From Archaeoglobus veneficus SNP6 (GTDB lineage Archaea > Halobacteriota > Archaeoglobi > Archaeoglobales > Archaeoglobaceae), in assembly GCF_000194625.1 (NCBI RefSeq), contig NC_015320.1, positions 62,001 to 126,000 on the forward strand: a DNA stretch of 64,000 bases, in the 5' to 3' direction. Below, in pieces: positions 1-64,000 of this stretch. The notes beneath the pieces are model-generated. The model searched no databases. It had not been told where the DNA came from and saw only the letters and a list, made by a program, of their open reading frames with translations. A program made the position numbers and the translations under genes. Numbering within the stretch: the stretch's first letter is position 1; each line of letters begins with the position of its first letter.

Positions 1-37
1 ATCCCTCAGCGTCAGGTCAACTATTTTGACCTTCATA
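1..37 (-). CDS. 5' end of an LTLRD-type carboxylase/aldolase gene (partial)
   Basis: Only the first 12 codons lie in the window, reading leftward from an ATG at 35-37. A GGTGG ribosome-binding site sits just upstream. The peptide starts MKVKIVDLTLRD. Known: this opening is typical of HMGL-like TIM-barrel enzymes, especially pyruvate carboxylase subunit B or oxaloacetate decarboxylase alpha, where LTLRD begins the metal and substrate site. Citramalate-type synthases are an alternative. Without the insertion to its right, the gene would start about 45 bp after the thiE stop on the same strand. Confidence 0.5.
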
Positions 38-81
38 TTACCACCACGGCTAACGGCGTCGGGGGGTTTATTTTATTTTCC

Positions 82-96
82 TTTATCTCCCACCAT
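82..96. repeat. Left 15-bp target-site duplication
   Basis: The 15 bases at 82-96 (tttatctcccaccat) recur exactly at 2278-2292. Each copy abuts one inverted end of the IS481-type element. A 15-bp duplication fits the 4-15 bp range known for IS481-family insertions. Confidence 0.9.
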
Positions 97-120
97 TGTG
101 ATATCCCGAAATAATTTCAC
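97..120. repeat. Left terminal inverted repeat of the IS481-type element
   Basis: This end begins TGTGATATCCC and finishes TTTCAC. It pairs with the complement of 2254-2277, which begins TGTCTTATCCC and finishes TTTCAC. It overlaps the stop codon of the transposase. Confidence 0.85.
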
Positions 121-953
121 TCCTCAAACAACCACCTCCCGTACTCGAAAACCCTTTCAGCAGGCAACTTCCTGAGAAAAGCCTGATAAGGTGTCTCCAG
201 TTCATCAAAATTCAGGCTCATGTGTGGCTTGACAAAGTTGTACCAATAAACAAACTCGTCAACAGAATCAAAAAGACTAAGCTTCTGCTCCATCAAGCCA
301 AAGAACCTCTCGATCTTTCCGTTTGTTTGAGGATGACTCACTCTCGCCAGAATATGCTTAACTCCATTCTCAGCCAGAAAATCCTTAAACCTGTGCTTAG
401 CCTTCTCTCTGCTCTTAGCTGCAACGAACTGAGTTCCGTGGTCGGTCAGTATTTCATCAGGAATGCCAAACTCAGCGAATCCTTTCTTGAGAACTTTTAT
501 TGTGTTCTCTGCAGTAGCAGAATCAAAGATGCCGTAGCAGGTGATAAAACGGGAAGCGTCGTCCATGAAGGCTATTATCCACTTATTTCCAAGCTTTTTC
601 CAGTCCCCTTGCCACAAACTCATGGAATGTTTTCTCTCAAATCTTACCCACCTTCTTTGCTTCTTCTTGTTCATGTTCTCCTCCACAAGGTTGTTTTTCA
701 GCATGATCTTGTAGATGGTGTTGTGGGGAATGTGGATGCCATAATCTCTTTCTATCAGTTTTTCAAGGGTTACAGGGCTCAGTTTGTATTTGTGGTAAGC
801 TTGCAAAACGATTTGCTCTATATCTGGATCTATTAACTTTGGTTTCCTTCCTGCTTGTTTTAGTTCTGGTATCTTTCCTGTTTCTTCGTATTGTTTTTTA
901 AGCTGATAGATCCTTCTTGGCGTTACTCTCATCACAGCGGCTATTTCTCTCAC
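117..953 (-). pseudogene. IS481-family DDE transposase, main part (5' end displaced)
   Basis: The 278 residues from a GTG at 951-953 keep a helix-turn-helix (about residues 1-25) and an rve integrase core. The catalytic triad is visible: D117 in WQGDW, D171 in LTDHGTQF and E215 in NGKIERF. Upstream codons remain open and read LNKGTPVREIA, which is the middle of the first HTH, so this is not the natural start. The missing N-terminus is at 2190-2234. Joining the two across the IS110-type insert gives a continuous protein. A shortened product from GTG would retain catalytic residues but lack the first DNA-binding helix. Confidence 0.85.
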
Positions 954-982
954 TGGAGTTCCTTTGTTTAGATAACATGTTG

Positions 983-1043
983 GGCTTCCGCCCTTAAATA
1001 CTCCAACCGAAATAAGATTGGAGGGATAGGATGGGCGGAAGCC
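983..1043 (+). other. Two-tier inverted repeat spanning the IS110-type transposase start
   Basis: An 11-bp arm at 983-993 (ggcttccgccc) is complementary to 1033-1043. Inside it, ctccaa at 1001-1006 pairs with ttggag at 1018-1023. A transcript starting upstream could fold so that the ATG at 1031 and its GGGATAGG leader lie beside the outer stem. It could limit translation by read-through transcripts or be part of the end recognised by the transposase. Both functions are inference. Confidence 0.6.
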
Positions 1044-2065
1044 GTGTATACGTAGGTGTAGACGTACATAAGAATTTCTCCTTCGTATGCGCTATGAAAG
1101 AGAACGGAGAAATAATCCTGGAAAAGAAAGTAAGAACTGAAGAGCTTGAAAAATTCCTGGAGAATATTCCTGGAAACAGAACAATCATATTGGAGCCAAC
1201 AACAACAGCGATAAACCTTGCAAGAAAACTCAGAAAGAAAAACGAAGTCCTCCTCTCCCATCCGTACAAAACCAAACTGATAGCGGAATCAAAGAAGAAG
1301 ACAGACAGAGTAGATGCAAAAGTATTAGCCGATTTAGCAAGAACAAACTTCCTCCCAACTGCCTATCTACCACCAGATGAAATAATGGAGCTGAGGGAGA
1401 TAATAAGGGAAAGGATAAGACTGAAAAAGCTTTCAACCTCAACAAAGAACAGAATTCATTCAATCCTCGCAAAGAACGGAATAAAGTACGATGGGAATCT
1501 CTTCAATTCAGAAGGAAGGGAATTTCTAAACTCTTTAAACAACGAGTGGATAGATCGCTATCTGAGGATCCTTTCATCAATCGAGAATGAAATTAAGGAA
1601 ATAGATAAAGAAATAAGGCAGAAGTGCTTGGAGAATGAAGAAACCGTGCTTCTAACAACCATTCCAGGAATAGGCTACTTCTCAGCCCTGCTAATCTACG
1701 CTGAGATTGGCGACATAAAGCGTTTCCCGAACTCAAAGAAGCTCTGCAGCTATGCTGGCTTAGTACCCTCCACAAGACAGTCCGGAAACAAAACAATCAC
1801 TGGAAGGATAACGAAGGAGGGGAACAAACTTCTCAGGTGGGTTCTCGTTCAGTGTGCCTTCGTTGCAATAAGGAAAGATGAAAGATTCAGGCAATTCTAC
1901 GAGAGAATAAAACAGAGAAAGGGATCCCAGAAGGCCATAGTTGCAACAGCAAGGAAACTTCTAACAGTCGTATATGCGGTGCTGAGAGATAAAAAGCCTT
2001 ATATAAGTTATACTCCTACAAGCTACTACGGTGAGGAGTGTACCCCGGTAACTAACTGGGCTTAA
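1031..2065 (+). CDS. IS110-family (IS1111-like) RuvC-Tnp transposase
   Basis: The protein has 344 residues, the usual family length. The N-terminal RuvC-like DEDD domain shows D11 (GVDVHK), E55 (ILEPT) and D92/D95 (KTDRVDAK). A coiled middle follows (about 125-205). The C-terminal Transposase_20 domain begins TTIPGIG at 209 and contains GLVPSTRQSG, in which S251 is the expected catalytic serine. Known: this family recombines circular donor DNA with a target through serine chemistry, guided by a bridge or seek RNA made from its own noncoding end. No frameshift is seen, so the copy may be active. GAGGGATAGG precedes the ATG. Confidence 0.93.
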   Translation: MGGSRVYVGVDVHKNFSFVCAMKENGEIILEKKVRTEELEKFLENIPGNRTIILEPTTTAINLARKLRKKNEVLLSHPYKTKLIAESKKKTDRVDAKVLADLARTNFLPTAYLPPDEIMELREIIRERIRLKKLSTSTKNRIHSILAKNGIKYDGNLFNSEGREFLNSLNNEWIDRYLRILSSIENEIKEIDKEIRQKCLENEETVLLTTIPGIGYFSALLIYAEIGDIKRFPNSKKLCSYAGLVPSTRQSGNKTITGRITKEGNKLLRWVLVQCAFVAIRKDERFRQFYERIKQRKGSQKAIVATARKLLTVVYAVLRDKKPYISYTPTSYYGEECTPVTNWA

Positions 2066-2187
2066 AAGCCCGACGTTTAGATTGGGGAGAACTCCTCACC
2101 GAACGACTCGTTAAAGTGGGCTTAGAAGCCCGGATGGGAGTGTGTCGAATAGAAAATATCCACAGCCTTGGCGGAAGCCCACATGGG
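2066..2187 (+). ncRNA. Candidate bridge/seek RNA of the IS110-type element
   Basis: This noncoding segment lies between the transposase stop and the right end, where IS1111-type elements encode their guide RNA. It contains two near-identical 6-bp hairpins (GGGCTT-AA-AAGCCC at 2058-2071 and GGGCTT-AG-AAGCCC at 2118-2131). GTTTAGAT at 2075-2082 equals the left target junction at 966-973. ATGGGAG at 2134-2140 equals the element's own right end up to the AG core. Weaker right-side candidates are AGAACT at 2088-2093 and ATATCC at 2156-2161. The order target-guide then donor-guide matches the known bridge RNA layout. The guide assignment is inference by eye. Confidence 0.6.
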
Positions 2188-2189
2188 AG

Positions 2190-2234
2190 TTGTCTGATTA
2201 TCCACCTGATCTTCTTGTTCGTTAGTTTTCTCAC
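2190..2234 (-). pseudogene. Displaced N-terminal fragment of the IS481 transposase
   Basis: Reading leftward from a GTG at 2232-2234, the peptide begins MRKLTNKKIRWIIRQ, the usual opening of IS481 HTH regions. It then runs into the right end of the IS110-type element. It continues in frame, after removal of 972-2189, into LNKGTPVREIA at the start of the main transposase segment. The GTG lies 20 bp inside the right inverted repeat, as expected for this family. Confidence 0.82.
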
Positions 2235-2253
2235 AAGAGTTGGATGTTGGGTT

Positions 2254-2277
2254 GTGAAATAATTTTGGGATAAGACA
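2254..2277. repeat. Right terminal inverted repeat of the IS481-type element
   Basis: The complement reads TGTCTTATCCC and onward and matches the left end at 97-120 with about five differences. It is followed immediately by the second copy of the 15-bp target duplication. Confidence 0.85.
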
Positions 2278-2292
2278 TTTATCTCCCACCAT
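2278..2292. repeat. Right 15-bp target-site duplication
   Basis: This is an exact copy of 82-96. It contains the last codons and stop of thiE (stop at 2279-2281), so the insertion regenerated the gene end and left ThiE intact. Confidence 0.9.
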
Positions 2293-2899
2293 TAAATGTG
2301 GATAATATCCCAAGGAGTTTCCTTGCTGCATCTTCCGGATCATCAGCCATCGAAACAGCAGAAACGACGGCAACGCCTGCAACACCAGTTTTCAGAACTT
2401 CTAAAACGTTTTCCCGAGTTATTCCGCCGATTGCAACGACAGGAATGGATACAGCTTCAACGATTCTACGAATGCCCTCAACCCCTATCACCTTCGACTC
2501 CTTCGTGCCTGTGGGGAAAGCTGAACCAGCCCCTAAATAGTCAGCGTACTCCTCAGCCTGCTTTGCCTGCTCCACAGTTTTGACCGACATACCGATAATG
2601 CCATCGAAGATTTCAGCAACAATCTCCGCTGGAATGTCGTCCTGACCCACATGAACGCCGTCAGCATTGCATGCGATTGCAATATCAACCCTGTCGTTCA
2701 CTATCAACATCGCATCATACTCGTCGCAAAGCTTTCTTATTCGCCTTGCCTCCCCAACCATAACTCTTGCCGGGGCTTCCTTTTCCCGGTACTGGATAAT
2801 CCTGACGCCAGCCTTTAACGCCGCTTTCGCCACTTCTTCGTGCTTCCACCTCTTACCGCTTGTTATCACGTAGAGGAAAGGTTTATCGATTTTTAGCAT
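2279..2899 (-). CDS. thiE: Thiamine-phosphate synthase
   Basis: The enzyme joins HMP pyrophosphate and thiazole phosphate to give thiamine phosphate in the cytosol. The 206-residue length and TIM-barrel pattern fit ThiE. Family motifs are visible: YREKEAP near residue 37 (pyrophosphate site), IVNDRVDIA and GVHVGQDD in the middle (metal site), then GAGSAFPTGTK and VVAIGGI. The ATG at 2897-2899 starts directly with the first beta strand. The stop lies in the target duplication of the downstream insertion, which separates thiE from a same-strand gene at the window's left edge. Confidence 0.95.
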   Translation of the reverse strand: MLKIDKPFLYVITSGKRWKHEEVAKAALKAGVRIIQYREKEAPARVMVGEARRIRKLCDEYDAMLIVNDRVDIAIACNADGVHVGQDDIPAEIVAEIFDGIIGMSVKTVEQAKQAEEYADYLGAGSAFPTGTKESKVIGVEGIRRIVEAVSIPVVAIGGITRENVLEVLKTGVAGVAVVSAVSMADDPEDAARKLLGILSTFNGGR

Positions 2900-3090
2900 G
2901 TTACAGCTCTCAACCTACTCGCTGAAGTACTTTTCGAGCACTTTCTTCTGCGCCTTCCTCAGTCGATTGGACGTTGTCGAGGAGGAACATCAAAAATCCG
3001 CGAACCCTGAACGATCTGAAGCATACGTGCTGATAAGGCGTACGATTATATTAGCTGCTGGTAGCTTTTTATTAATAATCCAAGAAGCCA

Positions 3091-3123
3091 AAGAGATATA
3101 TAATATCAGAGAAACATAAAATT
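3091..3123 (+). promoter_or_regulatory. Probable promoter of the small sirohaem reductase gene
   Basis: A TATA-like stretch (gatatataat, 3095-3104) lies about 20-29 bp before the ATG at 3124, and the leader is AT-only without a Shine-Dalgarno sequence. A leaderless or near-leaderless transcript is likely. Confidence 0.45.
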
Positions 3124-3780
3124 ATGGAAAAAGAGAGGCACGTAACTAAGAGAATCAAGCAGAGAGATGGCTCAAATGCTGTCGTTCTGAGAATTCCAGC
3201 CGGAATTATCACCCCAGAGTCTCTGAGGAAGATAGCAGACGTTGCGGAGAAATACAACTCCATAATAAAGCTTACCGGGGCTCAGCGAATAGCAATAGTC
3301 GGAATAAAGGACGAAGACCTCGACGCATTCTGGGAAGAAGTTGGATTGGAGCCTGCAGCAGCCAACGGACTTTGCGTGAGAAGTGTTAAGGTGTGCCCGG
3401 GGAAGACATTCTGCAAGATTGGTTTACAGGATACACTTGAACTCGGTTTAGAGCTTGAAAAAAGATATAACGGATTAGTGCTGCCATCTAAGTTCAAAAT
3501 AGGTGTTTGTGGTTGTCCAAACTCGTGTACCGAGCCGATAGTTAAAGACCTGGGATTCATGGGTACAAAAGACGGTTTTACCTGCTTTGTCGGAGGTTCT
3601 GCTGGCAGAAAGCCAAGGTTTGCTGAAGTACTTGCCGAAGGACTCAGCGCCGAGCAGTGTCTGGAGATAGCCGAAAGAGTAATCAGTGTTTACAGAGAAA
3701 AAGCAAAGAAAGGGCAGAGGCTCGGAGACTTCATAGAATCCATAGGCAGCGTAGATGAGTTTCGTAAACTCGTTCTTTGA
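3124..3780 (+). CDS. Small single-chain sirohaem/[4Fe-4S] sulfite (or nitrite) reductase-like protein
   Basis: At 218 residues this is a one-unit member of the nitrite/sulfite reductase superfamily: a ferredoxin-like half domain (about 15-75) followed by a sirohaem/Fe-S domain. The ligand motif is clear: CPGKTFC (C91, C97) and CPNSC (C131, C135), giving CX5C and CX3C. Size and motif match the low-molecular-weight assimilatory-type sulfite reductase known from Desulfovibrio. Dissimilatory DsrAB subunits are about twice as long. The substrate could be sulfite or nitrite. The gene stands alone, with 151 bp before the next gene. Confidence 0.85.
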   Translation: MEKERHVTKRIKQRDGSNAVVLRIPAGIITPESLRKIADVAEKYNSIIKLTGAQRIAIVGIKDEDLDAFWEEVGLEPAAANGLCVRSVKVCPGKTFCKIGLQDTLELGLELEKRYNGLVLPSKFKIGVCGCPNSCTEPIVKDLGFMGTKDGFTCFVGGSAGRKPRFAEVLAEGLSAEQCLEIAERVISVYREKAKKGQRLGDFIESIGSVDEFRKLVL

Positions 3781-3894
3781 TCTTAACTCTACGTTCTAAA
3801 TTTTCAGAATGCAGTAAGTGAGTAGTTTGATGTACGAGTTGCATTAGTTTTTTATTCATACTCAACATCATAACACGCGAAAAGTTCGGTGACC

Positions 3895-3931
3895 AAAACA
3901 TATATATTCTTTATCCACAAAGCGTTGAGGA
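3895..3931 (+). promoter_or_regulatory. Probable promoter of the beta-CASP nuclease gene
   Basis: catatatatt at 3899-3908 is a TATA-box candidate about 25-30 bp before the ATG at 3932. The GAGG next to the start is too close to act as a normal ribosome-binding site, so a short-leader transcript is likely. Confidence 0.45.
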
Positions 3932-5155
3932 ATGGTCGTAATTCATTTCCTTGGCGGATGCAGAGAAGTAGGAAGGTCGGCGATAATGGTAGACTCCATT
4001 ATCCTCGATTACGGGATGAAACCGTCATCGCCTCCAGAATTTCCAATTAACGGAGTTTCTCCTACAGAGGTGATAATCACCCACGGTCACCTCGACCACG
4101 TAGGTGTAGTTCCAAATCTGATGGACTACGATCCGTCCGTATATATGACTCCTCCAACGAGGGATCTCGCTCATGTTCTCCTGAAAGATTCAATGAACAT
4201 AATGGAGTACCCGCCATACGGCAGAAGAGAGTTCAGGCAGTTCGAGAGCAACGCAAGGGATGTGGAGTTCTACGAGCCCTTCTACATCAGCGGGTGGGAA
4301 GTAACGCTGTTCAACGCAGGCCACATTCCAGGCAGCGCTATGGTCCACATGTCCAAGGACATAAACATACTCTACACGGGAGACGTAAAACTCCAGGAGA
4401 CAAGGCTACTGGAGCCAGCAGACCTCAATTTCCCTGAAACTGACGTGCTGATAGTTGAGAGCACGTATTTCGGCATTGAGCATCCCGACAGAAGAGAACT
4501 CGAAAAGGCCTTCGTCGAGTCGGTAATAGAGACCCTCGACAGAGGTGGGCATGCGATAATTCCAGCCTTCGCTGTTGGCAGAACCCAGGAAGTCCTGATG
4601 ATTCTCGAAAAACACGGAATAACGCCCTACGTTGACGGCATGGGAAAGGAAGTTGGAAAAATCCTCGAAAGGTATCCGGATTACATCAAGAGTGCGAGGA
4701 AGCTCAGGAGAGCTCTCAAAAAGGCTATACCCGTTGAGAGGGGCAAAAGAGAGGATGTCCTTACAGAGCCTGCAGCAATCGTCACCACAGCAGGTATGCT
4801 GAACGGAGGGCCGGCGTTGTTCTACATCTCGAAGCTCTACAACGACGAGAAGTCAAAGATACTCCTCACAGGCTATCAGGTTGAAGGAACGAATGGAGAC
4901 ATGGCCTTGAAGAAGGGCATGCTCAACCTCGGTATGCGGACAGTTAAGCTGAAAATGGGTGTCGAGCAGTATGACTTCTCCGCCCACGCAGACGACGAGC
5001 AGCTCAAGGAAGTCGTCGAGAAAGCTGCAAACAAGGGAGCTGAAATAGTCTTCACCGTTCATGGAGAAGAGACTGAGGCATTTGCAGAATGGATAAAGGA
5101 CGAAGTAGGTATAGACGCATACGCGCCGAAGAACGGAGAGGTTTACGTAATATAA
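3932..5155 (+). CDS. Metallo-beta-lactamase/beta-CASP ribonuclease (archaeal CPSF2-like)
   Basis: The 407-residue protein has the zinc-binding HGHLDHVG signature (about residues 51-58), further MBL histidines and aspartates (GHIPGSA, YTGDVK), a beta-CASP insert with PAFAVGRTQE, and the C-terminal DFSAHAD and VHGEE motifs. There are no N-terminal KH domains, which separates it from the long aCPSF1 type. Known members are RNases acting on mRNA and rRNA ends as endo- or 5'-3' exonucleases in the cytoplasm. All expected metal ligands appear present. Confidence 0.9.
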   Translation: MVVIHFLGGCREVGRSAIMVDSIILDYGMKPSSPPEFPINGVSPTEVIITHGHLDHVGVVPNLMDYDPSVYMTPPTRDLAHVLLKDSMNIMEYPPYGRREFRQFESNARDVEFYEPFYISGWEVTLFNAGHIPGSAMVHMSKDINILYTGDVKLQETRLLEPADLNFPETDVLIVESTYFGIEHPDRRELEKAFVESVIETLDRGGHAIIPAFAVGRTQEVLMILEKHGITPYVDGMGKEVGKILERYPDYIKSARKLRRALKKAIPVERGKREDVLTEPAAIVTTAGMLNGGPALFYISKLYNDEKSKILLTGYQVEGTNGDMALKKGMLNLGMRTVKLKMGVEQYDFSAHADDEQLKEVVEKAANKGAEIVFTVHGEETEAFAEWIKDEVGIDAYAPKNGEVYVI

Positions 5156-5329
5156 CCCAAGATTCTAAGAGTTCGTCATCTGCAAACCTGGCTGTGAATT
5201 CTTTTCAACATGTCTTTTATTTTCTTCACATTTTCTACTCTTTACAGGAAACGTCTATTAATCACTTTATTAGAGACCTCTCCAGCGCCTAACTCCTCAA
5301 TAACCTGCCAATAATTTTCAAAATTAAAA
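5156..5329. other. AT-rich gap without a supported gene
   Basis: No complete gene is seen. On the minus strand a short open stretch (5325 down to 5247) could encode a 26-residue tail ending NRRFL, but it has no start. It could be the remnant of a gene once downstream of the VapB-like gene; this is weak. Confidence 0.4.
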
Positions 5330-5336
5330 TTATTGG
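5308..5336. terminator. 11-bp inverted repeat over the vapB stop codon
   Basis: ccaataatttt at 5308-5318 pairs perfectly with aaaattattgg at 5326-5336 across a 7-nt loop. It covers the TAA of the VapB-like gene (5330-5332). There is no T-run after it on the minus strand, so it may protect or end the transcript, or be an operator. The function is inferred. Confidence 0.4.
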
Positions 5337-5479
5337 TTTACTGCAGATTTTATGAGCATTTCAATCCTCTTCTCGACGTTTTTCTTTATTAGTTCATCAA
5401 TGACGGCGCTGAAACTCTTTTTCCCCTTGATTCTGGCAAGCTTTTCGTAAACATCATCCGATATTGTTATAGTTTTCAT
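5330..5479 (-). CDS. VapB-type (DUF217) antitoxin, orphan
   Basis: The 49-residue protein starts MKTITISDDVYEKLARIKGK at the ATG at 5477-5479. Upstream codons in the same frame are hydrophobic and unlike the family, so this internal ATG is chosen. The beta-alpha-alpha ribbon-helix-helix core and SFSAVIDELIKK segment are typical of DUF217 VapB antitoxins that pair with PIN-domain VapC toxins. No PIN gene lies beside it: 174 bp of poor coding potential follow. It may be an orphan regulator or the survivor of a broken toxin-antitoxin pair. Confidence 0.8.
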   Translation of the reverse strand: MKTITISDDVYEKLARIKGKKSFSAVIDELIKKNVEKRIEMLIKSAVNQ

Positions 5480-5580
5480 GTTTAGTGTGTTGTAAATGAG
5501 ACTATAAAAGTTTATTGAAGTCCATATTCCAACTATCCTGAAAAGAATGAAACTTTTTTTCATTAAAGTACACAAAAAGC

Positions 5581-6093
5581 TCACAGATTCTCAAGCATCT
5601 CAAGATAAGACTTTCTTATGCTCTCCCCCTCCAGCCCAAGGCTCCTCGCAACCTCAAAGACTTTCTTCTTCGCCCCTTCAACGTCCTCGCTTTCGATTTC
5701 TACTTCCACGAACTTTCCAAGGCCATCAATCTCATCAAGACAAACTACTGCCTCACCAACTTGATAAATCCTCCTCCGCTTTTTCACCCATCTCACTGGC
5801 GTGAAGCCGAGCTTTTCAAGTATTCTCCTGCAGTTATCAAAGTCCTCAACCTTGAGCTTTATCTCCTCCCTCGTCTTGGTTTCTTTGTCAATCTTCCGCC
5901 CCTTGTACGTTAGCGTTACACCCTCGCTGTCTTTCCTTATTCTGAGCGCTTCATCGCTCTTCCTGAAATCCCTCCAAGGTGAGTTAAAGTAGAGGTCTTC
6001 CTCCTCCTTCTCAATTACGAATTTGCCAGTTTCGGCAAGCTTTTTCTCCACCTCTTCAAAACCCTCAACGCTGAACTTTACTTCCACTTCCAT
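5581..6093 (-). CDS. CYTH-domain protein (class IV adenylate cyclase / triphosphatase family)
   Basis: The 170-residue protein begins MEVEVKFSV at 6091-6093, carrying the ExExK signature of CYTH domains at its N-terminus. The basic strand LTYKGRKID, the EEIKLKV strand and acidic strands CLDEIDGLGKFVEVEIE complete the triphosphate tunnel. Archaeal relatives act as adenylate cyclase CyaB, thiamine triphosphatase or inorganic triphosphatase, and the sequence alone does not decide. It is transcribed divergently from the FKBP gene across 79 bp. Confidence 0.85.
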   Translation of the reverse strand: MEVEVKFSVEGFEEVEKKLAETGKFVIEKEEEDLYFNSPWRDFRKSDEALRIRKDSEGVTLTYKGRKIDKETKTREEIKLKVEDFDNCRRILEKLGFTPVRWVKKRRRIYQVGEAVVCLDEIDGLGKFVEVEIESEDVEGAKKKVFEVARSLGLEGESIRKSYLEMLENL

Positions 6094-6119
6094 GTCTACT
6101 CCCGCTCCACACTTACCCA

Positions 6120-6172
6120 ACCTTTTTATATCCTTCAACTGCTTCGCTAAAAAACTTGTGGAGGGAGACGAC
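6120..6172 (+). promoter_or_regulatory. Promoter and ribosome-binding site of the FKBP gene
   Basis: A TATA-like ctttttatat lies at 6121-6130 and a strong GGAGGGAG Shine-Dalgarno at about 6160-6167. This places the start at the ATG at 6173 rather than any codon further upstream in the open frame. Confidence 0.55.
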
Positions 6173-7009
6173 ATGGCCATTAAAGCTGGAGACTTTATCA
6201 AGGTTAGCTACACGGCAAAACTTGAAGATGGAACGGTAATCGATACAACAGATGAAGAGGTGGCAAAAGAGTACGGAATATACAACGAGAATGCGAAGTA
6301 CGGCGATATAACCATCGTGGTTGGAGAAGGGCACGTCGTCAAAGGCCTTGACGAGGAACTCGTAGGCAAAGACGTTGGCTTTAAGGGAGAAATCGTTGTC
6401 CCGCCTGAGAAGGCATTTGGCGAGTATGATCCAGAGAACAAGGAGGTCGTAAGCGTAAAGAGGTTCAAGGAGAGGCCGCAGCCAGGACAGCGCGTTCGCA
6501 TTGGCGACAAGGTTGGAACTGTGGAGAGAGTGATAGGCAGAAGGGCAATAATCGACTACAACCACCCGCTTGCAGGCAAGACGCTCATCTTCGACGTTGA
6601 AGTCAAGGAGCTCATAGAGGACGATGCAGAGAAAATAAAGGCCCTCTTCTTCATAAATACGGGAGTTGATGTTGAAGTCGAGCTCGACGGGAAGAAGGCG
6701 GTTGTGGAAGTTCCGAAGGGTGTTGCTTTCAGTCAGTACTTTGCAATAGGGAAGTTTGCAGCCATAAACGCAATTTTCAAGCTCCTTGACATTGAAGAGA
6801 TAGACATAGTGGAGAGGTTCAAGAAGGAAGAGGAAAAGGCCGTGATAGAGGCCATAGAGATGGCCAAGGGAGGGGAAGCTGAGGATACAGATACGGACAG
6901 AGAAGAAGGGAAAGAAGGCGAAGAAACTGAAGAGACATCCAAAGCGGGTGATAAGGGAGAAGAAGGAAAAGAAGAAGCAAGTGAAGAAGAAAAACATGCA
7001 GAAAGTTAA
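6173..7009 (+). CDS. FKBP-type peptidyl-prolyl isomerase, long archaeal form
   Basis: The 278-residue protein folds proline-containing peptides in the cytosol. Residues 5-30 carry the FKBP start (GDFIKVSYTAKLEDGTVIDTT), followed by an IF (insert-in-flap) chaperone domain around GEYDPENKE, the return strand NHPLAGKTLIFDVEV, and a C-terminal archaeal domain (about 155-235). The tail is about 45 residues of Asp/Glu/Lys. The start is fixed by the Shine-Dalgarno. The last 3 bp overlap the end of the convergent adenosine-specific kinase gene. Confidence 0.93.
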   Translation: MAIKAGDFIKVSYTAKLEDGTVIDTTDEEVAKEYGIYNENAKYGDITIVVGEGHVVKGLDEELVGKDVGFKGEIVVPPEKAFGEYDPENKEVVSVKRFKERPQPGQRVRIGDKVGTVERVIGRRAIIDYNHPLAGKTLIFDVEVKELIEDDAEKIKALFFINTGVDVEVELDGKKAVVEVPKGVAFSQYFAIGKFAAINAIFKLLDIEEIDIVERFKKEEEKAVIEAIEMAKGGEAEDTDTDREEGKEGEETEETSKAGDKGEEGKEEASEEEKHAES

Positions 7010-7494
7010 TCGAGCCTGTATCCGAGCTTCTCAACGAGCTTTCTTCTCTCCCTCTTTTCCTCCTCGCTTTCTATTTTCGTTACCGCAGTGCCGTCAACCG
7101 CCCCAAGCACGGCCCTTCCAAGCTCCGTCTCGGCAACGATTATTTCGATGGGGTTTGCAGATGCAACAAAGATATTGCAAACTGCAGGATGCATTTTTAC
7201 GGCGTTGAGGACATTTATTGGAAAAGCGTTCGACGTCATTATGACGAAGACGTGGCTTGCCCCTATTGCGAGGCAGTTTTTCGCAGCGAGTTCCTTCAGC
7301 TCCTCGTCGTTGCCTGTCACCCTCGTAAGCTTTGGTTGAGCTTCATTCATCGCAACTGCACACTTGATGCCCGGCACAGTCGTCAGCATGGTCTTAAACA
7401 GGTCGTCGCACGTAAAAACAGCAAAGTTTCCCTGACCGACAATTACCTGATACTTACAATCAGGGTTCTCAATCTTAACGGCCTCGATTTTCAT
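7006..7494 (-). CDS. Adenosine-specific kinase (DUF355 family)
   Basis: The 162-residue protein aligns over its full length, from memory, with the archaeal adenosine-specific kinase family: IVGQGNFAVFTCDDLFK, the CAVAMNEAQPKLTR segment, then FPINVLNAVKMHPAVC and a conserved IFVASANP loop. The family was named from a structural-genomics member, and its physiological substrate is poorly established. It ends in 4 bp of overlap with the convergent FKBP gene. Confidence 0.8.
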   Translation of the reverse strand: MKIEAVKIENPDCKYQVIVGQGNFAVFTCDDLFKTMLTTVPGIKCAVAMNEAQPKLTRVTGNDEELKELAAKNCLAIGASHVFVIMTSNAFPINVLNAVKMHPAVCNIFVASANPIEIIVAETELGRAVLGAVDGTAVTKIESEEEKRERRKLVEKLGYRLD

Positions 7495-7528
7495 GATAGA
7501 AAATTGGTGTGAAAGGATAAATCCATTT

Positions 7529-8962
7529 CTATTCTATTTCAATTCCAACGGCTGAAAGGAACCTCCTCTTTATCGCCTCGGTTACGAGCTTTCCAAGAGC
7601 TTCTTTATCCGTTGCGCTGCCGAAGATTCCAAGGGGTATCTGGCCTCCTGCAGCGTGCGCATGGCCGCCAGCGCTTCCTACGTCTCCAAAGGCCCTCTTC
7701 AGTACCTCGCCTATGTTAATTCGGACGTCTTTGTTTCTCGCTGATAAGTACACTGTATCCTTCACAACCCCAAAAACGAGGACTGTCGAAATTCCCTCGA
7801 GTCTGAGCAGGAAGTCCGCAGCTTGGGGTAAAGCATCTCTATCGTTGATGAATCCGGCAAAACTTATCAGGAAGCTCGAGTATACCTGCCTGTTCTTTAT
7901 TGCCGCTCCAAGGACGTCGAGTGTTTCTGTTGATATTGCCGGCCCCTCCATCTTCTCAATCAGTTCGTGGTCAACGAAGGGGTAAAGGTAAGCCGCTGCT
8001 GTGAAATCGGCCGTGCGTGTGTTCTTCTTGAAGTCATCCGTTTCCGTCCTTATACCAAAGAATAGGGCAGTTGCGAGGGTTCTGCTTGGCACGAGCTTGA
8101 GCTCTCTCAGGTATTCCGTGAGTATCGTTGCCGTTGCGCCAACGTCTGTCCTCAAATCGATGTATTCCGCCTCAACACCTTCAGCCTGATGGTGATCAAT
8201 AACGATGTGAACTTCGATGTCCTTTGGAATTGAGTTGTTCGCCCCCGGCTTTGAAGCGTCGACGATGGCGAACTTGGAATATGAGGACAGATCCGCCTCC
8301 TTACCCCTGACAAGAGGAATCTGCAGGAGGTTCACCATTGCCTTATTTTCCTGATGGAAAATCTCGCCGTAATAGATTATATCCGCCTCAACTCCATAAT
8401 TCTTCGCGATTTCTTTAAGGGCAAGGGCGGAAGATATTGCATCCGGGTCGGGGTTGTCGTGGGTAAAAATTCCGAGCTTCCCACCTTTAACACTCTCAAT
8501 AACGCTTCTGAACTTCTTTATCTTTCTGAACGTTTCCATTTTGTTAATTGCAGTTATAACGGAGCTCTTAAGAGCTTCAGCAGGAATGACAACAAAATCC
8601 GCACCGAGGAGTTCCATCTCCTCTCTGCTCTTGTGATCTGTTCCTCTCGCTATTATAAAGACATCCCTGCTTACTGTCCTGATGGCTTCAATGGCTGCTT
8701 TGTTGACTTCCGCATCGGGTGTCAGAAGCAGAACAACCGACGTTTTGCTGTAGTCGAACTTTTTGTACAGTTCTGCATCCGTCGCATCACCAACAATTGC
8801 ATCGTAATGTTCGTCTCTGAGCACTTCTACCCTTTCTTTGGATATATCGACTGCAAGGACTTTCTTGTTCTTTCTGACTAGCTCCTTGATTACTCCGAAG
8901 CCCACTGCACCGCAGCCTATTACCACGTACTCATGGTCAAAGGTTTCGGGTTCGTCTGACAT
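7529..8962 (-). CDS. TrkA-N / DHH-DHHA1 fusion phosphoesterase
   Basis: The 477-residue protein has a Rossmann TrkA-N domain at residues 11-140 (VVIGCGAVGFG dinucleotide loop; D39 after the second strand), then a DHH domain with FTHDNPDPDAISSALAL and the DHHQ motif (VIDHHQAEG), and a DHHA1 domain ending with the GSAGGHAHAAGGQI glycine/histidine loop. Known: DHH proteins hydrolyse phosphodiesters such as nanoRNA or cyclic dinucleotides. The fused ligand-binding domain suggests control by NAD(H) or a nucleotide. The actual substrate is unknown. All metal ligands look intact. Confidence 0.87.
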   Translation of the reverse strand: MSDEPETFDHEYVVIGCGAVGFGVIKELVRKNKKVLAVDISKERVEVLRDEHYDAIVGDATDAELYKKFDYSKTSVVLLLTPDAEVNKAAIEAIRTVSRDVFIIARGTDHKSREEMELLGADFVVIPAEALKSSVITAINKMETFRKIKKFRSVIESVKGGKLGIFTHDNPDPDAISSALALKEIAKNYGVEADIIYYGEIFHQENKAMVNLLQIPLVRGKEADLSSYSKFAIVDASKPGANNSIPKDIEVHIVIDHHQAEGVEAEYIDLRTDVGATATILTEYLRELKLVPSRTLATALFFGIRTETDDFKKNTRTADFTAAAYLYPFVDHELIEKMEGPAISTETLDVLGAAIKNRQVYSSFLISFAGFINDRDALPQAADFLLRLEGISTVLVFGVVKDTVYLSARNKDVRINIGEVLKRAFGDVGSAGGHAHAAGGQIPLGIFGSATDKEALGKLVTEAIKRRFLSAVGIEIE

Positions 8963-9037
8963 TAAAGCTTGATTGTCGCAGATGTATTTAAAACATCCGC
9001 TTAGAAGAGGTTTTATTCAAAACGAACTACACCGTTT

Positions 9038-9313
9038 ATGGAACTCAAAGAACTGCAGGCAAGGATAAGGGAAAAGTACTACGAGACCGATGCTAAGTCT
9101 GGTCCGCTCTTTCTGCTGGCTGTACTCTTCGAGGAAGTTGGAGAGCTTGCTGAAGCTGTGAGGAAAGGCGAGAGAGGGAGTATAGAGGAAGAGCTCGCGG
9201 ATGTGCTCTTCATGGTTCTGAGCCTGTCGAATCTGTTCGAAATATATCCAGAAAAGAGACTTGTAGAGAAGTACATCGAAGGAGACCCGAGGAGCAGATG
9301 GGACTTGCCGTAA
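9038..9313 (+). CDS. MazG-like nucleotide pyrophosphohydrolase
   Basis: At 91 residues this is a minimal MazG/all-alpha NTP-PPase. The metal-binding pattern EEVGELAEAV (about 32-41) and EEELADVLF (about 49-57) is complete. Such enzymes remove pyrophosphate from (d)NTPs, often cleaning non-canonical nucleotides. It is divergent from the DHH protein over 75 bp. Confidence 0.85.
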   Translation: MELKELQARIREKYYETDAKSGPLFLLAVLFEEVGELAEAVRKGERGSIEEELADVLFMVLSLSNLFEIYPEKRLVEKYIEGDPRSRWDLP

Positions 9314-9436
9314 TTTTTAAAGTTTTATCATTACAATGATTGTAGTTATATTAAATTTTTCAGGAAGAAAGCAGAATAGTTAAGCTAAATGAGTTAAAAA
9401 CATAAAATTTAAACCCCAGCAAGTCAAGCAGTTGGT

Positions 9437-9706
9437 ATGCGAGAGGTTATCAGGATGTTCGTCAGAGACCTCGACCTCATAAGGTTCATAGAAGGTAACA
9501 ATGGCATTTGTATCTCAGACGTTGCGAGAAGACTGAAAATGCCTTACTCAACAGCCTACGTTAAAGTTCATAGACTCGAAAAAGCAGGTTTGCTTGACTT
9601 CGAGTACGTATCCGGGAAGAAAACAATCAAGTTAACGGAAACCGCAATAGAGCTTATACAGGCCCTTGAAATGATTGAAAGAGAAAAGAAAGAACTAAAA
9701 CATTGA
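9437..9706 (+). CDS. Small winged-helix transcriptional regulator
   Basis: The 89-residue protein is a single winged helix-turn-helix: a first helix at LDLIRFIEG, the HTH at ISDVARRLKMPYSTAYVKVHRLEKAG and a wing with FEYVSGKKTIKLT. It resembles MarR/ArsR-like archaeal regulators without a ligand domain. A second ATG seven codons in (MFVRDLD) is an alternative start. AT-rich DNA of 123 bp precedes it. The target is unknown. Confidence 0.75.
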   Translation: MREVIRMFVRDLDLIRFIEGNNGICISDVARRLKMPYSTAYVKVHRLEKAGLLDFEYVSGKKTIKLTETAIELIQALEMIEREKKELKH

Positions 9707-9717
9707 ATTATTTAAGT

Positions 9718-10170
9718 TTAAGTCTCTCTTTTGAGTTCGACCACCTTCAGGCTGAAACCCTTCTGGCACTTCTCGGGGGCATCCCCGATTATTCTTTCCA
9801 CTATGACTGCATCCCCGCTCTGCAGCTCAACAGGGCTGCACAGGTTGTACATTGAGCAGCCTATGAAGTTGCACCGCCTTTCGAAATGCAGCTTTGCTCC
9901 CTCAACCGCCATTTTCGAGTCGATTAGGGCGAGTATGGGTAGCTCGATAACTTCGACGGCAACAACACCCTCATCATGGAGAGGACACTCCTGCGGTGTT
10001 CCATCTCTCAGCCCAACTATCTTGTACTTCGAGCCTTCTCTCAGCCTGAGACAGGTGCGCTTCAGTTTGCAGTTCTCGCATTCAGCCTTTCCACCAAGAA
10101 AAGTGAATTCCATTCCGACCTTTGCCCAGTCTCTACCGCAGAGCGTGATGATCTTATCCACTTCTTCCAT
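9718..10170 (-). CDS. UPF0179 family protein
   Basis: The 150-residue protein has cysteine pairs characteristic of this archaeal family: [10 protein letters not shown], later ECPLH, and [12 protein letters not shown] near the C-terminus, which could hold a metal or Fe-S centre. The start at 10168-10170 ([10 protein letters not shown]) is chosen because GGTG lies just upstream and it matches the family start. Two in-frame codons further upstream are less likely. The function is unknown. It is divergent from the aIF2 gamma gene. Confidence 0.82.
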
Positions 10171-10297
10171 GAGCATCACCTTTCCAGCCTCGATACTGCA
10201 CTATTTAAACTTTGAGAATCCTTTTAAAAGGATAGAAAGTTTTGAACTGCCGGGATATGAAACATTTTTAAAGCCTACCCGACGGTTATTTCTCAGC

Positions 10298-11527
10298 ATG
10301 AAAGATGATGTCCCTCTTCCGGAAGTAAATATAGGAATGATTGGTCACGTTGATCACGGAAAAACCACACTCGTAGCTGCGTTGAGTGGTGTTTGGACAG
10401 ACAGACATAGCGAGGAGCTTAAGAGAGGAATATCCATAAGGCTTGGTTACGCTGATACTACCTTCAGGAAGTGTCCGAAGTGTGAGCCGCCAAAAGCATT
10501 CACGGTCGAGAAAGTATGCCCTATCCATGGCGTTGAGACCGAAATTCTGCGAACCGTGAGTTTCGTTGATAGCCCCGGGCACGAAACCCTGATGGCAACG
10601 ATGCTGAGCGGTGCAGCGCTGATGGATGGAGCTGTTCTCGTCATAGCTGCAAACGAAAAGTGCCCCCGCCCCCAGACGAAGGAGCACCTCATGGCCCTCG
10701 AGATTATAGGCGTGGACAGAATAGTCATCGCCCAGAACAAGATAGATATAGTTTCTAAGGAAAGAGTGCTCGAAAACTACAAGGAGATAAAAGAGTTCGT
10801 AAAGGGTACAATTGCAGAAAACGCTCCGATAATCCCAATTTCAGCCCAGCAGAAGGTCAACATCGACGCGCTTATAGAAGCAATAGAGGAAACCATCCCA
10901 ACTCCAGAAAGAGATCTCGATGCTCCGCCCCTCATGCACATAGCGAGAAGTTTCGATGTAAACAAGCCTGGCACACCGCCTGAGAAGCTGATTGGCGGGG
11001 TTGTTGGAGGCAGTCTTTCAAGGGGTAGGCTGAAGGTTGGAGACGAGATAACAATAAGGCCGGGTATAAAGGATGAAAAGAGGGGTACCTGGGAAGAGTT
11101 GCACTCCGAAGTCGTCGGAATAATGGCATCAGGCAAGTCTGTCGATGAAGCAACACCGGGTGGACTGATAGGCGTCGCAACCAGGCTCGATCCCTACTTG
11201 ACGAAGAGTGATGCCCTTGTCGGCAACGTGCTCGGTTACGAGAAGTCACTGCCCGATGTGCTGACGGAGTTCACAATGGACGTCCAGCTTCTCGAGAGGG
11301 TTGTTGGTACTGAAGAGGAACTCAGAGTGGAGAAGATAAAGATGAACGAGCCACTGATGCTTAGCGTTGGCACCGCAATAACGCTGGGAGTAGTAACGTC
11401 TGCAAGAGACGACGTTGTCGAAGTGAAGCTCAAAAGGCCTGTATGCGCTGAAAAAGGCTGGAGAGTTGCTATAAGCAGAAGGGTAGGCTCGAGATGGAGA
11501 CTGATAGGGGCCGGAACGATAAAGTAA
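10298..11527 (+). CDS. eif2g: Translation initiation factor aIF2 subunit gamma
   Basis: This GTPase delivers initiator Met-tRNA to the small ribosomal subunit. The 409-residue length is standard. Switch and nucleotide motifs are present: GHVDHGKT (16-23), DSPGH, NKID and SAQ, with a zinc knuckle CPKC...CPIHG after switch 1, then two beta-barrel domains. The ATG at 10298 opens MKDDVPLP; the same frame is open upstream for about 570 bp, but that part is antisense to UPF0179. The beta subunit is encoded at 31466-31870. Confidence 0.97.
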
Positions 11528-11901
11528 GGTGCGCAGTAATCGACACCAACGTCCTCATGTACATTTTTCTTGAAAAAATCGACGTCTTTGGCCAGCTTAA
11601 AGACCTCGGTTTCAGGAGGTTTTTTGTCCCTTCCATGGTCGTTGAAGAGCTAAAGAGGCTCGAGGTCAGCCTTACCGGAAAAGAGAGGAGGGCTGCACGC
11701 TTTGCACTGAACCTTGTTGAGCAGATGTGTGAAGTGGTTGACGTGGATGCCGCAGGAACGGATGTTGCACTCCTTGACCTTGCAAAGAGTTCCGGATGTG
11801 TTTTAATCACCAACGATAAGCGCCTGAAGAAGAGGGCTGCAGAGATGGGTATTACAGTAGGATACATAAGAGAAATGTGCAGAGTAGACGTTGAAGAGTG
11901 A
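11494..11901 (+). CDS. PIN-domain protein (FCF1/VapC-like)
   Basis: The 135-residue protein is a stand-alone PIN nuclease fold with acidic residues in [20 protein letters not shown] and [15 protein letters not shown], the usual Mg-binding set. It overlaps the end of the aIF2 gamma gene by 34 bp in another frame, which implies coupled translation. No antitoxin is adjacent. The linkage to aIF2 gamma is, as I recall, common in euryarchaea, favouring a ribosome or RNA-processing role over a toxin. Confidence 0.82.
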
Positions 11902-11964
11902 TTGTTGAATTACTGACTGAAATACCACAAACTTCATAAACCCCTTCCACCCCCATGTTCCAGA

Positions 11965-12056
11965 GGGCCCGTGGCTCAGCCTGGTTAGAGCGCTCGCCTG
12001 ATAAGGCGTATGCCGCAGAAAGCGAGAGGTCCGGGGTTCAAACCCCCGCGGGCCCA
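11965..12056 (+). tRNA. tRNA-Ile (anticodon GAT), with an intron
   Basis: The arms close perfectly: acceptor gggcccg/cgggccc (11965-11971 with 12049-12055), discriminator A12056, anticodon stem ctcgc/gcgag (11993-11997 with 12022-12026) and T stem cgggg/ccccg (12032-12036 with 12044-12048). The anticodon GAT is at 12000-12002. A 17-nt insert splits the anticodon loop after position 37. CCA is not encoded. Confidence 0.95.
12004..12020 (+). other. tRNA-Ile intron (17 nt)
   Basis: The sequence aggcgtatgccgcagaa separates A37 (12003) from A38 (12021), the canonical archaeal position 37/38. Removing it restores a normal seven-base loop ctgataa. Splicing would need the bulge-helix-bulge endonuclease. 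The insert itself can form a small ggc/gcc hairpin. Confidence 0.88.
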
Positions 12057-12142
12057 CTCGGGCTTTTTATAAGAGCTTGTTGAAGCCTACTATTGCATTA
12101 GTTTTGCTATGATACACACATTAACTCAAAAATCTTAAAAAA

Positions 12143-12733
12143 TCAAATTCTACCGGTCAGAGATGTGAATAGAGATTTCAGAACATCGTAGAGCGAGAAG
12201 GGTTTCGGCTTCTCCTCCTGCGGCGTTTCCTTCACTCCAACTTCTTCTTTCAGCTCCGCAAACTTATATATGACCTTGCCATGACACGCAACACATATCT
12301 CGTTCAGAATTCCATAATGGATTTCGTGCACTCCTCCCTTATGGCAGTAGTAGCAGTCCTTCGAATCGGGCTTGACAACAACGCCCTCTCCATGGCATGC
12401 CGAGCACTTTACATTAGTGTGAGGGACATGGACAGCTATGGCATCGAGGTTCTCACTGCTATAACCGGCGCCAACATGGCACCTGATGCATGGATCAAGG
12501 CCGTGAAGCTTTGATAGTTTTTCCATGACTACGTGCTCGCCTTTCCATATGTCGACGCTATGACACCTGCAATGAGAGAGTTTGGATATCTGTTCCTGCT
12601 TGCTTAGAAGTAACTCGTGGCAGGGGAAACAGATTTCACCGTAACCAGGAACGTGTTGCTGAGCAGATAGAGCCTTCCCACTTATCAAGATTATACAGAG
12701 CAGTGTTAGCAGTATCAGGCGTTTTTTCAACAT
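12143..12733 (-). CDS. Secreted multihaem c-type cytochrome (5 CxxCH plus one CxCH)
   Basis: The 196-residue protein starts MLKKRLILLTLLCI at 12731-12733, a clear signal peptide or anchor, so it acts outside the membrane. Haem-binding motifs in order are CFPCH, CRCH, CIRCH, CSACH, CYYCH and CVACH. CRCH is one residue short of the standard CxxCH. The C-terminus (KPFSLYDVLKSLFTSL) may be an amphipathic anchor. It lies downstream of two further cytochrome genes on the same strand, so they probably act together in extracellular or periplasmic-side electron transfer. Confidence 0.9.
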   Translation of the reverse strand: MLKKRLILLTLLCIILISGKALSAQQHVPGYGEICFPCHELLLSKQEQISKLSHCRCHSVDIWKGEHVVMEKLSKLHGLDPCIRCHVGAGYSSENLDAIAVHVPHTNVKCSACHGEGVVVKPDSKDCYYCHKGGVHEIHYGILNEICVACHGKVIYKFAELKEEVGVKETPQEEKPKPFSLYDVLKSLFTSLTGRI

Positions 12734-12814
12734 CAGACAAAAATGAGTTACGTGAGTATAAATCTGTTTTCGTTTTTGATGGGGAAAAATAAGCAAATAA
12801 ATCGCTCGTGACGT

Positions 12815-13633
12815 TTACCAACCCGGCCAGTTGCTTGCATCGTTTACGCTACCATTTCCAGTGGTGTTACCGTACACCGTTGTGTACCTGGTACCATTAA
12901 CAGTCCAGTTCGTAACGTTGTAGTGCGTTGTAACGCCAGATGTACCCGTATTGTATTCATACGTACAGTTGAACTCAAGGCTAACCTTGTGGGTCCAGTT
13001 TATCTTAACAGGCACGTAGGTGTGACAGGCAATACATGCTTCGTTTGAATCTACCATCTTCGAGCTATTTATAGCGTTTAGAACGAATACCATATGAGCC
13101 TCGAGTCTTCCAGTGTCGCCAGAGTAATTTGTTAGACCGAACCCTCCTGCAGGCGGGACATCCGGAGAATAATCTCCGGTATTCTCCCCATGGCACTTAG
13201 CACACTGGTCATACGAGAAGTAAGGTGAACCCGTATGACTTCCTCCAAGAATCGCATCGAACTCTTTCTTTTTTACACATCCATGGCAAGCCATACAGGC
13301 CACGGTCGATGCTGCATGAGCTTTCTCTCCTATGACAATTTCACTTTCTCCAGCAGTAGCATATTGATAATCTCCCCAGTACACACGATGACAAAACTCA
13401 CAGTCCATCCTTCCATAACCAGTTTCGCCCGTATGCGGTCCTACTGTCGACTCCATTTCATCTACAATGTCAGCGTGGCATTTCTCGCATGGCACATCTG
13501 TGGAGATTCTGTAGCCTCCATCCAGCTTGTACCACATGTGCTGACCAACAAACAATGAAACAGTCTGCGGCAGAACGATAAGACTTACAGCCATTAATGT
13601 ACAAGAGATTACTGCAAGCTTTCCGATTGTCAT
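12815..13633 (-). CDS. Pentahaem c-type cytochrome with sequon-rich C-terminus
   Basis: The 272-residue protein has an N-terminal membrane helix (LAVISCTLMAVSLIVLPQTVSLF) followed by GQHMWY. Five CxxCH motifs follow: CEKCH, CEFCH, CMACH, CAKCH and CIACH. The last 70 residues contain many N-glycosylation sequons (NWT, NCT, NVT, NWT, NGT, NTT, NGS). This tail is almost identical to that of the next upstream gene at 13805-14593, while the middle differs. GGTGA precedes the ATG. The likely role is surface electron transfer; the partner is unknown. Confidence 0.9.
   Translation of the reverse strand: MTIGKLAVISCTLMAVSLIVLPQTVSLFVGQHMWYKLDGGYRISTDVPCEKCHADIVDEMESTVGPHTGETGYGRMDCEFCHRVYWGDYQYATAGESEIVIGEKAHAASTVACMACHGCVKKKEFDAILGGSHTGSPYFSYDQCAKCHGENTGDYSPDVPPAGGFGLTNYSGDTGRLEAHMVFVLNAINSSKMVDSNEACIACHTYVPVKINWTHKVSLEFNCTYEYNTGTSGVTTHYNVTNWTVNGTRYTTVYGNTTGNGSVNDASNWPGW
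12818..13053. repeat. Homogenised 236-bp tract, copy 1 (cytochrome 3' end)
   Basis: This matches 13823-14058 without gaps, with about 15 differences by eye (about 94% identity). The rest of the two cytochrome genes is far more diverged. It encodes the CIACH haem site and the sequon-rich tail. Confidence 0.85.
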
Positions 13634-13804
13634 TTTAATTCACCAACAAAATTTTTAAGAAACTCGCTTTAGTAGAATATAATTTTTTCTTTTTTCTTAA
13701 CGTAAGCCAATTAAAATATTATTCCGAGAAAAGTATTTCGAGATTTCTGATACCCAACACTCAAAGTGGAAAATAAATTCTAATTAAAAATAAATATAAA
13801 TAAA

Positions 13805-14593
13805 TTACCAGCTATACGGATACCAACCCGGCCAGTTGCTTGCATCGTTTACGCTACCGTTTCCAGTTGTGTTGCCAAATACCGTTGTGTACCTGGTACC
13901 ATTAACAGTCCAGTTCGTAACATTGTAGTGCGTTGTAACGCCAGATGTACCCGTGTTATATTCATATGTACAGTTGAACTCAAGGCTAACCTTGTGGGTC
14001 CAGTTTATCTTAACTGGTACATAGGTGTGACAGGCAATACATGCTTCGTTTGAGTCTATCAGCGTTTTATCCTCTACCGCTCTTTCTATGAACGTCTGGT
14101 GAGCTTCTTTCGTTCCATAAGTTGTGTCACCGTTGTCGTAGTTGTAAGGTGAAGAAGCAGTATCAGTAGTTACGTTATCAAATCCTCCAGCAACGGGTGC
14201 ACCTGAGTATGGAGCATTACCATTCGGACCAAACTCGTGGCAGGCCATACACGCTATCGTTGCTGCTGCATGTGCTTCCTGTCCAGGTGTAGCACTAGTA
14301 CCATCTCCACTCGCGAACGTTCCAACCACGCTCGTCCTGTGACACTCACCGCATGCAGCTCTTATGTGCTCAACTGTATCAGTTCCCCCACCTATCGTTT
14401 TGTGAGCTCCCGGATTGTTTTTGAACTCTGCAAAGACATCAGCGTGACATTTCTCGCAAGGGAGGTTGTTGCCAGTGCCACTTATGTTATACCACATGTG
14501 CTGCCCAAGAAACAGTGAAGTCGTCGAAGGCAGTACAAGAGTACCCATAGCAGCCAGTGTCACCATCAGCAGTGCCAGCTTTCCTCCATTCAT
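13805..14593 (-). CDS. Tetrahaem c-type cytochrome, paralogue of the neighbouring gene
   Basis: The 262-residue protein shows an N-terminal helix (LALLMVTLAAMGTLVLPSTTSLF), the shared GQHMWY, and CxxCH motifs CEKCH, CGECH, CMACH and CIACH. Compared with the paralogue at 12815-13633 it lacks the CAKCH site. The C-terminal 75 residues (YVPVKINWTHK onward) are nearly the same, with the same sequons, plus a short extension YPYSW. A Shine-Dalgarno GGGGGTGA precedes the ATG. The 171-bp gap to the paralogue is AT-rich and may hold a separate promoter. Confidence 0.9.
   Translation of the reverse strand: MNGGKLALLMVTLAAMGTLVLPSTTSLFLGQHMWYNISGTGNNLPCEKCHADVFAEFKNNPGAHKTIGGGTDTVEHIRAACGECHRTSVVGTFASGDGTSATPGQEAHAAATIACMACHEFGPNGNAPYSGAPVAGGFDNVTTDTASSPYNYDNGDTTYGTKEAHQTFIERAVEDKTLIDSNEACIACHTYVPVKINWTHKVSLEFNCTYEYNTGTSGVTTHYNVTNWTVNGTRYTTVFGNTTGNGSVNDASNWPGWYPYSW
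13823..14058. repeat. Homogenised 236-bp tract, copy 2
   Basis: This is the second copy of the shared cytochrome 3' segment (see 12818-13053). It starts 20 bp inside the gene end, because this copy keeps a five-residue extension. Confidence 0.85.
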
Positions 14594-14868
14594 TTTTATT
14601 CACCCCCAGTTGATAGTGTCTTGAGGACAATATTTAAGTGTTTTGAAAAAAAGCTGATGAAGAGCTAATTATAACAATTACAAGTTTGATAGCTTGTTCT
14701 ACTGTTTGGGCTGTTTTGATAAATATTGTGATTTAGTAATAATATATAAGTGTAACGTATTATTACTATCTAAATCGAAACTTGAATTGCAAATATTTGA
14801 ACTACTTCGGAAAAAGCACAAACCAAAACTATCAAATAAGTAATTACAAATTGCTAACATTTTTAATT
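14594..14868. other. AT-rich intergenic region upstream of the tetrahaem cytochrome gene
   Basis: No gene is seen. aatatataag near 14742-14751 is TATA-like, but its orientation relative to the cytochrome gene (minus strand) is uncertain. Confidence 0.4.
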
Positions 14869-15897
14869 TCAAATAGATGAAAAATCACACAACCTCGTCT
14901 GCCCCGCCACATATGGAGCCGCCTTTTTAACGCTGAACCCCATTCTCTTCAAGTCTCTAAGGCTGTAACCCTTCTCCATAAGTTTTGCTGCTTTCAAACC
15001 TATGCCAGGGATGTCAATCGGCCTTTCTATTCCAAACTTCTCCGCGACCAGAGCCTTCGGGTCGCCTTTGAGCATCCCATCTTCAAGAACGTCCATTATT
15101 CGACTGGCGTCGAATCCGTAAAGCCTTATGAGAGCATCGACGTTGTAGAGTCTTGCGACTCTTCTTCCACTCTCTCTTCTGCGACTCTCCATCGGCGTAC
15201 CCTTAACAGGAGTGAAGGGAGAGATGTAGAACCTTGTTACTCCGTATTCTTCGTACTGCTTTTTCATACAGGATATAACGTCTGCATCGCTCTCTCCAAG
15301 GCCCGCTATAACCTGTGTGGTGTGGCTGACCTTCCTGCGTCTTCTTACTTCTCTCGAAATCCAGCGTTCTCTCCTCAGCACATCGTGCCTACTCTTTACG
15401 CTGCCCACTTCGTTGAGCATCGATGGCTTAGCCACCTCTATATTTATGCTAACTCTATTGGCAATTTCAACCGCCTGCTTTATCTGCTCTCTACTTGCTC
15501 CAGGAACGACCTTCAGGTGAATGTAACCCCCAAATTCTTTCCTTATGAGCCGTCCAGTCTCGATTATATCCTCCATAACCTTCTCTGGATCTGAGTGCAT
15601 TCCAGAGCTGACGAACACGCCATCGACGAGTCCAAGTCTTCTTAGTTCGAGAAATGCCCGGGCAAACTGTTCGGGGGTTACTGAGATACCTTTCCTCCAC
15701 GGATTAGGGCAGTATGTACAATCAAACCTGCATTTGCTTGAAAGCAGTGCCTTAAACAGCCTGACTCTATTTTTACCCTTTGCTACGTAGACCAGGCTAT
15801 GTGCATCAAATCTGCAGTTCTCGTGGCACACATCAAACCTGCTCTCTGCTGCGAGTCTTGCAAGTGTCTGGAAGTTCACGGTAAAACTTAGCGGCAA
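14869..15897 (-). CDS. Radical-SAM protein with C-terminal helix-hairpin-helix (COG4277 type)
   Basis: The 342-residue protein has a radical-SAM cluster motif CRFDCTYC (Cx3CxxC) near residue 58, extra N-terminal cysteines (CHENC), and a C-terminal HhH with IDIPGIGLKAAKLMEKG. Known: the family is annotated as putative DNA modification/repair radical SAM, and in many bacteria it neighbours a uracil-DNA-glycosylase-like partner. No such partner is adjacent here. The substrate is unknown. It is divergent from thrC over 77 bp. A 275-bp AT-rich gap follows its stop. Confidence 0.87.
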   Translation of the reverse strand: MPLSFTVNFQTLARLAAESRFDVCHENCRFDAHSLVYVAKGKNRVRLFKALLSSKCRFDCTYCPNPWRKGISVTPEQFARAFLELRRLGLVDGVFVSSGMHSDPEKVMEDIIETGRLIRKEFGGYIHLKVVPGASREQIKQAVEIANRVSINIEVAKPSMLNEVGSVKSRHDVLRRERWISREVRRRRKVSHTTQVIAGLGESDADVISCMKKQYEEYGVTRFYISPFTPVKGTPMESRRRESGRRVARLYNVDALIRLYGFDASRIMDVLEDGMLKGDPKALVAEKFGIERPIDIPGIGLKAAKLMEKGYSLRDLKRMGFSVKKAAPYVAGQTRLCDFSSI

Positions 15898-15940
15898 AGC
15901 TTAATCTCTCTTTTGACCGGTGCGAAAGTGCTCGATATGC

Positions 15941-15974
15941 GCAAGCTTAAATACCCTCACCACGAGCGGGTTCC
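15941..15974 (+). promoter_or_regulatory. Probable promoter of thrC
   Basis: gcttaaata at 15945-15953 is a good archaeal TATA box 22-30 bp before the thrC ATG. No Shine-Dalgarno is visible, so the transcript is probably leaderless. Confidence 0.55.
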
Positions 15975-17162
15975 ATGGAATACTACCTTCGGTGCATCGA
16001 CTGCGGTAAAAAATACGAGAGAGAAGACATATACACGTGTGAGTGTGGCGGATTGCTTGAGGTTGCCATAGACTTTGATTCCGTTGAAATCGACTTCAAA
16101 TTTGATGGCAACGAGTTGAGAGTCTGGAAGTATCGCTGCTTGCTTCCAGTTAAAAGAGAACCGGTATCGCTTAAAGAGGGTGGAACACCGCTGTATCACG
16201 CTACAAAGCTTGCAGAAGAGCTTGGGTGTAAAGTTTACGTCAAGCATGAAGGAGCAAATCCATCCGGATCTTTCAAAGATAGAGGTATGACTGTAGGAGT
16301 TACAAAGGCAATAGAGCTCGGTAGAAACGCCGTTGCCTGCGCATCGACAGGCAATACCTCAGCATCCATGGCAATGTATGCTGCGAAGGCTGGCTTAAAG
16401 GCCTACGTTTTGCTTCCAGCAGGTAAGGTGGCGCTGGGCAAGGTTGCTCAGGCTTTGATGCACGGTGCGAAGGTTATAGGGATCAGGGGAAACTTCGATG
16501 AAGCTCTTGCTCTTGTGAGAAAGATAAGCGAAGAGGAAGGATTCTATTTGCTCAACTCTGTTAACCCCTTCAGGCTCGAGGGGCAGAAGACGATAGCCTA
16601 CGAGATCGTGGATGAAATAGGAACGCCGGACAGAGTTGTACTGCCCGTAGGAAATGCAGGCAACATCTCGGCGATATACAAGGGGTTTAAAGAGCTCAAA
16701 GAACTTGGCCTGATCGACTCAATTCCGAAAATGTCGGGTGTGCAGGCCGAAGGGGCGAACCCCATCTACAAGGCCGTTATGGAGTGTAGGGAGGACATAG
16801 ATCCAGTTTTAAAGCCTGAGACCGTTGCTACTGCAATAAGGATTGGTCAGCCCGTAAATGCGAAGAAGGCTTTAAGGGCGATATACGAGTCGAATGGGAC
16901 AGCAGTTCAGGTTAGTGACGAAGAGATCATCCGTGCTCAGAAAGATTTGGCGGCAAAGGAGGGAATTGGCGTTGAGCCTGCGAGTGCTGCAAGTGTTGCT
17001 GGTCTGAGAAAGCTCGTGGCCGAGGGAGTAGTTGAGAGAGATGAGACTGTTGTCTGCATAACAACTGGCCACCTGCTCAAGGATCCTGAAGCAGTCATAA
17101 GGGCTTGCGGTCAGCCCATTGAGGTTGATGCAAGTCTGGAGGCAATTAGGGCTGTTCTTTAA
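15975..17162 (+). CDS. thrC: Threonine synthase
   Basis: This PLP enzyme converts O-phosphohomoserine to threonine. The 395-residue protein starts with a zinc-ribbon-like segment (CIDCGKKY...CECGG) found in many archaeal ThrC proteins. The PLP lysine is K101 in GSFKDRG; the cofactor-binding glycine stretch is VLPVGNAGN and the C-terminal PLP-N1 site is CITTGHLLKDP. The start at ATG 15975 fits the TATA spacing. It appears monocistronic. Confidence 0.95.
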   Translation: MEYYLRCIDCGKKYEREDIYTCECGGLLEVAIDFDSVEIDFKFDGNELRVWKYRCLLPVKREPVSLKEGGTPLYHATKLAEELGCKVYVKHEGANPSGSFKDRGMTVGVTKAIELGRNAVACASTGNTSASMAMYAAKAGLKAYVLLPAGKVALGKVAQALMHGAKVIGIRGNFDEALALVRKISEEEGFYLLNSVNPFRLEGQKTIAYEIVDEIGTPDRVVLPVGNAGNISAIYKGFKELKELGLIDSIPKMSGVQAEGANPIYKAVMECREDIDPVLKPETVATAIRIGQPVNAKKALRAIYESNGTAVQVSDEEIIRAQKDLAAKEGIGVEPASAASVAGLRKLVAEGVVERDETVVCITTGHLLKDPEAVIRACGQPIEVDASLEAIRAVL

Positions 17163-17274
17163 TTATATTTTTGATTTTTATGGCTTTTTATAGCAGTATC
17201 GACGTTCGCATAAAAATCGTCGCTTAGCAATCCCGAGGAAAATTTTTTTAAGTTTTATAGAGTAGCATACTAAT

Positions 17275-17334
17275 GCCCGCCAGCCATGCGTCCCCTGAAG
17301 TGATGATGGGGATTCCACACGGCGGGCTACAACC
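17275..17334 (+). ncRNA. Candidate archaeal H/ACA pseudouridylation guide RNA
   Basis: Lower stem gcccgcc/ggcgggc (17275-17281 with 17321-17327) is followed after one base by an ACA box (17329-17331). The upper stem tcccc/gggga (17291-17295 with 17308-17312) is capped by TGAAGTGATGAT, which contains the CUGA and UGAUGA elements of an L7Ae-binding kink-loop. The internal pocket strands are 9 nt (17282-17290) and 8 nt (17313-17320). The spacing from pocket to ACA is about 16 nt, within the family rule. The GC-rich block stands out from AT-rich surroundings. The target uridine was not determined. Confidence 0.8.
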
Positions 17335-17380
17335 CTTTCATGGATTTTACACTTTCTTTAGTAGGGGATAAAGATACAGC

Positions 17381-17402
17381 GTTCTAAATATTTGTTTAGA
17401 AC
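17381..17402. promoter_or_regulatory. 8-bp inverted repeat, possible operator
   Basis: gttctaaa at 17381-17388 pairs with tttagaac at 17395-17402 around 6 nt. It lies about 150 bp before the TATA box of the HD gene. It could be a regulator site or a terminator for the upstream RNA. Confidence 0.4.
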
Positions 17403-17580
17403 ATTAGTGAGGCATAAGCAAGCCTGCAACTAAAAAAACAAATGTCTTGGCTCGAAAAATATCCTCTGAAGACCAATTCTGCCAATTTAATAACTAAGCA
17501 AACCTGAACCCCGTAGTCTACTGCCAGTATGCAACAAAAAAGAATGACTTAAATACTTACTATAAGTTTTGTTAGTGTGT

Positions 17581-19041
17581 ATGGAGATTAGAGATCCAAT
17601 ACATGGCTTTATACACCTAAATGATGCCGAGAAAGAACTAATTAACACTGAACCCTTTCAAAGGCTTAGGAACATAAAGCAACTAGGTCTAACATGCTAC
17701 CTCTACCCCGGGGCTACCCATACTAGGTTTGAGCATTCGCTGGGAGTTATGCACGTAGCGACTCAGATTGTTAGGAGCATATTGAATAAACACAAAGTAG
17801 AGGATCTGGCTGAATATCTCGGGTTGGCCAACCCAGGGCATTTAAAAGATAGATTAGAAACCACAACCAGACTGGCAGCATTATTTCACGACCTTGGGCA
17901 TCCTCCTTTTTCACATTCCAGCGAGAATTTACTAAAAAAAGAGCATGAAGAGTATAGTGCTGAAATTATTGAAACATACTATAATGAACTTTTGAGACCT
18001 TTTGATAGGACTGTATCTGTCGAAGACCTATCGTTTTTAATCACTAAGGGAAAAAAGGCAAACGGAATTCTTGGGGGCGATCCTCTACTGAGCTTAATTC
18101 AGGAGATAATTTCTGGTGAAATCGATGCAGATCGGATGGATTATCTCCTTAGAGACTCACACTACACGGGCGTTGCTTATGGTAATTTTGATTACGGTAG
18201 GATTGTCGAGACTCTTACGATTACGCCTAAATTGGAGCGAGAAACCGATGGGGAGTCTGCAGATGGGTTAACCAAAATTTTCGGTGACGAGCTGATTAGT
18301 GAGGTTAAAAAGTCGCCAATAAAAATGGAACCAAGAATTGGCGTCGAGGTTGGAGGGATCTATGTAGTTGAACAATTATTAATTGCTAGATACTTTATGT
18401 TTAATCAAGTTTATTTCCATCCCATTAGGAGGTGCTATGACTCTTTGCTGGGTAGATACTTGAGTAGAGCATTTCCAGAGGGTTATCCCGAAGATCTGGA
18501 AAAATATTTGGATTTAGATGATGTATACGTCATGAATCTTATTAAAAATGATGTAAAATCCAAAAAAGTGGAGGATACGGAGAGAAAAAAGCTTGCTGAG
18601 TCAATATATAGGAGAGAACACCCTAGGCTGGTGTTTGAGTACAATGTTGACTTAACTAAAGATCAATTCAACGAAGTTTGTGAAAGAATGACCGGAGCCT
18701 TAGCTGAAAAGTTCAGTTTGAATGAAAATACTGATATTATCGTTGATCGGGCGGAAAAGTCCATTACGAAGATTCAGCAATCCGATTTTCTCGTGATAGC
18801 GGACGAGATTTCGAAAGATTTAAATAAATATTGGAGTATAGAAAAGATGAGGAAACTCTGGGAATCGAGAGAAGTTAAGTTAAAACACGTCTATCAAGTT
18901 TCAGATCTAATAAAAATGTTGGTGCAAAGTGTTAAGAAGATTAACAAGTTGAGGGTTTATGCCAGAGTTGGAAAGGGAGATGTTGATGATGCTTGGAGTT
19001 TGTGCAGTAGGATTGTAAGCGAAATTAGGTGTGGGGTATGA
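17581..19041 (+). CDS. HD-domain phosphohydrolase (COG1078, SAMHD1/dGTPase-like)
   Basis: The 486-residue protein starts MEIRDPIHGF at ATG 17581, 25 bp after a TATA box. HD-family ligands are visible: H in HTRFEHSLGVMH, the HD pair in LFHDLGHPPFSH, and the distal D in GEIDADRMDYLLRD. Relatives are dNTP triphosphohydrolases or related nucleotidases. The C-terminal half is longer and charged. DNA composition is more AT-rich than in neighbouring genes, suggesting transfer. Its stop overlaps the next start in an ATGA, so the two are translated together. Confidence 0.87.
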   Translation: MEIRDPIHGFIHLNDAEKELINTEPFQRLRNIKQLGLTCYLYPGATHTRFEHSLGVMHVATQIVRSILNKHKVEDLAEYLGLANPGHLKDRLETTTRLAALFHDLGHPPFSHSSENLLKKEHEEYSAEIIETYYNELLRPFDRTVSVEDLSFLITKGKKANGILGGDPLLSLIQEIISGEIDADRMDYLLRDSHYTGVAYGNFDYGRIVETLTITPKLERETDGESADGLTKIFGDELISEVKKSPIKMEPRIGVEVGGIYVVEQLLIARYFMFNQVYFHPIRRCYDSLLGRYLSRAFPEGYPEDLEKYLDLDDVYVMNLIKNDVKSKKVEDTERKKLAESIYRREHPRLVFEYNVDLTKDQFNEVCERMTGALAEKFSLNENTDIIVDRAEKSITKIQQSDFLVIADEISKDLNKYWSIEKMRKLWESREVKLKHVYQVSDLIKMLVQSVKKINKLRVYARVGKGDVDDAWSLCSRIVSEIRCGV

Positions 19042-19547
19042 TGAAGAACAGCGATTTGATTCTTTATGTGGTGAAAAAATTGAACGAAGTCGGGAGCTGG
19101 GCTGGAAATACGCATCTCCAAAAAATAATTTACTTGATTCAGTCAACATGTAATATCAAACTATATGACTTTGTCCTCTACCATTATGGCCCTTATTCCT
19201 TCGATCTAAGAGAGGATGTGGATCTTCTAACCATCTCTAACTACTTAGAAAGAGATGTCGACGAGTTCGGCTACCACTACAGACTTTCTTCAGTTTTAGA
19301 ACCATCTATACCAAGCGAAATACGAGATAAAGTAGATAGGATCGTGAAAGTGTTTGGTAAAGCACCAACGACGCTACTCGAGTTAATCACAACTGTGGAC
19401 TACGTAGCCAGAAAATCTCCGGGAAAGAGTGACAATGAAATCGTTGAAATCGTGAAGAAAATTAAACCCCACTTCTCAGAAAGGGCAATCGAGCTCGCTT
19501 TAAAGTGGTTAAAAGAAGATTTTAAAAAAATATTTAATGAAGAATAA
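19038..19547 (+). CDS. YwgA/Panacea-like (SocA-type) protein partnered with the HD hydrolase
   Basis: The 169-residue protein starts at ATG 19038, inside the HD gene's stop (ATGA). The N-terminal half carries the pattern LQKIIYLIQ then FVLYHYGPYSFDLREDVD, as in YwgA (COG3432) and in the Panacea/SocA antitoxin fold. The rest is helical, ending in a lysine-rich tail. No catalytic residues are recognised. Known: Panacea proteins neutralise varied toxins, and I recall that YwgA lies beside the HD protein YwfO in Bacillus. Here it may regulate or neutralise the HD enzyme (inference). Confidence 0.65.
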   Translation: MMKNSDLILYVVKKLNEVGSWAGNTHLQKIIYLIQSTCNIKLYDFVLYHYGPYSFDLREDVDLLTISNYLERDVDEFGYHYRLSSVLEPSIPSEIRDKVDRIVKVFGKAPTTLLELITTVDYVARKSPGKSDNEIVEIVKKIKPHFSERAIELALKWLKEDFKKIFNEE

Positions 19548-19658
19548 ATATTTATAAATTTTATTTTCATGTACTTCGCTTGTATCTACAGCAACTCAAA
19601 CAGAAAAGATACTTCGCTCTAACTCATATGACCATGGGGTTCATCAGAAAGAATACAA

Positions 19659-20021
19659 TTAAGAATCCACAACAACCTCAAATCCAGCCTTTCTAAGCCC
19701 CTTTATCGCCCTGTCGAGGTCTGACTCTTTTACAAATATGTGATCTGTTGAGTATGAAGATACAACAAATATGCTTACTCCTTCTTCCGCCAAAGCGGTG
19801 GAAACTCTCGCAATAAAGCCAACGAGGTCGAAGGGGAGCACACCATCGAACGTAAGCAACCTGTACCCTCTTTGCACATCAAAGGCATTGACCTCATCAA
19901 CTCTCGACTCCTCCACGATGACCGTAATCTCTCTTCCATCGTACACAACCGCAAAAGCACCGTCAACGGCCTCTTTTGCTTTCACTATTGCGTACCTTTC
20001 TTTGCTGACGACAAATTTCAG
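19659..20021 (-). CDS. ACT-domain protein, probably starting at a CTG
   Basis: The core [11 protein letters not shown]...[39 protein letters not shown] is a tandem ACT fold of the amino-acid-sensing (ACT_7/CASTOR-like) type. The only usual start is a GTG at 19983-19985, but the open frame upstream reads [18 protein letters not shown], which looks like the family's first beta strand. A CTG at 20019-20021 overlaps the TGA of the dCMP deaminase (CTGA) and follows GAGGAGGGGG. I take this CTG as the likely start (120 residues). The ligand is unknown. Confidence 0.7.
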
Positions 20022-20497
20022 GACTCCCCCTCCTCGCCACCGTCTATGGGCATGTAAACGACTTCAATGCCTGCCTCCTTCAGAAACTCCAGCCCCCTGC
20101 CATCTGCGTATCTCCTGCCGTAAACGACCTTTTTTATCCCGGCGTTGATTATCATCTTCGCACACATTATGCACGGCTGATGCGTGGTGTAGAGCGTACC
20201 GCCTACTATGCTAACTCCGTGTACAGCAGCCTGTATAATCGCGTTCTGCTCCGCATGTACAGCCCTGCAGAGTTCGTGCCTCTCTCCCGATGGGACATTG
20301 AGCTCTTTCCTCAGACAACCAATCTCAAGGCAGTGCGGCAGGCCTGAAGGTGCGCCGTTGTAGCCTGTTGCGAGTATGCGCTTGTCTTTGACTATCAGCG
20401 CTCCAACCTTCTGCCTGAGACACGTGGAGCGTGAAGCCACGACTCTCGCAATCTCCATGAAGTAGTGGTCGAGATCTGGCCTTTCGTCTCCACTCAT
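20018..20497 (-). CDS. Deoxycytidylate (dCMP) deaminase
   Basis: The 159-residue zinc deaminase makes dUMP from dCMP. Zinc and catalytic motifs are VHAEQNAI (His and Glu) and PCIMCAK (two Cys). An extra loop [11 protein letters not shown] may bind a second metal, as in known dCMP deaminases. The stop overlaps the start proposed for the ACT protein. The gene is 1 bp from the TatD-like gene upstream, so the three form an operon. Confidence 0.9.
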
Positions 20498-20498
20498 A

Positions 20499-21248
20499 TC
20501 AGAGCCTCAGGAACTTTTCCGCATTCTTAAATGCTAACTTCTCAACATCCTGCCTGCTGAAGTGCTGCTGCAGAAATTCTACCGTATCGCTGACGGCGAA
20601 AAGTTCCTCATCGCTAAATCCCGTGTCGCTGTTGAGCAGAAAGCGCTCAGAGCCATACTCATCCACGATGAACTTAACTTCTTCCTTCGAGAGCTTTCCC
20701 GGCTGAACCGTGAGGCCGGCCCAGTATCCATTTTTCAGGATTTTGCCAGCGGTTTTCACATTTGCATGATCCACGACCACAAGATCCTCTGGCATCCCAA
20801 CCTTCTGCAGGACTTCAAGAACCTTGTCGGTAACAACCTCCTTGTTCTTCCTTGGCGTGTGGACTATGCACGGAACGTCGAGCTTCTTTGCAAGTTCTAG
20901 CTGCTTTTCAAGCACCTCCACCTCAGCACTGCTGGCAGTTTCAAGGCCAATCTCACCGAAGGCCGTTGAGGGATTTTCCTCAAGATATTCCAGAACTTTA
21001 TCGTAGCCAGGAGGGATGCACCTCGGGTGTATACCTATCGCTGCGTAAATCACCATGCCAGCCTTTCTACCTCTCTCCATTTCAAAAGTCGTGAGTTTCC
21101 GGAAGAGGTCTATGAGTGTTGAGGGGCCTGAAGGTTCCACGGGATAGTATGCACAGCTCACGACTCTCTTTATTCCTTTTTCTACCATTGCACGTAGTTC
21201 ATGAATTCCTTTGCCCTCTGAGTGAGTGTGCGTGTCGAAGCAATCCAT
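20499..21248 (-). CDS. TatD-related metal-dependent hydrolase (COG1099)
   Basis: The 249-residue amidohydrolase-fold protein begins with the metal motif FDTHTHSEG. Further likely ligands are in [27 protein letters not shown] and LLNSDTG. The first strand starts three residues after the ATG at 21246-21248, supporting this start. The family is archaeal and its substrate unknown; TatD relatives are deoxyribonucleases. It leads the operon with dCMP deaminase. Confidence 0.87.
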
Positions 21249-21682
21249 GGGAAAATGTCTACTGGCAGCTTTTAATTTTTTGGTGTTTTTTTGGTCAGAC
21301 CTGCGATCAGGCCCGTTAGTATTTTACCCCCACCCGAGTCTGAACCAATGTTAAACAGACTTCACAAGCGAATGAGATGGGCGACGCATAGAGCGTCCGT
21401 CGTCCACCTTTTAATCCACTTTAATTATTAGTTAAACTTTTGATTTATATCTCCCTCTCTCCCGATTCTGATTGCTGACATGGCTTTGCCTATCTGCTTT
21501 TCTTTTGCATTTTGATATATGTGAACCTGGTCTTCGATAAGTTAAGCTAAGCGGAAAAGGGAACTCTACAGCAGGTCGTCCACCTTTTTAAAGGTCGTGC
21601 ACAATTGGTGGTGGATGATTTCACGTTTCGATAGCGACCTTCAGAAACTTTTAAATTGGTATTTCAGGGAGAATTACTGATA
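21249..21682 (+). promoter_or_regulatory. CRISPR leader and divergent upstream region
   Basis: This 434-bp region has no gene. The part next to the array is AT-rich. It contains a 14-bp direct repeat gtcgtccacctttt (21399-21412 and 21575-21588), the second inside a palindrome acctttttaaaggt (21582-21595). Further left, ggtcagac at 21293-21300 pairs with gtctgaacc at 21338-21346 (one bulge), enclosing a cctg-cgat-cagg hairpin at 21300-21311. Array polarity makes this side the leader. Confidence 0.6.
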
Positions 21683-23197
21683 GTTGAAATCAGACTATTG
21701 TAGGATTGAAAGAACTGTGACCGAATCGAGAAACGAAAGAAAAGAAAGAGTTGAAATCAGACTATTGTAGGATTGAAAGCGTTTAGAAACGTCCCCGGCC
21801 ATGTCGAGGGGGGCTATTTTGTTGGTTGAAATCAGACTATTGTAGGATTGAAAGCGAGAAATGGTCGAAGCGATAGGGCTGAAAGAAGGCGAGTTGAAAT
21901 CAGACTATTGTAGGATTGAAAGTGCTCGGGGCGTTAAGTGTTGGGAAGATAGGAAAGGCAGTTGAAATCAGACTATTGTAGGATTGAAAGTCCCACGGTA
22001 GCATTCTGGTAGTAAATCCATCACCTGGTTGAAATCAGACTATTGTAGGATTGAAAGCCAGATAGCTTCATGAGGAGATAGATAACTGCACCTAGTTGAA
22101 ATCAGACTATTGTAGGATTGAAAGGAGCAGGAGCGGGAGCACTTGGTGGAGCAATAGGCGGGTTGAAATCAGACTATTGTAGGATTGAAAGGTTCAGATC
22201 GAAGGACAGATCAGGTTGGAGATTAGAAAGTTGAAATCAGACTATTGTAGGATTGAAAGCAGATTGGCTGGCAGGCTGGCAAGGGGTTCTACGACGTTGA
22301 AATCAGACTATTGTAGGATTGAAAGGAGGGAGACGGGCGGTGTGTAGCATGGCAGGGTATAGGGTTGAAATCAGACTATTGTAGGATTGAAAGGTATTTA
22401 GTGGTGGAATGTCTGTATCCTGTACTGGAGTTGAAATCAGACTATTGTAGGATTGAAAGCTGGTTCGTTCTTTCTCTCTGCGCGTACGACATCAAGTGTT
22501 GAAATCAGACTATTGTAGGATTGAAAGTTCCCGTTGACTGTTTCTTCGTCTGCAAATCTCTTCGGGTTGAAATCAGACTATTGTAGGATTGAAAGCCGTC
22601 AGGTGGTGGTGGAGGTATTGTAATCAAGTAAGTTGAAATCAGACTATTGTAGGATTGAAAGATTGCTACACGTCCAGCACTGGCCGGACTCATTGTAGTG
22701 TTGAAATCAGACTATTGTAGGATTGAAAGAACAGGAAGATGGACAAGCCCAGCACGCCAGCGAAGATCGTTGAAATCAGACTATTGTAGGATTGAAAGTA
22801 ATGGTTGCCGGGAAGGCGATTTTGTTAATGAAAGCGGTTGAAATCAGACTATTGTAGGATTGAAAGCATGTCGCATCTATACTGATGCGGTGTTTTAAAA
22901 TGTGTTGAAATCAGACTATTGTAGGATTGAAAGTCTGCCGGGAATAAGGGGGAGGATATGATGGATACAAAGTTGAAATCAGACTATTGTAGGATTGAAA
23001 GGAGTGTCGATGAGGGCGGCGCATTCACGAAAATAAACGGTTGAAATCAGACTAATGTAGGATTGAAAGAACGGGCACCGGGCCGTTGAGGATTTACTCT
23101 CTCAAGAGTTGAAATCAGACTAATGTAGGATTGAAATGCAGCCCGGGCAGTAGTACACCATCCAAAACCCCGTTGAAATCAGAAGCAGGATTGAAAG
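21683..23197 (+). CRISPR. CRISPR array, 23 repeats and 22 spacers
   Basis: The 30-bp repeat starts GTTGAAATCAGACTATTG and ends GGATTGAAAG, resembling Archaeoglobus repeats. Twenty copies are identical. The copies at 23040 and 23108 carry a T-to-A change (actaatg), and the latter also ends in T. The last copy (23172-23197) lacks 4 bp. Degeneration at the right end puts the leader on the left and transcription on the plus strand. Spacers are 34-39 bp except one of 45 bp (21780-21824). One spacer (22125-22161) could encode a glycine-zipper peptide. No cas gene lies within the window. Confidence 0.98.
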
Positions 23198-23236
23198 ACG
23201 TAGTTTTAATTAACACCCTCTCCATAATAACAAAAT

Positions 23237-23581
23237 ATGCTCATTGAAGACTACGGGTTTGGAAGGATTGTTGTCAAAGGCAGAACATACACGAGCGACG
23301 TTATTGTGTTCTGGGATGGAAGCGTTAAGGAATGGTGGAGGAAGAAAGGTCATTACGCGGACATCAACGACGTTAAGTCAGTTCTCGATGCAAAGCCTGA
23401 AGTCATAGTCTTCGGCACGGGTAAGTACGGAGCGATGAAAGTAGATGAAAATGCTGTCAAAGAGCTTGAGAAGATGGGCATCCACGTGGAAGTGGACATA
23501 ACAGAAAGAGCAACAAAGATATTCAACGACCTTGTTGCGGCTGGAAAGAGGGCTGTGCTTGCTGCTCATCTGACGTGCTGA
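23237..23581 (+). CDS. Mth938-like domain protein (DUF498)
   Basis: The 114-residue protein matches the Mth938/NDUFAF3 fold: opening YGFGRIVVKGRTYTSDVIV, middle PEVIVFGTGKYG, and a C-terminal helix NDLVAAGKRAVLAAHLTC. Eukaryotic relatives help assemble complex I; the archaeal role is unknown. It begins 39 bp after the last CRISPR repeat. Confidence 0.87.
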   Translation: MLIEDYGFGRIVVKGRTYTSDVIVFWDGSVKEWWRKKGHYADINDVKSVLDAKPEVIVFGTGKYGAMKVDENAVKELEKMGIHVEVDITERATKIFNDLVAAGKRAVLAAHLTC

Positions 23582-23625
23582 CTGTGTGGCTGAACATTTT
23601 TATGCATTGATACCAACGAAGAACG

Positions 23626-24408
23626 ATGAAGCTGAGAGTAGGAGACTACATGACAAAGAATGTCATAACACTCTCACCCGATAACACTGTTGATGAAGCA
23701 ATCGAGCTCATACAGAAGACAGGCCATGATGGATTCCCCGTTGTTGACGACAGCGGTAAGGTTATCGGGTACATCTCTTCCCGCGATCTCCTGAAAAAAG
23801 ACCCCAATACGAAAATCGGAGATATAATGAGCAAGCAGCTTTACGTTGCGAGGGAATACATGGATTTAAGGGATGCTGCGAGAGTCATGTTCAGAACCGG
23901 CCATTCAAAGCTCCCAGTTGTTGATGACGATGGCAGGCTCTTGGGCATAATATCCAACGCAGACGTAATAAGAAGCCAGATAGAGCGAGCCGATCCAGGC
24001 AAGGTAGAAAAGCTCAAAAAGACGATCGAGAAGGTACATGGAGTTAACATTGAAGTGGAGAGGGGCAAAGTTGAAGTTGACAGACTGATTCCGACTCAGA
24101 CGAAGGTTTTTGCGGACGAGTTGAAGGGAAGAATTTACGAGCTGAGAAGAGGTCTTGCAGAGCCCATTGTTGTGATAAAGAAGGGTGGACGGCTGTACCT
24201 CGTCGATGGTCACCACAGGGTTGTTGCGGCGAAGAAGATTGGCGTAAAAACGCTCGACGCATACATCCTTAAAGTTCCCGAAAACGTGGAACTCGGCATA
24301 GAGAGGCTCGTGAAGAAGAGGGGAATAAAATCTATCAGGGACATCGAGATAATCGAGGACGTCCCACACCCCCTCGTAGAGATAACCTTCAGAAACACGC
24401 GCAGGTGA
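23626..24408 (+). CDS. Tandem CBS domains fused to a ParB/sulfiredoxin-like domain
   Basis: The 260-residue protein has two CBS domains (about 1-60 and 61-120; motifs FPVVDDSGKVIGYISSRD and LPVVDDDGRLLGIIS) followed by a ParB-like domain with the DGHHRVVAAKKIG signature. Known: the archaeal serine kinase SerK, which makes O-phosphoserine for cysteine synthesis, is a ParB-like protein with the same kind of DGHHR motif. This gene could be a CBS-regulated serine kinase. A DNA-partition role is less likely because no ParA is nearby. CBS domains suggest adenylate sensing. Confidence 0.8.
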   Translation: MKLRVGDYMTKNVITLSPDNTVDEAIELIQKTGHDGFPVVDDSGKVIGYISSRDLLKKDPNTKIGDIMSKQLYVAREYMDLRDAARVMFRTGHSKLPVVDDDGRLLGIISNADVIRSQIERADPGKVEKLKKTIEKVHGVNIEVERGKVEVDRLIPTQTKVFADELKGRIYELRRGLAEPIVVIKKGGRLYLVDGHHRVVAAKKIGVKTLDAYILKVPENVELGIERLVKKRGIKSIRDIEIIEDVPHPLVEITFRNTRR

Positions 24409-24412
24409 AATT

Positions 24413-24691
24413 ATGTTGGACGAGCTCTACAACATTCTCGTTGACAGAAAACTGAATCCGAGGCCAGAGTCCTACACTGCAAAGCTTCTTTACGGCGAAA
24501 AGGGTATTAACGCCATTCTCGAAAAGATTGGTGAGGAGGCAACCGAGCTCGTAATTGCGGCCAAGGACGGGAAAAGGGAAGAGATAATATACGAGACTGC
24601 CGACCTGCTTTACCACATCCTCGTGTTGCTCGTAGCATTGGATATACGTTTAGAGGAGATATGGAATGAACTTGAGAGGAGAAAGAGATAG
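24413..24691 (+). CDS. hisE: Phosphoribosyl-ATP pyrophosphatase
   Basis: The 92-residue enzyme performs the second step of histidine synthesis. It shows the MazG-like metal pattern KIGEEATELVIAAK and YETADLLYH. The start is 4 bp after the CBS-ParB stop and the 3' end overlaps SRP19 by 26 bp, so the genes are one transcription unit. Other his genes are not in the window. Confidence 0.95.
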   Translation: MLDELYNILVDRKLNPRPESYTAKLLYGEKGINAILEKIGEEATELVIAAKDGKREEIIYETADLLYHILVLLVALDIRLEEIWNELERRKR

Positions 24692-25007
24692 AAACTGGAT
24701 CATCTGGACGTTCAATCTTGACAGGAGGAAGAGCAGGAAAGAAGGTAGAAAGATAGCTAAGAAGCTCGCAGTCTCAAATGTAAAGCTTTCAGAGCTTGTC
24801 GAAGCCTGCAAGGCCCTCAATATCCCATGCAGGGCAGAGGAAAAGAAGTATCCAAAGTGCTGGTGGGAAGAAGGCGGAAGAGTTGTTGTGCCGAAATCCG
24901 GCAGCAAGCCAGAGCTTATGAGGAAAATTGCCGCAAAAATTGCAGAGTTAAGGGAAAAGAAAGAGCAGGAAAAGAAGAGCAGAAAGGATAAAAAGAAAAA
25001 GAAGTAA
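24666..25007 (+). CDS. srp19: Signal recognition particle 19 kDa protein
   Basis: The protein binds 7S RNA and helps SRP54 assembly. The 113-residue sequence shows IIWTFNLDRRKSRKEGRKIAKK, the central EEKKYPKCWWEEGGRVVV and a Lys-rich C-terminus, as in Archaeoglobus SRP19. The ATG at 24666 makes the N-terminus about 8-10 residues longer than usual, but no better start codon follows. It overlaps hisE and touches the next gene (TAATG). Confidence 0.95.
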   Translation: MNLRGERDRNWIIWTFNLDRRKSRKEGRKIAKKLAVSNVKLSELVEACKALNIPCRAEEKKYPKCWWEEGGRVVVPKSGSKPELMRKIAAKIAELREKKEQEKKSRKDKKKKK

Positions 25008-25957
25008 TGAAGTACGCTTTTCTTCTCTCAGGCGATCTGCCGGAAATAGCTTTTGGAGAAATCAGATACCTGTTTGGCCCTGCAGAACTCGATATAAGGG
25101 TTGCTGTTGCCGAAGCTATCGATTCTCTTTTTCCACGCCTCGCCCTGAGCCATGAAGTAATCGAGCTAATAACAGTATGCGAATGGCATGAGCTCGAAGA
25201 AGTGTTCGCCAACATGTCCCTCCCTCCACAGCCCCTGTGTGTCAGGGTTAAGAAGGTGAAGCCTGTTAGTATAAAAAGCCACGAGCTGGAGCGAAAGCTT
25301 GGGGCAGTGCTATGGCGGAGAGGGGCAAAAATAAGCGTCTCTTCTCCGAGGAGCATCGTTAAGGTATACCTTGCGGAAAAAGCCTACGTCGGCCTGCTCT
25401 GCCACGTAACCGACACGAAGCAATTCGAGGAGAGACACCCAAATAGAAGGCCGTACTTCAGACCGGGCGTAATCCTTCCGAGACTTTCAAGGGCACTTGT
25501 CAACATTGCAATTGGTAGCGGTCTGCTCCTTGACCCGATGTGCGGCACGGGAGGATTTCTGATGGAAGCGGGACTCATGAACCTCGACTATATCGGCGTT
25601 GAGGCTTTCGAAGAGATTGCAAGGGGTTGCGCGCTGAACCTGAGGCACTACGGCCTTCATGCCAGTGTTTTGTGTGGAGACGCGAGAAAACTGCCCCTGA
25701 AAGACGAATCCGTTGATGGCATAACAACAGATTTCCCCTACCTCCAGTCTTCAAAGAGCTACGGGACTCTCGAAGACCTCTACCGCAACTCTCTGCCCGA
25801 ATTCAGTCGGGTGTTGAAAAAAGGCTGTCGAGCCGTGTTGGTTTCAAACCTTGACGTGGAGGACATGATCTCTGAACACTTCAAAATCCTCGATATTTTC
25901 AGGTATAGAGTTCACGGCAGTCTTACGAGGAGAATTTACGTCTGTAAAAAATGCTGA
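25007..25957 (+). CDS. tRNA guanine-N2 methyltransferase (Trm-G10/Trm11 family)
   Basis: The 316-residue protein has an N-terminal THUMP-like part (about 1-140) and a Rossmann methyltransferase core. The SAM loop is LDPMCGTGGFLMEA; the acidic residue follows in GVEAFEE and the catalytic motif is TDFPY, a variant of the usual DPPY. The family makes m2G or m2,2G at tRNA position 10. The start codon overlaps the SRP19 stop (TAATG). Confidence 0.88.
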   Translation: MKYAFLLSGDLPEIAFGEIRYLFGPAELDIRVAVAEAIDSLFPRLALSHEVIELITVCEWHELEEVFANMSLPPQPLCVRVKKVKPVSIKSHELERKLGAVLWRRGAKISVSSPRSIVKVYLAEKAYVGLLCHVTDTKQFEERHPNRRPYFRPGVILPRLSRALVNIAIGSGLLLDPMCGTGGFLMEAGLMNLDYIGVEAFEEIARGCALNLRHYGLHASVLCGDARKLPLKDESVDGITTDFPYLQSSKSYGTLEDLYRNSLPEFSRVLKKGCRAVLVSNLDVEDMISEHFKILDIFRYRVHGSLTRRIYVCKKC

Positions 25958-26027
25958 CATTTTCGACGTCCAGTTAAAATCAGCGAAAAACAAAAACCAG
26001 AAAAGCAAGGCAAACAATCTGGCGAAT

Positions 26028-26513
26028 ATGGCAAGGAGGACGAGAGTAATACTGAAGTCGAGGGATAAGAACACCCTTCGTTACTGGACTTCCGTAAAGC
26101 ATCCACTTCGCGTGGCCTTAAATTATGCTGTTGTTGCTACATGCAGGATTCTTCCATCCCTCTCCTTGAAATGCTGGCTTTTGAGAAGGATTGGAGTTAA
26201 AGTTGGAGAGAACGTCTCCTTCGGCCTTGAATCAACTGTCGATATATTTTTCCCGGAGCTTATTGAGGTGGGAGACAACAGCATTATAGGCTACAACACC
26301 GTCCTGCTCGCCCACGAGTTTCTCGTTGACGAACTGAGGGTTGGAGAAGTCAAGATCGGAAAAAACGTGACAGTTGGAGCAAACTGCACGGTTCTGCCCG
26401 GGGTTGAAATCGGTGATAATTCGATCATTGCAGCTCACTCCCTCGTAAACTCAGATATACCGCCAGGGGTTCTTGCAGGCGGGGTGCCCGCGAGGGTTAT
26501 AAGGGAGTTATAG
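26028..26513 (+). CDS. Hexapeptide-repeat acyltransferase (left-handed beta helix)
   Basis: The 161-residue protein has a basic N-terminus, a possible membrane-associated helix (LNYAVVATCRILPSLSL) and hexapeptide repeats from about residue 58 (VKVGENVSFG, IEVGDNSIIG, VKIGKNVTVG, VEIGDNSIIA), ending VLAGGVPARVI. It resembles maltose/galactoside acetyltransferases of the NodL/WbbJ type. A histidine in LLAHEF may be catalytic. The substrate is unknown, possibly a sugar. The 3' end overlaps the convergent gene by 6 bp. Confidence 0.83.
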   Translation: MARRTRVILKSRDKNTLRYWTSVKHPLRVALNYAVVATCRILPSLSLKCWLLRRIGVKVGENVSFGLESTVDIFFPELIEVGDNSIIGYNTVLLAHEFLVDELRVGEVKIGKNVTVGANCTVLPGVEIGDNSIIAAHSLVNSDIPPGVLAGGVPARVIREL

Positions 26514-26912
26514 GGAAGTGGTAGCCCTCACCTTCAGAAAAATGAGTAACGCGGAAATCAGAACAATCATAAAATTTCCTGCCAAGCTGTCGTACCTGAA
26601 GTTCGCTATTCTGAACCTCTTGACCGACGGGTATAGCAGGGGAACACCGCCTTTCGTGAACATATCGGCGAAGAGGTGGGAGAGTATGCCAATCTGAGAG
26701 GCAATAATGAAATCGGGGCGAATTGCGTACAGTAGAACGCCAATGGCAAAACTGAAGATGAGAGAATGAGTAACGCTCCTGTGCTTTAAGCCAATTACGT
26801 GGTCGAGGTCGCTGACCACTCCAAACGCTGCCGCAGCAGCAATTTTTTCAGGCTCCAATCCAGCAGCGTACGCAATAGATGCGGCGAAGAGTACGTGGAC
26901 TTTCTTTAGCAT
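26508..26912 (-). CDS. YdjM/DUF457-family membrane metal-dependent hydrolase
   Basis: The 134-residue membrane protein has a metal pattern of histidines and aspartates (VSDLDHVIGLKHRSVTHS, then LSHLFADMFTKGG) and about three hydrophobic helices. The family is annotated as membrane-bound metal-dependent hydrolase with unknown substrate. Confidence 0.83.
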   Translation of the reverse strand: MLKKVHVLFAASIAYAAGLEPEKIAAAAAFGVVSDLDHVIGLKHRSVTHSLIFSFAIGVLLYAIRPDFIIASQIGILSHLFADMFTKGGVPLLYPSVKRFRIANFRYDSLAGNFMIVLISALLIFLKVRATTSL

Positions 26913-26958
26913 GATCCAGCGTTGAAGCTTGATTTAAAAAGTATTGTCCACGCTTGGA

Positions 26959-27615
26959 TTAATTTCCTCCTTTGCTCCTCTTTCTGAAGACCCTTTTGTT
27001 GTTCTCCAGCACTTCAGCGCTTCGCTCAGCATCAAGTCCTGCTCCAACAAGCACCTTCATGGCAAATCCATCGTCGATGAAATCGTCTGGCGAATGCGCG
27101 TCGGTGTTTATCACGAGCTTGCATCCCGTTTCTAAAGCAATCCTTGCAACGTGACCGTTCGCAAGACAGTGCCCCCTCCTCGCAGATATCTCAAGATATA
27201 CGCCGTTAGATGCGGCAAGTTCAGCAGTTTTTATGTCAATAAGCCCGGGATGCGCAAGGATGTCTATTTCTTCCTGGACAGCGACCTCATTGGTACCCTT
27301 TTCAACCGGCTCGGCGATCGTTTCGCCGTGCACAACAACTATTTCCGCCCCTTCACGCCACGCAAGCTCAACTGCTTTGCCTATTAGCTTGGGGGGCACG
27401 TGAGTTATCTCGACACCGAATAGAAGCTCAACACCGTAGTCGTCTCTCAGATCTTGCAATTTACGCAGGCAGTCCATTATAAGGGGAATGTTCGAGAAGT
27501 CCGCGTGATCCGTTATAGCTACACCTTCGTTACCCATTGCAGCCATGCGCCTCGCAATCTCAGAGGGTATTAGCTCGCCGTCGCTGAGCGTGGAGTGAAC
27601 ATGCAAGTCGAACAT
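26959..27615 (-). CDS. PHP-domain phosphoesterase (histidinol-phosphatase-like)
   Basis: The 218-residue protein begins FDLHVHSTLSDGE, the first PHP metal motif, directly after the ATG. Later motifs are AITDHADFSN, FGVEITHVP, VVHGET, ILAHPG and INTDAHSPDD, a full set for a trinuclear metal site. Relatives include histidinol phosphatase and other phosphoesterases; the exact substrate is open. It is divergent from the DUF211 gene over 38 bp. Confidence 0.88.
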   Translation of the reverse strand: MFDLHVHSTLSDGELIPSEIARRMAAMGNEGVAITDHADFSNIPLIMDCLRKLQDLRDDYGVELLFGVEITHVPPKLIGKAVELAWREGAEIVVVHGETIAEPVEKGTNEVAVQEEIDILAHPGLIDIKTAELAASNGVYLEISARRGHCLANGHVARIALETGCKLVINTDAHSPDDFIDDGFAMKVLVGAGLDAERSAEVLENNKRVFRKRSKGGN

Positions 27616-27653
27616 ACGACAAAGTTAAATAGGCAGGTGAAAAATCTTTCTAC

Positions 27654-27941
27654 GTGGCCGGACTCAGAAGACTCGTACTCGATGTGTTGAAACCTCACGA
27701 GCCCGACAATGTCTTCCTTGCACTGAAGCTGAGCGAAGTCAGGAATGTGGAGGGTGTCAATCTAAGCCTGTCGGAGATAGATCAGAACACTGAAACGCTG
27801 AAAATAACCATCGTCGGAAACGAGATGAATTTTGACGAGATAAAGCAGGTAATCGAGGATTTGGGAGCCGTCATTCACAGCGTTGACGAGATCGTTGCTG
27901 GTAAGACGCTTGTTGAATCCGTAAAGACCGAACAGGATTAA
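27654..27941 (+). CDS. DUF211 family protein
   Basis: The 95-residue protein starts at a GTG (27654) and matches the archaeal DUF211 family: RRLVLDVLKPHEP opening and repeated ferredoxin-like strands (GVNLSLSEIDQNTETLKITIVG, AVIHSVDEIVAG). The family forms small calcium-binding oligomers in structures; the role is unknown. Confidence 0.87.
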   Translation: MAGLRRLVLDVLKPHEPDNVFLALKLSEVRNVEGVNLSLSEIDQNTETLKITIVGNEMNFDEIKQVIEDLGAVIHSVDEIVAGKTLVESVKTEQD

Positions 27942-28020
27942 TGCAGTGGTAGAGCTTGGATTATTGAGAGAATTTTTTCTTAGTCTTTCGATGCGAGAAG
28001 AGATTCCAAAACAGATTTAA

Positions 28021-28428
28021 AAAATTATGGGCTTTCTCTGTCACAACATAGAGGAAGTTCAAAAATTGTCAACTTTACAATCCTAAAACCATCAAATATA
28101 CTGGTTACGTGTTTAGCCACTGTGGTCTTGTCCAAAAAACGTCTGATTTCGAGTCGGTCGGACTCTGGTTTAAAAAAGATAATAAAATGCTGTACATACA
28201 GGAGTCTCACGTGACCAGCGAGAAAATACCGCCATCACCACTTATTATACCATCATCAGAAGATACAGAGACGACAAATGTGAAGATCGATGGTGTAGAT
28301 GGTGTATTACAGGAATCCGGAGGCAGAACATCGCTTGGATTTAGGTTCAATAATGTGACAGTTATAATGTGCGGAGGTATATAAGTGGAGAAGAGATGAT
28401 AAGGGTGGCTGAGTCAATGATCAAATAG
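28021..28428 (+). pseudogene. Decayed gene of a DUF4367-like domain protein (at least two frameshifts)
   Basis: Three reading frames each carry part of one domain. Frame 1 has KIVNFTILKPSNIL (about 28065-28105). Frame 2 continues GYVFSHCGLV to VTVIMCGGI (about 28103-28381). Frame 3 continues SGEEMIRVAESMIK and stops at 28426-28428. The second shift falls in a TATATA run at 28378-28382. The joined product resembles a DUF4367-type extracytoplasmic domain. No start codon or signal peptide is left. Sequencing error is possible but would have to occur twice. Confidence 0.7.
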
Positions 28429-28526
28429 GTTGCCAAAGCAAGGTAGCTTATCTACGACGGGTTGAGATTGAGTTGAGAATTAGTTGGAACAAAAATATAT
28501 TAAAAATTTAGCAAAAAAAACAGAAA

Positions 28527-29549
28527 TCAAAGCTGAAACTTGCCGATGTCGAGGGTTTCATTCGTTATTTTCATGCTCTCCTCTTTGTCTGCTAACTCAA
28601 ACATGGCCCTGATTGCGTCGATGTTCTCTGGCACAACTATCGCTTCCTGGTGAACTGCCTGCGTTAGGTAAAGTTCGTTGTCAACTATGGCTATGCTGTC
28701 CTCCCAGACTACATTTTCGAAGAGATCATAGCGCAGCCTGAGCTCTCTTGCATACTCTATAACCTTTGCCGTTGACGTAAATCCATCTTCACTCGATACG
28801 AGCATTATTCTCGGTTCCTGCTTCAGCACCTCGACGACGTCCTCGGGCTTCGCATCCTTCTCCAGCTCAATGTTCAGGGCGTGCACGTGCATGATTGTCG
28901 TTGGGACTTTGAACGCAACCGTAGTAATATCGACGTCGAGAACGGTCTGAACGTCCGGACCGTGGTGGGATGGAAGCGCTATGGGGTTGGGCATTATGCC
29001 GTTGACGAGCCCTTTTTTGTCTTCCTTCGGGTCTACGACCCTCCTTATCATGGTCGCCCTTACCTTCTTTATTCCGAAGTTCTGTTTTATCATGTAGAGC
29101 AATCTCGTCAGACCCGTAGTGTTGCAGCTAACCACTCTGACGTATCTCTTTCCAACAGCCTTCTCGTAGTTTGCAAGAGCATTAAAGGAGACCTCTGCAA
29201 CGTCTTTCTTCTCTCCTCCCTGGAATATTGCCTTTATTCCGGCCTTCTCGTAGTACTTTTCTTTGTTCTCCGCTCCGACCTTTCCCGGGCTGCAGTCAAT
29301 AACAACGTCGGCGTTCTGGATCAGATCCTCAATCGTTCCTTCAACCGGAACGCCAGCCTTTTCAAAAACTTCAACCCTCTCCGGAATAGCAGCGTAAAGC
29401 TTGTAACCTCTTCTTACGGCAAGTTTTGCTTCAAAATCGGGTTTAGTTTTCGTTACACCAACAATCTCCATATCCTTCTGACAGCTAACTGCATCTGCAA
29501 CGCGCTTGCCTATCGTGCCGTATCCATTTATTGCCACCTTTACACTCAT
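28527..29549 (-). CDS. gap: Type II (archaeal) glyceraldehyde-3-phosphate dehydrogenase, phosphorylating
   Basis: The 340-residue enzyme acts in glycolysis/gluconeogenesis with NAD(P). It shows the nucleotide loop INGYGTIGKRVA, the catalytic cysteine in VVSCNTTGL, RRVVDPKEDKKG, the HHGPDV segment and a C-terminal VPENIDAIRAMFEL typical of the archaeal enzyme. The start codon overlaps the stop of the CooT-like gene (ATGA). Confidence 0.96.
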   Translation of the reverse strand: MSVKVAINGYGTIGKRVADAVSCQKDMEIVGVTKTKPDFEAKLAVRRGYKLYAAIPERVEVFEKAGVPVEGTIEDLIQNADVVIDCSPGKVGAENKEKYYEKAGIKAIFQGGEKKDVAEVSFNALANYEKAVGKRYVRVVSCNTTGLTRLLYMIKQNFGIKKVRATMIRRVVDPKEDKKGLVNGIMPNPIALPSHHGPDVQTVLDVDITTVAFKVPTTIMHVHALNIELEKDAKPEDVVEVLKQEPRIMLVSSEDGFTSTAKVIEYARELRLRYDLFENVVWEDSIAIVDNELYLTQAVHQEAIVVPENIDAIRAMFELADKEESMKITNETLDIGKFQL

Positions 29550-29728
29550 TCAACCACCACCCTATGACTTCTCATATCCATAAGGACAATTCTACCCGAA
29601 ATCTCCTTAAATTCGCCAAAAATCCCGAAAAGTCTTATTTTATCTCCATCGACTTCAATTCTGACCACGTCTTCCATCAAAAGCTCTTCTTCACCATTTT
29701 TTCGCTTTACAACCTTCGATTCGCACAC
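29546..29728 (-). CDS. CooT-family small nickel-binding protein
   Basis: The 60-residue protein starts at a GTG at 29726-29728, followed by CESKVV, as CooT proteins start Met-Cys. Then come GEEELLMEDVVRIEVDGDKIRL and FGEFKEISGRI, the family's conserved strands. The open frame extends 38 codons upstream, but that part is unlike the family. Known: CooT binds nickel through Cys2 and is linked to CO dehydrogenase maturation. It is coupled to gap (ATGA). Confidence 0.8.
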   Translation of the reverse strand: MCESKVVKRKNGEEELLMEDVVRIEVDGDKIRLFGIFGEFKEISGRIVLMDMRSHRVVVE

Positions 29729-29834
29729 GTAATATATGTCAGCATCATACGTTAAAAAATGTTTGGTATTGTCCGCAATGTTCAGCAGAAGAAGCGATCC
29801 AGAAATGATGCAGGCAGAGATGAAAAAACACCGT

Positions 29835-31157
29835 TCAGACACGTAGAAGGCGCGATATGAAGAATCCGCAGCAGTCGTGCAGGTGAGGCCACGTCCTCAA
29901 TACCTTCTCCCACTCCGGGAATCTCTTGCCTTCGAACTCCGAAATGCCTGACGAGAATCCGTCGATTTTAACATCGTCAACTTTGAAGGGCGATGCCATA
30001 ACGTTCTCCTCGTTCTCATCGAAGGTTATCGAGCACGTCGAGTATACAACAACCCCTCCCTCACCGACGTTTCTGTACGCGTTTTCGAGCATTCTGCGCT
30101 GTAATTTTACCGTCGCTCTATATTTGTACTCGTCGTACCTCCACTTGACACACGGATAGTTCCTGAACGCTCCGGTAGTCGAGCACGGAGGGTCGAGAAG
30201 AACCCTGTCAGCTTTCCACCTGAACTTTACACCATCTGCAACCCTGCACTCCACTATTTCCACTCCGAGTTTTTTCATTTTGGCTTTCATCCTCCTTACT
30301 CTCTCCTCCGAATTGTCCACGGCCATTATTTTTCCTCTGTTCTCCATTAGCATGGCAATGTGGCTCGTTTTTAGTCCCGGAGCTGCTGCGAGGTCAAGTA
30401 CTCTCTCTCCCGGCTCAGGTTTCATTGCGTGGGCGACGAGGGTTGAGGCGAGGTCCTGAACAACGTATTTTCCATCTGCATGCCATTCGAGGGTTGAGGG
30501 GTGCCTATCCCACGCAACAACTTTGAAAACCTCCGGCAAGCACGTCTCCTCGATAACGCAGTACCTTTCGAGGTATTTTCTGACGGACTCAATGCTCGCC
30601 TTCAGCTCGTTGACCCTGACGTAGGTTGTGTTCTGCATGTTCGCAATCATCAGTTCTATAGCTTGCTCCCGTCCAAGGAGCTTTATCGCATACTCCACGT
30701 ACCACTCTGGATGGAAGTATCTGTACGCGAGACGCTGGACTTCTGGTAATCTTGATGTCTCCGAGTTCAGATCGATTTTTTCTGCTCTCCTCATCACCGC
30801 GTTGACGAGAGCAGCAGCTCGCCCGCCTATTCTTCGCTTTGCTATTCTTACCGCCGAATCCGTTGCGAGGGCAGGATGTACACCCTTGTAAAACATCTCG
30901 TAAACGGCAACCCTGAGAAGGTTTCTCAAAAAAGGTTTGAGCTCGTAAACAGTTTTACCGTCGAGACTGCGGTCAATCAGAAAGTCTATCGTGTTCCTCC
31001 TCTTCAGCGTTTCCATTACATAGGCGTGTATGCTACCCCTGACCTTATAATCGAAGTCTTTTCCAGCAAGGCCTGCCTTCAAAGCCTCTTTTGCGGAAAT
31101 TATCTCCTCATCTATTCTCTCCAGAATTTCCACTGCTATTTCTTGCGTTGGTATCAT
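29835..31157 (-). CDS. RsmB/NOL1-NOP2-Sun type RNA m5C methyltransferase with NusB domain
   Basis: The 440-residue protein combines a NusB-like RNA-binding domain (about 1-135), a linker and a SAM methyltransferase. Motifs are LDLAAAPGLKTSHIA (SAM), LLDPPCSTTG (motif IV catalytic Cys) and VYSTCSITFDENE (motif VI Cys). The start at 31155-31157 (MIPTQEIA) is chosen over one 12 codons earlier that overlaps DUF424. The target is probably rRNA or tRNA cytosine. Confidence 0.9.
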   Translation of the reverse strand: MIPTQEIAVEILERIDEEIISAKEALKAGLAGKDFDYKVRGSIHAYVMETLKRRNTIDFLIDRSLDGKTVYELKPFLRNLLRVAVYEMFYKGVHPALATDSAVRIAKRRIGGRAAALVNAVMRRAEKIDLNSETSRLPEVQRLAYRYFHPEWYVEYAIKLLGREQAIELMIANMQNTTYVRVNELKASIESVRKYLERYCVIEETCLPEVFKVVAWDRHPSTLEWHADGKYVVQDLASTLVAHAMKPEPGERVLDLAAAPGLKTSHIAMLMENRGKIMAVDNSEERVRRMKAKMKKLGVEIVECRVADGVKFRWKADRVLLDPPCSTTGAFRNYPCVKWRYDEYKYRATVKLQRRMLENAYRNVGEGGVVVYSTCSITFDENEENVMASPFKVDDVKIDGFSSGISEFEGKRFPEWEKVLRTWPHLHDCCGFFISRLLRV

Positions 31158-31162
31158 GGCTG

Positions 31163-31459
31163 CTAAATGATGACCATCTGGGCATGCAGACACTCCCCGA
31201 TTCTTAGGATGTTCTCCTCGTCTATTACCCCGATTTCTATCGCGAACCTTACAGCCTTCTCTCCCGTTATGTTCGCTATGGTTGCCTGTTTTAGTGCACG
31301 CTTTACTTCTTCCTCCCCTACTTCTCTCGTACCGTAGAACTCCTCCTTAACCTCAATTTTTAGATCTCCCTCTCTGAAGGTCATGCCAACTATGTCAGAA
31401 TCGCACACAGCAACCAGCACTTCTCCGCGAACCCTGTAAACCTTCATCCTGAAGCTCAT
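31163..31459 (-). CDS. DUF424 family protein
   Basis: The 98-residue protein (or 94 from an ATG four codons later, MKVYRVRGEVL) matches archaeal DUF424: VCDSDIVGMTFREGDLKIEV, EFYGTREV and an ITGEKAVRFAIEIGVID segment. The function is unknown. It lies 6 bp after aIF2 beta in one operon, suggesting a translation link. Confidence 0.87.
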   Translation of the reverse strand: MSFRMKVYRVRGEVLVAVCDSDIVGMTFREGDLKIEVKEEFYGTREVGEEEVKRALKQATIANITGEKAVRFAIEIGVIDEENILRIGECLHAQMVII

Positions 31460-31465
31460 ATCTTT

Positions 31466-31870
31466 TTATGATCTTACCGGGTGCTTTGCTCCGCATGCTG
31501 TGCAGCGGAGGAACAGGACACGCTCCTCCTTCACGAACACAGTATCTGGAGCTCCGCATTCCTTGCAGAGGACATAGTCCTTTACGTAAGAGTCTATCTC
31601 CTTCTGAATTTCGTCCTCGCTGAACTTACCCTGAAGGATTACCCTCCCTGCTTCAAGGATGCCTGCCGTACCAAGAGACTTTATTATGTACTTGTACAGG
31701 TGCTCCTCGCTCCTGTTCACGATTTTAGCTATCTGGGAGAAATTCTTGATTATCGTTCTGCTACCCTCACGCTGAACTACTGCCTTCGGAATTTCAAACC
31801 TCTCGCGCTTCACAACTTCCTCTGGGAGTTCTGCAAAGGCCTTTTCCAGCAGGTCTTCATAGCTCCTCAT
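31466..31870 (-). CDS. eif2b: Translation initiation factor aIF2 subunit beta
   Basis: The 134-residue protein starts MRSYEDLLEKAF at 31868-31870, the family start. The alpha-beta core (FEIPKAVVQREGSRTIIKNF) is followed by a C-terminal zinc ribbon CKECG...CTACG. With gamma (10298-11527) and an alpha subunit outside the window it forms the initiator-tRNA carrier. Confidence 0.95.
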   Translation of the reverse strand: MRSYEDLLEKAFAELPEEVVKRERFEIPKAVVQREGSRTIIKNFSQIAKIVNRSEEHLYKYIIKSLGTAGILEAGRVILQGKFSEDEIQKEIDSYVKDYVLCKECGAPDTVFVKEERVLFLRCTACGAKHPVRS

Positions 31871-31924
31871 ACCATCGCCTCCTGAAAGAGCCTTCTCCGG
31901 CAACGTAAATAAGCCTTTCCTCTA

Positions 31925-32311
31925 CTACCTGCAATCTTCCGGCCTGAGAATAGGAGCATGGAAAGTCGGAAGCTTTGCGGAATAGAAAAGGTGGCTTCTG
32001 CACAAGCAGTCGGAGCAACCGAAGCGAGGGATGCACTCAAAGCGCTCTGCGAGCATGGCAGCAACATCACACTCCTCGCGATGGAACAGGTAAGCGTGGA
32101 GAGGCTCAGCAACAACGCTAAGGTAGTCGATGTGCCATTTCAGCTTCTTCTCTCTTCTAAAGTGCCTGCATATCCTCGAAACTCCCACTTTCGCGCTTCC
32201 CACGTACAGATAATATCCGGGCTTAAAAACAATTTTTCCGAGGGCTCCAACCTCAACAATTGACTCTCTATCAAGTTTAAGGACGAGGATGTAGCTCCTC
32301 CCCTTTACCAT
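31925..32311 (-). CDS. DUF123 (GIY-YIG-like, Uri) protein
   Basis: The 128-residue protein starts MVKGRSYILVLKL at 32309-32311. The pattern GYYLYVGSAKVGVSRICRHFRREKKLKWHIDYL is that of DUF123, a circularly related GIY-YIG-like nuclease family. A CSDCLC cluster and a conserved H follow. The activity is not established. It lies between aIF2 beta and the pilus genes. Confidence 0.83.
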   Translation of the reverse strand: MVKGRSYILVLKLDRESIVEVGALGKIVFKPGYYLYVGSAKVGVSRICRHFRREKKLKWHIDYLSVVAEPLHAYLFHREECDVAAMLAERFECIPRFGCSDCLCRSHLFYSAKLPTFHAPILRPEDCR

Positions 32312-32327
32312 GCCAAATCCGCCCTGA

Positions 32328-34211
32328 TTAAACTCCAACGAAGTAGTTGAAAACGATAAATGTGACAAGGACGAGGACGAGAGCATGCTTGAGACCAGCC
32401 CTGAGTTCTCCTTCGCCCATCAGTCCAGCTATAAGTCCGCTGACTGTTCCGTTTATCAGGGAGGTGTGATAGAACAGTTTCGAAAGGGCTTCGATGTCTG
32501 GAATTCTGAACTGGGCATAGGCATTCGCTGGAACACTCATCTTTGAGAATATCTGCATGAAGTTGTTGCTCAGCACGAATATAGTGAAGAGAAATACACC
32601 GAAGGTCATGTAAATTACAACGATGTAAACAAACATCTCATTCCTAACCCTTTTCTTGAGCTCGAGGTAAAGTTGCGCGTCCGTTGCTGCTGTAAAGAGG
32701 GCATCCTTTATTGTGCCTGCAGCCTCCATCGCCCTCAGCAGAATTGATGTGACCTTTGTTACAGTCATGCTGCCTATCCTTCTCTCGAATCGCTTTAGAG
32801 CGTCGCTGAGAAGCATTCCCCATTCGAGGTCCTTTCTTATCTTTATTATCTCCGAAGTAAGCACACCGAGATTCGACGTTGACAGGATTCTTATTGCAGA
32901 AACTATGTTAAGTCCGCTCTCGTTCAAACTTGCAAGCTGCTTGAGGAAGTCCGGGATGTGCTCTTCTATCTTCCTCACCCTTCTGTTTCTTATCTCTACC
33001 AGAATTGCGTAGGGTGTTACAGTCACAAGCAGGAATGTGACGAAAATCGTTTCAGGCTCCCAGGTGTAGATGAATGGGAGCATGAGCCCGAAAATCGGCA
33101 GGGTGAAGTAGAATGAGTACTCTGGCCGGTAGATGAATATCCCAAGGTCCCCTATCAGCATTTTAATTGCCCTCGAAACTCTGAGGTAGTATCTTTTCAG
33201 CGGACTCGGATATGTAAACCCCGGCTTTCTGCCGTTCTTTGTGACTCTCGGAATGAGTCTCGAGCGTCTGATCCTCTCACCCGTCCACTTTATCTCCTGC
33301 TCCCTCATCATGGATGAGAGTAGCCAGATGAAAGCGAGTCCGCCTATAGGCATGTAGAGGTATATCAGGAGCTGCATGAGATGCATCGTCGTGCTGCCGA
33401 GCATCCCCATTACGACGAAGATTATCAGCATAAAGAGCGGGGCCACAACGAGGGCCGCAACGTACACTTCTGCGAGTATTCCGAGGCTGTTGAGGAATAA
33501 ATCCTGGTATTTCTCCCTTTCATCCATCAAATGCTTGGATTTGAAGTCGAGGAACTCGCTTAGCCTTCCGCTGCCCTCTATAACGCTGACAAAGTCGTCG
33601 AGGAAGTCTGCAAAGCGCTGTGAAGGTGTCGTGGACGCAACATATTTCATTGCCGAGATTAAATCCTTGTGGAACATCTCAACCCCGTTCACGATTACGG
33701 CAAACTCCTTTCCAACCTCTCCCGTTACTGAAACCTCCTCTGCAATAACCCTGCACATCTCAAGCACTGAAATACCGCCCCTGGACATTCCGAGCATCAT
33801 GTTGACAACATGGGGGAAAACGACTTCAATCTGCTTCCTTCTGTGCGATGCGTAGAGCTTGGGGTACACAAGAATCAGATACCTCGTAGCGATTGTAAGA
33901 ACAGCAGTTAAAAGGGCGGCAATTATCCAGTTAAGACCTTCAAAACCAAAGTACAATGATATAGGCACTCCTATGGCATAGCCCATAGCGAAATAAAAGG
34001 GTGCGAGGAGCAGGGGGTAAAATGTCGCCACTGCAAGATACTTTGGAACGGTAACCGGAAACCTGCTGCTCCTGAGACACTTCTCGAGGTCGTGGTATCG
34101 CTCTCTGTTTGCTCTATATCTCTTTCTGAAGTACCTTACAAGGGCGGGAGGCGCATAAATTCCGAATGTTTTAACGTAAACATCAGCTTCGTTCTTCCGC
34201 AACAGCTTCAT
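32328..34211 (-). CDS. Type IV pilus membrane platform protein (GspF/TadC-like, two T2SSF domains)
   Basis: The 627-residue protein starts MKLLRKNEADV at 34209-34211, overlapping the ATPase gene by 29 bp. It has two copies of the T2SSF helical domain (around residues 110-230 and 415-540) with membrane helices between and a hydrophobic C-terminus (ALVLVLVTFIVFNYF). It would anchor pilus assembly in the membrane and be driven by the ATPase encoded just upstream. It resembles the archaeal adhesion-pilus type rather than the archaellum, since no archaellin operon is seen. Confidence 0.88.
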   Translation of the reverse strand: MKLLRKNEADVYVKTFGIYAPPALVRYFRKRYRANRERYHDLEKCLRSSRFPVTVPKYLAVATFYPLLLAPFYFAMGYAIGVPISLYFGFEGLNWIIAALLTAVLTIATRYLILVYPKLYASHRRKQIEVVFPHVVNMMLGMSRGGISVLEMCRVIAEEVSVTGEVGKEFAVIVNGVEMFHKDLISAMKYVASTTPSQRFADFLDDFVSVIEGSGRLSEFLDFKSKHLMDEREKYQDLFLNSLGILAEVYVAALVVAPLFMLIIFVVMGMLGSTTMHLMQLLIYLYMPIGGLAFIWLLSSMMREQEIKWTGERIRRSRLIPRVTKNGRKPGFTYPSPLKRYYLRVSRAIKMLIGDLGIFIYRPEYSFYFTLPIFGLMLPFIYTWEPETIFVTFLLVTVTPYAILVEIRNRRVRKIEEHIPDFLKQLASLNESGLNIVSAIRILSTSNLGVLTSEIIKIRKDLEWGMLLSDALKRFERRIGSMTVTKVTSILLRAMEAAGTIKDALFTAATDAQLYLELKKRVRNEMFVYIVVIYMTFGVFLFTIFVLSNNFMQIFSKMSVPANAYAQFRIPDIEALSKLFYHTSLINGTVSGLIAGLMGEGELRAGLKHALVLVLVTFIVFNYFVGV

Positions 34212-35787
34212 AGTATTCACCGTACTTTTTGCCCTCGTCAATTATAAGTCCGAAATCTTCGCCCGGATTCCTGTAATAGGCGTGAATCATCCTCGTTACC
34301 TCTCTGTAGTCTCTTATACCGAGTTCGTGGAGTTTTGTTAGGTACTCCGCCCTCCGCCTGAGTTCTTCCATCGTGGTCTCGATGTCCTCTCCCATTGCCA
34401 TGGATATCTTCTCGAGCTTCTTCATGCTGCCAACGAGCCTGTATCCATCTACGTAGGGATCCCACGCGTAAACCTCGTTTATCAGGAGGTTTCTGTCTGC
34501 TGGATCTATTCCGAGAATCTCGTATACACCCTTGGCTCTCCTCTTCTTCACACCTTCTTTCGTCCACTGAATCTGAACAGCAACTATGTCGAGGAACTGG
34601 ATCATGCTCCTCGGAACGTTGAGCGGACTGCTCTCGAGCCTGTATATGGCCTGCTGGATGTCTCCAGCATGCAACGTTGCGTAGGCAGCGTGGCCCGTTG
34701 ACATGGCCTGGAAGAGAGTCTGCGCCTCTCTACCCCTAACCTCTCCAACCACTATGTAGTCGGGCCTCTGCCTCAGCGACGTCTTGAGCAGGTCGTACAT
34801 GTCTATCTCCTTTTCCTCATCTCCTATCGCCTGCCTCGTTACTCCGGCAACCCAGTTCTCATGCATAAGAGCGATTTCTCTCGTATCCTCTATGGAGACT
34901 ATCTTCGCCTCCGGAGGGATGAACATCAGTAGAGCGTTGAGAGTCGTTGTTTTTCCGCTTGCTGTCTCACCGATCACCATCAGGTTGAGCTTGTTCTCGA
35001 CGGCCATCCAGAAGTACGCAAGCTGTTCTGCTGTGTACGTTCCCAGACTCAGCAAATCGATAGGCGTGAATGGATCCTCTGTAAACTTCCTTATGGTGAA
35101 GGATGAGCCCCTCGGTGTTACATCCACACCGTACGTCGCCTGCAGTCTGCTCCCATCGGGCAGCGTAGCGTCGATTATCGGGTTGCCGTGGCTGATATGC
35201 TTGTCGCACATCTGGACGAGTGTTTGCACGTATCGGTCGAGCTCTTCGGAGGTAAAAACGAGGTAGGAGCGTATGTTTCCGAATTCCTTGTGGTAGACGT
35301 AGATAGGGATGTTGTACCCATCGCAATGTATGTCCTCTATATAGGGATCGTTCATAATCGGGTCTATAACGCCGAAGCCGAGGAAGTCCCGAAAGATGTA
35401 ATACAGGTACTTTGCGTTGAGTTCTTTATTAACGACAACACCGTATTCGTTAATAAGCTCCATGTATGATTTGGCGAGAATAGACTCCTTAATCTCGTAG
35501 TTCAGCGATAGATCCTTAAGAAGGAGGACATCTTCAAGGTCTTTGAAGATTTCGTCCAGAAGAGAGACCTCCTCCTCAGTGAGAAATGGTTCGACTGCAT
35601 GATACATCCTCTCTCCATTTTCCCTGTTGAGCGTGATTACCACTTTTACGAGTGGTCTGAAAATCCAGTATTCTCTGAGAACATCCTCGTGTTCATTCAG
35701 CATCCAGTCCTGAAGAAGGACATCTTCACTAACACCGTCCAGGTATTTCTCGAGCATCGGATAGTAGAACCCCGGTTTGAATTTCAT
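34183..35787 (-). CDS. Type II/IV secretion-system ATPase (pilus assembly, GspE/FlaI-like)
   Basis: The 534-residue protein has an N-terminal domain (1-230) and a RecA-like ATPase. Motifs are Walker A GETASGKTT, Asp box SIEDTRE, Walker B YIVVGEVRGREAQTLFQAMSTGH and the His box ATLHAG. It powers pilin assembly at the cytoplasmic face. The gene has its own leaderless-type promoter and is followed by the platform protein gene. Confidence 0.93.
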   Translation of the reverse strand: MKFKPGFYYPMLEKYLDGVSEDVLLQDWMLNEHEDVLREYWIFRPLVKVVITLNRENGERMYHAVEPFLTEEEVSLLDEIFKDLEDVLLLKDLSLNYEIKESILAKSYMELINEYGVVVNKELNAKYLYYIFRDFLGFGVIDPIMNDPYIEDIHCDGYNIPIYVYHKEFGNIRSYLVFTSEELDRYVQTLVQMCDKHISHGNPIIDATLPDGSRLQATYGVDVTPRGSSFTIRKFTEDPFTPIDLLSLGTYTAEQLAYFWMAVENKLNLMVIGETASGKTTTLNALLMFIPPEAKIVSIEDTREIALMHENWVAGVTRQAIGDEEKEIDMYDLLKTSLRQRPDYIVVGEVRGREAQTLFQAMSTGHAAYATLHAGDIQQAIYRLESSPLNVPRSMIQFLDIVAVQIQWTKEGVKKRRAKGVYEILGIDPADRNLLINEVYAWDPYVDGYRLVGSMKKLEKISMAMGEDIETTMEELRRRAEYLTKLHELGIRDYREVTRMIHAYYRNPGEDFGLIIDEGKKYGEYYEAVAEERS

Positions 35788-35935
35788 GCGTATGGAAGTG
35801 GCAATTTTTGATTTATAGTTCTTTCCAATAGGTGTATGATGAAATCAGTGGGAAAATATTTATACATATTATATAATCTGGATTAAGTCTGGAATCAATA
35901 AGATTGTACATTAGAATAATAATTTGTAGTTATAA
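35788..35935 (-). promoter_or_regulatory. Promoter region of the secretion ATPase gene
   Basis: On the minus strand CTATAAAT (35811-35818) lies about 24-31 bp before the ATG at 35785-35787. The remaining AT-rich 115 bp separates the ATPase unit from the pilin genes upstream and may contain the pilin operon's terminator. Confidence 0.55.
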
Positions 35936-36688
35936 CTACGTGCTTATTGTCGTGTCGAGGACGTAGCGGGTGAGAACGAGTCTGTTGAAGTAGATTGAAA
36001 CTTTAAGTGTGCTACCGTTAAGCTCCGTCTGCAGAACGGTGTTTTCCGTATAACCCCTGAGGTCATCGAAGTACCTCTTCCACGCCTGTGCGTATTCAGA
36101 AGTTATATTCATGACCACGTATCCACTTGTGTTGAAAATCTTCGTTTCTGAGGAGTTGTACCTTATCTCTATCTCTGCAAATCCTTTTCCGCCTACGGAG
36201 CCGCTCCCTCTTATCTCCGTGAGGGCTATGAACAGAATTGTCTCGTTGTTGACAGTCTTTTTGTATATGAATATTCTTGGTTCAGAAACCATTACGGGAT
36301 TCCTGCTGAGAAGCCATACACCCCCGTTCTCAAACGCAACCTTCGTGTCCATGTAAGCGTACTCTATTACCCCCATATTACCGGAGTATGCGTAGATTGT
36401 GGTGTTGTTGGATGTAACGCTAACAGACATCTCCCCGCCTGAATTTACGCTTATACTTCCCTCGTTTATCAGCAGCCTTATGCTTTTGACGGGATTCTTG
36501 CTGTAGGCAGCGTACTCTATTATGTTCTGTATTTTCCTGAACCCCTGAGCCATGCTCTCGTACTTCACCTTCCCCTTCGCATCGTTTATCATGAAGTACG
36601 TGTGGGAGAAAACGAGGGAGAGGGCAAGGATGACTATTCCGAGAATTAATGAGAATCCTAGGACGTTTGAAACTGCTTTCTCGTTCAT
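35936..36688 (-). CDS. Type IV pilin-like protein (DUF7289 type)
   Basis: The 250-residue protein starts at ATG 36686-36688, coupled to the previous gene (ATGA) with GAGGT upstream. The N-terminus MNEKAVSNVLGFSLILGIVILALSL is a class III-like signal with one hydrophobic helix. The body is beta-rich with several N-glycosylation sequons. A 49-residue segment from EIRGSGSVGG to AWKRY is identical to the pilin encoded just upstream. Confidence 0.83.
   Translation of the reverse strand: MNEKAVSNVLGFSLILGIVILALSLVFSHTYFMINDAKGKVKYESMAQGFRKIQNIIEYAAYSKNPVKSIRLLINEGSISVNSGGEMSVSVTSNNTTIYAYSGNMGVIEYAYMDTKVAFENGGVWLLSRNPVMVSEPRIFIYKKTVNNETILFIALTEIRGSGSVGGKGFAEIEIRYNSSETKIFNTSGYVVMNITSEYAQAWKRYFDDLRGYTENTVLQTELNGSTLKVSIYFNRLVLTRYVLDTTIST
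36071..36217. repeat. Shared 147-bp pilin tract, copy 1
   Basis: This is identical to 36787-36933 except for one base (atattc here, atgttc there). Flanking parts of the two pilin genes are strongly diverged, which points to recent gene conversion or strong constraint. Confidence 0.93.
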
Positions 36689-37389
36689 ACCCACAACCTC
36701 ACATCCACGACGTACCTCGAAATCGTCAGGTAAGTGAAGTCCACCCTCGCATATTCGCTGGAGACCGTAAACCCTTCCTCCTCAAGGTACCTCTTCCACG
36801 CCTGTGCGTATTCAGAAGTTATGTTCATGACCACGTATCCACTTGTGTTGAAAATCTTCGTTTCTGAGGAGTTGTACCTTATCTCTATCTCTGCAAATCC
36901 TTTTCCGCCTACGGAGCCGCTCCCTCTTATCTCGTATATCGCTATGGAGACATTGCTCCCCTGAACCTTTATGCGAGGTGGATACACAATGTACGCTCCT
37001 GTGCTTCCTTTACTCCAAACGCCCCCGCACTCAATGCAGGTTTTGTCATCTCCGTGAACATACTCAATTTTGCCCGGAGTTGTTGTCAGAGTGTAGAGGT
37101 TAGCCGTAGAGTTATTGACATAGAGTGTAAGGCTGTTATCACTGGAGACAGAAAGACTTCCGCCAGAGAGGGCGAATCTGACCCTTGCCGACGGCATGAC
37201 ATCTGCAGAAACTTTTGAAATAGTCTCGCTCGTCGCGACCATCATGGCTGCAACGTTTCTCGTTCTGATGATCTGCTGGTTCGACTCAATTACCGGATTG
37301 CCGTAAACAATGAGAATTGACACAGTCAGTGTTACCACTACGAGCATCAGCAGGCTTCCAACAACCTCTGAAACAGCCTTCTCCCTCAT
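36685..37389 (-). CDS. Type IV pilin-like protein (DUF7289 type), paralogue
   Basis: The 234-residue protein has an N-terminus MREKAVSEVVGSLLMLVVVTLTVSIL with a pilin-like helix. A cysteine pair (CIEC) in the middle is absent from the other pilin. The shared 49-residue segment (EIRGSGSVGG to AWKRY) lies in the C-terminal half. The 5' end overlaps the VWA gene stop and the 3' end overlaps the next pilin start. Confidence 0.83.
   Translation of the reverse strand: MREKAVSEVVGSLLMLVVVTLTVSILIVYGNPVIESNQQIIRTRNVAAMMVATSETISKVSADVMPSARVRFALSGGSLSVSSDNSLTLYVNNSTANLYTLTTTPGKIEYVHGDDKTCIECGGVWSKGSTGAYIVYPPRIKVQGSNVSIAIYEIRGSGSVGGKGFAEIEIRYNSSETKIFNTSGYVVMNITSEYAQAWKRYLEEEGFTVSSEYARVDFTYLTISRYVVDVRLWV
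36787..36933. repeat. Shared 147-bp pilin tract, copy 2
   Basis: See 36071-36217; 146 of 147 bases are identical. Confidence 0.93.
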
Positions 37390-39758
37390 TTCAGCTCAAC
37401 CTTCTCCGCCTCAGTTCTCGTTACGTTAACCTCACACACAGGCAGGTATATCGTGTTATAACTGACCCCTGTAAACGGATACGGAAGGTACGTCACGTTC
37501 GATAGCTCGAAGACGTTGGTTTCAGTAATCCCTTCTTTCTCAATTGTCACAAAGAAACTGGCTGTCCACGTTTCATTTATCCTTATACTGGACAGGTTCC
37601 ACTGGATTGTGGTATAGCCAGTTGATGCGTCGTACGTCACATTTGCATTGGAAGGTTCGGCTACAAGTTCGACGCCCTCTGGCAGAACGTCGGTAATCGT
37701 CACGTTCTTCGCAGCCTTCTCTTTCAACTCTTTGGCTATCTGACGATATATGCTGCTGAGCTCTTCTGACGTTGCAGCGAAGTAGTAGTAGTCCGGCGAA
37801 GTTGCTATCTGCTTGAGCAGCGTCTCGTTTGCATCGTTTCCAAATCCTATGGTGTAGATCAGGATTTGCTCGCCACCGATGGTCGTTTGCTTTGTCGTTT
37901 CTGCCTCCTCTATTGCTTCCTGAATTGCAAGGGTTTCGCTTGCAGTTCCATCGGAGGTTAAAGTCGGGTTTCCGTCAGAAAGCACTATCATAACAGGAAT
38001 GTTTCCGGGAGCTGTATTTGCCACCAGTTCTTGCCTTGCCACCTTAATTCCTCCGCCCATAGGAGTGCCGCCGTATGCCCACAGGTCGTCTATGCTGTTG
38101 TTCGCGGAAAGAGTGTCGTTTGTAAGGGTTTGACTTACGTCGTACCGTGGAGTATACCCTCCCGGAACGTCTCCACCAAAGTAGGCAACGCCAACCTGGT
38201 CAGAGCTTTTGAGAAATCCGTTGAATGTCTTCGCTGCTATCTTCGCTGCATCGATTTTTGCTATGTACACGTTCAGATAAAATTCCTGCTCACCGTACGG
38301 AAAGTCCGCAACAACGTAGGCTGTGTATGTACCACCGGCATTTGTAGTTTCATAAGCCTCACCATTAGACGAAGAATACGGCCCGTAAAGACCTCCGTCT
38401 TCAACCCAGAGGTGGAGTTCTTTAGTTCCGTTTACCGGCGTAGCCTCAATTTTCAGGTTCTCGACACTTGGAACGTTAATTGTGAACGTCTGGGGGGCTG
38501 CATAAAGCGTAAAATTGTGGGAATCAACGAGATACCACGTTCCTCCAGACTTTTTGTAAATATCAACGTGAACAGTATCGTAGCCTGTTGGATAATCGGC
38601 AACAACGGCAATACTCCAGTTACCCTCTACCGGGTTTGTAACGTAGTACATCTCCCCGTTGGGTATTGCGTACTGCGCCCTCGCAAAGTCCCCGTCGGGA
38701 GACTTAACCCAGAGGTCCACGTCTTTTCCATTCTCTGAATACGCCTCGATTGCAAGTTTCTGGAAAGAGTCGTCAACATAAACACTTCCCTCCCATTTAG
38801 CCGGCGTAGCAACTCCGTAATCCGATTTGTAGATTGTGTAGCCGTTGTCTCCGTAGTAATCAGGATCCATGCTTCCCGAAACGTCTATGACGTGCATTAT
38901 GCTGATGTTCCTTGAAGTTTCAGCGATTCCTTCTCCACTCAGGAAAATGGTAATTCTCACAGGCTCTCCAGGCTGAGCAACCTCCGGAACAACGAATTTA
39001 TCGACGTAGAGTGTTGGATCTGGTGTGGATGGATTTACTGTGATGTTAATCGTATCTGTATCGCAGTAGCCGTAGGAATCACAAACTGTGAGCTTTGCAG
39101 TATACGTACCCGACGAGGAATACGAATGCTGAACGAGTGCAGTCGAAGGATTATTTGGATCGTAGCTCAGCCAGGATGTGGAACTCCCATCCCCGAATTC
39201 CCATTTAAAGCTCAGACTACCCTCTCCACTCGAATAGGTCATGTCAAAGGTCACAGATTGATCTACAGTGGCGTTGGTAGGATGCGCCACCGCTACTGCT
39301 GTTGGCAGCACATGGAAGCTCCTTGAAAACACGAGTTCGTGATCCGGCTTTACGCTGAAGGTTTCGCCAGACGGAAACACCTCAAGGGCTATTCCGCTGA
39401 GCGGAATGTATTCAGTTCTTCCAAGTCTTTCGGAGGTAAGCATTAGCGTCCTGTTACCTCCGACTGTCGTGAACGCAGCTTTGAAATCATATTCTCCAAT
39501 TCTGTATGGCATGTGGATTTTCGCTTTAATGTAACCGTTTTGAGGGGCAACGAGAGCCATGTCAACAAGCTTTGTAGCAATCTGGTTGCCTATGTCTTCG
39601 AACTGATTTTTCATGGCAATACTCGTCGGAGTATCGACGAGGAGGTCGTTGAGCTGAAGCATTATGAATCCCATGAATACCGTGAGTATTCCCGTAATCA
39701 GAATGTACTCAATGAGGACCGAGACTGCTTTACACGACGACTGTTTGCGTGTCCTCAT
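37386..39758 (-). CDS. Large pilin-like surface protein with PKD and VWA domains (candidate pilus-tip adhesin)
   Basis: The 790-residue protein has an N-terminal pilin-type helix (AVSVLIEYILITGILTVFMGFIML), a PKD domain (about 165-245; FKWEFGDGSST), and a split von Willebrand A domain beginning MHVIDVSGSMD (MIDAS DxSxS) and resuming at AKIAAKTFNGF...VLSDGNPT. Two similar beta modules ending in VVADYPTGYD and VVADFPYGEQ are inserted within the VWA domain. A C-terminal DUF11-like segment (NVTITDVLPEGVELV) follows. Many sequons suggest glycosylation. The gene lies among pilin genes, so a metal-dependent adhesin at the tip is likely (inference). Confidence 0.85.
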   Translation of the reverse strand: MRTRKQSSCKAVSVLIEYILITGILTVFMGFIMLQLNDLLVDTPTSIAMKNQFEDIGNQIATKLVDMALVAPQNGYIKAKIHMPYRIGEYDFKAAFTTVGGNRTLMLTSERLGRTEYIPLSGIALEVFPSGETFSVKPDHELVFSRSFHVLPTAVAVAHPTNATVDQSVTFDMTYSSGEGSLSFKWEFGDGSSTSWLSYDPNNPSTALVQHSYSSSGTYTAKLTVCDSYGYCDTDTINITVNPSTPDPTLYVDKFVVPEVAQPGEPVRITIFLSGEGIAETSRNISIMHVIDVSGSMDPDYYGDNGYTIYKSDYGVATPAKWEGSVYVDDSFQKLAIEAYSENGKDVDLWVKSPDGDFARAQYAIPNGEMYYVTNPVEGNWSIAVVADYPTGYDTVHVDIYKKSGGTWYLVDSHNFTLYAAPQTFTINVPSVENLKIEATPVNGTKELHLWVEDGGLYGPYSSSNGEAYETTNAGGTYTAYVVADFPYGEQEFYLNVYIAKIDAAKIAAKTFNGFLKSSDQVGVAYFGGDVPGGYTPRYDVSQTLTNDTLSANNSIDDLWAYGGTPMGGGIKVARQELVANTAPGNIPVMIVLSDGNPTLTSDGTASETLAIQEAIEEAETTKQTTIGGEQILIYTIGFGNDANETLLKQIATSPDYYYFAATSEELSSIYRQIAKELKEKAAKNVTITDVLPEGVELVAEPSNANVTYDASTGYTTIQWNLSSIRINETWTASFFVTIEKEGITETNVFELSNVTYLPYPFTGVSYNTIYLPVCEVNVTRTEAEKVELK

Positions 39759-40146
39759 ACTCCACCTCCGTGTTGCTGAACACGATTTTCACTGTGTAAG
39801 AGGTTATTGTACCGTCAGCACTCGTTTTAACATCGATAACCTCTATGCTCGCGTAGCTTCCATGGGACGCGTAGAGTTGCTGAACCTGTCTGTCGATTTG
39901 CTTTGCGTAGTAGAGAAAGCTCTCTGGACTCAGTGTAGCGTACTCCTTCAGCTTTTCGAGGGCAAGTTCTCTTAAATCTCTGATCGCGTCCTTCGGAAAG
40001 CTGAGTTGAGTTACACCAGATTCAGTTCCAGCGAGGATGTTCTGGGTGTAAACAAGTGAAAGACCAGCAAGCAGAATTGAGACTACCAGCGCGAGGATTA
40101 TTACGATCTGTCCCTTCTCATCGCCAGCAAGGCTTAAACGCGCCAT
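39730..40146 (-). CDS. Pseudopilin-like protein of the pilus locus
   Basis: The 138-residue protein has a charged start (GDEKGQ) and a membrane helix IVIILALVVSILLAGLSLVYTQNIL. A helical region and a short beta domain ending TEVEYEDTQTVVV follow. It resembles small archaeal DUF7261-like proteins next to secretion ATPases. It overlaps its neighbours by 13 and 29 bp. Confidence 0.72.
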   Translation of the reverse strand: MARLSLAGDEKGQIVIILALVVSILLAGLSLVYTQNILAGTESGVTQLSFPKDAIRDLRELALEKLKEYATLSPESFLYYAKQIDRQVQQLYASHGSYASIEVIDVKTSADGTITSYTVKIVFSNTEVEYEDTQTVVV

Positions 40147-40670
40147 AGTATCATTCTCACCTCCAGCACGACCGGATAGTCTGAATCGATGGTTCCTTCA
40201 GCACCTCCTGTTCCGTTAATCCTGAAAGGAGAATCGCTCACGAACTCTCCGTTCTTTATCAGAACGTACGTGGAAACGGCAACAGTATCCGAAGTGGGAG
40301 TTCTATCCGTTAACCTGTAAACATTCAGGGTTGAGTTGTTGAACCACCACACCTCGAGGTTGTACTGAATATTATCAGGTAAAGCGTGATCTATAGTTTC
40401 AAAAAGCTCAACAGGCGGAGTTGTTGCGTTCAGTCTCCTCAACGCGTTTTCGAGGGTGTCTTTCGCCGGGGAGTCCGGGTTTTTCAGGGCAGTTAATACA
40501 TCAAGCCCGTACTGCCTGAGCTGCGCATCAACACTCTCGCCAGAAAGGGGAGATATAACGAGGGTTGACTGGAAGAGGAAGTAAGCTACCATGAGCATTA
40601 ATACAGCAGCAACGAGGCCTTCCAGTGTAAAGGCCTGTCCTTTACCACACGCAAACAACGAGTTTCGCAC
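40134..40670 (-). CDS. Pseudopilin-like protein (DUF7288 type)
   Basis: The 178-residue protein has a short charged leader (ACGKGQAF), a helix TLEGLVAAVLMLMVAYFLFQSTLVI, then a beta-rich domain with LRQYGLDVLTALKN. Family assignment is by memory of gene order in Archaeoglobus-like pilus loci. It overlaps the upstream gene by 29 bp. Confidence 0.72.
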   Translation of the reverse strand: MRNSLFACGKGQAFTLEGLVAAVLMLMVAYFLFQSTLVISPLSGESVDAQLRQYGLDVLTALKNPDSPAKDTLENALRRLNATTPPVELFETIDHALPDNIQYNLEVWWFNNSTLNVYRLTDRTPTSDTVAVSTYVLIKNGEFVSDSPFRINGTGGAEGTIDSDYPVVLEVRMILWRV

Positions 40671-41529
40671 CTATTCTCCCCCCGATGTATTCCCCTACGT
40701 TCGTCATTACGACGTAACCCCTGACGTTGTGAACTCTGACTTTAACCTGCGTGGCTCCAGCAGAATTGATTTCATCGGTTATATCGAAGGCTCCAATAGT
40801 CTCGTCATCACCCCTGACATCTATGATCAGGTTACTGTTTAGCCAGACCTTCATCCACGGAGTTGAGTTCGTTGTGTTTACGTTTCTGCTCTCTATAATT
40901 ATAACGAAGGCTGTAACCGGAGGTGTGACATCGAACGTAAACGTCCTCGTACTTGGGGTGTCAACCTTGCTCGAAATGGTAGCAATCTTTGTGGCATTAT
41001 CGTACGCAATAATTCTTTCGTACCTTACAACGTCACCGTAGTTCGGAACGGGTTTTCCTATCAGAAGCAATGGCTGGCTGTCATTCATCGCATAAATGGG
41101 ATGCGAAGAGTTGCTCCTGAAAAGCTGGAGAGATATGTTGTAGTCGAAGGTTTCATGGGGGTCGTAAAGTCCGAGCGCTGCCCTCACAGCCTCGTATCCA
41201 GCGGTGTCATAGTACTTCTGTAAAGCCTCTATCTTATCTATACTGAGCACGTTCGGTTTTACTGCAAGACCCGCCCTGATTTTAACGTCCTCGCTGTAGT
41301 GATTTTCCCAGTCTGTCCCGTTGGCTGTCCCATTGGTCCAGTAGCCGGCATCTTCAGCGAGAATACTTGCTGTGCGGTACGCAAGAGGGTACAGAGCGAT
41401 ATCTCCCCTCTCCACGACGAAAATCGATGGAATGTACTGAGCTATAAAGATGAAACTCAGCATAAAAATCGTGAGGCCAATCAGCATATCGAGACTCAAC
41501 TGGCCATCGTTCCTGCCGGAATTCTTCAT
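40642..41529 (-). CDS. Pseudopilin-like protein (DUF7287 type), first gene of the pilin operon
   Basis: The 295-residue protein has the leader GRNDGQ and a helix LSLDMLIGLTIFMLSFIFIAQYIPSIF, typical of class III signal substrates. A long glycine-poor surface domain with sequons (NGT, NGT, NIS, NSS, NDS, NAT) follows. Its start is 17 nt after a GGAGGTG, rather far, so translation initiation may be weak or the start imprecise. Confidence 0.72.
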   Translation of the reverse strand: MKNSGRNDGQLSLDMLIGLTIFMLSFIFIAQYIPSIFVVERGDIALYPLAYRTASILAEDAGYWTNGTANGTDWENHYSEDVKIRAGLAVKPNVLSIDKIEALQKYYDTAGYEAVRAALGLYDPHETFDYNISLQLFRSNSSHPIYAMNDSQPLLLIGKPVPNYGDVVRYERIIAYDNATKIATISSKVDTPSTRTFTFDVTPPVTAFVIIIESRNVNTTNSTPWMKVWLNSNLIIDVRGDDETIGAFDITDEINSAGATQVKVRVHNVRGYVVMTNVGEYIGGRIGAKLVVCVW

Positions 41530-41582
41530 TACAATTATTATGTTGGCACCTCCTTATAAATGCGTTGCGGTGAAGTTTATAT
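41530..41582. promoter_or_regulatory. Compact divergent promoter between the pilin operon and NOB1
   Basis: On the plus strand, cttataaat (41553-41561) is 20-28 bp before ATG 41581, fitting a leaderless NOB1 mRNA. On the minus strand, ATATAAAC (complement of 41575-41582) would drive the pilin operon, whose leader contains AAGGAGGTG. The two TATA boxes overlap each other's transcribed region. Confidence 0.55.
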
Positions 41583-42144
41583 GGCCAGAACCACTATTTT
41601 TAACGTGGTCGTTTACGTAATAGATTCCTCCGTTGTTTTCCTCAGGAAAATACATGGAAACGCCGTTACGATTCCTGAAGTAGTCGAAGAAGTGAAAGAC
41701 GAGGAGTCCAAACTGTACTTCTCACTCCATGACGTCAGGGTGGAGGAGGCGAGCAGCAAAAACGTTGAGAGGGTCGTTGAGGTTGCGAAAAAAACTGGAG
41801 ACGTGCACAAGCTCTCGAATACGGACGTAAAGCTGATTGCAAAGGCCCTCGACGAGCTTGAAAGAGGTGAGAAAGTCGTTATTGTATCGGACGACTACTC
41901 TATCCAGAATATCGCAAAGCTCCTCGGCATAGAAATAGAGACAGTAGTTCACCCGGGAATCTCCAAAGCCTTTAAATGGGTAAAGGTATGTAGAGGATGT
42001 GGAAGAAGGCTTACCGCTGACGTATGCCCTGTGTGCGGGAGCGAGGCTGTATTGAGGAGGGTTAAAAGTGAAAAGACTCGAAGATCTGGTTCAAAGGGCA
42101 AAAAAGTTAAAGGAGAAGGGCCTGACGACGGGGGAGATAGCTGA
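41581..42144 (+). CDS. nob1: NOB1-like ribosome-assembly endonuclease (PIN + zinc ribbon)
   Basis: The 187-residue protein matures the 3' end of 16S rRNA in family members. PIN acidic residues appear in VIDSSVVF, EVVEEVKDE, NTDVKLIAKALDE and SDDYSIQN. The C-terminal zinc ribbon is CRGCGRRLTADVCPVCG, then a basic tail. ATG 41581 fits the TATA spacing; a GTG eight codons later is an alternative. It overlaps gfcR by 77 bp. Confidence 0.9.
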   Translation: MARTTIFNVVVYVIDSSVVFLRKIHGNAVTIPEVVEEVKDEESKLYFSLHDVRVEEASSKNVERVVEVAKKTGDVHKLSNTDVKLIAKALDELERGEKVVIVSDDYSIQNIAKLLGIEIETVVHPGISKAFKWVKVCRGCGRRLTADVCPVCGSEAVLRRVKSEKTRRSGSKGKKVKGEGPDDGGDS

Positions 42145-42649
42145 CGAGCTAAATGTCTCCCGTGAGACTGCCCTCTGGCTGCTTACGAAGGGCGAGGTTG
42201 CACCTGCTGATATATACATCGAGTGGAAATCCCTGTCAAACACCTTCAGGCTGAGAAATGTTGCTGCAATTATGGCCGACATGATTCAGGACGTCGCCGA
42301 GCCAGAGACTGTTATAGGTGTGGCGACGAGCGGAATTCCCATTGCAACGATGGTTGCCGAAGAGCTCGGCTGTGAGCTGAGCATGTACTACCCGAGAAAG
42401 CTCAAGTGGGAGAAAGGCGAAGCGCAGTCCGGCGGAGTGCTGAGTGAGAACTTCGCGAGAATCGAGGGGAAGAGGTGTGTCGTGGTGGATGACGTGATAA
42501 CGACGGGTTCGACAATAAAAGAGGTTGCAGAGTACGCAGAGAGGAAGGACGCGGAAGTTCAGTGTGCGTGTGTAATTATTGACAAGAGAGGAATAGACAA
42601 AATCTCCGGATTTCCGGTTCTGAGCATCTTCAGAATACTCAGGCTGTAA
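42068..42649 (+). CDS. gfcR: GfcR-type regulator (HTH + orotate phosphoribosyltransferase-like)
   Basis: The 193-residue protein starts at a GTG within the nob1 end. It has an N-terminal HTH (LTTGEIADELNVSRETALWLL) and a PRTase domain with VIGVATSGIPIATMVA and the PRPP loop VVVDDVITTGSTIKE. Known: the haloarchaeal homologue GfcR regulates glycolytic genes; others are annotated PyrE-like. PRTase catalysis is uncertain. Confidence 0.87.
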   Translation: MKRLEDLVQRAKKLKEKGLTTGEIADELNVSRETALWLLTKGEVAPADIYIEWKSLSNTFRLRNVAAIMADMIQDVAEPETVIGVATSGIPIATMVAEELGCELSMYYPRKLKWEKGEAQSGGVLSENFARIEGKRCVVVDDVITTGSTIKEVAEYAERKDAEVQCACVIIDKRGIDKISGFPVLSIFRILRL

Positions 42650-42655
42650 AAAAGC

Positions 42656-43597
42656 ATGAAAGACGTCTGCATACTGATCCCAACGCTGAACGAAGAGGGC
42701 AACATAGGCTACGTTATTGAGGGCTTTCTGAGGCAGGGCTTTACCAACGTGTTCGTCATAGATGGGAGAAGCACGGACAGAACGAGGGAGATAGCTGAGC
42801 GAATGGGTGCAAAGGTAGTAATCCAGACTGGGAAAGGGAAAGGCCAGGCTATAAGGGAAGCCTTCGAAATGATAGACAGTGATGTCGTGGTAATAGTTGA
42901 CGGAGATGGCAGCTATATGCCAGAAGAGGTCAACAGGCTCCTCGAACCGATAAGAAGAGGCATAGCAGACCATGTAGTGGGAAACAGGTTCGCGAACTTT
43001 GAAAAAGGGGCGTTTACGAGGCTGAACCTCTTCGGAAACAAGGTGCTCAATTTCTTCTTTCGCCTTGTTTACGGTGTTGAACTTCACGACATTCTTTCAG
43101 GGTACAGAGCCCTTACAAAAGAAGTTTACAAGAACGTAGAGCTCAGGAAACCCGGTTTTGAAGTTGAGACTGAGCTGACCGTCGAAACAATAGCAAAGGG
43201 TTTCAGGATACTTGAAGTTCCCATAACCTACAGGAAGAGGGGAGGAAAAACGAAACTCCACCCGTTGAAAGATGGTTTCAAAATAGGGGCGACAATTTAC
43301 GGAATGCTCAAGAGGTACAGCCCTGGCAGATACTTTTACTTCATTGGTCTTGCACTTGTTCTGTCTGGAATTCTGATTGGCAGCTATGTTGTCTACGACT
43401 GGTTCAAAAACGTGACTCACTATCTTCTCGCCATCCTTACGGCTTTACTGATAATCTCGGGTCTCCAGGTTATTGTGTTTGGTATGATAAGTGACTTTCT
43501 CTTCAGGAGCAATGTTGAGCTCAGGAAGGAGATCAGAGAGATCAGGGAGGAGATTGAGCGATGGAAGAAAACGGAACGTGGACACCGAGAAAAATAG
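42656..43597 (+). CDS. aglJ: Dolichyl-phosphate glycosyltransferase (AglJ-like, GT2)
   Basis: The 313-residue protein has a GT-A domain (1-215) with IPTLNEEGNIG, VDGDGSYMPEE (DxD) and SGYRALTKEVY, then two membrane helices (YFYFIGLALVLSGILIG; HYLLAILTALLIISGLQVIVF) and a coiled C-terminus. AglJ adds the first sugar to dolichyl phosphate in archaeal N-glycosylation. Sequon-rich cytochromes and pilins in this window are possible acceptors. It overlaps mqnE by 37 bp. Confidence 0.88.
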   Translation: MKDVCILIPTLNEEGNIGYVIEGFLRQGFTNVFVIDGRSTDRTREIAERMGAKVVIQTGKGKGQAIREAFEMIDSDVVVIVDGDGSYMPEEVNRLLEPIRRGIADHVVGNRFANFEKGAFTRLNLFGNKVLNFFFRLVYGVELHDILSGYRALTKEVYKNVELRKPGFEVETELTVETIAKGFRILEVPITYRKRGGKTKLHPLKDGFKIGATIYGMLKRYSPGRYFYFIGLALVLSGILIGSYVVYDWFKNVTHYLLAILTALLIISGLQVIVFGMISDFLFRSNVELRKEIREIREEIERWKKTERGHREK

Positions 43598-44595
43598 AGG
43601 AGCTATTCAGCCTCGAGCTTCACGAACTTGGGGAGATAGCAAACAATCTGAATGATAACTACGTAACCTTCGTAGTGAACAGACACATTAACTATACGAA
43701 CGTCTGTGTCTCGAAGTGTCCTCTTTGTGCCTTTCATCGCGAAAGCGGATATTTAATGAGCGTCGATGAAGTTTTGCGGAAGGCAGGGGAGGCCGTTAAG
43801 GCAGGGGCGACGGAACTTCACATAGTAGGGGGTCACAATCCTGAAGTCAGTCTCGAGTACTTCGAGGAGATGTTTTCCGCAATAAAGGCGAAGTTTCCGG
43901 ACGTCGTGATAAAAGCCTTGACAGCAACCGAAGTCCACTTCCTGTCGAAGCTCGAGAAGTGCAGTGTTAAAGAAGTCCTTGAAAGGCTTAAGGAGGCTGG
44001 CCTGCAGGCAATGCCCGGTGGGGGAGCGGAAATTCTTGATGATAAAATTAGAAAGGTCATATGTCCGAACAAGGCAAAAAGCGACGAGTGGCTTGGAGTT
44101 ATGCGGACGGCCCACAGCCTCGGCATCAGAAGCAACGCGACGATGCTCTTCGGACATATCGAGAGTATTGAGCACAGGGCGAAACACCTTTACAGACTCT
44201 GGAAGTTGCAGGAAGAAACAGGCGGCTTTGTTGCATTCATACCCCTCGTTTTCCATCCGGAAAATACGAGGCTCAAAGAACTGGGACTTGTAAAGGAGAA
44301 AACAGATCTTATTGATGTTCTCAAAACGATAGCTGTTTCGAGAATAGTTCTGAGCAACTTTGCGAGTGTCAGGGCATACTGGGTCATGCTGGGTGAGAAG
44401 CTCGCCCAGATTGCCTTAAACTACGGGGCAAACGATACAGATGGTACGCTGATGGAGGAAAAAGTTACACACGCAGCCGGAGCGAAAACACCCCTCTACC
44501 TGCCCAAGGAGAGGCTGCTCAGGCTTATAAAAGGAGCAGGTAAGGTGCCAGCTGAGAGGGATACATTCTACAACATACTGAGGGTTTACGGCTGA
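43561..44595 (+). CDS. mqnE: Aminofutalosine synthase (radical SAM)
   Basis: The 344-residue enzyme is in the futalosine route to menaquinone. The cluster motif is CVSKCPLC within NRHINYTNVC. Family signatures are ELHIVGGHNP, GLQAMPGGGAEI, KICPNKA-like (KVICPNKA), NATMLFGHIES and FIPLVFHPENT. MqnC is the nearest alternative, but the HINYTN opening and GGGAEI fit MqnE. A polyprenyl synthase gene follows, consistent with quinone synthesis. Confidence 0.92.
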   Translation: MEENGTWTPRKIEELFSLELHELGEIANNLNDNYVTFVVNRHINYTNVCVSKCPLCAFHRESGYLMSVDEVLRKAGEAVKAGATELHIVGGHNPEVSLEYFEEMFSAIKAKFPDVVIKALTATEVHFLSKLEKCSVKEVLERLKEAGLQAMPGGGAEILDDKIRKVICPNKAKSDEWLGVMRTAHSLGIRSNATMLFGHIESIEHRAKHLYRLWKLQEETGGFVAFIPLVFHPENTRLKELGLVKEKTDLIDVLKTIAVSRIVLSNFASVRAYWVMLGEKLAQIALNYGANDTDGTLMEEKVTHAAGAKTPLYLPKERLLRLIKGAGKVPAERDTFYNILRVYG

Positions 44596-44786
44596 CTTCT
44601 ATCCATTTTCTTCAGTAACCCCTCTACCATGCCAAGAATAACTGCTTCGCTCTGAGCTTTTTCGCATTCCCCACACTGCTCGAATTCATCTATCCTCCTC
44701 TCAACTATACCCTTCAGCTCTACGAGCTCTTCTCTGCGTATCTTCCTGCTCTTCAGCTTCTCCATAAGCTCCTCGTATCTTCCCAC
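44586..44786 (-). CDS. Small helical protein, unknown
   Basis: The 66-residue protein is highly charged and helical (YEELMEKLKSRKIRREELVELKGIVERRI), with a CGEC pair and a C-terminal hydrophobic stretch. It is convergent with mqnE with 10 bp overlap. No family is recognised; the reading frame has typical codon use. Confidence 0.6.
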   Translation of the reverse strand: MGRYEELMEKLKSRKIRREELVELKGIVERRIDEFEQCGECEKAQSEAVILGMVEGLLKKMDRSQP

Positions 44787-44888
44787 GCACTAAATTAATA
44801 GAAGCATCATAAAATTTTTATTGTAAAGGGGTCAGCGAGAAGTTTAAAAAGAGTAAATTGTTTAAACCATCGCGGAGAGGTTGCTCAA

Positions 44889-45800
44889 ATGATCGAGAAA
44901 TGGGAAGAATACAGGGTTGTCAATGAGGCCTTGGATAACCTCGTTAACGAGGTTGATGCCATACCAAAGGTTAAAAAGGCTTTAAGACATATAATCAAAG
45001 CGGGTGGTAAGAGAACTCGTCCTATTATTGTCCTTTTGAGTGGCAGGCTATGCGGGGGCGAGTGGAGTGAGGTAATGAATGTTGCCCTTGCTGTTGAGCT
45101 TATTCACACTGCAAGCCTTGCCCACGACGATGTAATCGATAGAGGTGTGGTGAGAAGAAACGTCGAAACACTCCATGTAAAATATGATACTTCTCTCGCT
45201 ATCCTTGTCGGAGACTGGCTGATATCAAAATCCGTCGAACTTGTCTCTGTTTACAACGAGGAGGTCATAAGAGACTTCGCGAGAGTTGGCATGATGATGG
45301 CCGAAGGGGAAATCATGGACATAGACAGCATAAAGAACGGGGGCTTTGGTGAGGAAGACTACTTCAAGTGTATTGCAGCGAAGACTGCATCGCTGTTCGC
45401 CTACAGTGCTAAAAATGCGTGCAGAATAGTGAGCGATGATAAAAAAGCAGCCGAGTATCTCTTCAACTACGGGAACAACCTCGGTATTGCCTACCAGCTC
45501 GTTGATGATTTGCTCGAGTACCTTGAGATATTCGAGGACAAGAAGTCCGAGTTTGAGTCGAGAACGCTGCCTATGATTTACGAGGAGCGCTATGGGTTTG
45601 AGGAAGCAGTTGCGAGAACGCTCCAGCTCATAAGGGAGTACGCAAACATCAGCAGGAAGTCACTCGACTACTTTGATGATTGCGAGAGCAAAGATAAACT
45701 CCTCGCAATGGTGGACTTCATGACTGCCGACCTGCTTAAGAACTACGTGAGCAAAAACAGAGAAGTCCTCAGGCTCCTTGAGAGCTACCAGCACACCTGA
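44889..45800 (+). CDS. Trans-polyprenyl diphosphate synthase
   Basis: The 303-residue all-helical enzyme builds an isoprenoid chain for quinones or lipids. Signatures are GGKRTRPIIVLLSG, the first Asp-rich motif HDDVIDRG with following RR, GDWLISKS, and the second motif QLVDDLLEY, in which the last Asp is replaced by Glu. The position after mqnE favours a menaquinone side chain; geranylgeranyl synthase is an alternative. Confidence 0.9.
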   Translation: MIEKWEEYRVVNEALDNLVNEVDAIPKVKKALRHIIKAGGKRTRPIIVLLSGRLCGGEWSEVMNVALAVELIHTASLAHDDVIDRGVVRRNVETLHVKYDTSLAILVGDWLISKSVELVSVYNEEVIRDFARVGMMMAEGEIMDIDSIKNGGFGEEDYFKCIAAKTASLFAYSAKNACRIVSDDKKAAEYLFNYGNNLGIAYQLVDDLLEYLEIFEDKKSEFESRTLPMIYEERYGFEEAVARTLQLIREYANISRKSLDYFDDCESKDKLLAMVDFMTADLLKNYVSKNREVLRLLESYQHT

Positions 45801-45839
45801 AGGCAAACTTTTATAATTTAAGCCAGCCAATAGGCTGAC

Positions 45840-46238
45840 ATGAATCTTGAAGGTGAACTGCTCAGGAAGCTGTACATCCACCTCGCCGCATCCTTCGCAT
45901 TCGGCTTCGTAATCCTTCTATGGGCCTACGGTCTCTACGGAATCGTTACCACCATGAAAATTTACTTCCAGCCCCACTACGTGGCGCTGGCATTTACGCT
46001 GTATTTCATACTCTTCTCCGTTTTCCTCGAGCATCGTGGCGTTCAAATGCCCTACCTTCTTATGAGCGGGGCATTGCTTTCGTCAATCGCCACCTTCGTC
46101 TCGATATGTGTGGTCAATGGCGTGTTGTGGATAAACAACAACAGTTTTCCCCCGCTTGACAGCTTCCTTCTTGGTATATCTCTCTCATCTCTCGCCGCCT
46201 TTGTCATCATAAAGTTCGTGACAATGGAGTGGGTATGA
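45840..46238 (+). CDS. Four-helix membrane protein, unknown
   Basis: The 132-residue protein has hydrophobic segments at about 10-35 (IHLAASFAFGFVILLWAYGLYG), 47-65, 70-95 and 108-130. A TATA-like ttttataattt precedes it. The stop overlaps the phosphoesterase start (ATGA), so the two are co-translated. No family is recognised. Confidence 0.72.
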   Translation: MNLEGELLRKLYIHLAASFAFGFVILLWAYGLYGIVTTMKIYFQPHYVALAFTLYFILFSVFLEHRGVQMPYLLMSGALLSSIATFVSICVVNGVLWINNNSFPPLDSFLLGISLSSLAAFVIIKFVTMEWV

Positions 46239-46906
46239 GGATCGGGATAATCTCCGACGTCCATGCAAATCTGGTAGCACTTGAAGAGGTTCTCGAAAAG
46301 CTCACAGGCTGCGATGTGATTTATTCTGCTGGCGATGTTGTCGGCTATTACCCATTTCCAAACGAAGTTGTAGAGGTATTCAGGAGAGAAGGAATCGAGA
46401 GTGTGGCGGGGAATCACGACGTCGCCATCGCTTCTGGAGACTTTGCAGGAATGAACCAGATTGCTATGGAGGCAGGCATTTACACCAGGCAGGTTTTGAC
46501 CGGAGAGAACTTAGAGTGGCTCAGAGAGCTTCCTCTCAACATCGAAACAAGCGAGCTCAGTATATACCATGGCATGCCCGCTGAAGGCGAGGCAGCCTAT
46601 ATTGTCTACATTTTTCCCGAAGACCCAATAACAGACGAATTTTTGAAAGATGCTGATAAACACATCGTTGTGGGACATACACACATTCAGTTCGTAAAGG
46701 AGCATGGTGGAAAGCTATTTTTCAATCCTGGAAGTGTTGGACAGCCGAGGGATGGCGATGCGAGAGCTGCATATGCAATCTACGACACCGAATCCGGAGA
46801 GCTGAGGCTTGAGAGGGTAGAGTATAACATAGAGGAGGTCTGCGAGGCAGTTGAAAAAGCAGGACTTTCGAGGTATCTGTGCAGCAGGCTTTACGATGGA
46901 TATTAA
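46235..46906 (+). CDS. YfcE/MJ0936-type metallophosphoesterase
   Basis: The 223-residue protein begins MRIGIISDVHANL (D and H ligands). GDVVGYYP, AGNHDVAI, GHTHIQF and NPGSVGQPRDG complete the calcineurin-like site. Relatives are phosphodiesterases with loose specificity. It is coupled to the membrane protein gene upstream. Confidence 0.9.
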   Translation: MRIGIISDVHANLVALEEVLEKLTGCDVIYSAGDVVGYYPFPNEVVEVFRREGIESVAGNHDVAIASGDFAGMNQIAMEAGIYTRQVLTGENLEWLRELPLNIETSELSIYHGMPAEGEAAYIVYIFPEDPITDEFLKDADKHIVVGHTHIQFVKEHGGKLFFNPGSVGQPRDGDARAAYAIYDTESGELRLERVEYNIEEVCEAVEKAGLSRYLCSRLYDGY

Positions 46907-46976
46907 TCTAAATTATATTTTAAACATTATTAATATTTTTGACAAAGCTTTTATTTTTTACTGACATCGACGGAGT

Positions 46977-47222
46977 ATGCGCAAGAAGGAGATAATTGTC
47001 ATTCACTCCACGCTCTTCTGCATCAAACGCCTTTTCGAACTCGCAGGCATATCGAAATTTCAGGCATACAAAGAACTTGGTGTGTTCCCTTCCCATATCC
47101 ACAAAAGCAAGCTGCACCACAAGAAGGCAATTATGCTGATATGTATCGAACTTCTCAAGTTTTTAAGCCCGCAGAACGTTGAAGATGCACAGCTTATTTT
47201 GGAAGAGATTTCTACAGAGTAA
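46977..47222 (+). CDS. UPF0058 family protein
   Basis: The 81-residue protein shows the family pattern IIVIHSTLFCIKRLFE, LGVFPSHIHKSKLHHKKAI and a helical end. Histidine- and lysine-rich, it is small and cytosolic; the function is unknown. Confidence 0.87.
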   Translation: MRKKEIIVIHSTLFCIKRLFELAGISKFQAYKELGVFPSHIHKSKLHHKKAIMLICIELLKFLSPQNVEDAQLILEEISTE

Positions 47223-47552
47223 GGTCGTCTGTAAGTGATCATTATCATGTACTCTACAGCCACATTTAAGTATGTTAAGTTCCATAAGATGCACCCGCTC
47301 CAGAGGTGAACAATATGGGGGTTTACTGGTGTGACCTAGAAAAAACATACATCACAAAACACTCATGCAGAAGGATTCAATGCCCGATATGGGTTTTTAA
47401 CGGTGGTGCGTGCTTTGGAGTGTAAATTCCTGTTTTTTCCTCTTTAATTCCGGCGATAACTGGTAGAGACTAAGTATTTTAAGCTAAAATCACCTCACAG
47501 CCCGCCAGTACCAATGGGTAAAATTTAAAGCTGCAGAAGCAACAGGCTGGGC
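47223..47552. other. 330-bp gap containing one short gene
   Basis: Apart from the 36-codon ORF at 47315-47425, no gene is seen. Possible TATA elements are catttaag (47264-47271) for the short gene and ttttaagct near 47477 for the DUF63 gene. Confidence 0.5.
47315..47425 (+). CDS. 36-residue cysteine-rich miniprotein
   Basis: The ATG at 47315 follows a strong Shine-Dalgarno (gaggtg, about 47304-47309). The product starts MGVYWCDLEKTY and ends GGACFGV. It has cysteines at 6, 18, 23 and 33 and aromatic residues W5, W26 and F28, as expected for a small metal-binding or disulfide-bonded peptide. The TAA is at 47423-47425. A TATA-like element lies about 45 bp upstream. No homologue is recognised. 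Confidence 0.6.
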   Translation: MGVYWCDLEKTYITKHSCRRIQCPIWVFNGGACFGV

Positions 47553-48362
47553 ATGCTCTGGGATTTCATAAAAAAGTACTACATCGATTCGATCGTTTAC
47601 AAGCAGGGATACAACCCCGTTAACACGCTAACATGGGCTTTAATCCTTGTTGCTGCAGTCATCCTCATTTACAGAACCCTTAAAAAGTACGACGTAAAGT
47701 TCGATGAGAGGTTTGTGGCTGGAAACATCCCCTACGTAATCCTCGGTGCATCAGTTAGAGTCGTAGAAGACGCTGGTTTCCTCAACCCGCCCGTTTCGTA
47801 CTTCTTCATGACTCCGTTAATTTACGTGGTCATATTCTGCATAGCCTTTCCGACGCTCGTACTCTCAATCAGGCTGAGAGGAGAGAGGTACTGGATTCAT
47901 TACGGAATGCTCGGACTTGTTTTGTCATGCGGGGTTCTCGTGCTGCTCTTCTCAAATCTCGAAGTTGTGAACGCATGGATACTGCCTTCCACAATCATCC
48001 TTGCATCCCTCTTCTGCTCTGCTTACCGGCTGCTCACGTCAAAGTTCTACAGCCCCATGAGCAATCTCCTGAGCTATATGGTCTTCTTCTCCCACATGGT
48101 TGATGGCTGGGCCACGTTTTTCGGCATACAGTTCCTCGGATACTGGGAACTACATGTTCTCCCGAGGTTTTTGATATCGACGTTTGGGCCATGGATAATG
48201 ATTCCTGCAAAGGTCATCGTTTTCGCGGCAATCCTCTACGTACTCGACTCGAGCAGAGATGAAGAAGACACAGAACTCATAAACTTCGTGAAGTTTGTCC
48301 TGATCGTTCTTGGCCTTGCCCCAGGGTTGAGAGATGCGCTCCGCATGACCTTCCAGGTGTAA
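47553..48362 (+). CDS. DUF63 family membrane protein
   Basis: The 269-residue protein has about seven membrane helices. The opening FIKKYYIDSIVYKQGYNPVNTLTW, the YVILGASVRVVEDAGF segment and HMVDGWATFFG are hallmarks of archaeal DUF63. The function is unknown. Confidence 0.9.
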   Translation: MLWDFIKKYYIDSIVYKQGYNPVNTLTWALILVAAVILIYRTLKKYDVKFDERFVAGNIPYVILGASVRVVEDAGFLNPPVSYFFMTPLIYVVIFCIAFPTLVLSIRLRGERYWIHYGMLGLVLSCGVLVLLFSNLEVVNAWILPSTIILASLFCSAYRLLTSKFYSPMSNLLSYMVFFSHMVDGWATFFGIQFLGYWELHVLPRFLISTFGPWIMIPAKVIVFAAILYVLDSSRDEEDTELINFVKFVLIVLGLAPGLRDALRMTFQV

Positions 48363-48419
48363 TCAGAATGGGTGCAAGTTGCAGAGTAAAGTTATAATGC
48401 TTGGAAGATAAAGGAATTT

Positions 48420-48983
48420 ATGGAACCGGATATCAAAAATCACATTATTCTCGTAACAGCAGTTTTTGCAGCCTCCATCGTCGCTGGATTCTACCACGCC
48501 TCTGCCGATATTAAAGGGGCGGAAGGCAAGATTGAGGCAGTCTTTGAGGGTTTTGAATTTATCAAGGATGCTGGCCCTCTCACAATCTTTGCATTCATCT
48601 TTCTGAACAACTCCATAAAGGCCATAATTGCCACGGCAGCGGGGCTTTTCTTTGGAATATTTCCCCTGAGCTTTATAGCTCTTAACGGATACCTTATTGG
48701 CCTCGTCGTTTACGTTAAGGGGCTTGAGTTCGGTTTTGAGAAAACGCTACTCTACCTCGTGCCACATGGAATTCTCGAAATACCTGCAATAATTCTCGCG
48801 TGCAGCTACGGAACATGGCTGGGCACGAGATTTGTTAGACGCTTGAGAGGAGAAGATGTGGATCTAAAGGAGGACTTTAAAATTGCAGTAAGCAAATGTC
48901 TGAAAATAGTCGTACCCATGCTGTTTGTCGCTGCTCTGATTGAGACGTTCGTGACTCCCATTGTAGCTTCTTCGCTGCACTGA
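48420..48983 (+). CDS. SpoIIM/DUF95 family membrane protein
   Basis: The 187-residue protein has a first helix ILVTAVFAASIVAGFYHA and the family core FLNNSIKAIIATAAGLFFGIFPLSFIALNGYLIG, then LVPHGILEIPAIILA and a C-terminal helix. It is related to stage II sporulation protein M, seen in archaea as a stand-alone membrane protein of unknown role. Confidence 0.88.
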   Translation: MEPDIKNHIILVTAVFAASIVAGFYHASADIKGAEGKIEAVFEGFEFIKDAGPLTIFAFIFLNNSIKAIIATAAGLFFGIFPLSFIALNGYLIGLVVYVKGLEFGFEKTLLYLVPHGILEIPAIILACSYGTWLGTRFVRRLRGEDVDLKEDFKIAVSKCLKIVVPMLFVAALIETFVTPIVASSLH

Positions 48984-48989
48984 ATTACT

Positions 48990-49090
48990 TGCCGCCGCAT
49001 TCAGCAATGGCAGACCTTGACCAAGCCCCGAACAGAGAGTTAGAGGTCGGGTACCGTGGTGAAGCTACCACTGATCCCAAAGTCACCCGT
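48990..49090. other. GC-rich structured intergenic segment, possible RNA
   Basis: Between the SpoIIM-like gene and prf1 the sequence is clearly GC-richer than other gaps and has no ORF. gtggt-gaagct-accac (49055-49072 region) forms a 5-bp hairpin. cccga (from about 49027) can pair with tcggg (ending about 49051). Orientation and class are unknown: neither C/D nor H/ACA boxes are convincing. Confidence 0.4.
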
Positions 49091-49109
49091 AAATGAATAT
49101 ACAACCAGC

Positions 49110-50324
49110 TCAATCCGGCTTAAATCGGAGTATGGCAGCAATACCTCCAAACGCGTTGTATAGCATCGCCCCCTCCTCGCTCTCCGTCGAAAGGAACTCT
49201 ACTTTGGCACCCATGGATTCCGCAAGCTCGGAAAGCTCAAGGATGATGTCCTGCCTCTCGACCTCCTCCATGGGGATGGCGTCTTCTTCGCAAACTGGCG
49301 GATTCGAAACGCCTTCTCTGACGGTTATTTCCCTCTCAGCCCCGCACTTGGGGCATCGGTACTTTACTCTCTCCAGCCTCAAGTCTTCGCTGAGCAGCAG
49401 CGTGTCAACCGCTCCAAGCGATATATACCTCCTCACTTCATCCTCTCCATACGCCGCAAGCCCGTCCTTTGCAACTTCTTTGAGGAACCTTCCCATGAGC
49501 CTCTTCTCCTTCATCAGGTCGAGTTCCTGCAGGACATCCTCTGCCTTCTCGACAAGCTCGTAGAGTCCGCTCTCATCGGTGTAGCTTACGTCAAAGAGTC
49601 CCACAACCTTCTTCTGAAGCTCGTGATGGAGGTATTCTCCTTCGTAGAACTCCTCTTTCGTTGGAGATGGTCCTCCAATCAGTATCCCGAGGAGCTGGTC
49701 TTTGTGGGGCAGTAAAGCTTCGGTAGCCTTCTCGCCAACCTTCTTGTAGAACTCGTGGATTGCTATCTCCCTGAGCCTCTCAAACCTCACGCTGCTCTGT
49801 CCACCCTGCCTGTGCTTGCCGGGGACCATCGACGTTGTGTAGCTCAGCGCTTCAATCCTCTTGCCCCTCAGGATGCCTATAGTTGCTTCCCTTCTGTCTA
49901 TGACTATCAGCCCGTACATCTTCTTCTCTTTCAGCATCTCCTTAAGAGGTTCGAGGTAGAAGGAGGAGTCACAGTGGTACTTGTAAAGCGGCACAGGTTC
50001 TGGAGGCTCGATGATCTCGGTGATGTGCTTCTGCTTGCCGTTCATGTCAACAACACCGCTTATTATGACCATTCCATGCTCAGGGGGTTTCTTGAAATAC
50101 TTGAGTCTCTGGAGTATTGCCTCCAGCCCGGCCATAACGTTCGTTCGGGTCTGCTTGGATTTGATGTTCGATGCCTGGCTGAGCTCGTTTCGCAGCTGCG
50201 AGGCTACATCTGCAATGTTCTTGTCCGGGGGAATATACAGGGTTATGAGTTCCGTCCCCCTACCCTTGAGCTTCTCAAGCTCCTCGAGCTTCCTCTTGAA
50301 CTCGTACTCCAGCTTGGACGTCAT
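49110..50324 (-). CDS. prf1: Peptide chain release factor aRF1
   Basis: The 404-residue factor recognises all stop codons and releases peptides. It contains the NIKS stop-decoding motif (SNIKSKQTR, around residue 53) and GGQSS in the middle domain (around 175). The C-terminal domain has a CPKCG...CEED mini-zinc motif. The start overlaps the stop of uppS (ATGA). Confidence 0.97.
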   Translation of the reverse strand: MTSKLEYEFKRKLEELEKLKGRGTELITLYIPPDKNIADVASQLRNELSQASNIKSKQTRTNVMAGLEAILQRLKYFKKPPEHGMVIISGVVDMNGKQKHITEIIEPPEPVPLYKYHCDSSFYLEPLKEMLKEKKMYGLIVIDRREATIGILRGKRIEALSYTTSMVPGKHRQGGQSSVRFERLREIAIHEFYKKVGEKATEALLPHKDQLLGILIGGPSPTKEEFYEGEYLHHELQKKVVGLFDVSYTDESGLYELVEKAEDVLQELDLMKEKRLMGRFLKEVAKDGLAAYGEDEVRRYISLGAVDTLLLSEDLRLERVKYRCPKCGAEREITVREGVSNPPVCEEDAIPMEEVERQDIILELSELAESMGAKVEFLSTESEEGAMLYNAFGGIAAILRFKPD

Positions 50325-51112
50325 GCTTCTGCCACCTCCATCCTAACCGCTGGCTTTTTTACGGCCATCTTCTTCTGCTGCCACGCTCTTATCGCTCTCA
50401 GCAGGTCTATCTTTCTGAACTCGGGCCAGTAAGCGTCGCAGAAGTAAGCAACGCTGTTGGCAGTCTGCCAGGGCAGGAAGTTTGAAAGCCTTTGCTCCCC
50501 ACCAGTTCTTATCACGAGGTCAACGCTCGCGTAGTCGCCCTCACCGTAAAGGTATTTCTCAAGAGTTTTGGCGTCGATGTCTCTGCTTCGCAGTACTCCT
50601 CTCCTAACGTCGTGCAGCACGCCCCTTATTGCGTCGATCAGCTCCTGTCTGCCACCGTAGGCAAGAGCTATGTTGAGGTTGAAGTTTCCATAGCCTTGCG
50701 TTGCTTTCTCCACTTCTCTGATGGCCTCTCTAACGTATTCGGGCAGCATTTCCAGCTTTCCGATAACTTTAACCTTCACCCTGTTTCTGTGTATTCTCCT
50801 GTCCTTCGCGAGCCTCCTGAGTTCCTTCGCCACTAACTTGAATATGTTCTGCTTCTCCTCCTCGCTCCTATTGAAGTTTTCTGTGGAGAAAGCGTACACT
50901 GTAACGTTCTTTATTCCCAGTTCCCAGCACCAGTTGAGCACTTCTTCAGCCTTCCTCGAACCGAAGACGTGGCCAGCCTGCGGTGGCAGGCCGCGTCTCC
51001 TTGCAAATCTTCTGTTTCCATCCATAATGATAGCTACGTGGTTGGGCATTCCGAAGGGCTTAATCTCCTTTATGAGCATTCTTTCGTAGATGAACCTGAT
51101 GAATCTGATCAT
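50321..51112 (-). CDS. uppS: Cis-prenyltransferase (undecaprenyl/dolichyl diphosphate synthase family)
   Basis: The 263-residue protein starts MIRFIRFIYERM at 51110-51112. Motifs are IIMDGNRRFARRRG (catalytic Asp), AFSTENFNRS, ALAYGGRQEL and VIRTGGEQRLSNFLPWQ. It makes the polyprenyl chain for dolichol used in N-glycosylation (compare AglJ). It is coupled to DUF2551 upstream by ATGA and to prf1 downstream by ATGA. Confidence 0.95.
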   Translation of the reverse strand: MIRFIRFIYERMLIKEIKPFGMPNHVAIIMDGNRRFARRRGLPPQAGHVFGSRKAEEVLNWCWELGIKNVTVYAFSTENFNRSEEEKQNIFKLVAKELRRLAKDRRIHRNRVKVKVIGKLEMLPEYVREAIREVEKATQGYGNFNLNIALAYGGRQELIDAIRGVLHDVRRGVLRSRDIDAKTLEKYLYGEGDYASVDLVIRTGGEQRLSNFLPWQTANSVAYFCDAYWPEFRKIDLLRAIRAWQQKKMAVKKPAVRMEVAEA

Positions 51113-51405
51113 TTTCCTTCGTACTCCCGAAGGATTTCCCTGACGAGATCTGCGTATTCGGGTTTGATATAGTACCTGTTCTTCTCTCCAAGCTCGGTTT
51201 TGATGATCCCGAGGCGTGCACACATCAGCCCAACCATCGCAGATACTCCGCGCTGGTTTATCGCCCTTGTACTGAGTCTCTCGAATATCTCGTCGGTAGT
51301 GTACTTTCCTCCTTCGAGGAGAATCCTGAGTAGTTCTTTCCTTATCCCACTTCTGTCTCTCTCGAGGTACTTCCTGAGTCTTGACTCAATTTCCTGCCTG
51401 TTCAT
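51109..51405 (-). CDS. DUF2551 winged-helix protein
   Basis: The 98-residue protein starts MNRQEIESRLRKYL at 51403-51405. A winged-helix pattern follows: ELLRILLEGGKYTTDEIFERL, AINQRGVSAMVGLMCARLG, then wing TELGEKNRYYI. It is annotated DUF2551 in methanogens and Archaeoglobus; a regulator role is inferred. Confidence 0.85.
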   Translation of the reverse strand: MNRQEIESRLRKYLERDRSGIRKELLRILLEGGKYTTDEIFERLSTRAINQRGVSAMVGLMCARLGIIKTELGEKNRYYIKPEYADLVREILREYEGK

Positions 51406-51409
51406 GCTC

Positions 51410-52405
51410 TCACAGCGGTATCGATTCCACGACAATTCTCTTTGATGTCGGGTATCTCTCAATGATACTTACCTTAAGGCCGGCAGCTTTTAAATCTTCA
51501 CTCCTTTCCTCCACAAACTCGATGGAGGTCTCCACTCCACCTTCCACAACCACGTATTCTACTCCCTCGGCATCGAGTATTTTCTTTGCAACCTCGATGT
51601 CGCCTTCAATAAACCCGCAGAGCAGAGTCCCGTCGTTTGTGACTCTGTAAAAGTCAGGGTGGTTGAATGCCATCCGTATGAGTCTTCTCCTAAGCTGGGC
51701 CTTGTCTTTAAAGAGAGCCGTGCAGTAGTGGAACTTTTCCACCACTTCGGCATACATCCTCGCTATTTCTCCGCTTTTAACATCTCCATAGAACTCTCCC
51801 GGCTCGTAGCCTCTGGCAATAAGCTCGTCGAAGTTGGTGGAGGAGAACTCGAGCTCGTTCAGGTTCATAAAAGCGTCGCACTCATTGACGAGCCTTGCAA
51901 GCTCCTCGGAAAACCTCAGCGCTGGAATCTCGATTCCTGCGTCCATGCCGAGCTTCTTCGCGTAAACGATGGGCTCCCTGAATCTCTCAACACCTTCAAG
52001 ATTTATTGGATGAAAGCGGATTTCGTCGATATATTCTGCAAGCTTCTCCACTACGTGGGGTTTAGCAGGAATGCTCGTGTAGATGTGCACATGCAGGTCG
52101 AAGGACTTAAAGAGCTTTGCAAATTCGAGAACCTTTTCGAGCTTTATCAGTGGTTCTCCTCCGGTGATGGATGCTCCCATTGCATCCATCAGCTCTATTT
52201 CGGCAATGACGTCGTCAGCACTCCTTACCTCTCTCTCGTTGGCGAAAATGACATCTTTGCCCCTCCTCTCCTCCGAAATGGGGCAGTAGAAGCAGGAGTG
52301 CGGACACTCCCCAGTAACAAAGAGGACGAGTTTTGCGCCCCTCCTGCACAATTTGCAGCCTTCGCTCAGGTATCTGTAGTAGCTTCCAGCCTCTATTCTC
52401 TTCAT
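51410..52405 (-). CDS. Radical-SAM protein (COG2108)
   Basis: The 331-residue protein starts MKRIEAGSYYRYL at 52403-52405, coupled to lysS (ATGA). Cysteines CKLCRRG precede the cluster motif CPHSCFYC. GASITGGEPLIK matches the SAM GGE motif. The C-terminal part has an RYPTSKR segment. COG2108 is archaeal; no substrate is known. Confidence 0.87.
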   Translation of the reverse strand: MKRIEAGSYYRYLSEGCKLCRRGAKLVLFVTGECPHSCFYCPISEERRGKDVIFANEREVRSADDVIAEIELMDAMGASITGGEPLIKLEKVLEFAKLFKSFDLHVHIYTSIPAKPHVVEKLAEYIDEIRFHPINLEGVERFREPIVYAKKLGMDAGIEIPALRFSEELARLVNECDAFMNLNELEFSSTNFDELIARGYEPGEFYGDVKSGEIARMYAEVVEKFHYCTALFKDKAQLRRRLIRMAFNHPDFYRVTNDGTLLCGFIEGDIEVAKKILDAEGVEYVVVEGGVETSIEFVEERSEDLKAAGLKVSIIERYPTSKRIVVESIPL

Positions 52406-53886
52406 ACTTTCAGTCTTCTCTTCACCCACTCTATGCCAAGAGACTTGATGAAGTAGCCAGCCCTCGGCCCATACGTTTTTCCGAGAATGGCCTTGTAGAT
52501 TGCTTTGAAGGCCTTCGCTGGCTTTATACCAAGCTCGTTTGCAACCTCGTAAACCAGTTCGTGGATGTCCTCAGGGTTCATGTCTTCCTTCAGCCTTTCC
52601 GCATACTCGTTGAGGAACTTCCTCTCCTCCTCGCTGAACTCCACATCAACGCTGTCCTTAATCTCAAACTTCAACTTCTCAGGTGCGAACTTTTCAAGCC
52701 ATCTCTTCGCGTAAACAAGCCTTCGCTCCACATCCTTCCTCGTAACCTCATCGATTTTGTAACCCGTCCTTTCGAGAATCTTGAGAACTTCGTCAAGGTT
52801 CCACTTAGCGATCTGACCAACGACTATTAGGTGTCTGAAAGGCACCTCAGAATATTCCACCTTTTCAACCATCGAAAGCTCTACGCTTCTATCCTTGTTC
52901 ATCGCAGCCTCCTCGAACTCATCAACGAGGTCGAGAAGCGCCGCAGGATCGAACTCTATGTGCCTTTCAGGCTTGGAGCGGATGATTATGTAACGGACAA
53001 TTTCAGGAGGTAAAACATCAACCATTTCCCTTACAGGCACTACAATGCCCTTCGAGCTCTTCATGGCTCCTACGCCCTTCAGGTTTATCCACTCGTAGAC
53101 TATGGGGAAAGGCGGCTCGAAGCCAAAGACTTCCCTCGCCAGTCTCACGCCTGTGTCGTAGCTTCCACCCGCTGCTGCATGATCTTTTCCGAAGGGCTCG
53201 CACGTAATGCCGAGGATTTTCCATCTTGCCGGCCAGTCAATACGCCACGCGAGCTTTCCTCCTCCCTTGTACGAGGCTTTTCCTTCGTGCCCGCACTGGC
53301 AGGAGTAGTATATCCAGTCATCATCGAAGCCTGTAACCCTTGCAGAGTTTATTCTACCACACTTCTCGCAGAGAGGCATGAAAGGACTCCAGCTATCGTC
53401 AACAGCCCTTCCCGTAACCTCTTTTATTATCTGGGCGATTTTATCCCTGTTCCTGAGGGATGTTTTTATGGCTTCCTCGTACCTCCCTTCCTTGTACATC
53501 TCATCAGCCTTCTCAACCCTGACATCTATGCCGAGGATGTCGAGAGATTCGAGGAAGGGCTGGAGGAAGTGCTCTGCATAACTTTCATGACACCCCTCGG
53601 GGTCGGGAATTTCGCTGAGGGGCATACCCACGTAGTTCTCGTATTCTTCGGGAAGGAACGGATACCTCTTTCGCAGCGGGTCGAACGTGTCGGCTATGTA
53701 GATCATCTCCGCTTCTCCGCCCCTGTCTATGACGGCCCTCCTTACCGCATCGGCCGTAAGCATTTCTCTCAGGTTTCCGAGATGAATGTGGCCTGAGGGG
53801 GTTATACCCGTGGCTATCCTGTGTTTCTTTCCCCTCTTCAGCAGTTCATCTGCAATACAGTCAGCCCAGTGAATTTCGTGACTCAT
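52402..53886 (-). CDS. lysS: Lysyl-tRNA synthetase, class I
   Basis: The 494-residue enzyme charges tRNA-Lys; the class I form is typical of euryarchaea. It shows the HIGH variant SGHIHLGN and a KMSKS-like AMKSSKG, a zinc-binding insert CEKCGRI...CQCGHEG, and a C-terminal helical anticodon-binding cage. The start MSHEIHWAD at 53884-53886 is preferred over an upstream in-frame codon. It heads a five-gene operon. Confidence 0.97.
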   Translation of the reverse strand: MSHEIHWADCIADELLKRGKKHRIATGITPSGHIHLGNLREMLTADAVRRAVIDRGGEAEMIYIADTFDPLRKRYPFLPEEYENYVGMPLSEIPDPEGCHESYAEHFLQPFLESLDILGIDVRVEKADEMYKEGRYEEAIKTSLRNRDKIAQIIKEVTGRAVDDSWSPFMPLCEKCGRINSARVTGFDDDWIYYSCQCGHEGKASYKGGGKLAWRIDWPARWKILGITCEPFGKDHAAAGGSYDTGVRLAREVFGFEPPFPIVYEWINLKGVGAMKSSKGIVVPVREMVDVLPPEIVRYIIIRSKPERHIEFDPAALLDLVDEFEEAAMNKDRSVELSMVEKVEYSEVPFRHLIVVGQIAKWNLDEVLKILERTGYKIDEVTRKDVERRLVYAKRWLEKFAPEKLKFEIKDSVDVEFSEEERKFLNEYAERLKEDMNPEDIHELVYEVANELGIKPAKAFKAIYKAILGKTYGPRAGYFIKSLGIEWVKRRLKV

Positions 53887-53963
53887 AGTAACACCCGAAA
53901 CGCTGAGCACTTTAAGTGCTGGCTATTTATGCGTTACTGCGGGACGATTAGGCTTATTAACAG

Positions 53964-54869
53964 ATGGCACGGGAAAGGGGCATGGCAAGGAGGCTCTACA
54001 TTGCTGCTTTATTTTTAACCATGCTCATATGGGCCGGCTCATTTATAGCGATAAAAATTGCGCTCAGGGAGCTTTCACCCTTCAACCTCGCTTTTTACAG
54101 ATTTCTGATTGCAACACCTCTCATGCTCATCGCGTGCAGAAATCTCAGATTGCCTGAGTTGAAAGATTTGCCAAACATCGTTGTTCTCGCCCTGACGGGG
54201 GTGACTCTTCTTTACGCTGTTCAGTTTCTTGCGCTTAAACTCACGACTGCAACCAACGCATCCATCCTCATAAACACCTGTGCGATCTTTATAGCCCTGA
54301 TGTCGTACATTTTGCTCGGAGAGAGATTTACCGGGCTAAAGGTTGCCGGAATCATTGTATCCTTTGTAGGAGTGGTTATGATAATCTCCAACGGATTTAA
54401 TGCGGGCTTCTCTGGACAAACGGCTCTTGGAGACGTTCTCATGGTCTTCGATGGCCTGCTGTGGGCAATCTACACAGTTCTCGGTAAGCGCCTGCTCGAA
54501 AAATATGGGGCTGGAGCGCTTACAGCCTATGCCTTCGCAGCGGGCACTTTTTTACTGCTCCCATTTGCCCTTTATGAAGGAATCGAGGACATTTTCTCCC
54601 TGACTCCTCAGGCCTGGGCTTCACTACTATATCTCTCAGTCCTTTGCTCCGTTTTCGCATACGTCGTATGGTATGCAGCGCTTTCGCACATGGACGCGAC
54701 GGAAGTAGCAGTCTTCGTTTACCTTGTACCTCTCTTTACGGCCATCATGGCGGTTTTTCTCCTTGGAGAGGAGATAACACCATTTATTGCTGTCGGAGGT
54801 GTGCTGACGATAGCGGGAGTATACATGGTGGAACAGTACTCTTTTAGGCATACCGAAAATCTTAAATAA
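53964..54869 (+). CDS. EamA/DMT-family transporter
   Basis: The 301-residue protein has ten membrane helices in two EamA repeats (about 15-140 and 150-290), with typical motifs LIWAGSFIAIKIALRELSP and ALSHMDATEVAVFVYLVPLFTAIMA. Known DMT exporters carry amino acids or other metabolites; the substrate is unknown. A second ATG at 53982 is an alternative start. Confidence 0.9.
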   Translation: MARERGMARRLYIAALFLTMLIWAGSFIAIKIALRELSPFNLAFYRFLIATPLMLIACRNLRLPELKDLPNIVVLALTGVTLLYAVQFLALKLTTATNASILINTCAIFIALMSYILLGERFTGLKVAGIIVSFVGVVMIISNGFNAGFSGQTALGDVLMVFDGLLWAIYTVLGKRLLEKYGAGALTAYAFAAGTFLLLPFALYEGIEDIFSLTPQAWASLLYLSVLCSVFAYVVWYAALSHMDATEVAVFVYLVPLFTAIMAVFLLGEEITPFIAVGGVLTIAGVYMVEQYSFRHTENLK

Positions 54870-54884
54870 TTTAGGACTACCTAA
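54862..54884 (+). promoter_or_regulatory. Promoter with a DtxR/MntR-type operator for feoA-dtxR
   Basis: TTAGG-ACTA-CCTAA (54871-54884) is a perfect inverted repeat like DtxR-family binding sites. It directly follows a TATA-like cttaaataat (54861-54870) and lies 7 bp before feoA. Metal-dependent autorepression by the DtxR-type protein encoded second in the operon is the likely logic. Confidence 0.65.
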
Positions 54885-54891
54885 CAGACTG

Positions 54892-55128
54892 ATGAGTCTT
54901 ACTCCACTTGCACTGATGAAAGAAGGTAGCAGAGGTATCGTTGCCAGCATAGCCGGTGGAAGAGGAGCTCACAGAAATCTCGAAGATCTCGGAATCGTCG
55001 CTGGAAAGGAAATCAGAGTTATCAGGAACTCCGGCGGGGCGGTTCTAGTTGCCGTTAACGGAACTCGCCTTGTTGTTGGCAGAGGACTTGCCATGAAGGT
55101 GATGGTAGATGCTGAGCAGAAGAACTGA
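54892..55128 (+). CDS. feoA: FeoA-domain protein
   Basis: The 78-residue SH3-like protein has LTPLALMKEGSRGIVASIAGGRGAHRNLEDLGIVAGKEIRVI, the FeoA core. It normally assists FeoB in Fe2+ uptake. No feoB follows here; instead a DtxR-type regulator overlaps its end by 20 bp. Confidence 0.92.
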   Translation: MSLTPLALMKEGSRGIVASIAGGRGAHRNLEDLGIVAGKEIRVIRNSGGAVLVAVNGTRLVVGRGLAMKVMVDAEQKN

Positions 55129-55558
55129 AGACTACCTCGAAGCAATATATCAGTTGAGCATGGAGAAAGGTTACACGAGAATAAAGGACATCGCCTCAAA
55201 GCTGAACGTAAAGCCTGCAAGTGTTTCGGAGATGGTTGCCAAGCTCGCAAAGGAAGGTTACGTTGTTTACGAGAAGAGGCTTTTCGTGGCCCTTACGGAG
55301 AAGGGCAAAACTGTTGCAGAGAGCGTGAAGGAGAGGAGGGAAATTCTCGTAAAGTTCCTCGTTACCCTTGGTGTTCCGAAACACATTGCGGAGGAGGACG
55401 CGTGCATAATTGAACACGTTCTGCATCCTGAAACAGTTACGCAGCTTAAGAAGTTCGTGAAGTTTGTTGAGGAATCCCCAATTGACCCGAAGTGGCTGAA
55501 CCACTTCAGAGAGTTCTGCCGGAGCGGAGTGCATCCGTGTAAAGTTTCTTTGAGGTAA
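55109..55558 (+). CDS. DtxR/MntR-family metal-dependent regulator
   Basis: The 149-residue protein has a winged HTH (TEDYLEAIYQLSMEKGYTRIKDIASKLNVKPASVSEMVAKLAKEGYV) and a dimerisation/metal domain with HIAEEDACIIEHVLHPE (His, Glu and Cys ligands) and CRSGVHPC at the end. Known relatives such as MDR1 of A. fulgidus repress iron-uptake operons. It likely binds the repeat at 54871-54884. Confidence 0.92.
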   Translation: MLSRRTEDYLEAIYQLSMEKGYTRIKDIASKLNVKPASVSEMVAKLAKEGYVVYEKRLFVALTEKGKTVAESVKERREILVKFLVTLGVPKHIAEEDACIIEHVLHPETVTQLKKFVKFVEESPIDPKWLNHFREFCRSGVHPCKVSLR

Positions 55559-55594
55559 CCGATAACCCGGATTGGAAAGATTAAAAATAGAAGA

Positions 55595-56428
55595 TTACTT
55601 GCCCACAAAAACGGGCACTTCTGCTCTTCTCACCACGCAGTCGGCTGTGCTTCCGAATATGCCACCGCCAGAGAAACCCACCATTATGAGTGTCGCCCCT
55701 TTCTCCTTCGCAACTCTAAGGATTTCCTTGCACGGCTTTCCTTCCGCTATAACCTTCTCTACCCTGTCTAACTGGGAGGCAATGCTATCAAGCTTCGACT
55801 CAACTTCTTCCCTGTCCTCTCCCTTTTCCATCACGTGCAGCAGCACGACTTCCCTGCCTGCCATGCCTTTAACGTAGTCAAGCAGTTTTTCTGAACTCGG
55901 GGAGAAGTCAGTGGCGTAGAGAATTCGGTCGAGCATTTTTCCGAGTGCTAGCTCGCAGTAGTAGGCTCCGTCTTTTTCGGCAACTTTGAGCTTTGTTACG
56001 ATTACAGGAACTTTTGACGTTCTGAGCACACCCTCAGAAACGCTGCCAAGGAAGGTTGTGGAGAGCATCCCCCTTCCCTTGGCACCCATGAGTATTGCCG
56101 AGACATTTTCCTCATCAGCAACCTTTGCGATTTCTGTAACTGGGTCTCCTACTGTTATGACGTACCTGGCCTTTATTCCCATCTCCTCGACGATCTTTGT
56201 CCTTTCTTTGAGTTTCTCCTCAGCAACCTTTGTCGCGTCTCTTATCAGGTCTTCAGCGCTCACACCAGCAAAGGAGTCAACGTACTCCAGGATTTCTCTT
56301 TCAATCACATGGAGGAGGATTACCTCCTTCACTCCAAGCTCAATGAGTTCCTGACCGCATTCAAGGGTCTTGTCAGCGTACCTTGAAAAATCAGTGGGAA
56401 AAAGAATTCTATCAAGCACTCGTGACAC
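55595..56428 (-). CDS. Tandem universal stress protein
   Basis: The 277-residue protein has two Usp domains (about 1-148 and 160-277), each starting LDRIL(F/Y)(P/A)TDFS. ATP-binding type motifs are GAKGRGMLSTTFLGSVSEGVLR in the first and GFSGGGIFGSTADCVVRRAEVP in the second. It overlaps the permease gene by 17 bp, so it may sense nucleotide state for transport. Confidence 0.93.
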   Translation of the reverse strand: MSRVLDRILFPTDFSRYADKTLECGQELIELGVKEVILLHVIEREILEYVDSFAGVSAEDLIRDATKVAEEKLKERTKIVEEMGIKARYVITVGDPVTEIAKVADEENVSAILMGAKGRGMLSTTFLGSVSEGVLRTSKVPVIVTKLKVAEKDGAYYCELALGKMLDRILYATDFSPSSEKLLDYVKGMAGREVVLLHVMEKGEDREEVESKLDSIASQLDRVEKVIAEGKPCKEILRVAKEKGATLIMVGFSGGGIFGSTADCVVRRAEVPVFVGK

Positions 56429-57797
56429 CTCCTGCTGCTGGCACCCTTTCCATGGCCTCGAGCTTCTCCAGTGTGCCCTTCTTGAGCGCTCCGATGTTCA
56501 GCATGTCGAGGACAGCGTGAGCAAAGTTTCCGTGTACGACTGAGAAGACTATTGCTGTGACAACTACTCCAAGTGCCGAAACTATGGTCTTTGAAGTTGC
56601 GAATGCCGTCCATGCGTCTGCGTATTTGAAGAGGAGCGCGTAGCATGTCATTGAGATTGCTCCCCAGAATACTGCCTTAGGCAGCAGCTTCTTCCTGTCA
56701 ACGCTGCTTGATACCAGGGCATCCTCAAGCATGCCTCTGCGAGCAAGCTCTTTCCTTACCTTTATCATGGGTGTCAGGACGATTATCGCACAGGCAACCA
56801 TGGCCATGAGCATTGTCCAGAATACCAGCTGATCTACCAGAGGTATCATTGACTCGTCAAGGGAAATCCACCCGAGCTGGTGGAGGTACTTGGGGATTGC
56901 CAGTGCCCTGCTAACCGTAACGATCAGCATTACCACTGCCATGGCGAGCTTGATCATATACTGCTTTACGTAGGTAGTTCCCACTGCTCCAATCTGAACG
57001 CCGAACAACGATCCGGCAAGAATAAGTGCTGTCATTCTGAAGTCAACAGCGCCGAGCTTGTATGCCCACGTGAATGTTCCGGTTAAGCCCATGACGAAGG
57101 CTACACCCAGCTCAGTACCACTTGCAACGGCACTCGGAGCACCTATTATGTATATCATCGATGGTACACCTATGAATCCACCAACTGCAATGGTTGCTGC
57201 AAGGAATCCAGTTGCAAAACCAGTCGGTATCGTGAGCCAGAGAGACTGCTTTCTTCCCGCAACCTTGAAGTGAATTATCGGCGGAATTCTGAACTTCTTC
57301 TCGAGCTTCATGGCGAGCTTCGGCTCTGTGTCCTCTAACCCGCCCTTCTTCGCCTTTATAACGTCCTTAATGCAGAGGGCTGCAACAGCTGGAAGAACGA
57401 TCAGGAACGCCAGGCTGACGTACAGGTTTGTTCCAGCAGTTCCGAGAGCCTCCAGAATCATCTCCTGTACTTTAATACCCACCTGAACTCCTGCTATTGC
57501 CGAGAACGCCATCAGGACTGCAAGCTTAACGTCGAGGTGTCCGATCTTAGCCCTCCTCCATGCACCAACCATTGCCTTCGGGAACTTGTGGCACATGTTA
57601 CTCGCAACCGCAATAGGGCCGGGAGCACCAATAGACATCATTCCAGGTGTAAGTACGAATGCTCCACCGCTGCCAATAAAGCCACTCAACATACCTCCAA
57701 GAATGCCCAGGAATATCAGAAACAGCGCCTCTTTCGGCCCTATTGCTATAAACATATCCGGGGTTATGGTCGCGTCTGGTGGAGGCAAACCTCCCAT
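56412..57797 (-). CDS. TauE/SafE (TSUP) family permease
   Basis: The 461-residue protein has about ten membrane helices in two repeats. Family motifs are GFIGSGGAFVLTPGMMSIGAPGPIAVASNMCHKFPKAMVG in the first and GGFIGVPSMIYIIGAPSAVASGTELGV in the second. TSUP proteins export sulfite, sulfonates or related anions, which suits a sulfur-metabolising organism. The start at 57795-57797 is four bases from a 14-codon leader ORF. The partner Usp gene follows. Confidence 0.9.
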   Translation of the reverse strand: MGGLPPPDATITPDMFIAIGPKEALFLIFLGILGGMLSGFIGSGGAFVLTPGMMSIGAPGPIAVASNMCHKFPKAMVGAWRRAKIGHLDVKLAVLMAFSAIAGVQVGIKVQEMILEALGTAGTNLYVSLAFLIVLPAVAALCIKDVIKAKKGGLEDTEPKLAMKLEKKFRIPPIIHFKVAGRKQSLWLTIPTGFATGFLAATIAVGGFIGVPSMIYIIGAPSAVASGTELGVAFVMGLTGTFTWAYKLGAVDFRMTALILAGSLFGVQIGAVGTTYVKQYMIKLAMAVVMLIVTVSRALAIPKYLHQLGWISLDESMIPLVDQLVFWTMLMAMVACAIIVLTPMIKVRKELARRGMLEDALVSSSVDRKKLLPKAVFWGAISMTCYALLFKYADAWTAFATSKTIVSALGVVVTAIVFSVVHGNFAHAVLDMLNIGALKKGTLEKLEAMERVPAAGGVTSA

Positions 57798-57799
57798 TT

Positions 57800-57844
57800 T
57801 CACCACCCCTCCTCAGTCGAATTTACTTCTACGTAGTCGTCCAT
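57800..57844 (-). CDS. 14-codon leader ORF before the TSUP permease
   Basis: The ATG at 57842-57844 follows GAGGTG by a normal spacing, and the product is MDDYVEVNSTEEGW. Its TGA (57800-57802) is 2 bp from the permease ATG, and its last codons contain the permease's Shine-Dalgarno (GAGGAGGGG). It could couple or tune permease translation (inference). Confidence 0.5.
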   Translation of the reverse strand: MDDYVEVNSTEEGW

Positions 57845-57854
57845 CTTTTCACCT

Positions 57855-58319
57855 CTATTTTGCTATCAAAACAGGTGTTTTTGCTTCAGCAACAATCTTC
57901 TCAGCCAGACCCTTTGAAAGTCCCTTGAGCGGGGACTTCCTGCATCCCACGATTATAACATCAGGCTTCAAGGTCTTCTCAGCCCTGAGTACCTCCTCAT
58001 CAGCAATTCCAAAGTGCATGCCAACGAATCTTGCATCTACGCCCTCGCTGGTAAGCTTCGAGATGACTTTTTCCACGATCCTCCTGCCCTTTTCCCTCAT
58101 CTCGCTGAAGAATCTCTTTTCTTCCTCAACAGATACCATGGGCGGAATGGGTTCCATGTCTACGATGTACTGCACAAGTACTACTGCATCGAAACCCGAT
58201 TTCACAAATTTTACGACACGCTCAGCAACGTCAGTCCCTGTGGAATCACTGATAACAAGCAGGACTCTTGCCCTGTTCTCTGGTATAGCCTCGGATTTAT
58301 TACTCTGCACTGTTATCAC
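57855..58319 (-). CDS. Universal stress protein-like, copy 1
   Basis: The 154-residue protein starts at a GTG (58317-58319) and is a single Usp-like domain: RVLLVISDSTGTDVAERVV, a long middle with FVGMHFGIADEEVLRAEKTLKPDVIIVG, ending TPVLIAK. The G2xG9 ATP loop is not obvious. The protein at 59239-59736 is a paralogue, and both face a ribbon-helix-helix gene. Confidence 0.85.
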   Translation of the reverse strand: MITVQSNKSEAIPENRARVLLVISDSTGTDVAERVVKFVKSGFDAVVLVQYIVDMEPIPPMVSVEEEKRFFSEMREKGRRIVEKVISKLTSEGVDARFVGMHFGIADEEVLRAEKTLKPDVIIVGCRKSPLKGLSKGLAEKIVAEAKTPVLIAK

Positions 58320-58468
58320 AACTACCTCACCTCCTCGCTGCCGGTGGTGTCCAATCTTTTGAAAATAAATCTTTTTGTGATAACTTAATATCTTTTATTG
58401 AACTTCACTACCATTCACTATCAGGATCGTACCATAGAATGATAAAGCACTACATTTTCGGATAGAAT

Positions 58469-58486
58469 ATTATAGTTAGTTATAAT
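58469..58486. promoter_or_regulatory. Inverted repeat in the first USP/RHH divergent region
   Basis: ATTATA-gttagt-TATAAT lies about 45 bp before the RHH gene. It may be an RHH operator. The equivalent region of the second unit instead has ACCAT-actgcc-ATGGT at 59859-59874. Confidence 0.4.
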
Positions 58487-58530
58487 TTATGAAGTAAAAT
58501 TTTTAAATCGTGGGTGTGCTGCCATACATC

Positions 58531-59091
58531 ATGGCTGAGAAGCTACGTAGAATATCAGTGGCAGTCGATGAAAGAACCAATGATCTGCTTAAAACTCTTG
58601 CAAGAAGAAAAAATAAAACCGTTTCAGAAATAATAAGAAGTGCTATCGGTATGTACTCAGAAATTGAGAACGGTGCTGGAATTTCACCAGAGAAGACCGT
58701 TGAATACCTTGAACTCCTGTCAAGCAAGGACCACGTCATAGTTGACATAGAACTGTGGACGGCCATACTCGACGAACTCACGCAGAAGGGTTCCGAGGAA
58801 TTCTGGGAACTCGTCGAAAAGATAGGCTACGAGCACGGAATTCAATATAAGGCTATGGGAATGACGAGAATTGATGACATACTGTCGCACCTTGAAAAAG
58901 AGAACTGGTTCAAGGTAAACACCAACAACGGGAGCTACACACTTGTACTGTTCACAAGGAGTGAGCAGAGAATTCTTAAAGTGTTTCTTCAGAGCATGTT
59001 CAAAGCCATCGGTCTCCCGGTAGAGATAATCGAGGGATTCAGAAAGCTCATAATCGTCAAGAAGAACTGCTCTACTGACGCTCTTTGCTAA
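58531..59091 (+). CDS. Ribbon-helix-helix regulator with a C-terminal sensor-like domain, copy 1
   Basis: The 186-residue protein starts MAEKLRRISVAVD at ATG 58531. An RHH (CopG-like) domain covers about 1-45. The C-terminal domain (about 65-180) is conserved with the copy at 59925-60518: VIVDIELW, LVEKIGYEHGIQY, ENWFKV and RSEQRILK. Its fold is not recognised with confidence, but GYEHGIQY recalls V4R-like ligand domains. Confidence 0.8.
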   Translation: MAEKLRRISVAVDERTNDLLKTLARRKNKTVSEIIRSAIGMYSEIENGAGISPEKTVEYLELLSSKDHVIVDIELWTAILDELTQKGSEEFWELVEKIGYEHGIQYKAMGMTRIDDILSHLEKENWFKVNTNNGSYTLVLFTRSEQRILKVFLQSMFKAIGLPVEIIEGFRKLIIVKKNCSTDALC

Positions 59092-59112
59092 GTCTGTACA
59101 AGATGTGTGAAA

Positions 59113-59139
59113 CCCCGACAGGTAACTTTATTGTCGGGG
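59113..59139 (+). terminator. 8-bp GC-rich hairpin after RHH copy 1
   Basis: ccccgaca (59113-59120) pairs with tgtcgggg (59132-59139) across 11 nt, 21 bp after the RHH stop. No T-run follows directly. It is a transcript-end hairpin candidate. Confidence 0.45.
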
Positions 59140-59238
59140 AGTAGCAATTGGTCAGTATTCTAAATTGTGCAATTTAAAATAGCCTGAGGATTAAAATTGT
59201 AGCACCATAATTTATTAAAATAGTTACATTAAATAGCA

Positions 59239-59736
59239 TCACTTAGCTATCAGCACAGGTGTTCTCGTTTCCGCAACCACGGTAACTGGAAACCCTTTCA
59301 TCGCCTTCTTTATTGCCTGCTGTCTTTCGTGGATTACTATCACGTCCGGTCTGAGCTGTTTCTCGTACCTGAGTACGCCCTCAGCTGCAAACCCGAAATA
59401 CATCCCGGCAGGCTTTGCGTCAAAGCCATCACTCTTTAACTCAGATATTACCTCCTCAAGAACCTTTGTACCCTTCTTTCTCAGCTTATCGTAGAACTTC
59501 CTGTCAAGGCCTGCAAAGATGTCCGATGGCAGATAACTCAGATCGACCACATAAAGCACATAGATTTCCGGATTTTTCCAGGGCTTTGCCACCTGCTCAA
59601 TGTTGTCCGCAATCTTTTTGCTGTCATCGTATTCATCTATTACCGCAAGTATTCTCGGTCTCTCCTCATTTTCCTGAACTTCACATTCAACATCCACCTC
59701 AGACACCCCCTCAATATGCGATATTCTCAGTTTCAA
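59239..59736 (-). CDS. Universal stress protein-like, copy 2
   Basis: The 165-residue protein has an acidic N-terminal extension (about 1-27), then RILAVIDEYDDSKKIADNI and a body matching copy 1: GMYFGFAAEGVLRYEKQLRPDVIVI ... TRTPVLIAK. It is divergent from the second RHH gene over 188 bp. Confidence 0.83.
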   Translation of the reverse strand: MKLRISHIEGVSEVDVECEVQENEERPRILAVIDEYDDSKKIADNIEQVAKPWKNPEIYVLYVVDLSYLPSDIFAGLDRKFYDKLRKKGTKVLEEVISELKSDGFDAKPAGMYFGFAAEGVLRYEKQLRPDVIVIHERQQAIKKAMKGFPVTVVAETRTPVLIAK

Positions 59737-59924
59737 AATAAATATGTTTTTATTATTAGATAATATCTATTATTCAGTTTCACTCCAAGTTAATATCAGA
59801 TTCATCGCAGATAGTACATTAAACATGAGTTGCCGTTCCACATAGTGACCCATTGATAACCATACTGCCATGGTAATAATATTTATTAAATAAATTTTTA
59901 AATCTGTAGGATACAATAGAGTTT

Positions 59925-60518
59925 ATGGCAGAAAAGCTCAAGAGAATCTCAGTAGCTGTTGACAGCGATACAGACAGGATACTTAGAATACTCGCAAAAA
60001 AGGAAAATAAAACAATCTCCGAAATAATAAGAAATGCCATCTCCGTTTACTCCGAATTCGACAAGGATAAAGAGAAAGGTGTTTCTCCCGGGAAAACCAA
60101 AATTTATGCTGAGTTGCTCGCTGGAAGGGAGCACGTAATCGTGGACATAGAGCTCTGGGTAGCGATGCTCGATGAGCTGAACGAAACTGCATCAGAAAAA
60201 TTCTGGGAAATCGTAGAGAAGATAGGGTACGAGCACGGCATTCAGTACAGGATGAAGGGACTCTACAGCCTCCAAGATGTCCTCACACACATGGAGAATG
60301 AGAACTGGTTCAGGGTTAAGGCAGATGAAGGAATATACACCCTGATTCTTTCGGCAAGAAGCGAGCAGAGAATTCTCAGGACGTTTTTCAAAGGTCTTCT
60401 CAGGGCACTGAACATTGATGCCGAGATGGTGGAGGGTCTGAGGAAACTCATTATTGTAGTGAATTCAGACGGGCACGTTAAGGAGGAGGAATTGGTTACA
60501 TCGTCCAGTACATCCTGA
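59925..60518 (+). CDS. Ribbon-helix-helix regulator with a C-terminal sensor-like domain, copy 2
   Basis: The 197-residue protein has N-terminal MAEKLKRISVAVDSDTDRIL (RHH) and the C-terminal motifs VIVDIELWVAMLDEL, IVEKIGYEHGIQYRM and RSEQRILRTF as in copy 1, with a longer acidic tail. A TATA-like tttttaaat lies about 25 bp before the ATG. Confidence 0.8.
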   Translation: MAEKLKRISVAVDSDTDRILRILAKKENKTISEIIRNAISVYSEFDKDKEKGVSPGKTKIYAELLAGREHVIVDIELWVAMLDELNETASEKFWEIVEKIGYEHGIQYRMKGLYSLQDVLTHMENENWFRVKADEGIYTLILSARSEQRILRTFFKGLLRALNIDAEMVEGLRKLIIVVNSDGHVKEEELVTSSSTS

Positions 60519-60655
60519 TGTTCTATCGGTCAGAACTGGAAGTTCAGTAGTAGGCCTTAGGTGTTCTGTTCAATTTAATGATTGAGACGACTTCACGGGG
60601 CCATTAGAGAATTTAAGGAATAAGCTTTTATAGGGGAGCGAGCATAATTAAAAAC

Positions 60656-60727
60656 ATGGCGGACGCGCTGTTTGTTCTGGCTCTCGGGCTCTTCGCCCTA
60701 ACGTGGATTAGCCTCATGCTGAGTTGA
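60656..60727 (+). CDS. 23-residue single-helix membrane peptide
   Basis: The ATG at 60656 is about 26 bp after a TATA-like cttttatag (60625-60633), so the mRNA may be leaderless. The product (starts MADALFVLALGLFALTW, ends LMLS) is one hydrophobic helix. The 3' end overlaps the convergent protease gene by 14 bp. No family is recognised. Confidence 0.45.
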   Translation: MADALFVLALGLFALTWISLMLS

Positions 60728-61166
60728 TGAGTTCGAGGACCTTGCTGACTGCCTTGGGAATGGCATTTTTTACTTTTTCAGATAGCTCAAAGCTTTCTTC
60801 AATCTTCTCCGGCTCAACACCCACGACGAGAATTCTTTCAGGTAGATTGTACGCAAGCTTTCCAATCTCTATTGCCTTAACCAGGTCGAGATCGTGCATG
60901 GAGAGCATTGGGCCCCTGTTCTTTGCATCGCCTATTTCAAAAACAAAAAGTTCGCCCGGCTTACCGCCTGCTTTAACAGCGTCAACAATTATTGCAAAAT
61001 CTGCATTGTCTAAAAAATTAAGAATTTGAAGGCCAAGCGTTGCACCATCGTAAATTTCGACGTTCTCGGGCAGTTCGAGCTTCCTCAACTCTTCGACGAC
61101 TTTTACGCCAAAGCCCTCATCGCCGAGCAGTATGTTTCCGATGCCGACCACTACGATTTTCTTCAT
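60714..61166 (-). CDS. NiFe-hydrogenase maturation protease
   Basis: The 150-residue protein starts MKKIVVVGIGN at 61164-61166. Nickel-probing residues are in GIGNILLGDEGFG (Glu), IVDAVKAG (Asp) and MHDLDL (His). It cleaves the C-terminal peptide of the large subunit after nickel insertion. It overlaps the cytochrome b gene (ATGA) in the hydrogenase operon. Confidence 0.92.
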   Translation of the reverse strand: MKKIVVVGIGNILLGDEGFGVKVVEELRKLELPENVEIYDGATLGLQILNFLDNADFAIIVDAVKAGGKPGELFVFEIGDAKNRGPMLSMHDLDLVKAIEIGKLAYNLPERILVVGVEPEKIEESFELSEKVKNAIPKAVSKVLELINSA

Positions 61167-61828
61167 TCTCTGACTACCTTCTCCTTCCTCCTGCCTGATA
61201 TCATCGACGGCAGCACACCAAAGATCAGCACTGCGTAGACGTGCATGAACATTACCATGGCGAAGAGGTACATGCCGAATCTGTGAATTGCTCTGAGCAG
61301 CGCGTAACCGTCGTAAGCTCCGAAGAGTGGCGCGATTGAAGCTGCAAAGTCGATTACCGGCTGGAAGAACTCCCTGTAGTACATGGCAAGTCCCGTTATG
61401 CCCATGAGCATCGCGAGGACGAAGTATATCCACCAGACCATGACTTCCGTGGGTATTATCTTCTCCACGTACTCGTTCTTATCGGGATTGTAACCCCTCG
61501 GGTCTTCGATGTGTGGCCCGATGCCAAGCCAGGCCTTTGCTTCAGCGATCAGGAACTTTATGCTGTAGGGAATCCTGCCAAAGCCGAACCACTTCCACTC
61601 TTCGGCGATTATGTAGTAGAGCATCAGGAACCATAGCGCCCCAAAGACGAAACTGACGGTTATGTGCACAGCAAGGCTCTGCCCACCCCCAAGAATCCTT
61701 ACTCCGTAAAGTCCAGCCATCTGCATGCCTGTAAAGGCAAGAATGAAGCCGGTGATGACTATGGCCCAGTGGCACATCCTGTAAAAAAGTGAATGGCGGT
61801 AGACTTCCACCGTTTCGGCCATACGCAT
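61163..61828 (-). CDS. NiFe-hydrogenase cytochrome b subunit
   Basis: The 221-residue protein starts MRMAETVEVYRH at 61826-61828 (TGATG with the large subunit). It has four to five membrane helices with haem-ligand histidines in YRHSLFYRMCHW, AVHITVSF, IHRFGMYLF and MFMHVYAVLI. It passes electrons from the small subunit to (mena)quinone or methanophenazine-like carriers. Confidence 0.92.
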   Translation of the reverse strand: MRMAETVEVYRHSLFYRMCHWAIVITGFILAFTGMQMAGLYGVRILGGGQSLAVHITVSFVFGALWFLMLYYIIAEEWKWFGFGRIPYSIKFLIAEAKAWLGIGPHIEDPRGYNPDKNEYVEKIIPTEVMVWWIYFVLAMLMGITGLAMYYREFFQPVIDFAASIAPLFGAYDGYALLRAIHRFGMYLFAMVMFMHVYAVLIFGVLPSMISGRRKEKVVRE

Positions 61829-63555
61829 CACCGCTTTTCGATTATGTGGACACCGCACGCAATACAGGGGTCGAAGCTCCTGACGATGGTTATTGCGAGA
61901 GATGTGTTGTACGTCACCCCATTTGCTGGCTCCATGTTGAGTTCTGCAAGTCCGAGAGGTGTTAGGGCTGTTGCAAGGGCATCACCCCACGTTACCTTCT
62001 TGTTTATGCCCAGCGGTGAGAGGTCGATGTCCTCTTCGGGGTACAGCACATTGCATATCTCCGGCACGCTGAGGTTCTTTGGCAGCCACGTGCCTTCAAG
62101 CGCCTTTTCGACTGGCCCGGGCTGACCCATATCGTCTCTCGGCCCTAAATTCCACGTTGAAGGTACGATACACTGGTAGTTGTGGATCTTCTTGTTCTTT
62201 ATGTTGGTGTAGTGCAGCAGTGCTCCACGGGGAGCTTCCCAGAGACCAAAGCCCTCTGCGTTGTCTGGAACGTACTTATAGTCTGGAATTCTTCTGTCAA
62301 CGATGTCGCCGCTCATGTACTGCTTGAGCTCTATTGCCCACTCCATTACCTTCGTTGCGAACCAGACAGTCTGGGCTACTCTTGCAGCCACCCTGTCGAT
62401 TACCGAGCCCTTGGGGTTCAGCACGTCCCACTTGAAGGTGAAGGTCTCTCCAGTTACGGGGTTGGTAACGTCGATCTTCCAGTGGAGGCCAAATGTGTTG
62501 ATCATCCTTGCGAGAGGTCCAACTTCGTATACCTTGCCCTCATAGCGGGGAGCCTTCATCCACGCGTAGGCTCCAGGCTTGTCCTTCCTTACTATTACAT
62601 CGCCCTCCCTCGGGTGTCTGCCGGAAATGCTGTCGTCGTAGCGTGAATACTTAACGTACTCGGCAATCTTACTGAGATCGAACTTCTTGAAGTCTCCATC
62701 CCATGCTCCGGCCTTTATCAGGGCGTTGTCTCTGTAAGTCGGCTTTCCATCCTGCGCCTCAACCCACTTGTCGTAGTCGTTCACGTCCGGGAATAGACCG
62801 TAGCTCAGGAAGTTTCCATACGTTGGGCCCAAGTCCTGCAGTCCTCTAAAGTCTATGTCGAGCAGCGCACTTACCGCTTCGCCAACGTGCTCGTTTCTCT
62901 CAACAAGAGCCATCAAATCGGGAACCATTGTGTTCACGGCGAAATCCCAGAGTTCTGTCATGTTGGTAAGCGTGGTTGCAATTCTGTCGAGAGTTGGCTT
63001 GACGGTCACACCACCAGGATACTCACTCGTGTGGTGGGGGAACTTACCGCCCCACAGCGCTACAATCTCGTTAGCCTTTCTCTGCATTTCTATACACTTC
63101 ACATAGCTCGAACCAAGGCCAAGTTTGGCAATTCCTGGTTTACCCAGTGCCGGCGGAACCATCGGCGGGTACTTGCATATAACACCGAGTTCTGGGCCAA
63201 TGAGCAGGTACGTGTGAATCATGTGGTCATAAACGTAGTATGCTCCGTGCAGGATGTTTCTGATGAGTATTGCCGCGGGAGGCGGTGTAACTCCATAAGC
63301 GTGGTCTAAAGCCTGTATCGCCGTCTCACCATGCGGGGCTGGACAGACTCCGCATATTCTCTGGGTTATGAAAAACGCGTCTCTCGGGTCTCTCCCCCTG
63401 AGAATGATCTCAAAACCTCTGAACAGGTTTGTGTGGCTGTAAGCCTCTTTAACAACCGTCCACGTTCCTGTCGAAGTGGTAATATCCTGAGTTTCCATTG
63501 AAATGCCGAGATGGCCCTCAATTCTTGTTACGGGATCCATTACCACCTTTGCCAT
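61828..63555 (-). CDS. NiFe-hydrogenase large subunit (group 1, F420-non-reducing/Vht-like)
   Basis: The 575-residue catalytic subunit holds the NiFe site. The N-terminal Cys pair is RICGVC (C68, C71) and the C-terminal pair DPCIACGVH (C564, C567). MDPVTRIEGHL opens the protein. Only five residues (IIEKR) follow the His cleavage site, a short peptide compared with many homologues. A maturation protease is encoded two genes downstream, so cleavage is expected. Confidence 0.95.
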   Translation of the reverse strand: MAKVVMDPVTRIEGHLGISMETQDITTSTGTWTVVKEAYSHTNLFRGFEIILRGRDPRDAFFITQRICGVCPAPHGETAIQALDHAYGVTPPPAAILIRNILHGAYYVYDHMIHTYLLIGPELGVICKYPPMVPPALGKPGIAKLGLGSSYVKCIEMQRKANEIVALWGGKFPHHTSEYPGGVTVKPTLDRIATTLTNMTELWDFAVNTMVPDLMALVERNEHVGEAVSALLDIDFRGLQDLGPTYGNFLSYGLFPDVNDYDKWVEAQDGKPTYRDNALIKAGAWDGDFKKFDLSKIAEYVKYSRYDDSISGRHPREGDVIVRKDKPGAYAWMKAPRYEGKVYEVGPLARMINTFGLHWKIDVTNPVTGETFTFKWDVLNPKGSVIDRVAARVAQTVWFATKVMEWAIELKQYMSGDIVDRRIPDYKYVPDNAEGFGLWEAPRGALLHYTNIKNKKIHNYQCIVPSTWNLGPRDDMGQPGPVEKALEGTWLPKNLSVPEICNVLYPEEDIDLSPLGINKKVTWGDALATALTPLGLAELNMEPANGVTYNTSLAITIVRSFDPCIACGVHIIEKR

Positions 63556-63567
63556 ACTTCCACCTCC

Positions 63568-64000
63568 TTACTCCTTCTTCTCCTCGTGTTTTCCTTTACT
63601 CGCAACGTGTTTTACCGCATGTATCGCTATACCCGCAGCAGTAGCTGCAAGTATTCCCTCACCGATCTTTGTGGCGTTGAAACCGAGAACAGTCGGAAGC
63701 TCAGAAACCTCCGAATAGAACGGCGAGAATCTGTCAGGCCATCCCGGTTCAGCACATCCTATGCACATGTTCGTTTCGACACAGTAGCTTGTGTGGTTGT
63801 TCCATTTTCTGAGTGCACAATCAGTCCAAACTATTGGACCCTTGCAACCCATCTTAAATCTGCATCCCTCTTCTCCAGGTCTTGTGGTAAATAGTCCCCT
63901 GTCGTAGTACGGTCTGTAGGGGCACAGTTCGTCGTGCATGTTGGTGCTAAAGAAGACCTTCGGCCTACCGTATTTATCAAGTTCTATCGGGGCACCTATC
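63568..64000 (-). CDS. NiFe-hydrogenase small subunit, C-terminal part (cut by window edge)
   Basis: About 143 residues are visible; the 5' end lies beyond 64000. The distal and medial Fe-S cluster motifs are present: CPYRPYYDRG, GCRFKMGCKGP, TDCALRKWNN and MCIGCAEPGWPD. A C-terminal hydrophobic helix (GILAATAAGIAIHAV) anchors it to the membrane. A 12-bp gap separates it from the large subunit gene. Confidence 0.93.
   Translation of the reverse strand, partial: IGAPIELDKYGRPKVFFSTNMHDELCPYRPYYDRGLFTTRPGEEGCRFKMGCKGPIVWTDCALRKWNNHTSYCVETNMCIGCAEPGWPDRFSPFYSEVSELPTVLGFNATKIGEGILAATAAGIAIHAVKHVASKGKHEEKKE

What the first reader, a model, noticed from the sequence alone, without database searches (positions are those of the whole stretch)
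17581..19547. Two-gene module: HD nucleotidase plus YwgA/Panacea-like protein
The genes overlap by ATGA, share an AT-rich composition unlike neighbours, have their own leaderless promoter and lie about 2 kb from a CRISPR array. HD dNTPases can block phage by draining nucleotides, and Panacea-type proteins are known antitoxins. The pairing resembles the YwfO-YwgA adjacency I recall in Bacillus. This is the best candidate for an undescribed toxin-antitoxin or defence unit here.
Basis: inference. Interest (0 to 1): 0.62.

Follow-up and report, generated by a model that had tools for sequence, protein, structure and literature searches.

The report
dNTPase paired with DarG-like antitoxin
Two overlapping genes in an archaeon encode a relative of the human antiviral enzyme SAMHD1, which destroys DNA building blocks, and a small protein shaped like the toxin-blocking half of the DarG antitoxin; the same pair recurs across more than a dozen phyla, several times inside known virus-defence operons, so it is very probably an overlooked defence or toxin-antitoxin unit.

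Summary
HD (17581-19041) and its partner PA (19038-19547) overlap by ATGA and are unusually AT-rich. HD is a SAMHD1/EF1143-type dNTP triphosphohydrolase by sequence and fold, with catalytic residues intact. PA is not Panacea by Pfam's criterion: it is a free-standing DarG C-terminal (toxin-binding) domain (73/73 family members match the DarG model; the only significant PDB fold match is the M. tuberculosis DarTG complex). The pairing is real and widespread: 66 of 78 informative PA loci, from about 15 phyla, have HD directly upstream, and HD-seeded searches in two phyla give PA beside 17 of 17 complete cases. A second copy in this genome has HD split by a transposon while PA is intact. In several archaea and bacteria the pair sits between the helicase (HmaA) and methylase (HmaB) genes of Hma/BREX-related systems, or beside Type III restriction genes; control regions show none. 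Most likely it is a dNTP-depleting effector restrained by PA. No held paper describes this pair. The nearby CRISPR array is probably coincidence. There is no direct evidence of toxicity, neutralisation or antiviral activity.

The parts
17581..19041 (+). HD gene: SAMHD1/EF1143-like dNTP triphosphohydrolase, 486 aa, proposed effector
   Evidence: PF01966 and PF19276 above cut-off; PDB sequence matches 2hek, 2o6i (EF1143), SAMHD1; fold match over nearly the full length to 4lrl/2o6i and SAMHD1; ligands H52, H103, D104, D184 and R49, H107, H112, H122 conserved in the family
19038..19547 (+). PA gene: stand-alone DarG C-terminal-domain-like protein, 169 aa, proposed antitoxin/regulator
   Evidence: NCBIfam DarG model matched on its C-terminal half, 1.4e-9, by 73/73 family members; significant fold match only to the 7yk3 DarTG complex, TM about 0.7; model pLDDT 95
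19038..19041 (+). ATGA start/stop overlap that couples the two genes
   Evidence: sequence; -1 overlap of the same type in 29 of 67 counted homologous pairs
17548..17556 (+). TATA-like element CTTAAATAC, possible promoter of a (nearly) leaderless transcript
   Evidence: sequence only; inference

Best explanation
A two-gene antiviral/toxin-antitoxin module. HD is a dNTP triphosphohydrolase that, when unleashed, lowers the dNTP pool and stops viral (and cellular) DNA synthesis. [quoted passage not shown] infection relieves this. In some hosts the pair works alone (as here); in others it is built into Hma/BREX-related or restriction operons as an extra, non-nuclease effector. Shown: the pairing, the families, the intact catalytic residues, the defence setting. 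Inferred: dNTP hydrolysis by this protein, binding of HD by PA, toxicity, trigger and antiviral effect.
For: HD family and fold; ligand set of EF1143/SAMHD1 (PMC8177086) invariant or nearly so in 51 homologues. PA = DarG toxin-binding domain; that domain occludes DarT (PMC11481870). Conserved pair; identities of the two proteins co-vary across 49 pairs, r = 0.89, 0 of 2000 permutations as high. PA-linked HDs fall on one side of a 100/100 branch from archaeal housekeeping HDs and mix many phyla, and are patchy: 7/198 and 9/201 genomes. Operon with HmaA helicase and HmaB methylase; neighbours match 179 PADLOC models against 31 for controls. PA outlives HD: HD split by a transposon in this genome's second copy, deleted from L123, remnants only in L070 and L080; in two phyla searched with HD no complete case of HD without PA was met.
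Against: No experiment. PA is not strongly acidic (family median charge +0.8; -2 here), so literal DNA mimicry as in DarG is unlikely. The interface was not modelled. Some broken HDs are in draft metagenome assemblies and may be sequencing errors. A few PAs have other partners (Dgt-type dGTPase in L148, apparent Cas4-Cas1 in L137, a P-loop NTPase in L130), so PA is not tied to HD alone. Some acidobacterial HDs that may branch inside the linked group lack PA. In this window no other defence gene is adjacent.
Confidence: 0.6

Rival explanations
1. PA is an activator or sensor, not an antitoxin: it recognises an infection cue and switches a latent HD dNTPase on, so neither protein is toxic alone.
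For: The Panacea literature favours a sensor role for a loosely similar domain (PMC10440598); Clover shows a dNTPase that is inactive until cued (PMC12265719). SAMHD1/EF1143 enzymes are activated allosterically by nucleotides (PMC8177086).
Against: DarG's domain is an inhibitor; PA survives when HD is lost, which suits an antitoxin better than an activator.
Confidence: 0.2
2. Ordinary dNTP-pool housekeeping enzyme with a small regulatory subunit, unrelated to viruses.
For: HD enzymes of this fold balance dNTPs in many organisms; the window's neighbours are metabolic genes, including a dCMP deaminase.
Against: This genome has a separate HD gene (1676129) in the housekeeping clade; the pair is patchy, crosses phyla, is broken by a transposon in its second copy here and decayed in a relative, and sits inside defence operons elsewhere.
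Confidence: 0.08
3. A defence effector, but HD acts on something other than dNTPs (single-stranded nucleic acid, a modified or signalling nucleotide), with PA as guide or inhibitor.
For: The HD superfamily includes phosphodiesterases and Cas3 (weak PADLOC Cas3 matches); the pair sits beside DNA-modification genes.
Against: Closest sequence and fold matches are dNTP triphosphohydrolases with the same ligand set and the R/H/H/H catalytic companions.
Confidence: 0.12

Closest known systems
DarTG toxin-antitoxin system (DarG C-terminal domain)
   Same: PA matches only the C-terminal, toxin-binding part of DarG in sequence and fold; two-gene unit linked to phage defence.
   Different: No macrodomain, no DarT next to it; partner is an HD dNTPase; PA is not acidic.
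EF1143 / SAMHD1 dNTPases and the anti-phage dGTPases
   Same: Same fold and active-site residues as EF1143 and SAMHD1; likely dNTP depletion.
   Different: The known anti-phage dGTPases are of the Dgt branch, matched only weakly; this branch is tied to PA.
Clover (CloA dGTPase + CloB nucleotidyltransferase)
   Same: A dNTPase effector with a dedicated restraining partner gene (PMC12265719).
   Different: CloA is close to the Dgt-type dGTPases and CloB makes a nucleotide signal; PA is a DarG-like domain.
PanAT (Panacea) systems
   Same: Small antitoxin-like protein beside many effector types; weak similarity in two members.
   Different: Pfam cut-off not met; HD domain and dNTPase are not mentioned in the main text of either Panacea paper.
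Hma / DUF499 BREX-related Type-1 systems
   Same: The pair is embedded between HmaA and HmaB genes in several genomes.
   Different: The pair also occurs without them, as here; the survey of auxiliary effectors (PMC12839542) lists nucleases and does not mention HD-domain or dNTP enzymes.

Membership tests
SAMHD1/EF1143-type dNTP triphosphohydrolase | HD fold with metal ligands H..HD..D and companions R/H/H/H | tested here: met
   fold; ligand list PMC8177086
SAMHD1/EF1143-type dNTP triphosphohydrolase | hydrolysis of dNTP to nucleoside and triphosphate | not testable with these tools
   needs an enzyme assay
DarG C-terminal domain | profile match and fold of the toxin-binding domain | tested here: met
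   73/73 members match NF048014; the window protein matches its C-terminal half, far under the whole-protein cut-off because the macrodomain is absent; 7yk3 TM 0.69-0.71
DarTG system | DarG macrodomain and a DarT toxin gene beside it | tested here: not met
   PA is 169 aa without macrodomain; the neighbour is HD
Panacea (PanA, PF13274) | score over the curated Pfam cut-off | tested here: not met
   no match for the window protein; 2/73 members match at E below 0.01; the one scored singly has 21.6 bits against a cut-off of 25.7
Type II toxin-antitoxin system | two adjacent, overlapping genes that travel together | tested here: met
   (order is proposed toxin first)
Type II toxin-antitoxin system | toxin harmful alone, neutralised by direct binding of antitoxin | not testable with these tools
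   needs expression tests; loss asymmetry is only indirect
Anti-phage dGTPase (Dgt branch) | NF041026 or a similar Dgt model over cut-off | tested here: not met
   29 bits against a cut-off of 400
Clover | CloB nucleotidyltransferase beside the dNTPase | tested here: not met
   the partner is DarG-like

The most novel reading that the evidence does not exclude
A so far unnamed, widespread toxin-antitoxin/defence family in which a SAMHD1-type dNTPase is controlled by a stand-alone DarG-type antitoxin domain, used both as a solitary module (archaea such as this one) and as a built-in dNTP-depleting second effector of Hma/BREX-related and restriction systems.
Probability: 0.55. Interest if true: 0.72.

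Novelty: new variant of a known kind. Interest (0 to 1): 0.6.

Why it matters
SAMHD1 is the best-known antiviral dNTPase of animals. A prokaryotic branch closer to SAMHD1/EF1143 than the known Dgt-type phage-defence enzymes, carried with its own DarG-like partner and inserted into defence operons, would give a prokaryotic parallel to SAMHD1 immunity, explain how cells carry such a dangerous enzyme safely, and show that the DarG neutralising domain serves effectors other than DarT. It would also add a nucleotide-depleting effector to the BREX-related systems, for which the survey read here lists only nucleases.

Tried and rejected
Plasmid and phage collections gave essentially no relatives, so a plasmid or phage origin is not supported. 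Insertion at this site could not be dated: relatives keep the dCMP deaminase (some with TatD) but not the threonine synthase junction. CRISPR proximity was rejected as evidence: three ordinary genes lie between. DNA-mimic acidity of PA was tested and not found. Clover, Dgt-type defence and Panacea were considered and failed membership tests. One false HD hit (L137, a wrong frame over another gene) was removed from the counts. 9mr6, first taken for a possible bacterial defence enzyme, is a fungal SAMHD1.

Full report
WHAT IS THERE. The window is bases 62001-126000 of a 1,901,943-base single-contig genome. Its closest relatives seen here are Archaeoglobales (a congener's contig appears as 'Archaeoglobales archaeon', L069). 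HD runs 17581-19041 and PA 19038-19547, with an ATGA overlap. HD is the most AT-rich of the 42 long open frames in the window (39.2% GC against a mean of 48.6%); PA is 37.6%. The CRISPR array (22 repeats, 21683-23137) is separated from the pair by an ACT-domain gene, a dCMP deaminase and a TatD gene.

HD. Pfam gives HD and HD_assoc_2. The closest solved relatives by sequence are 2hek (Aquifex), 2o6i/EF1143 and SAMHD1 proteins, and by predicted fold EF1143 complexed with dGTP and dTTP (4lrl) and SAMHD1 (model pLDDT 81.5). EF1143 binds its metal with H66, H110, D111 and D183, and SAMHD1 also needs R164, H210, H215 and H233 (PMC8177086). By alignment the counterparts are H52, H103, D104, D184 and R49, H107, H112, H122. 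In 51 homologues H103, D104, H107, H112, H122 and D184 are invariant and R49 and H52 at least 90% conserved. So the enzyme should be active; this is inference from residues, not an assay.

PA. It has no Pfam match. It matches the DarG model only along that model's C-terminal half (1.4e-9), and all 73 aligned family members match the same model. A profile of the family finds the DarG chain 7yk3_B first, weakly, in the PDB, and the predicted structure (pLDDT 95) has just two significant fold matches, both DarG chains of the M. tuberculosis DarTG complex. In DarTG that C-terminal domain occludes DarT by resembling single-stranded DNA (PMC11481870). PA is not acidic as a family, so it would have to contact HD in its own way. 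The Panacea label fails: 2 of 73 members match, and the one scored singly is under the cut-off.

THE PAIR IS REAL. In 295 genomes of the phylum, HD relatives are common (245 genomes), but the highest-scoring ones are those next to PA. A scan of genome contigs with a PA alignment kept 80 loci from about 15 phyla: 67 were counted with HD directly upstream on the same strand and two were cut by the contig end. One of the 67 (L137) is a false frame, so 66 of 78; L070 and L080 keep only an HD tail. The alignment was seeded with HD-linked PAs, so this count could be biased; the reverse test is cleaner. With a bacterial HD as query, 198 genomes of one phylum gave 8 copies in 7 genomes, all 8 with PA, and 201 genomes of another phylum gave 10 copies, 9 with PA and one at a contig end.

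EXCEPTIONS. In a third phylum (Acidobacteriota) 2 copies have PA and 13 lack it. Seven of these 13 were placed in a quick tree: three (L196-L198) fall outside the main linked group, while four (L185-type) group with the divergent linked HD L089, so a PA-free side branch next to or inside the linked group cannot be excluded. In the careful tree all PA-linked HDs lie on one side of a 100/100 branch from archaeal housekeeping HDs, counting as linked the two marked 'unlinked' there (the transposon-split copy of this genome, and L078, whose PA frame overlaps too far for my rule). The quick tree adds a small, separate linked group (L180, L181, L195), so linkage may have arisen or been regained more than once. 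HD and PA identities co-vary across 49 pairs, r = 0.89. Phyla are mixed in the tree and occurrence is sparse, which suggests horizontal transfer.

DEFENCE SETTING. The nearest neighbours of 39 pairs (141 proteins) match 179 PADLOC models, led by HmaA, HmaB, DrmD/BrxH helicases and methylases; 134 proteins from 20 arbitrary regions match 31, mostly one UvrD-type helicase. Neither set is large and the PADLOC models overlap, so this is a rough comparison. More specific: in L078, L086, L102, L119, L123, L132, L140 and L142 an HmaA-like helicase lies just upstream of the pair and, in most of those whose contig reaches far enough, a DUF1156/HmaB-like methylase lies downstream. In L086 the helicase and HD genes overlap, and in L140 the PA and methylase genes overlap, each by the same ATGA type. 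None of the 20 control regions has such components. L133 and L129 have Type III restriction genes beside the pair. These Hma systems are the DUF499 BREX-related systems of PMC12839542, whose survey of auxiliary effectors covers nucleases and whose main text does not contain 'HD domain', 'dNTP' or 'DarG'. I found no held paper that describes an HD-PA pair; preprints and subscription papers are mostly not held, so 'undescribed' is provisional.

WHO NEEDS WHOM. The second copy in this genome (251-254 kb) has HD split by a transposase gene and PA intact (45-51% identity to the window pair). L123 has lost the body of HD cleanly within an otherwise similar operon while PA stays open. Of 80 loci, 52 have an intact HD upstream, 11 have a broken or short one (two of these near contig ends, others possibly assembly errors), 11 have none and 6 are cut by contig ends. 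An HD of the linked type without PA was not met in the HD-seeded searches outside the uncertain acidobacterial branch. In a relative (G097) HD is decayed and no PA is found. This is the pattern expected if HD is the dangerous partner, but it is indirect.

MECHANISM. I take HD to be a dNTP-depleting effector and PA its antitoxin or restraint, released by infection (confidence 0.6). The main rival is that PA is a sensor-activator. Clover is the nearest precedent for a restrained dNTPase (PMC12265719), but with a different enzyme branch and an unrelated partner. PA's occasional other partners (a Dgt-type dGTPase in L148; an apparent Cas4-Cas1 in L137; a P-loop NTPase in L130) suggest that this domain, like Panacea, can serve several effectors.

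VERDICT. It is a new variant of a known kind: dNTPase-based defence combined with a DarG-type control domain.

Noticed in passing
L005:4133-8087 (genome C1 about 250-254 kb): Second copy of the pair in the same genome: HD split by a transposase gene (6051-6917), PA intact, another transposase (IS630-like in two frames) next to it.
   Followed up: yes
L148:3202-5120: PA homologue preceded by a Dgt-type dGTPase instead of the SAMHD1-type HD: possible partner swap within dNTPases.
   Followed up: partly
L137:4071-6561: PA homologue directly downstream of a protein that looks like a Cas4-Cas1 fusion, with no HD (read from the sequence, not tested by a profile).
   Followed up: no
L077:5332-6353: PA homologue next to a MerR-like protein of unknown function and no HD.
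   Followed up: no
L156 (G097), 6198-7383 minus strand: Decayed HD gene 85% identical in protein to the window HD over its first half, without PA: relic of the module in a related archaeon.
   Followed up: partly
window 12143-14593, minus strand: Two cytochrome-like genes (CxxCH motifs) that share a long, nearly identical C-terminal stretch (recent duplication or conversion), next to a third CxxCH-rich protein.
   Followed up: no
window 21683-23137: CRISPR array of 22 repeats; no cas gene recognised by eye among the open frames listed on either side (12000-26000).
   Followed up: partly
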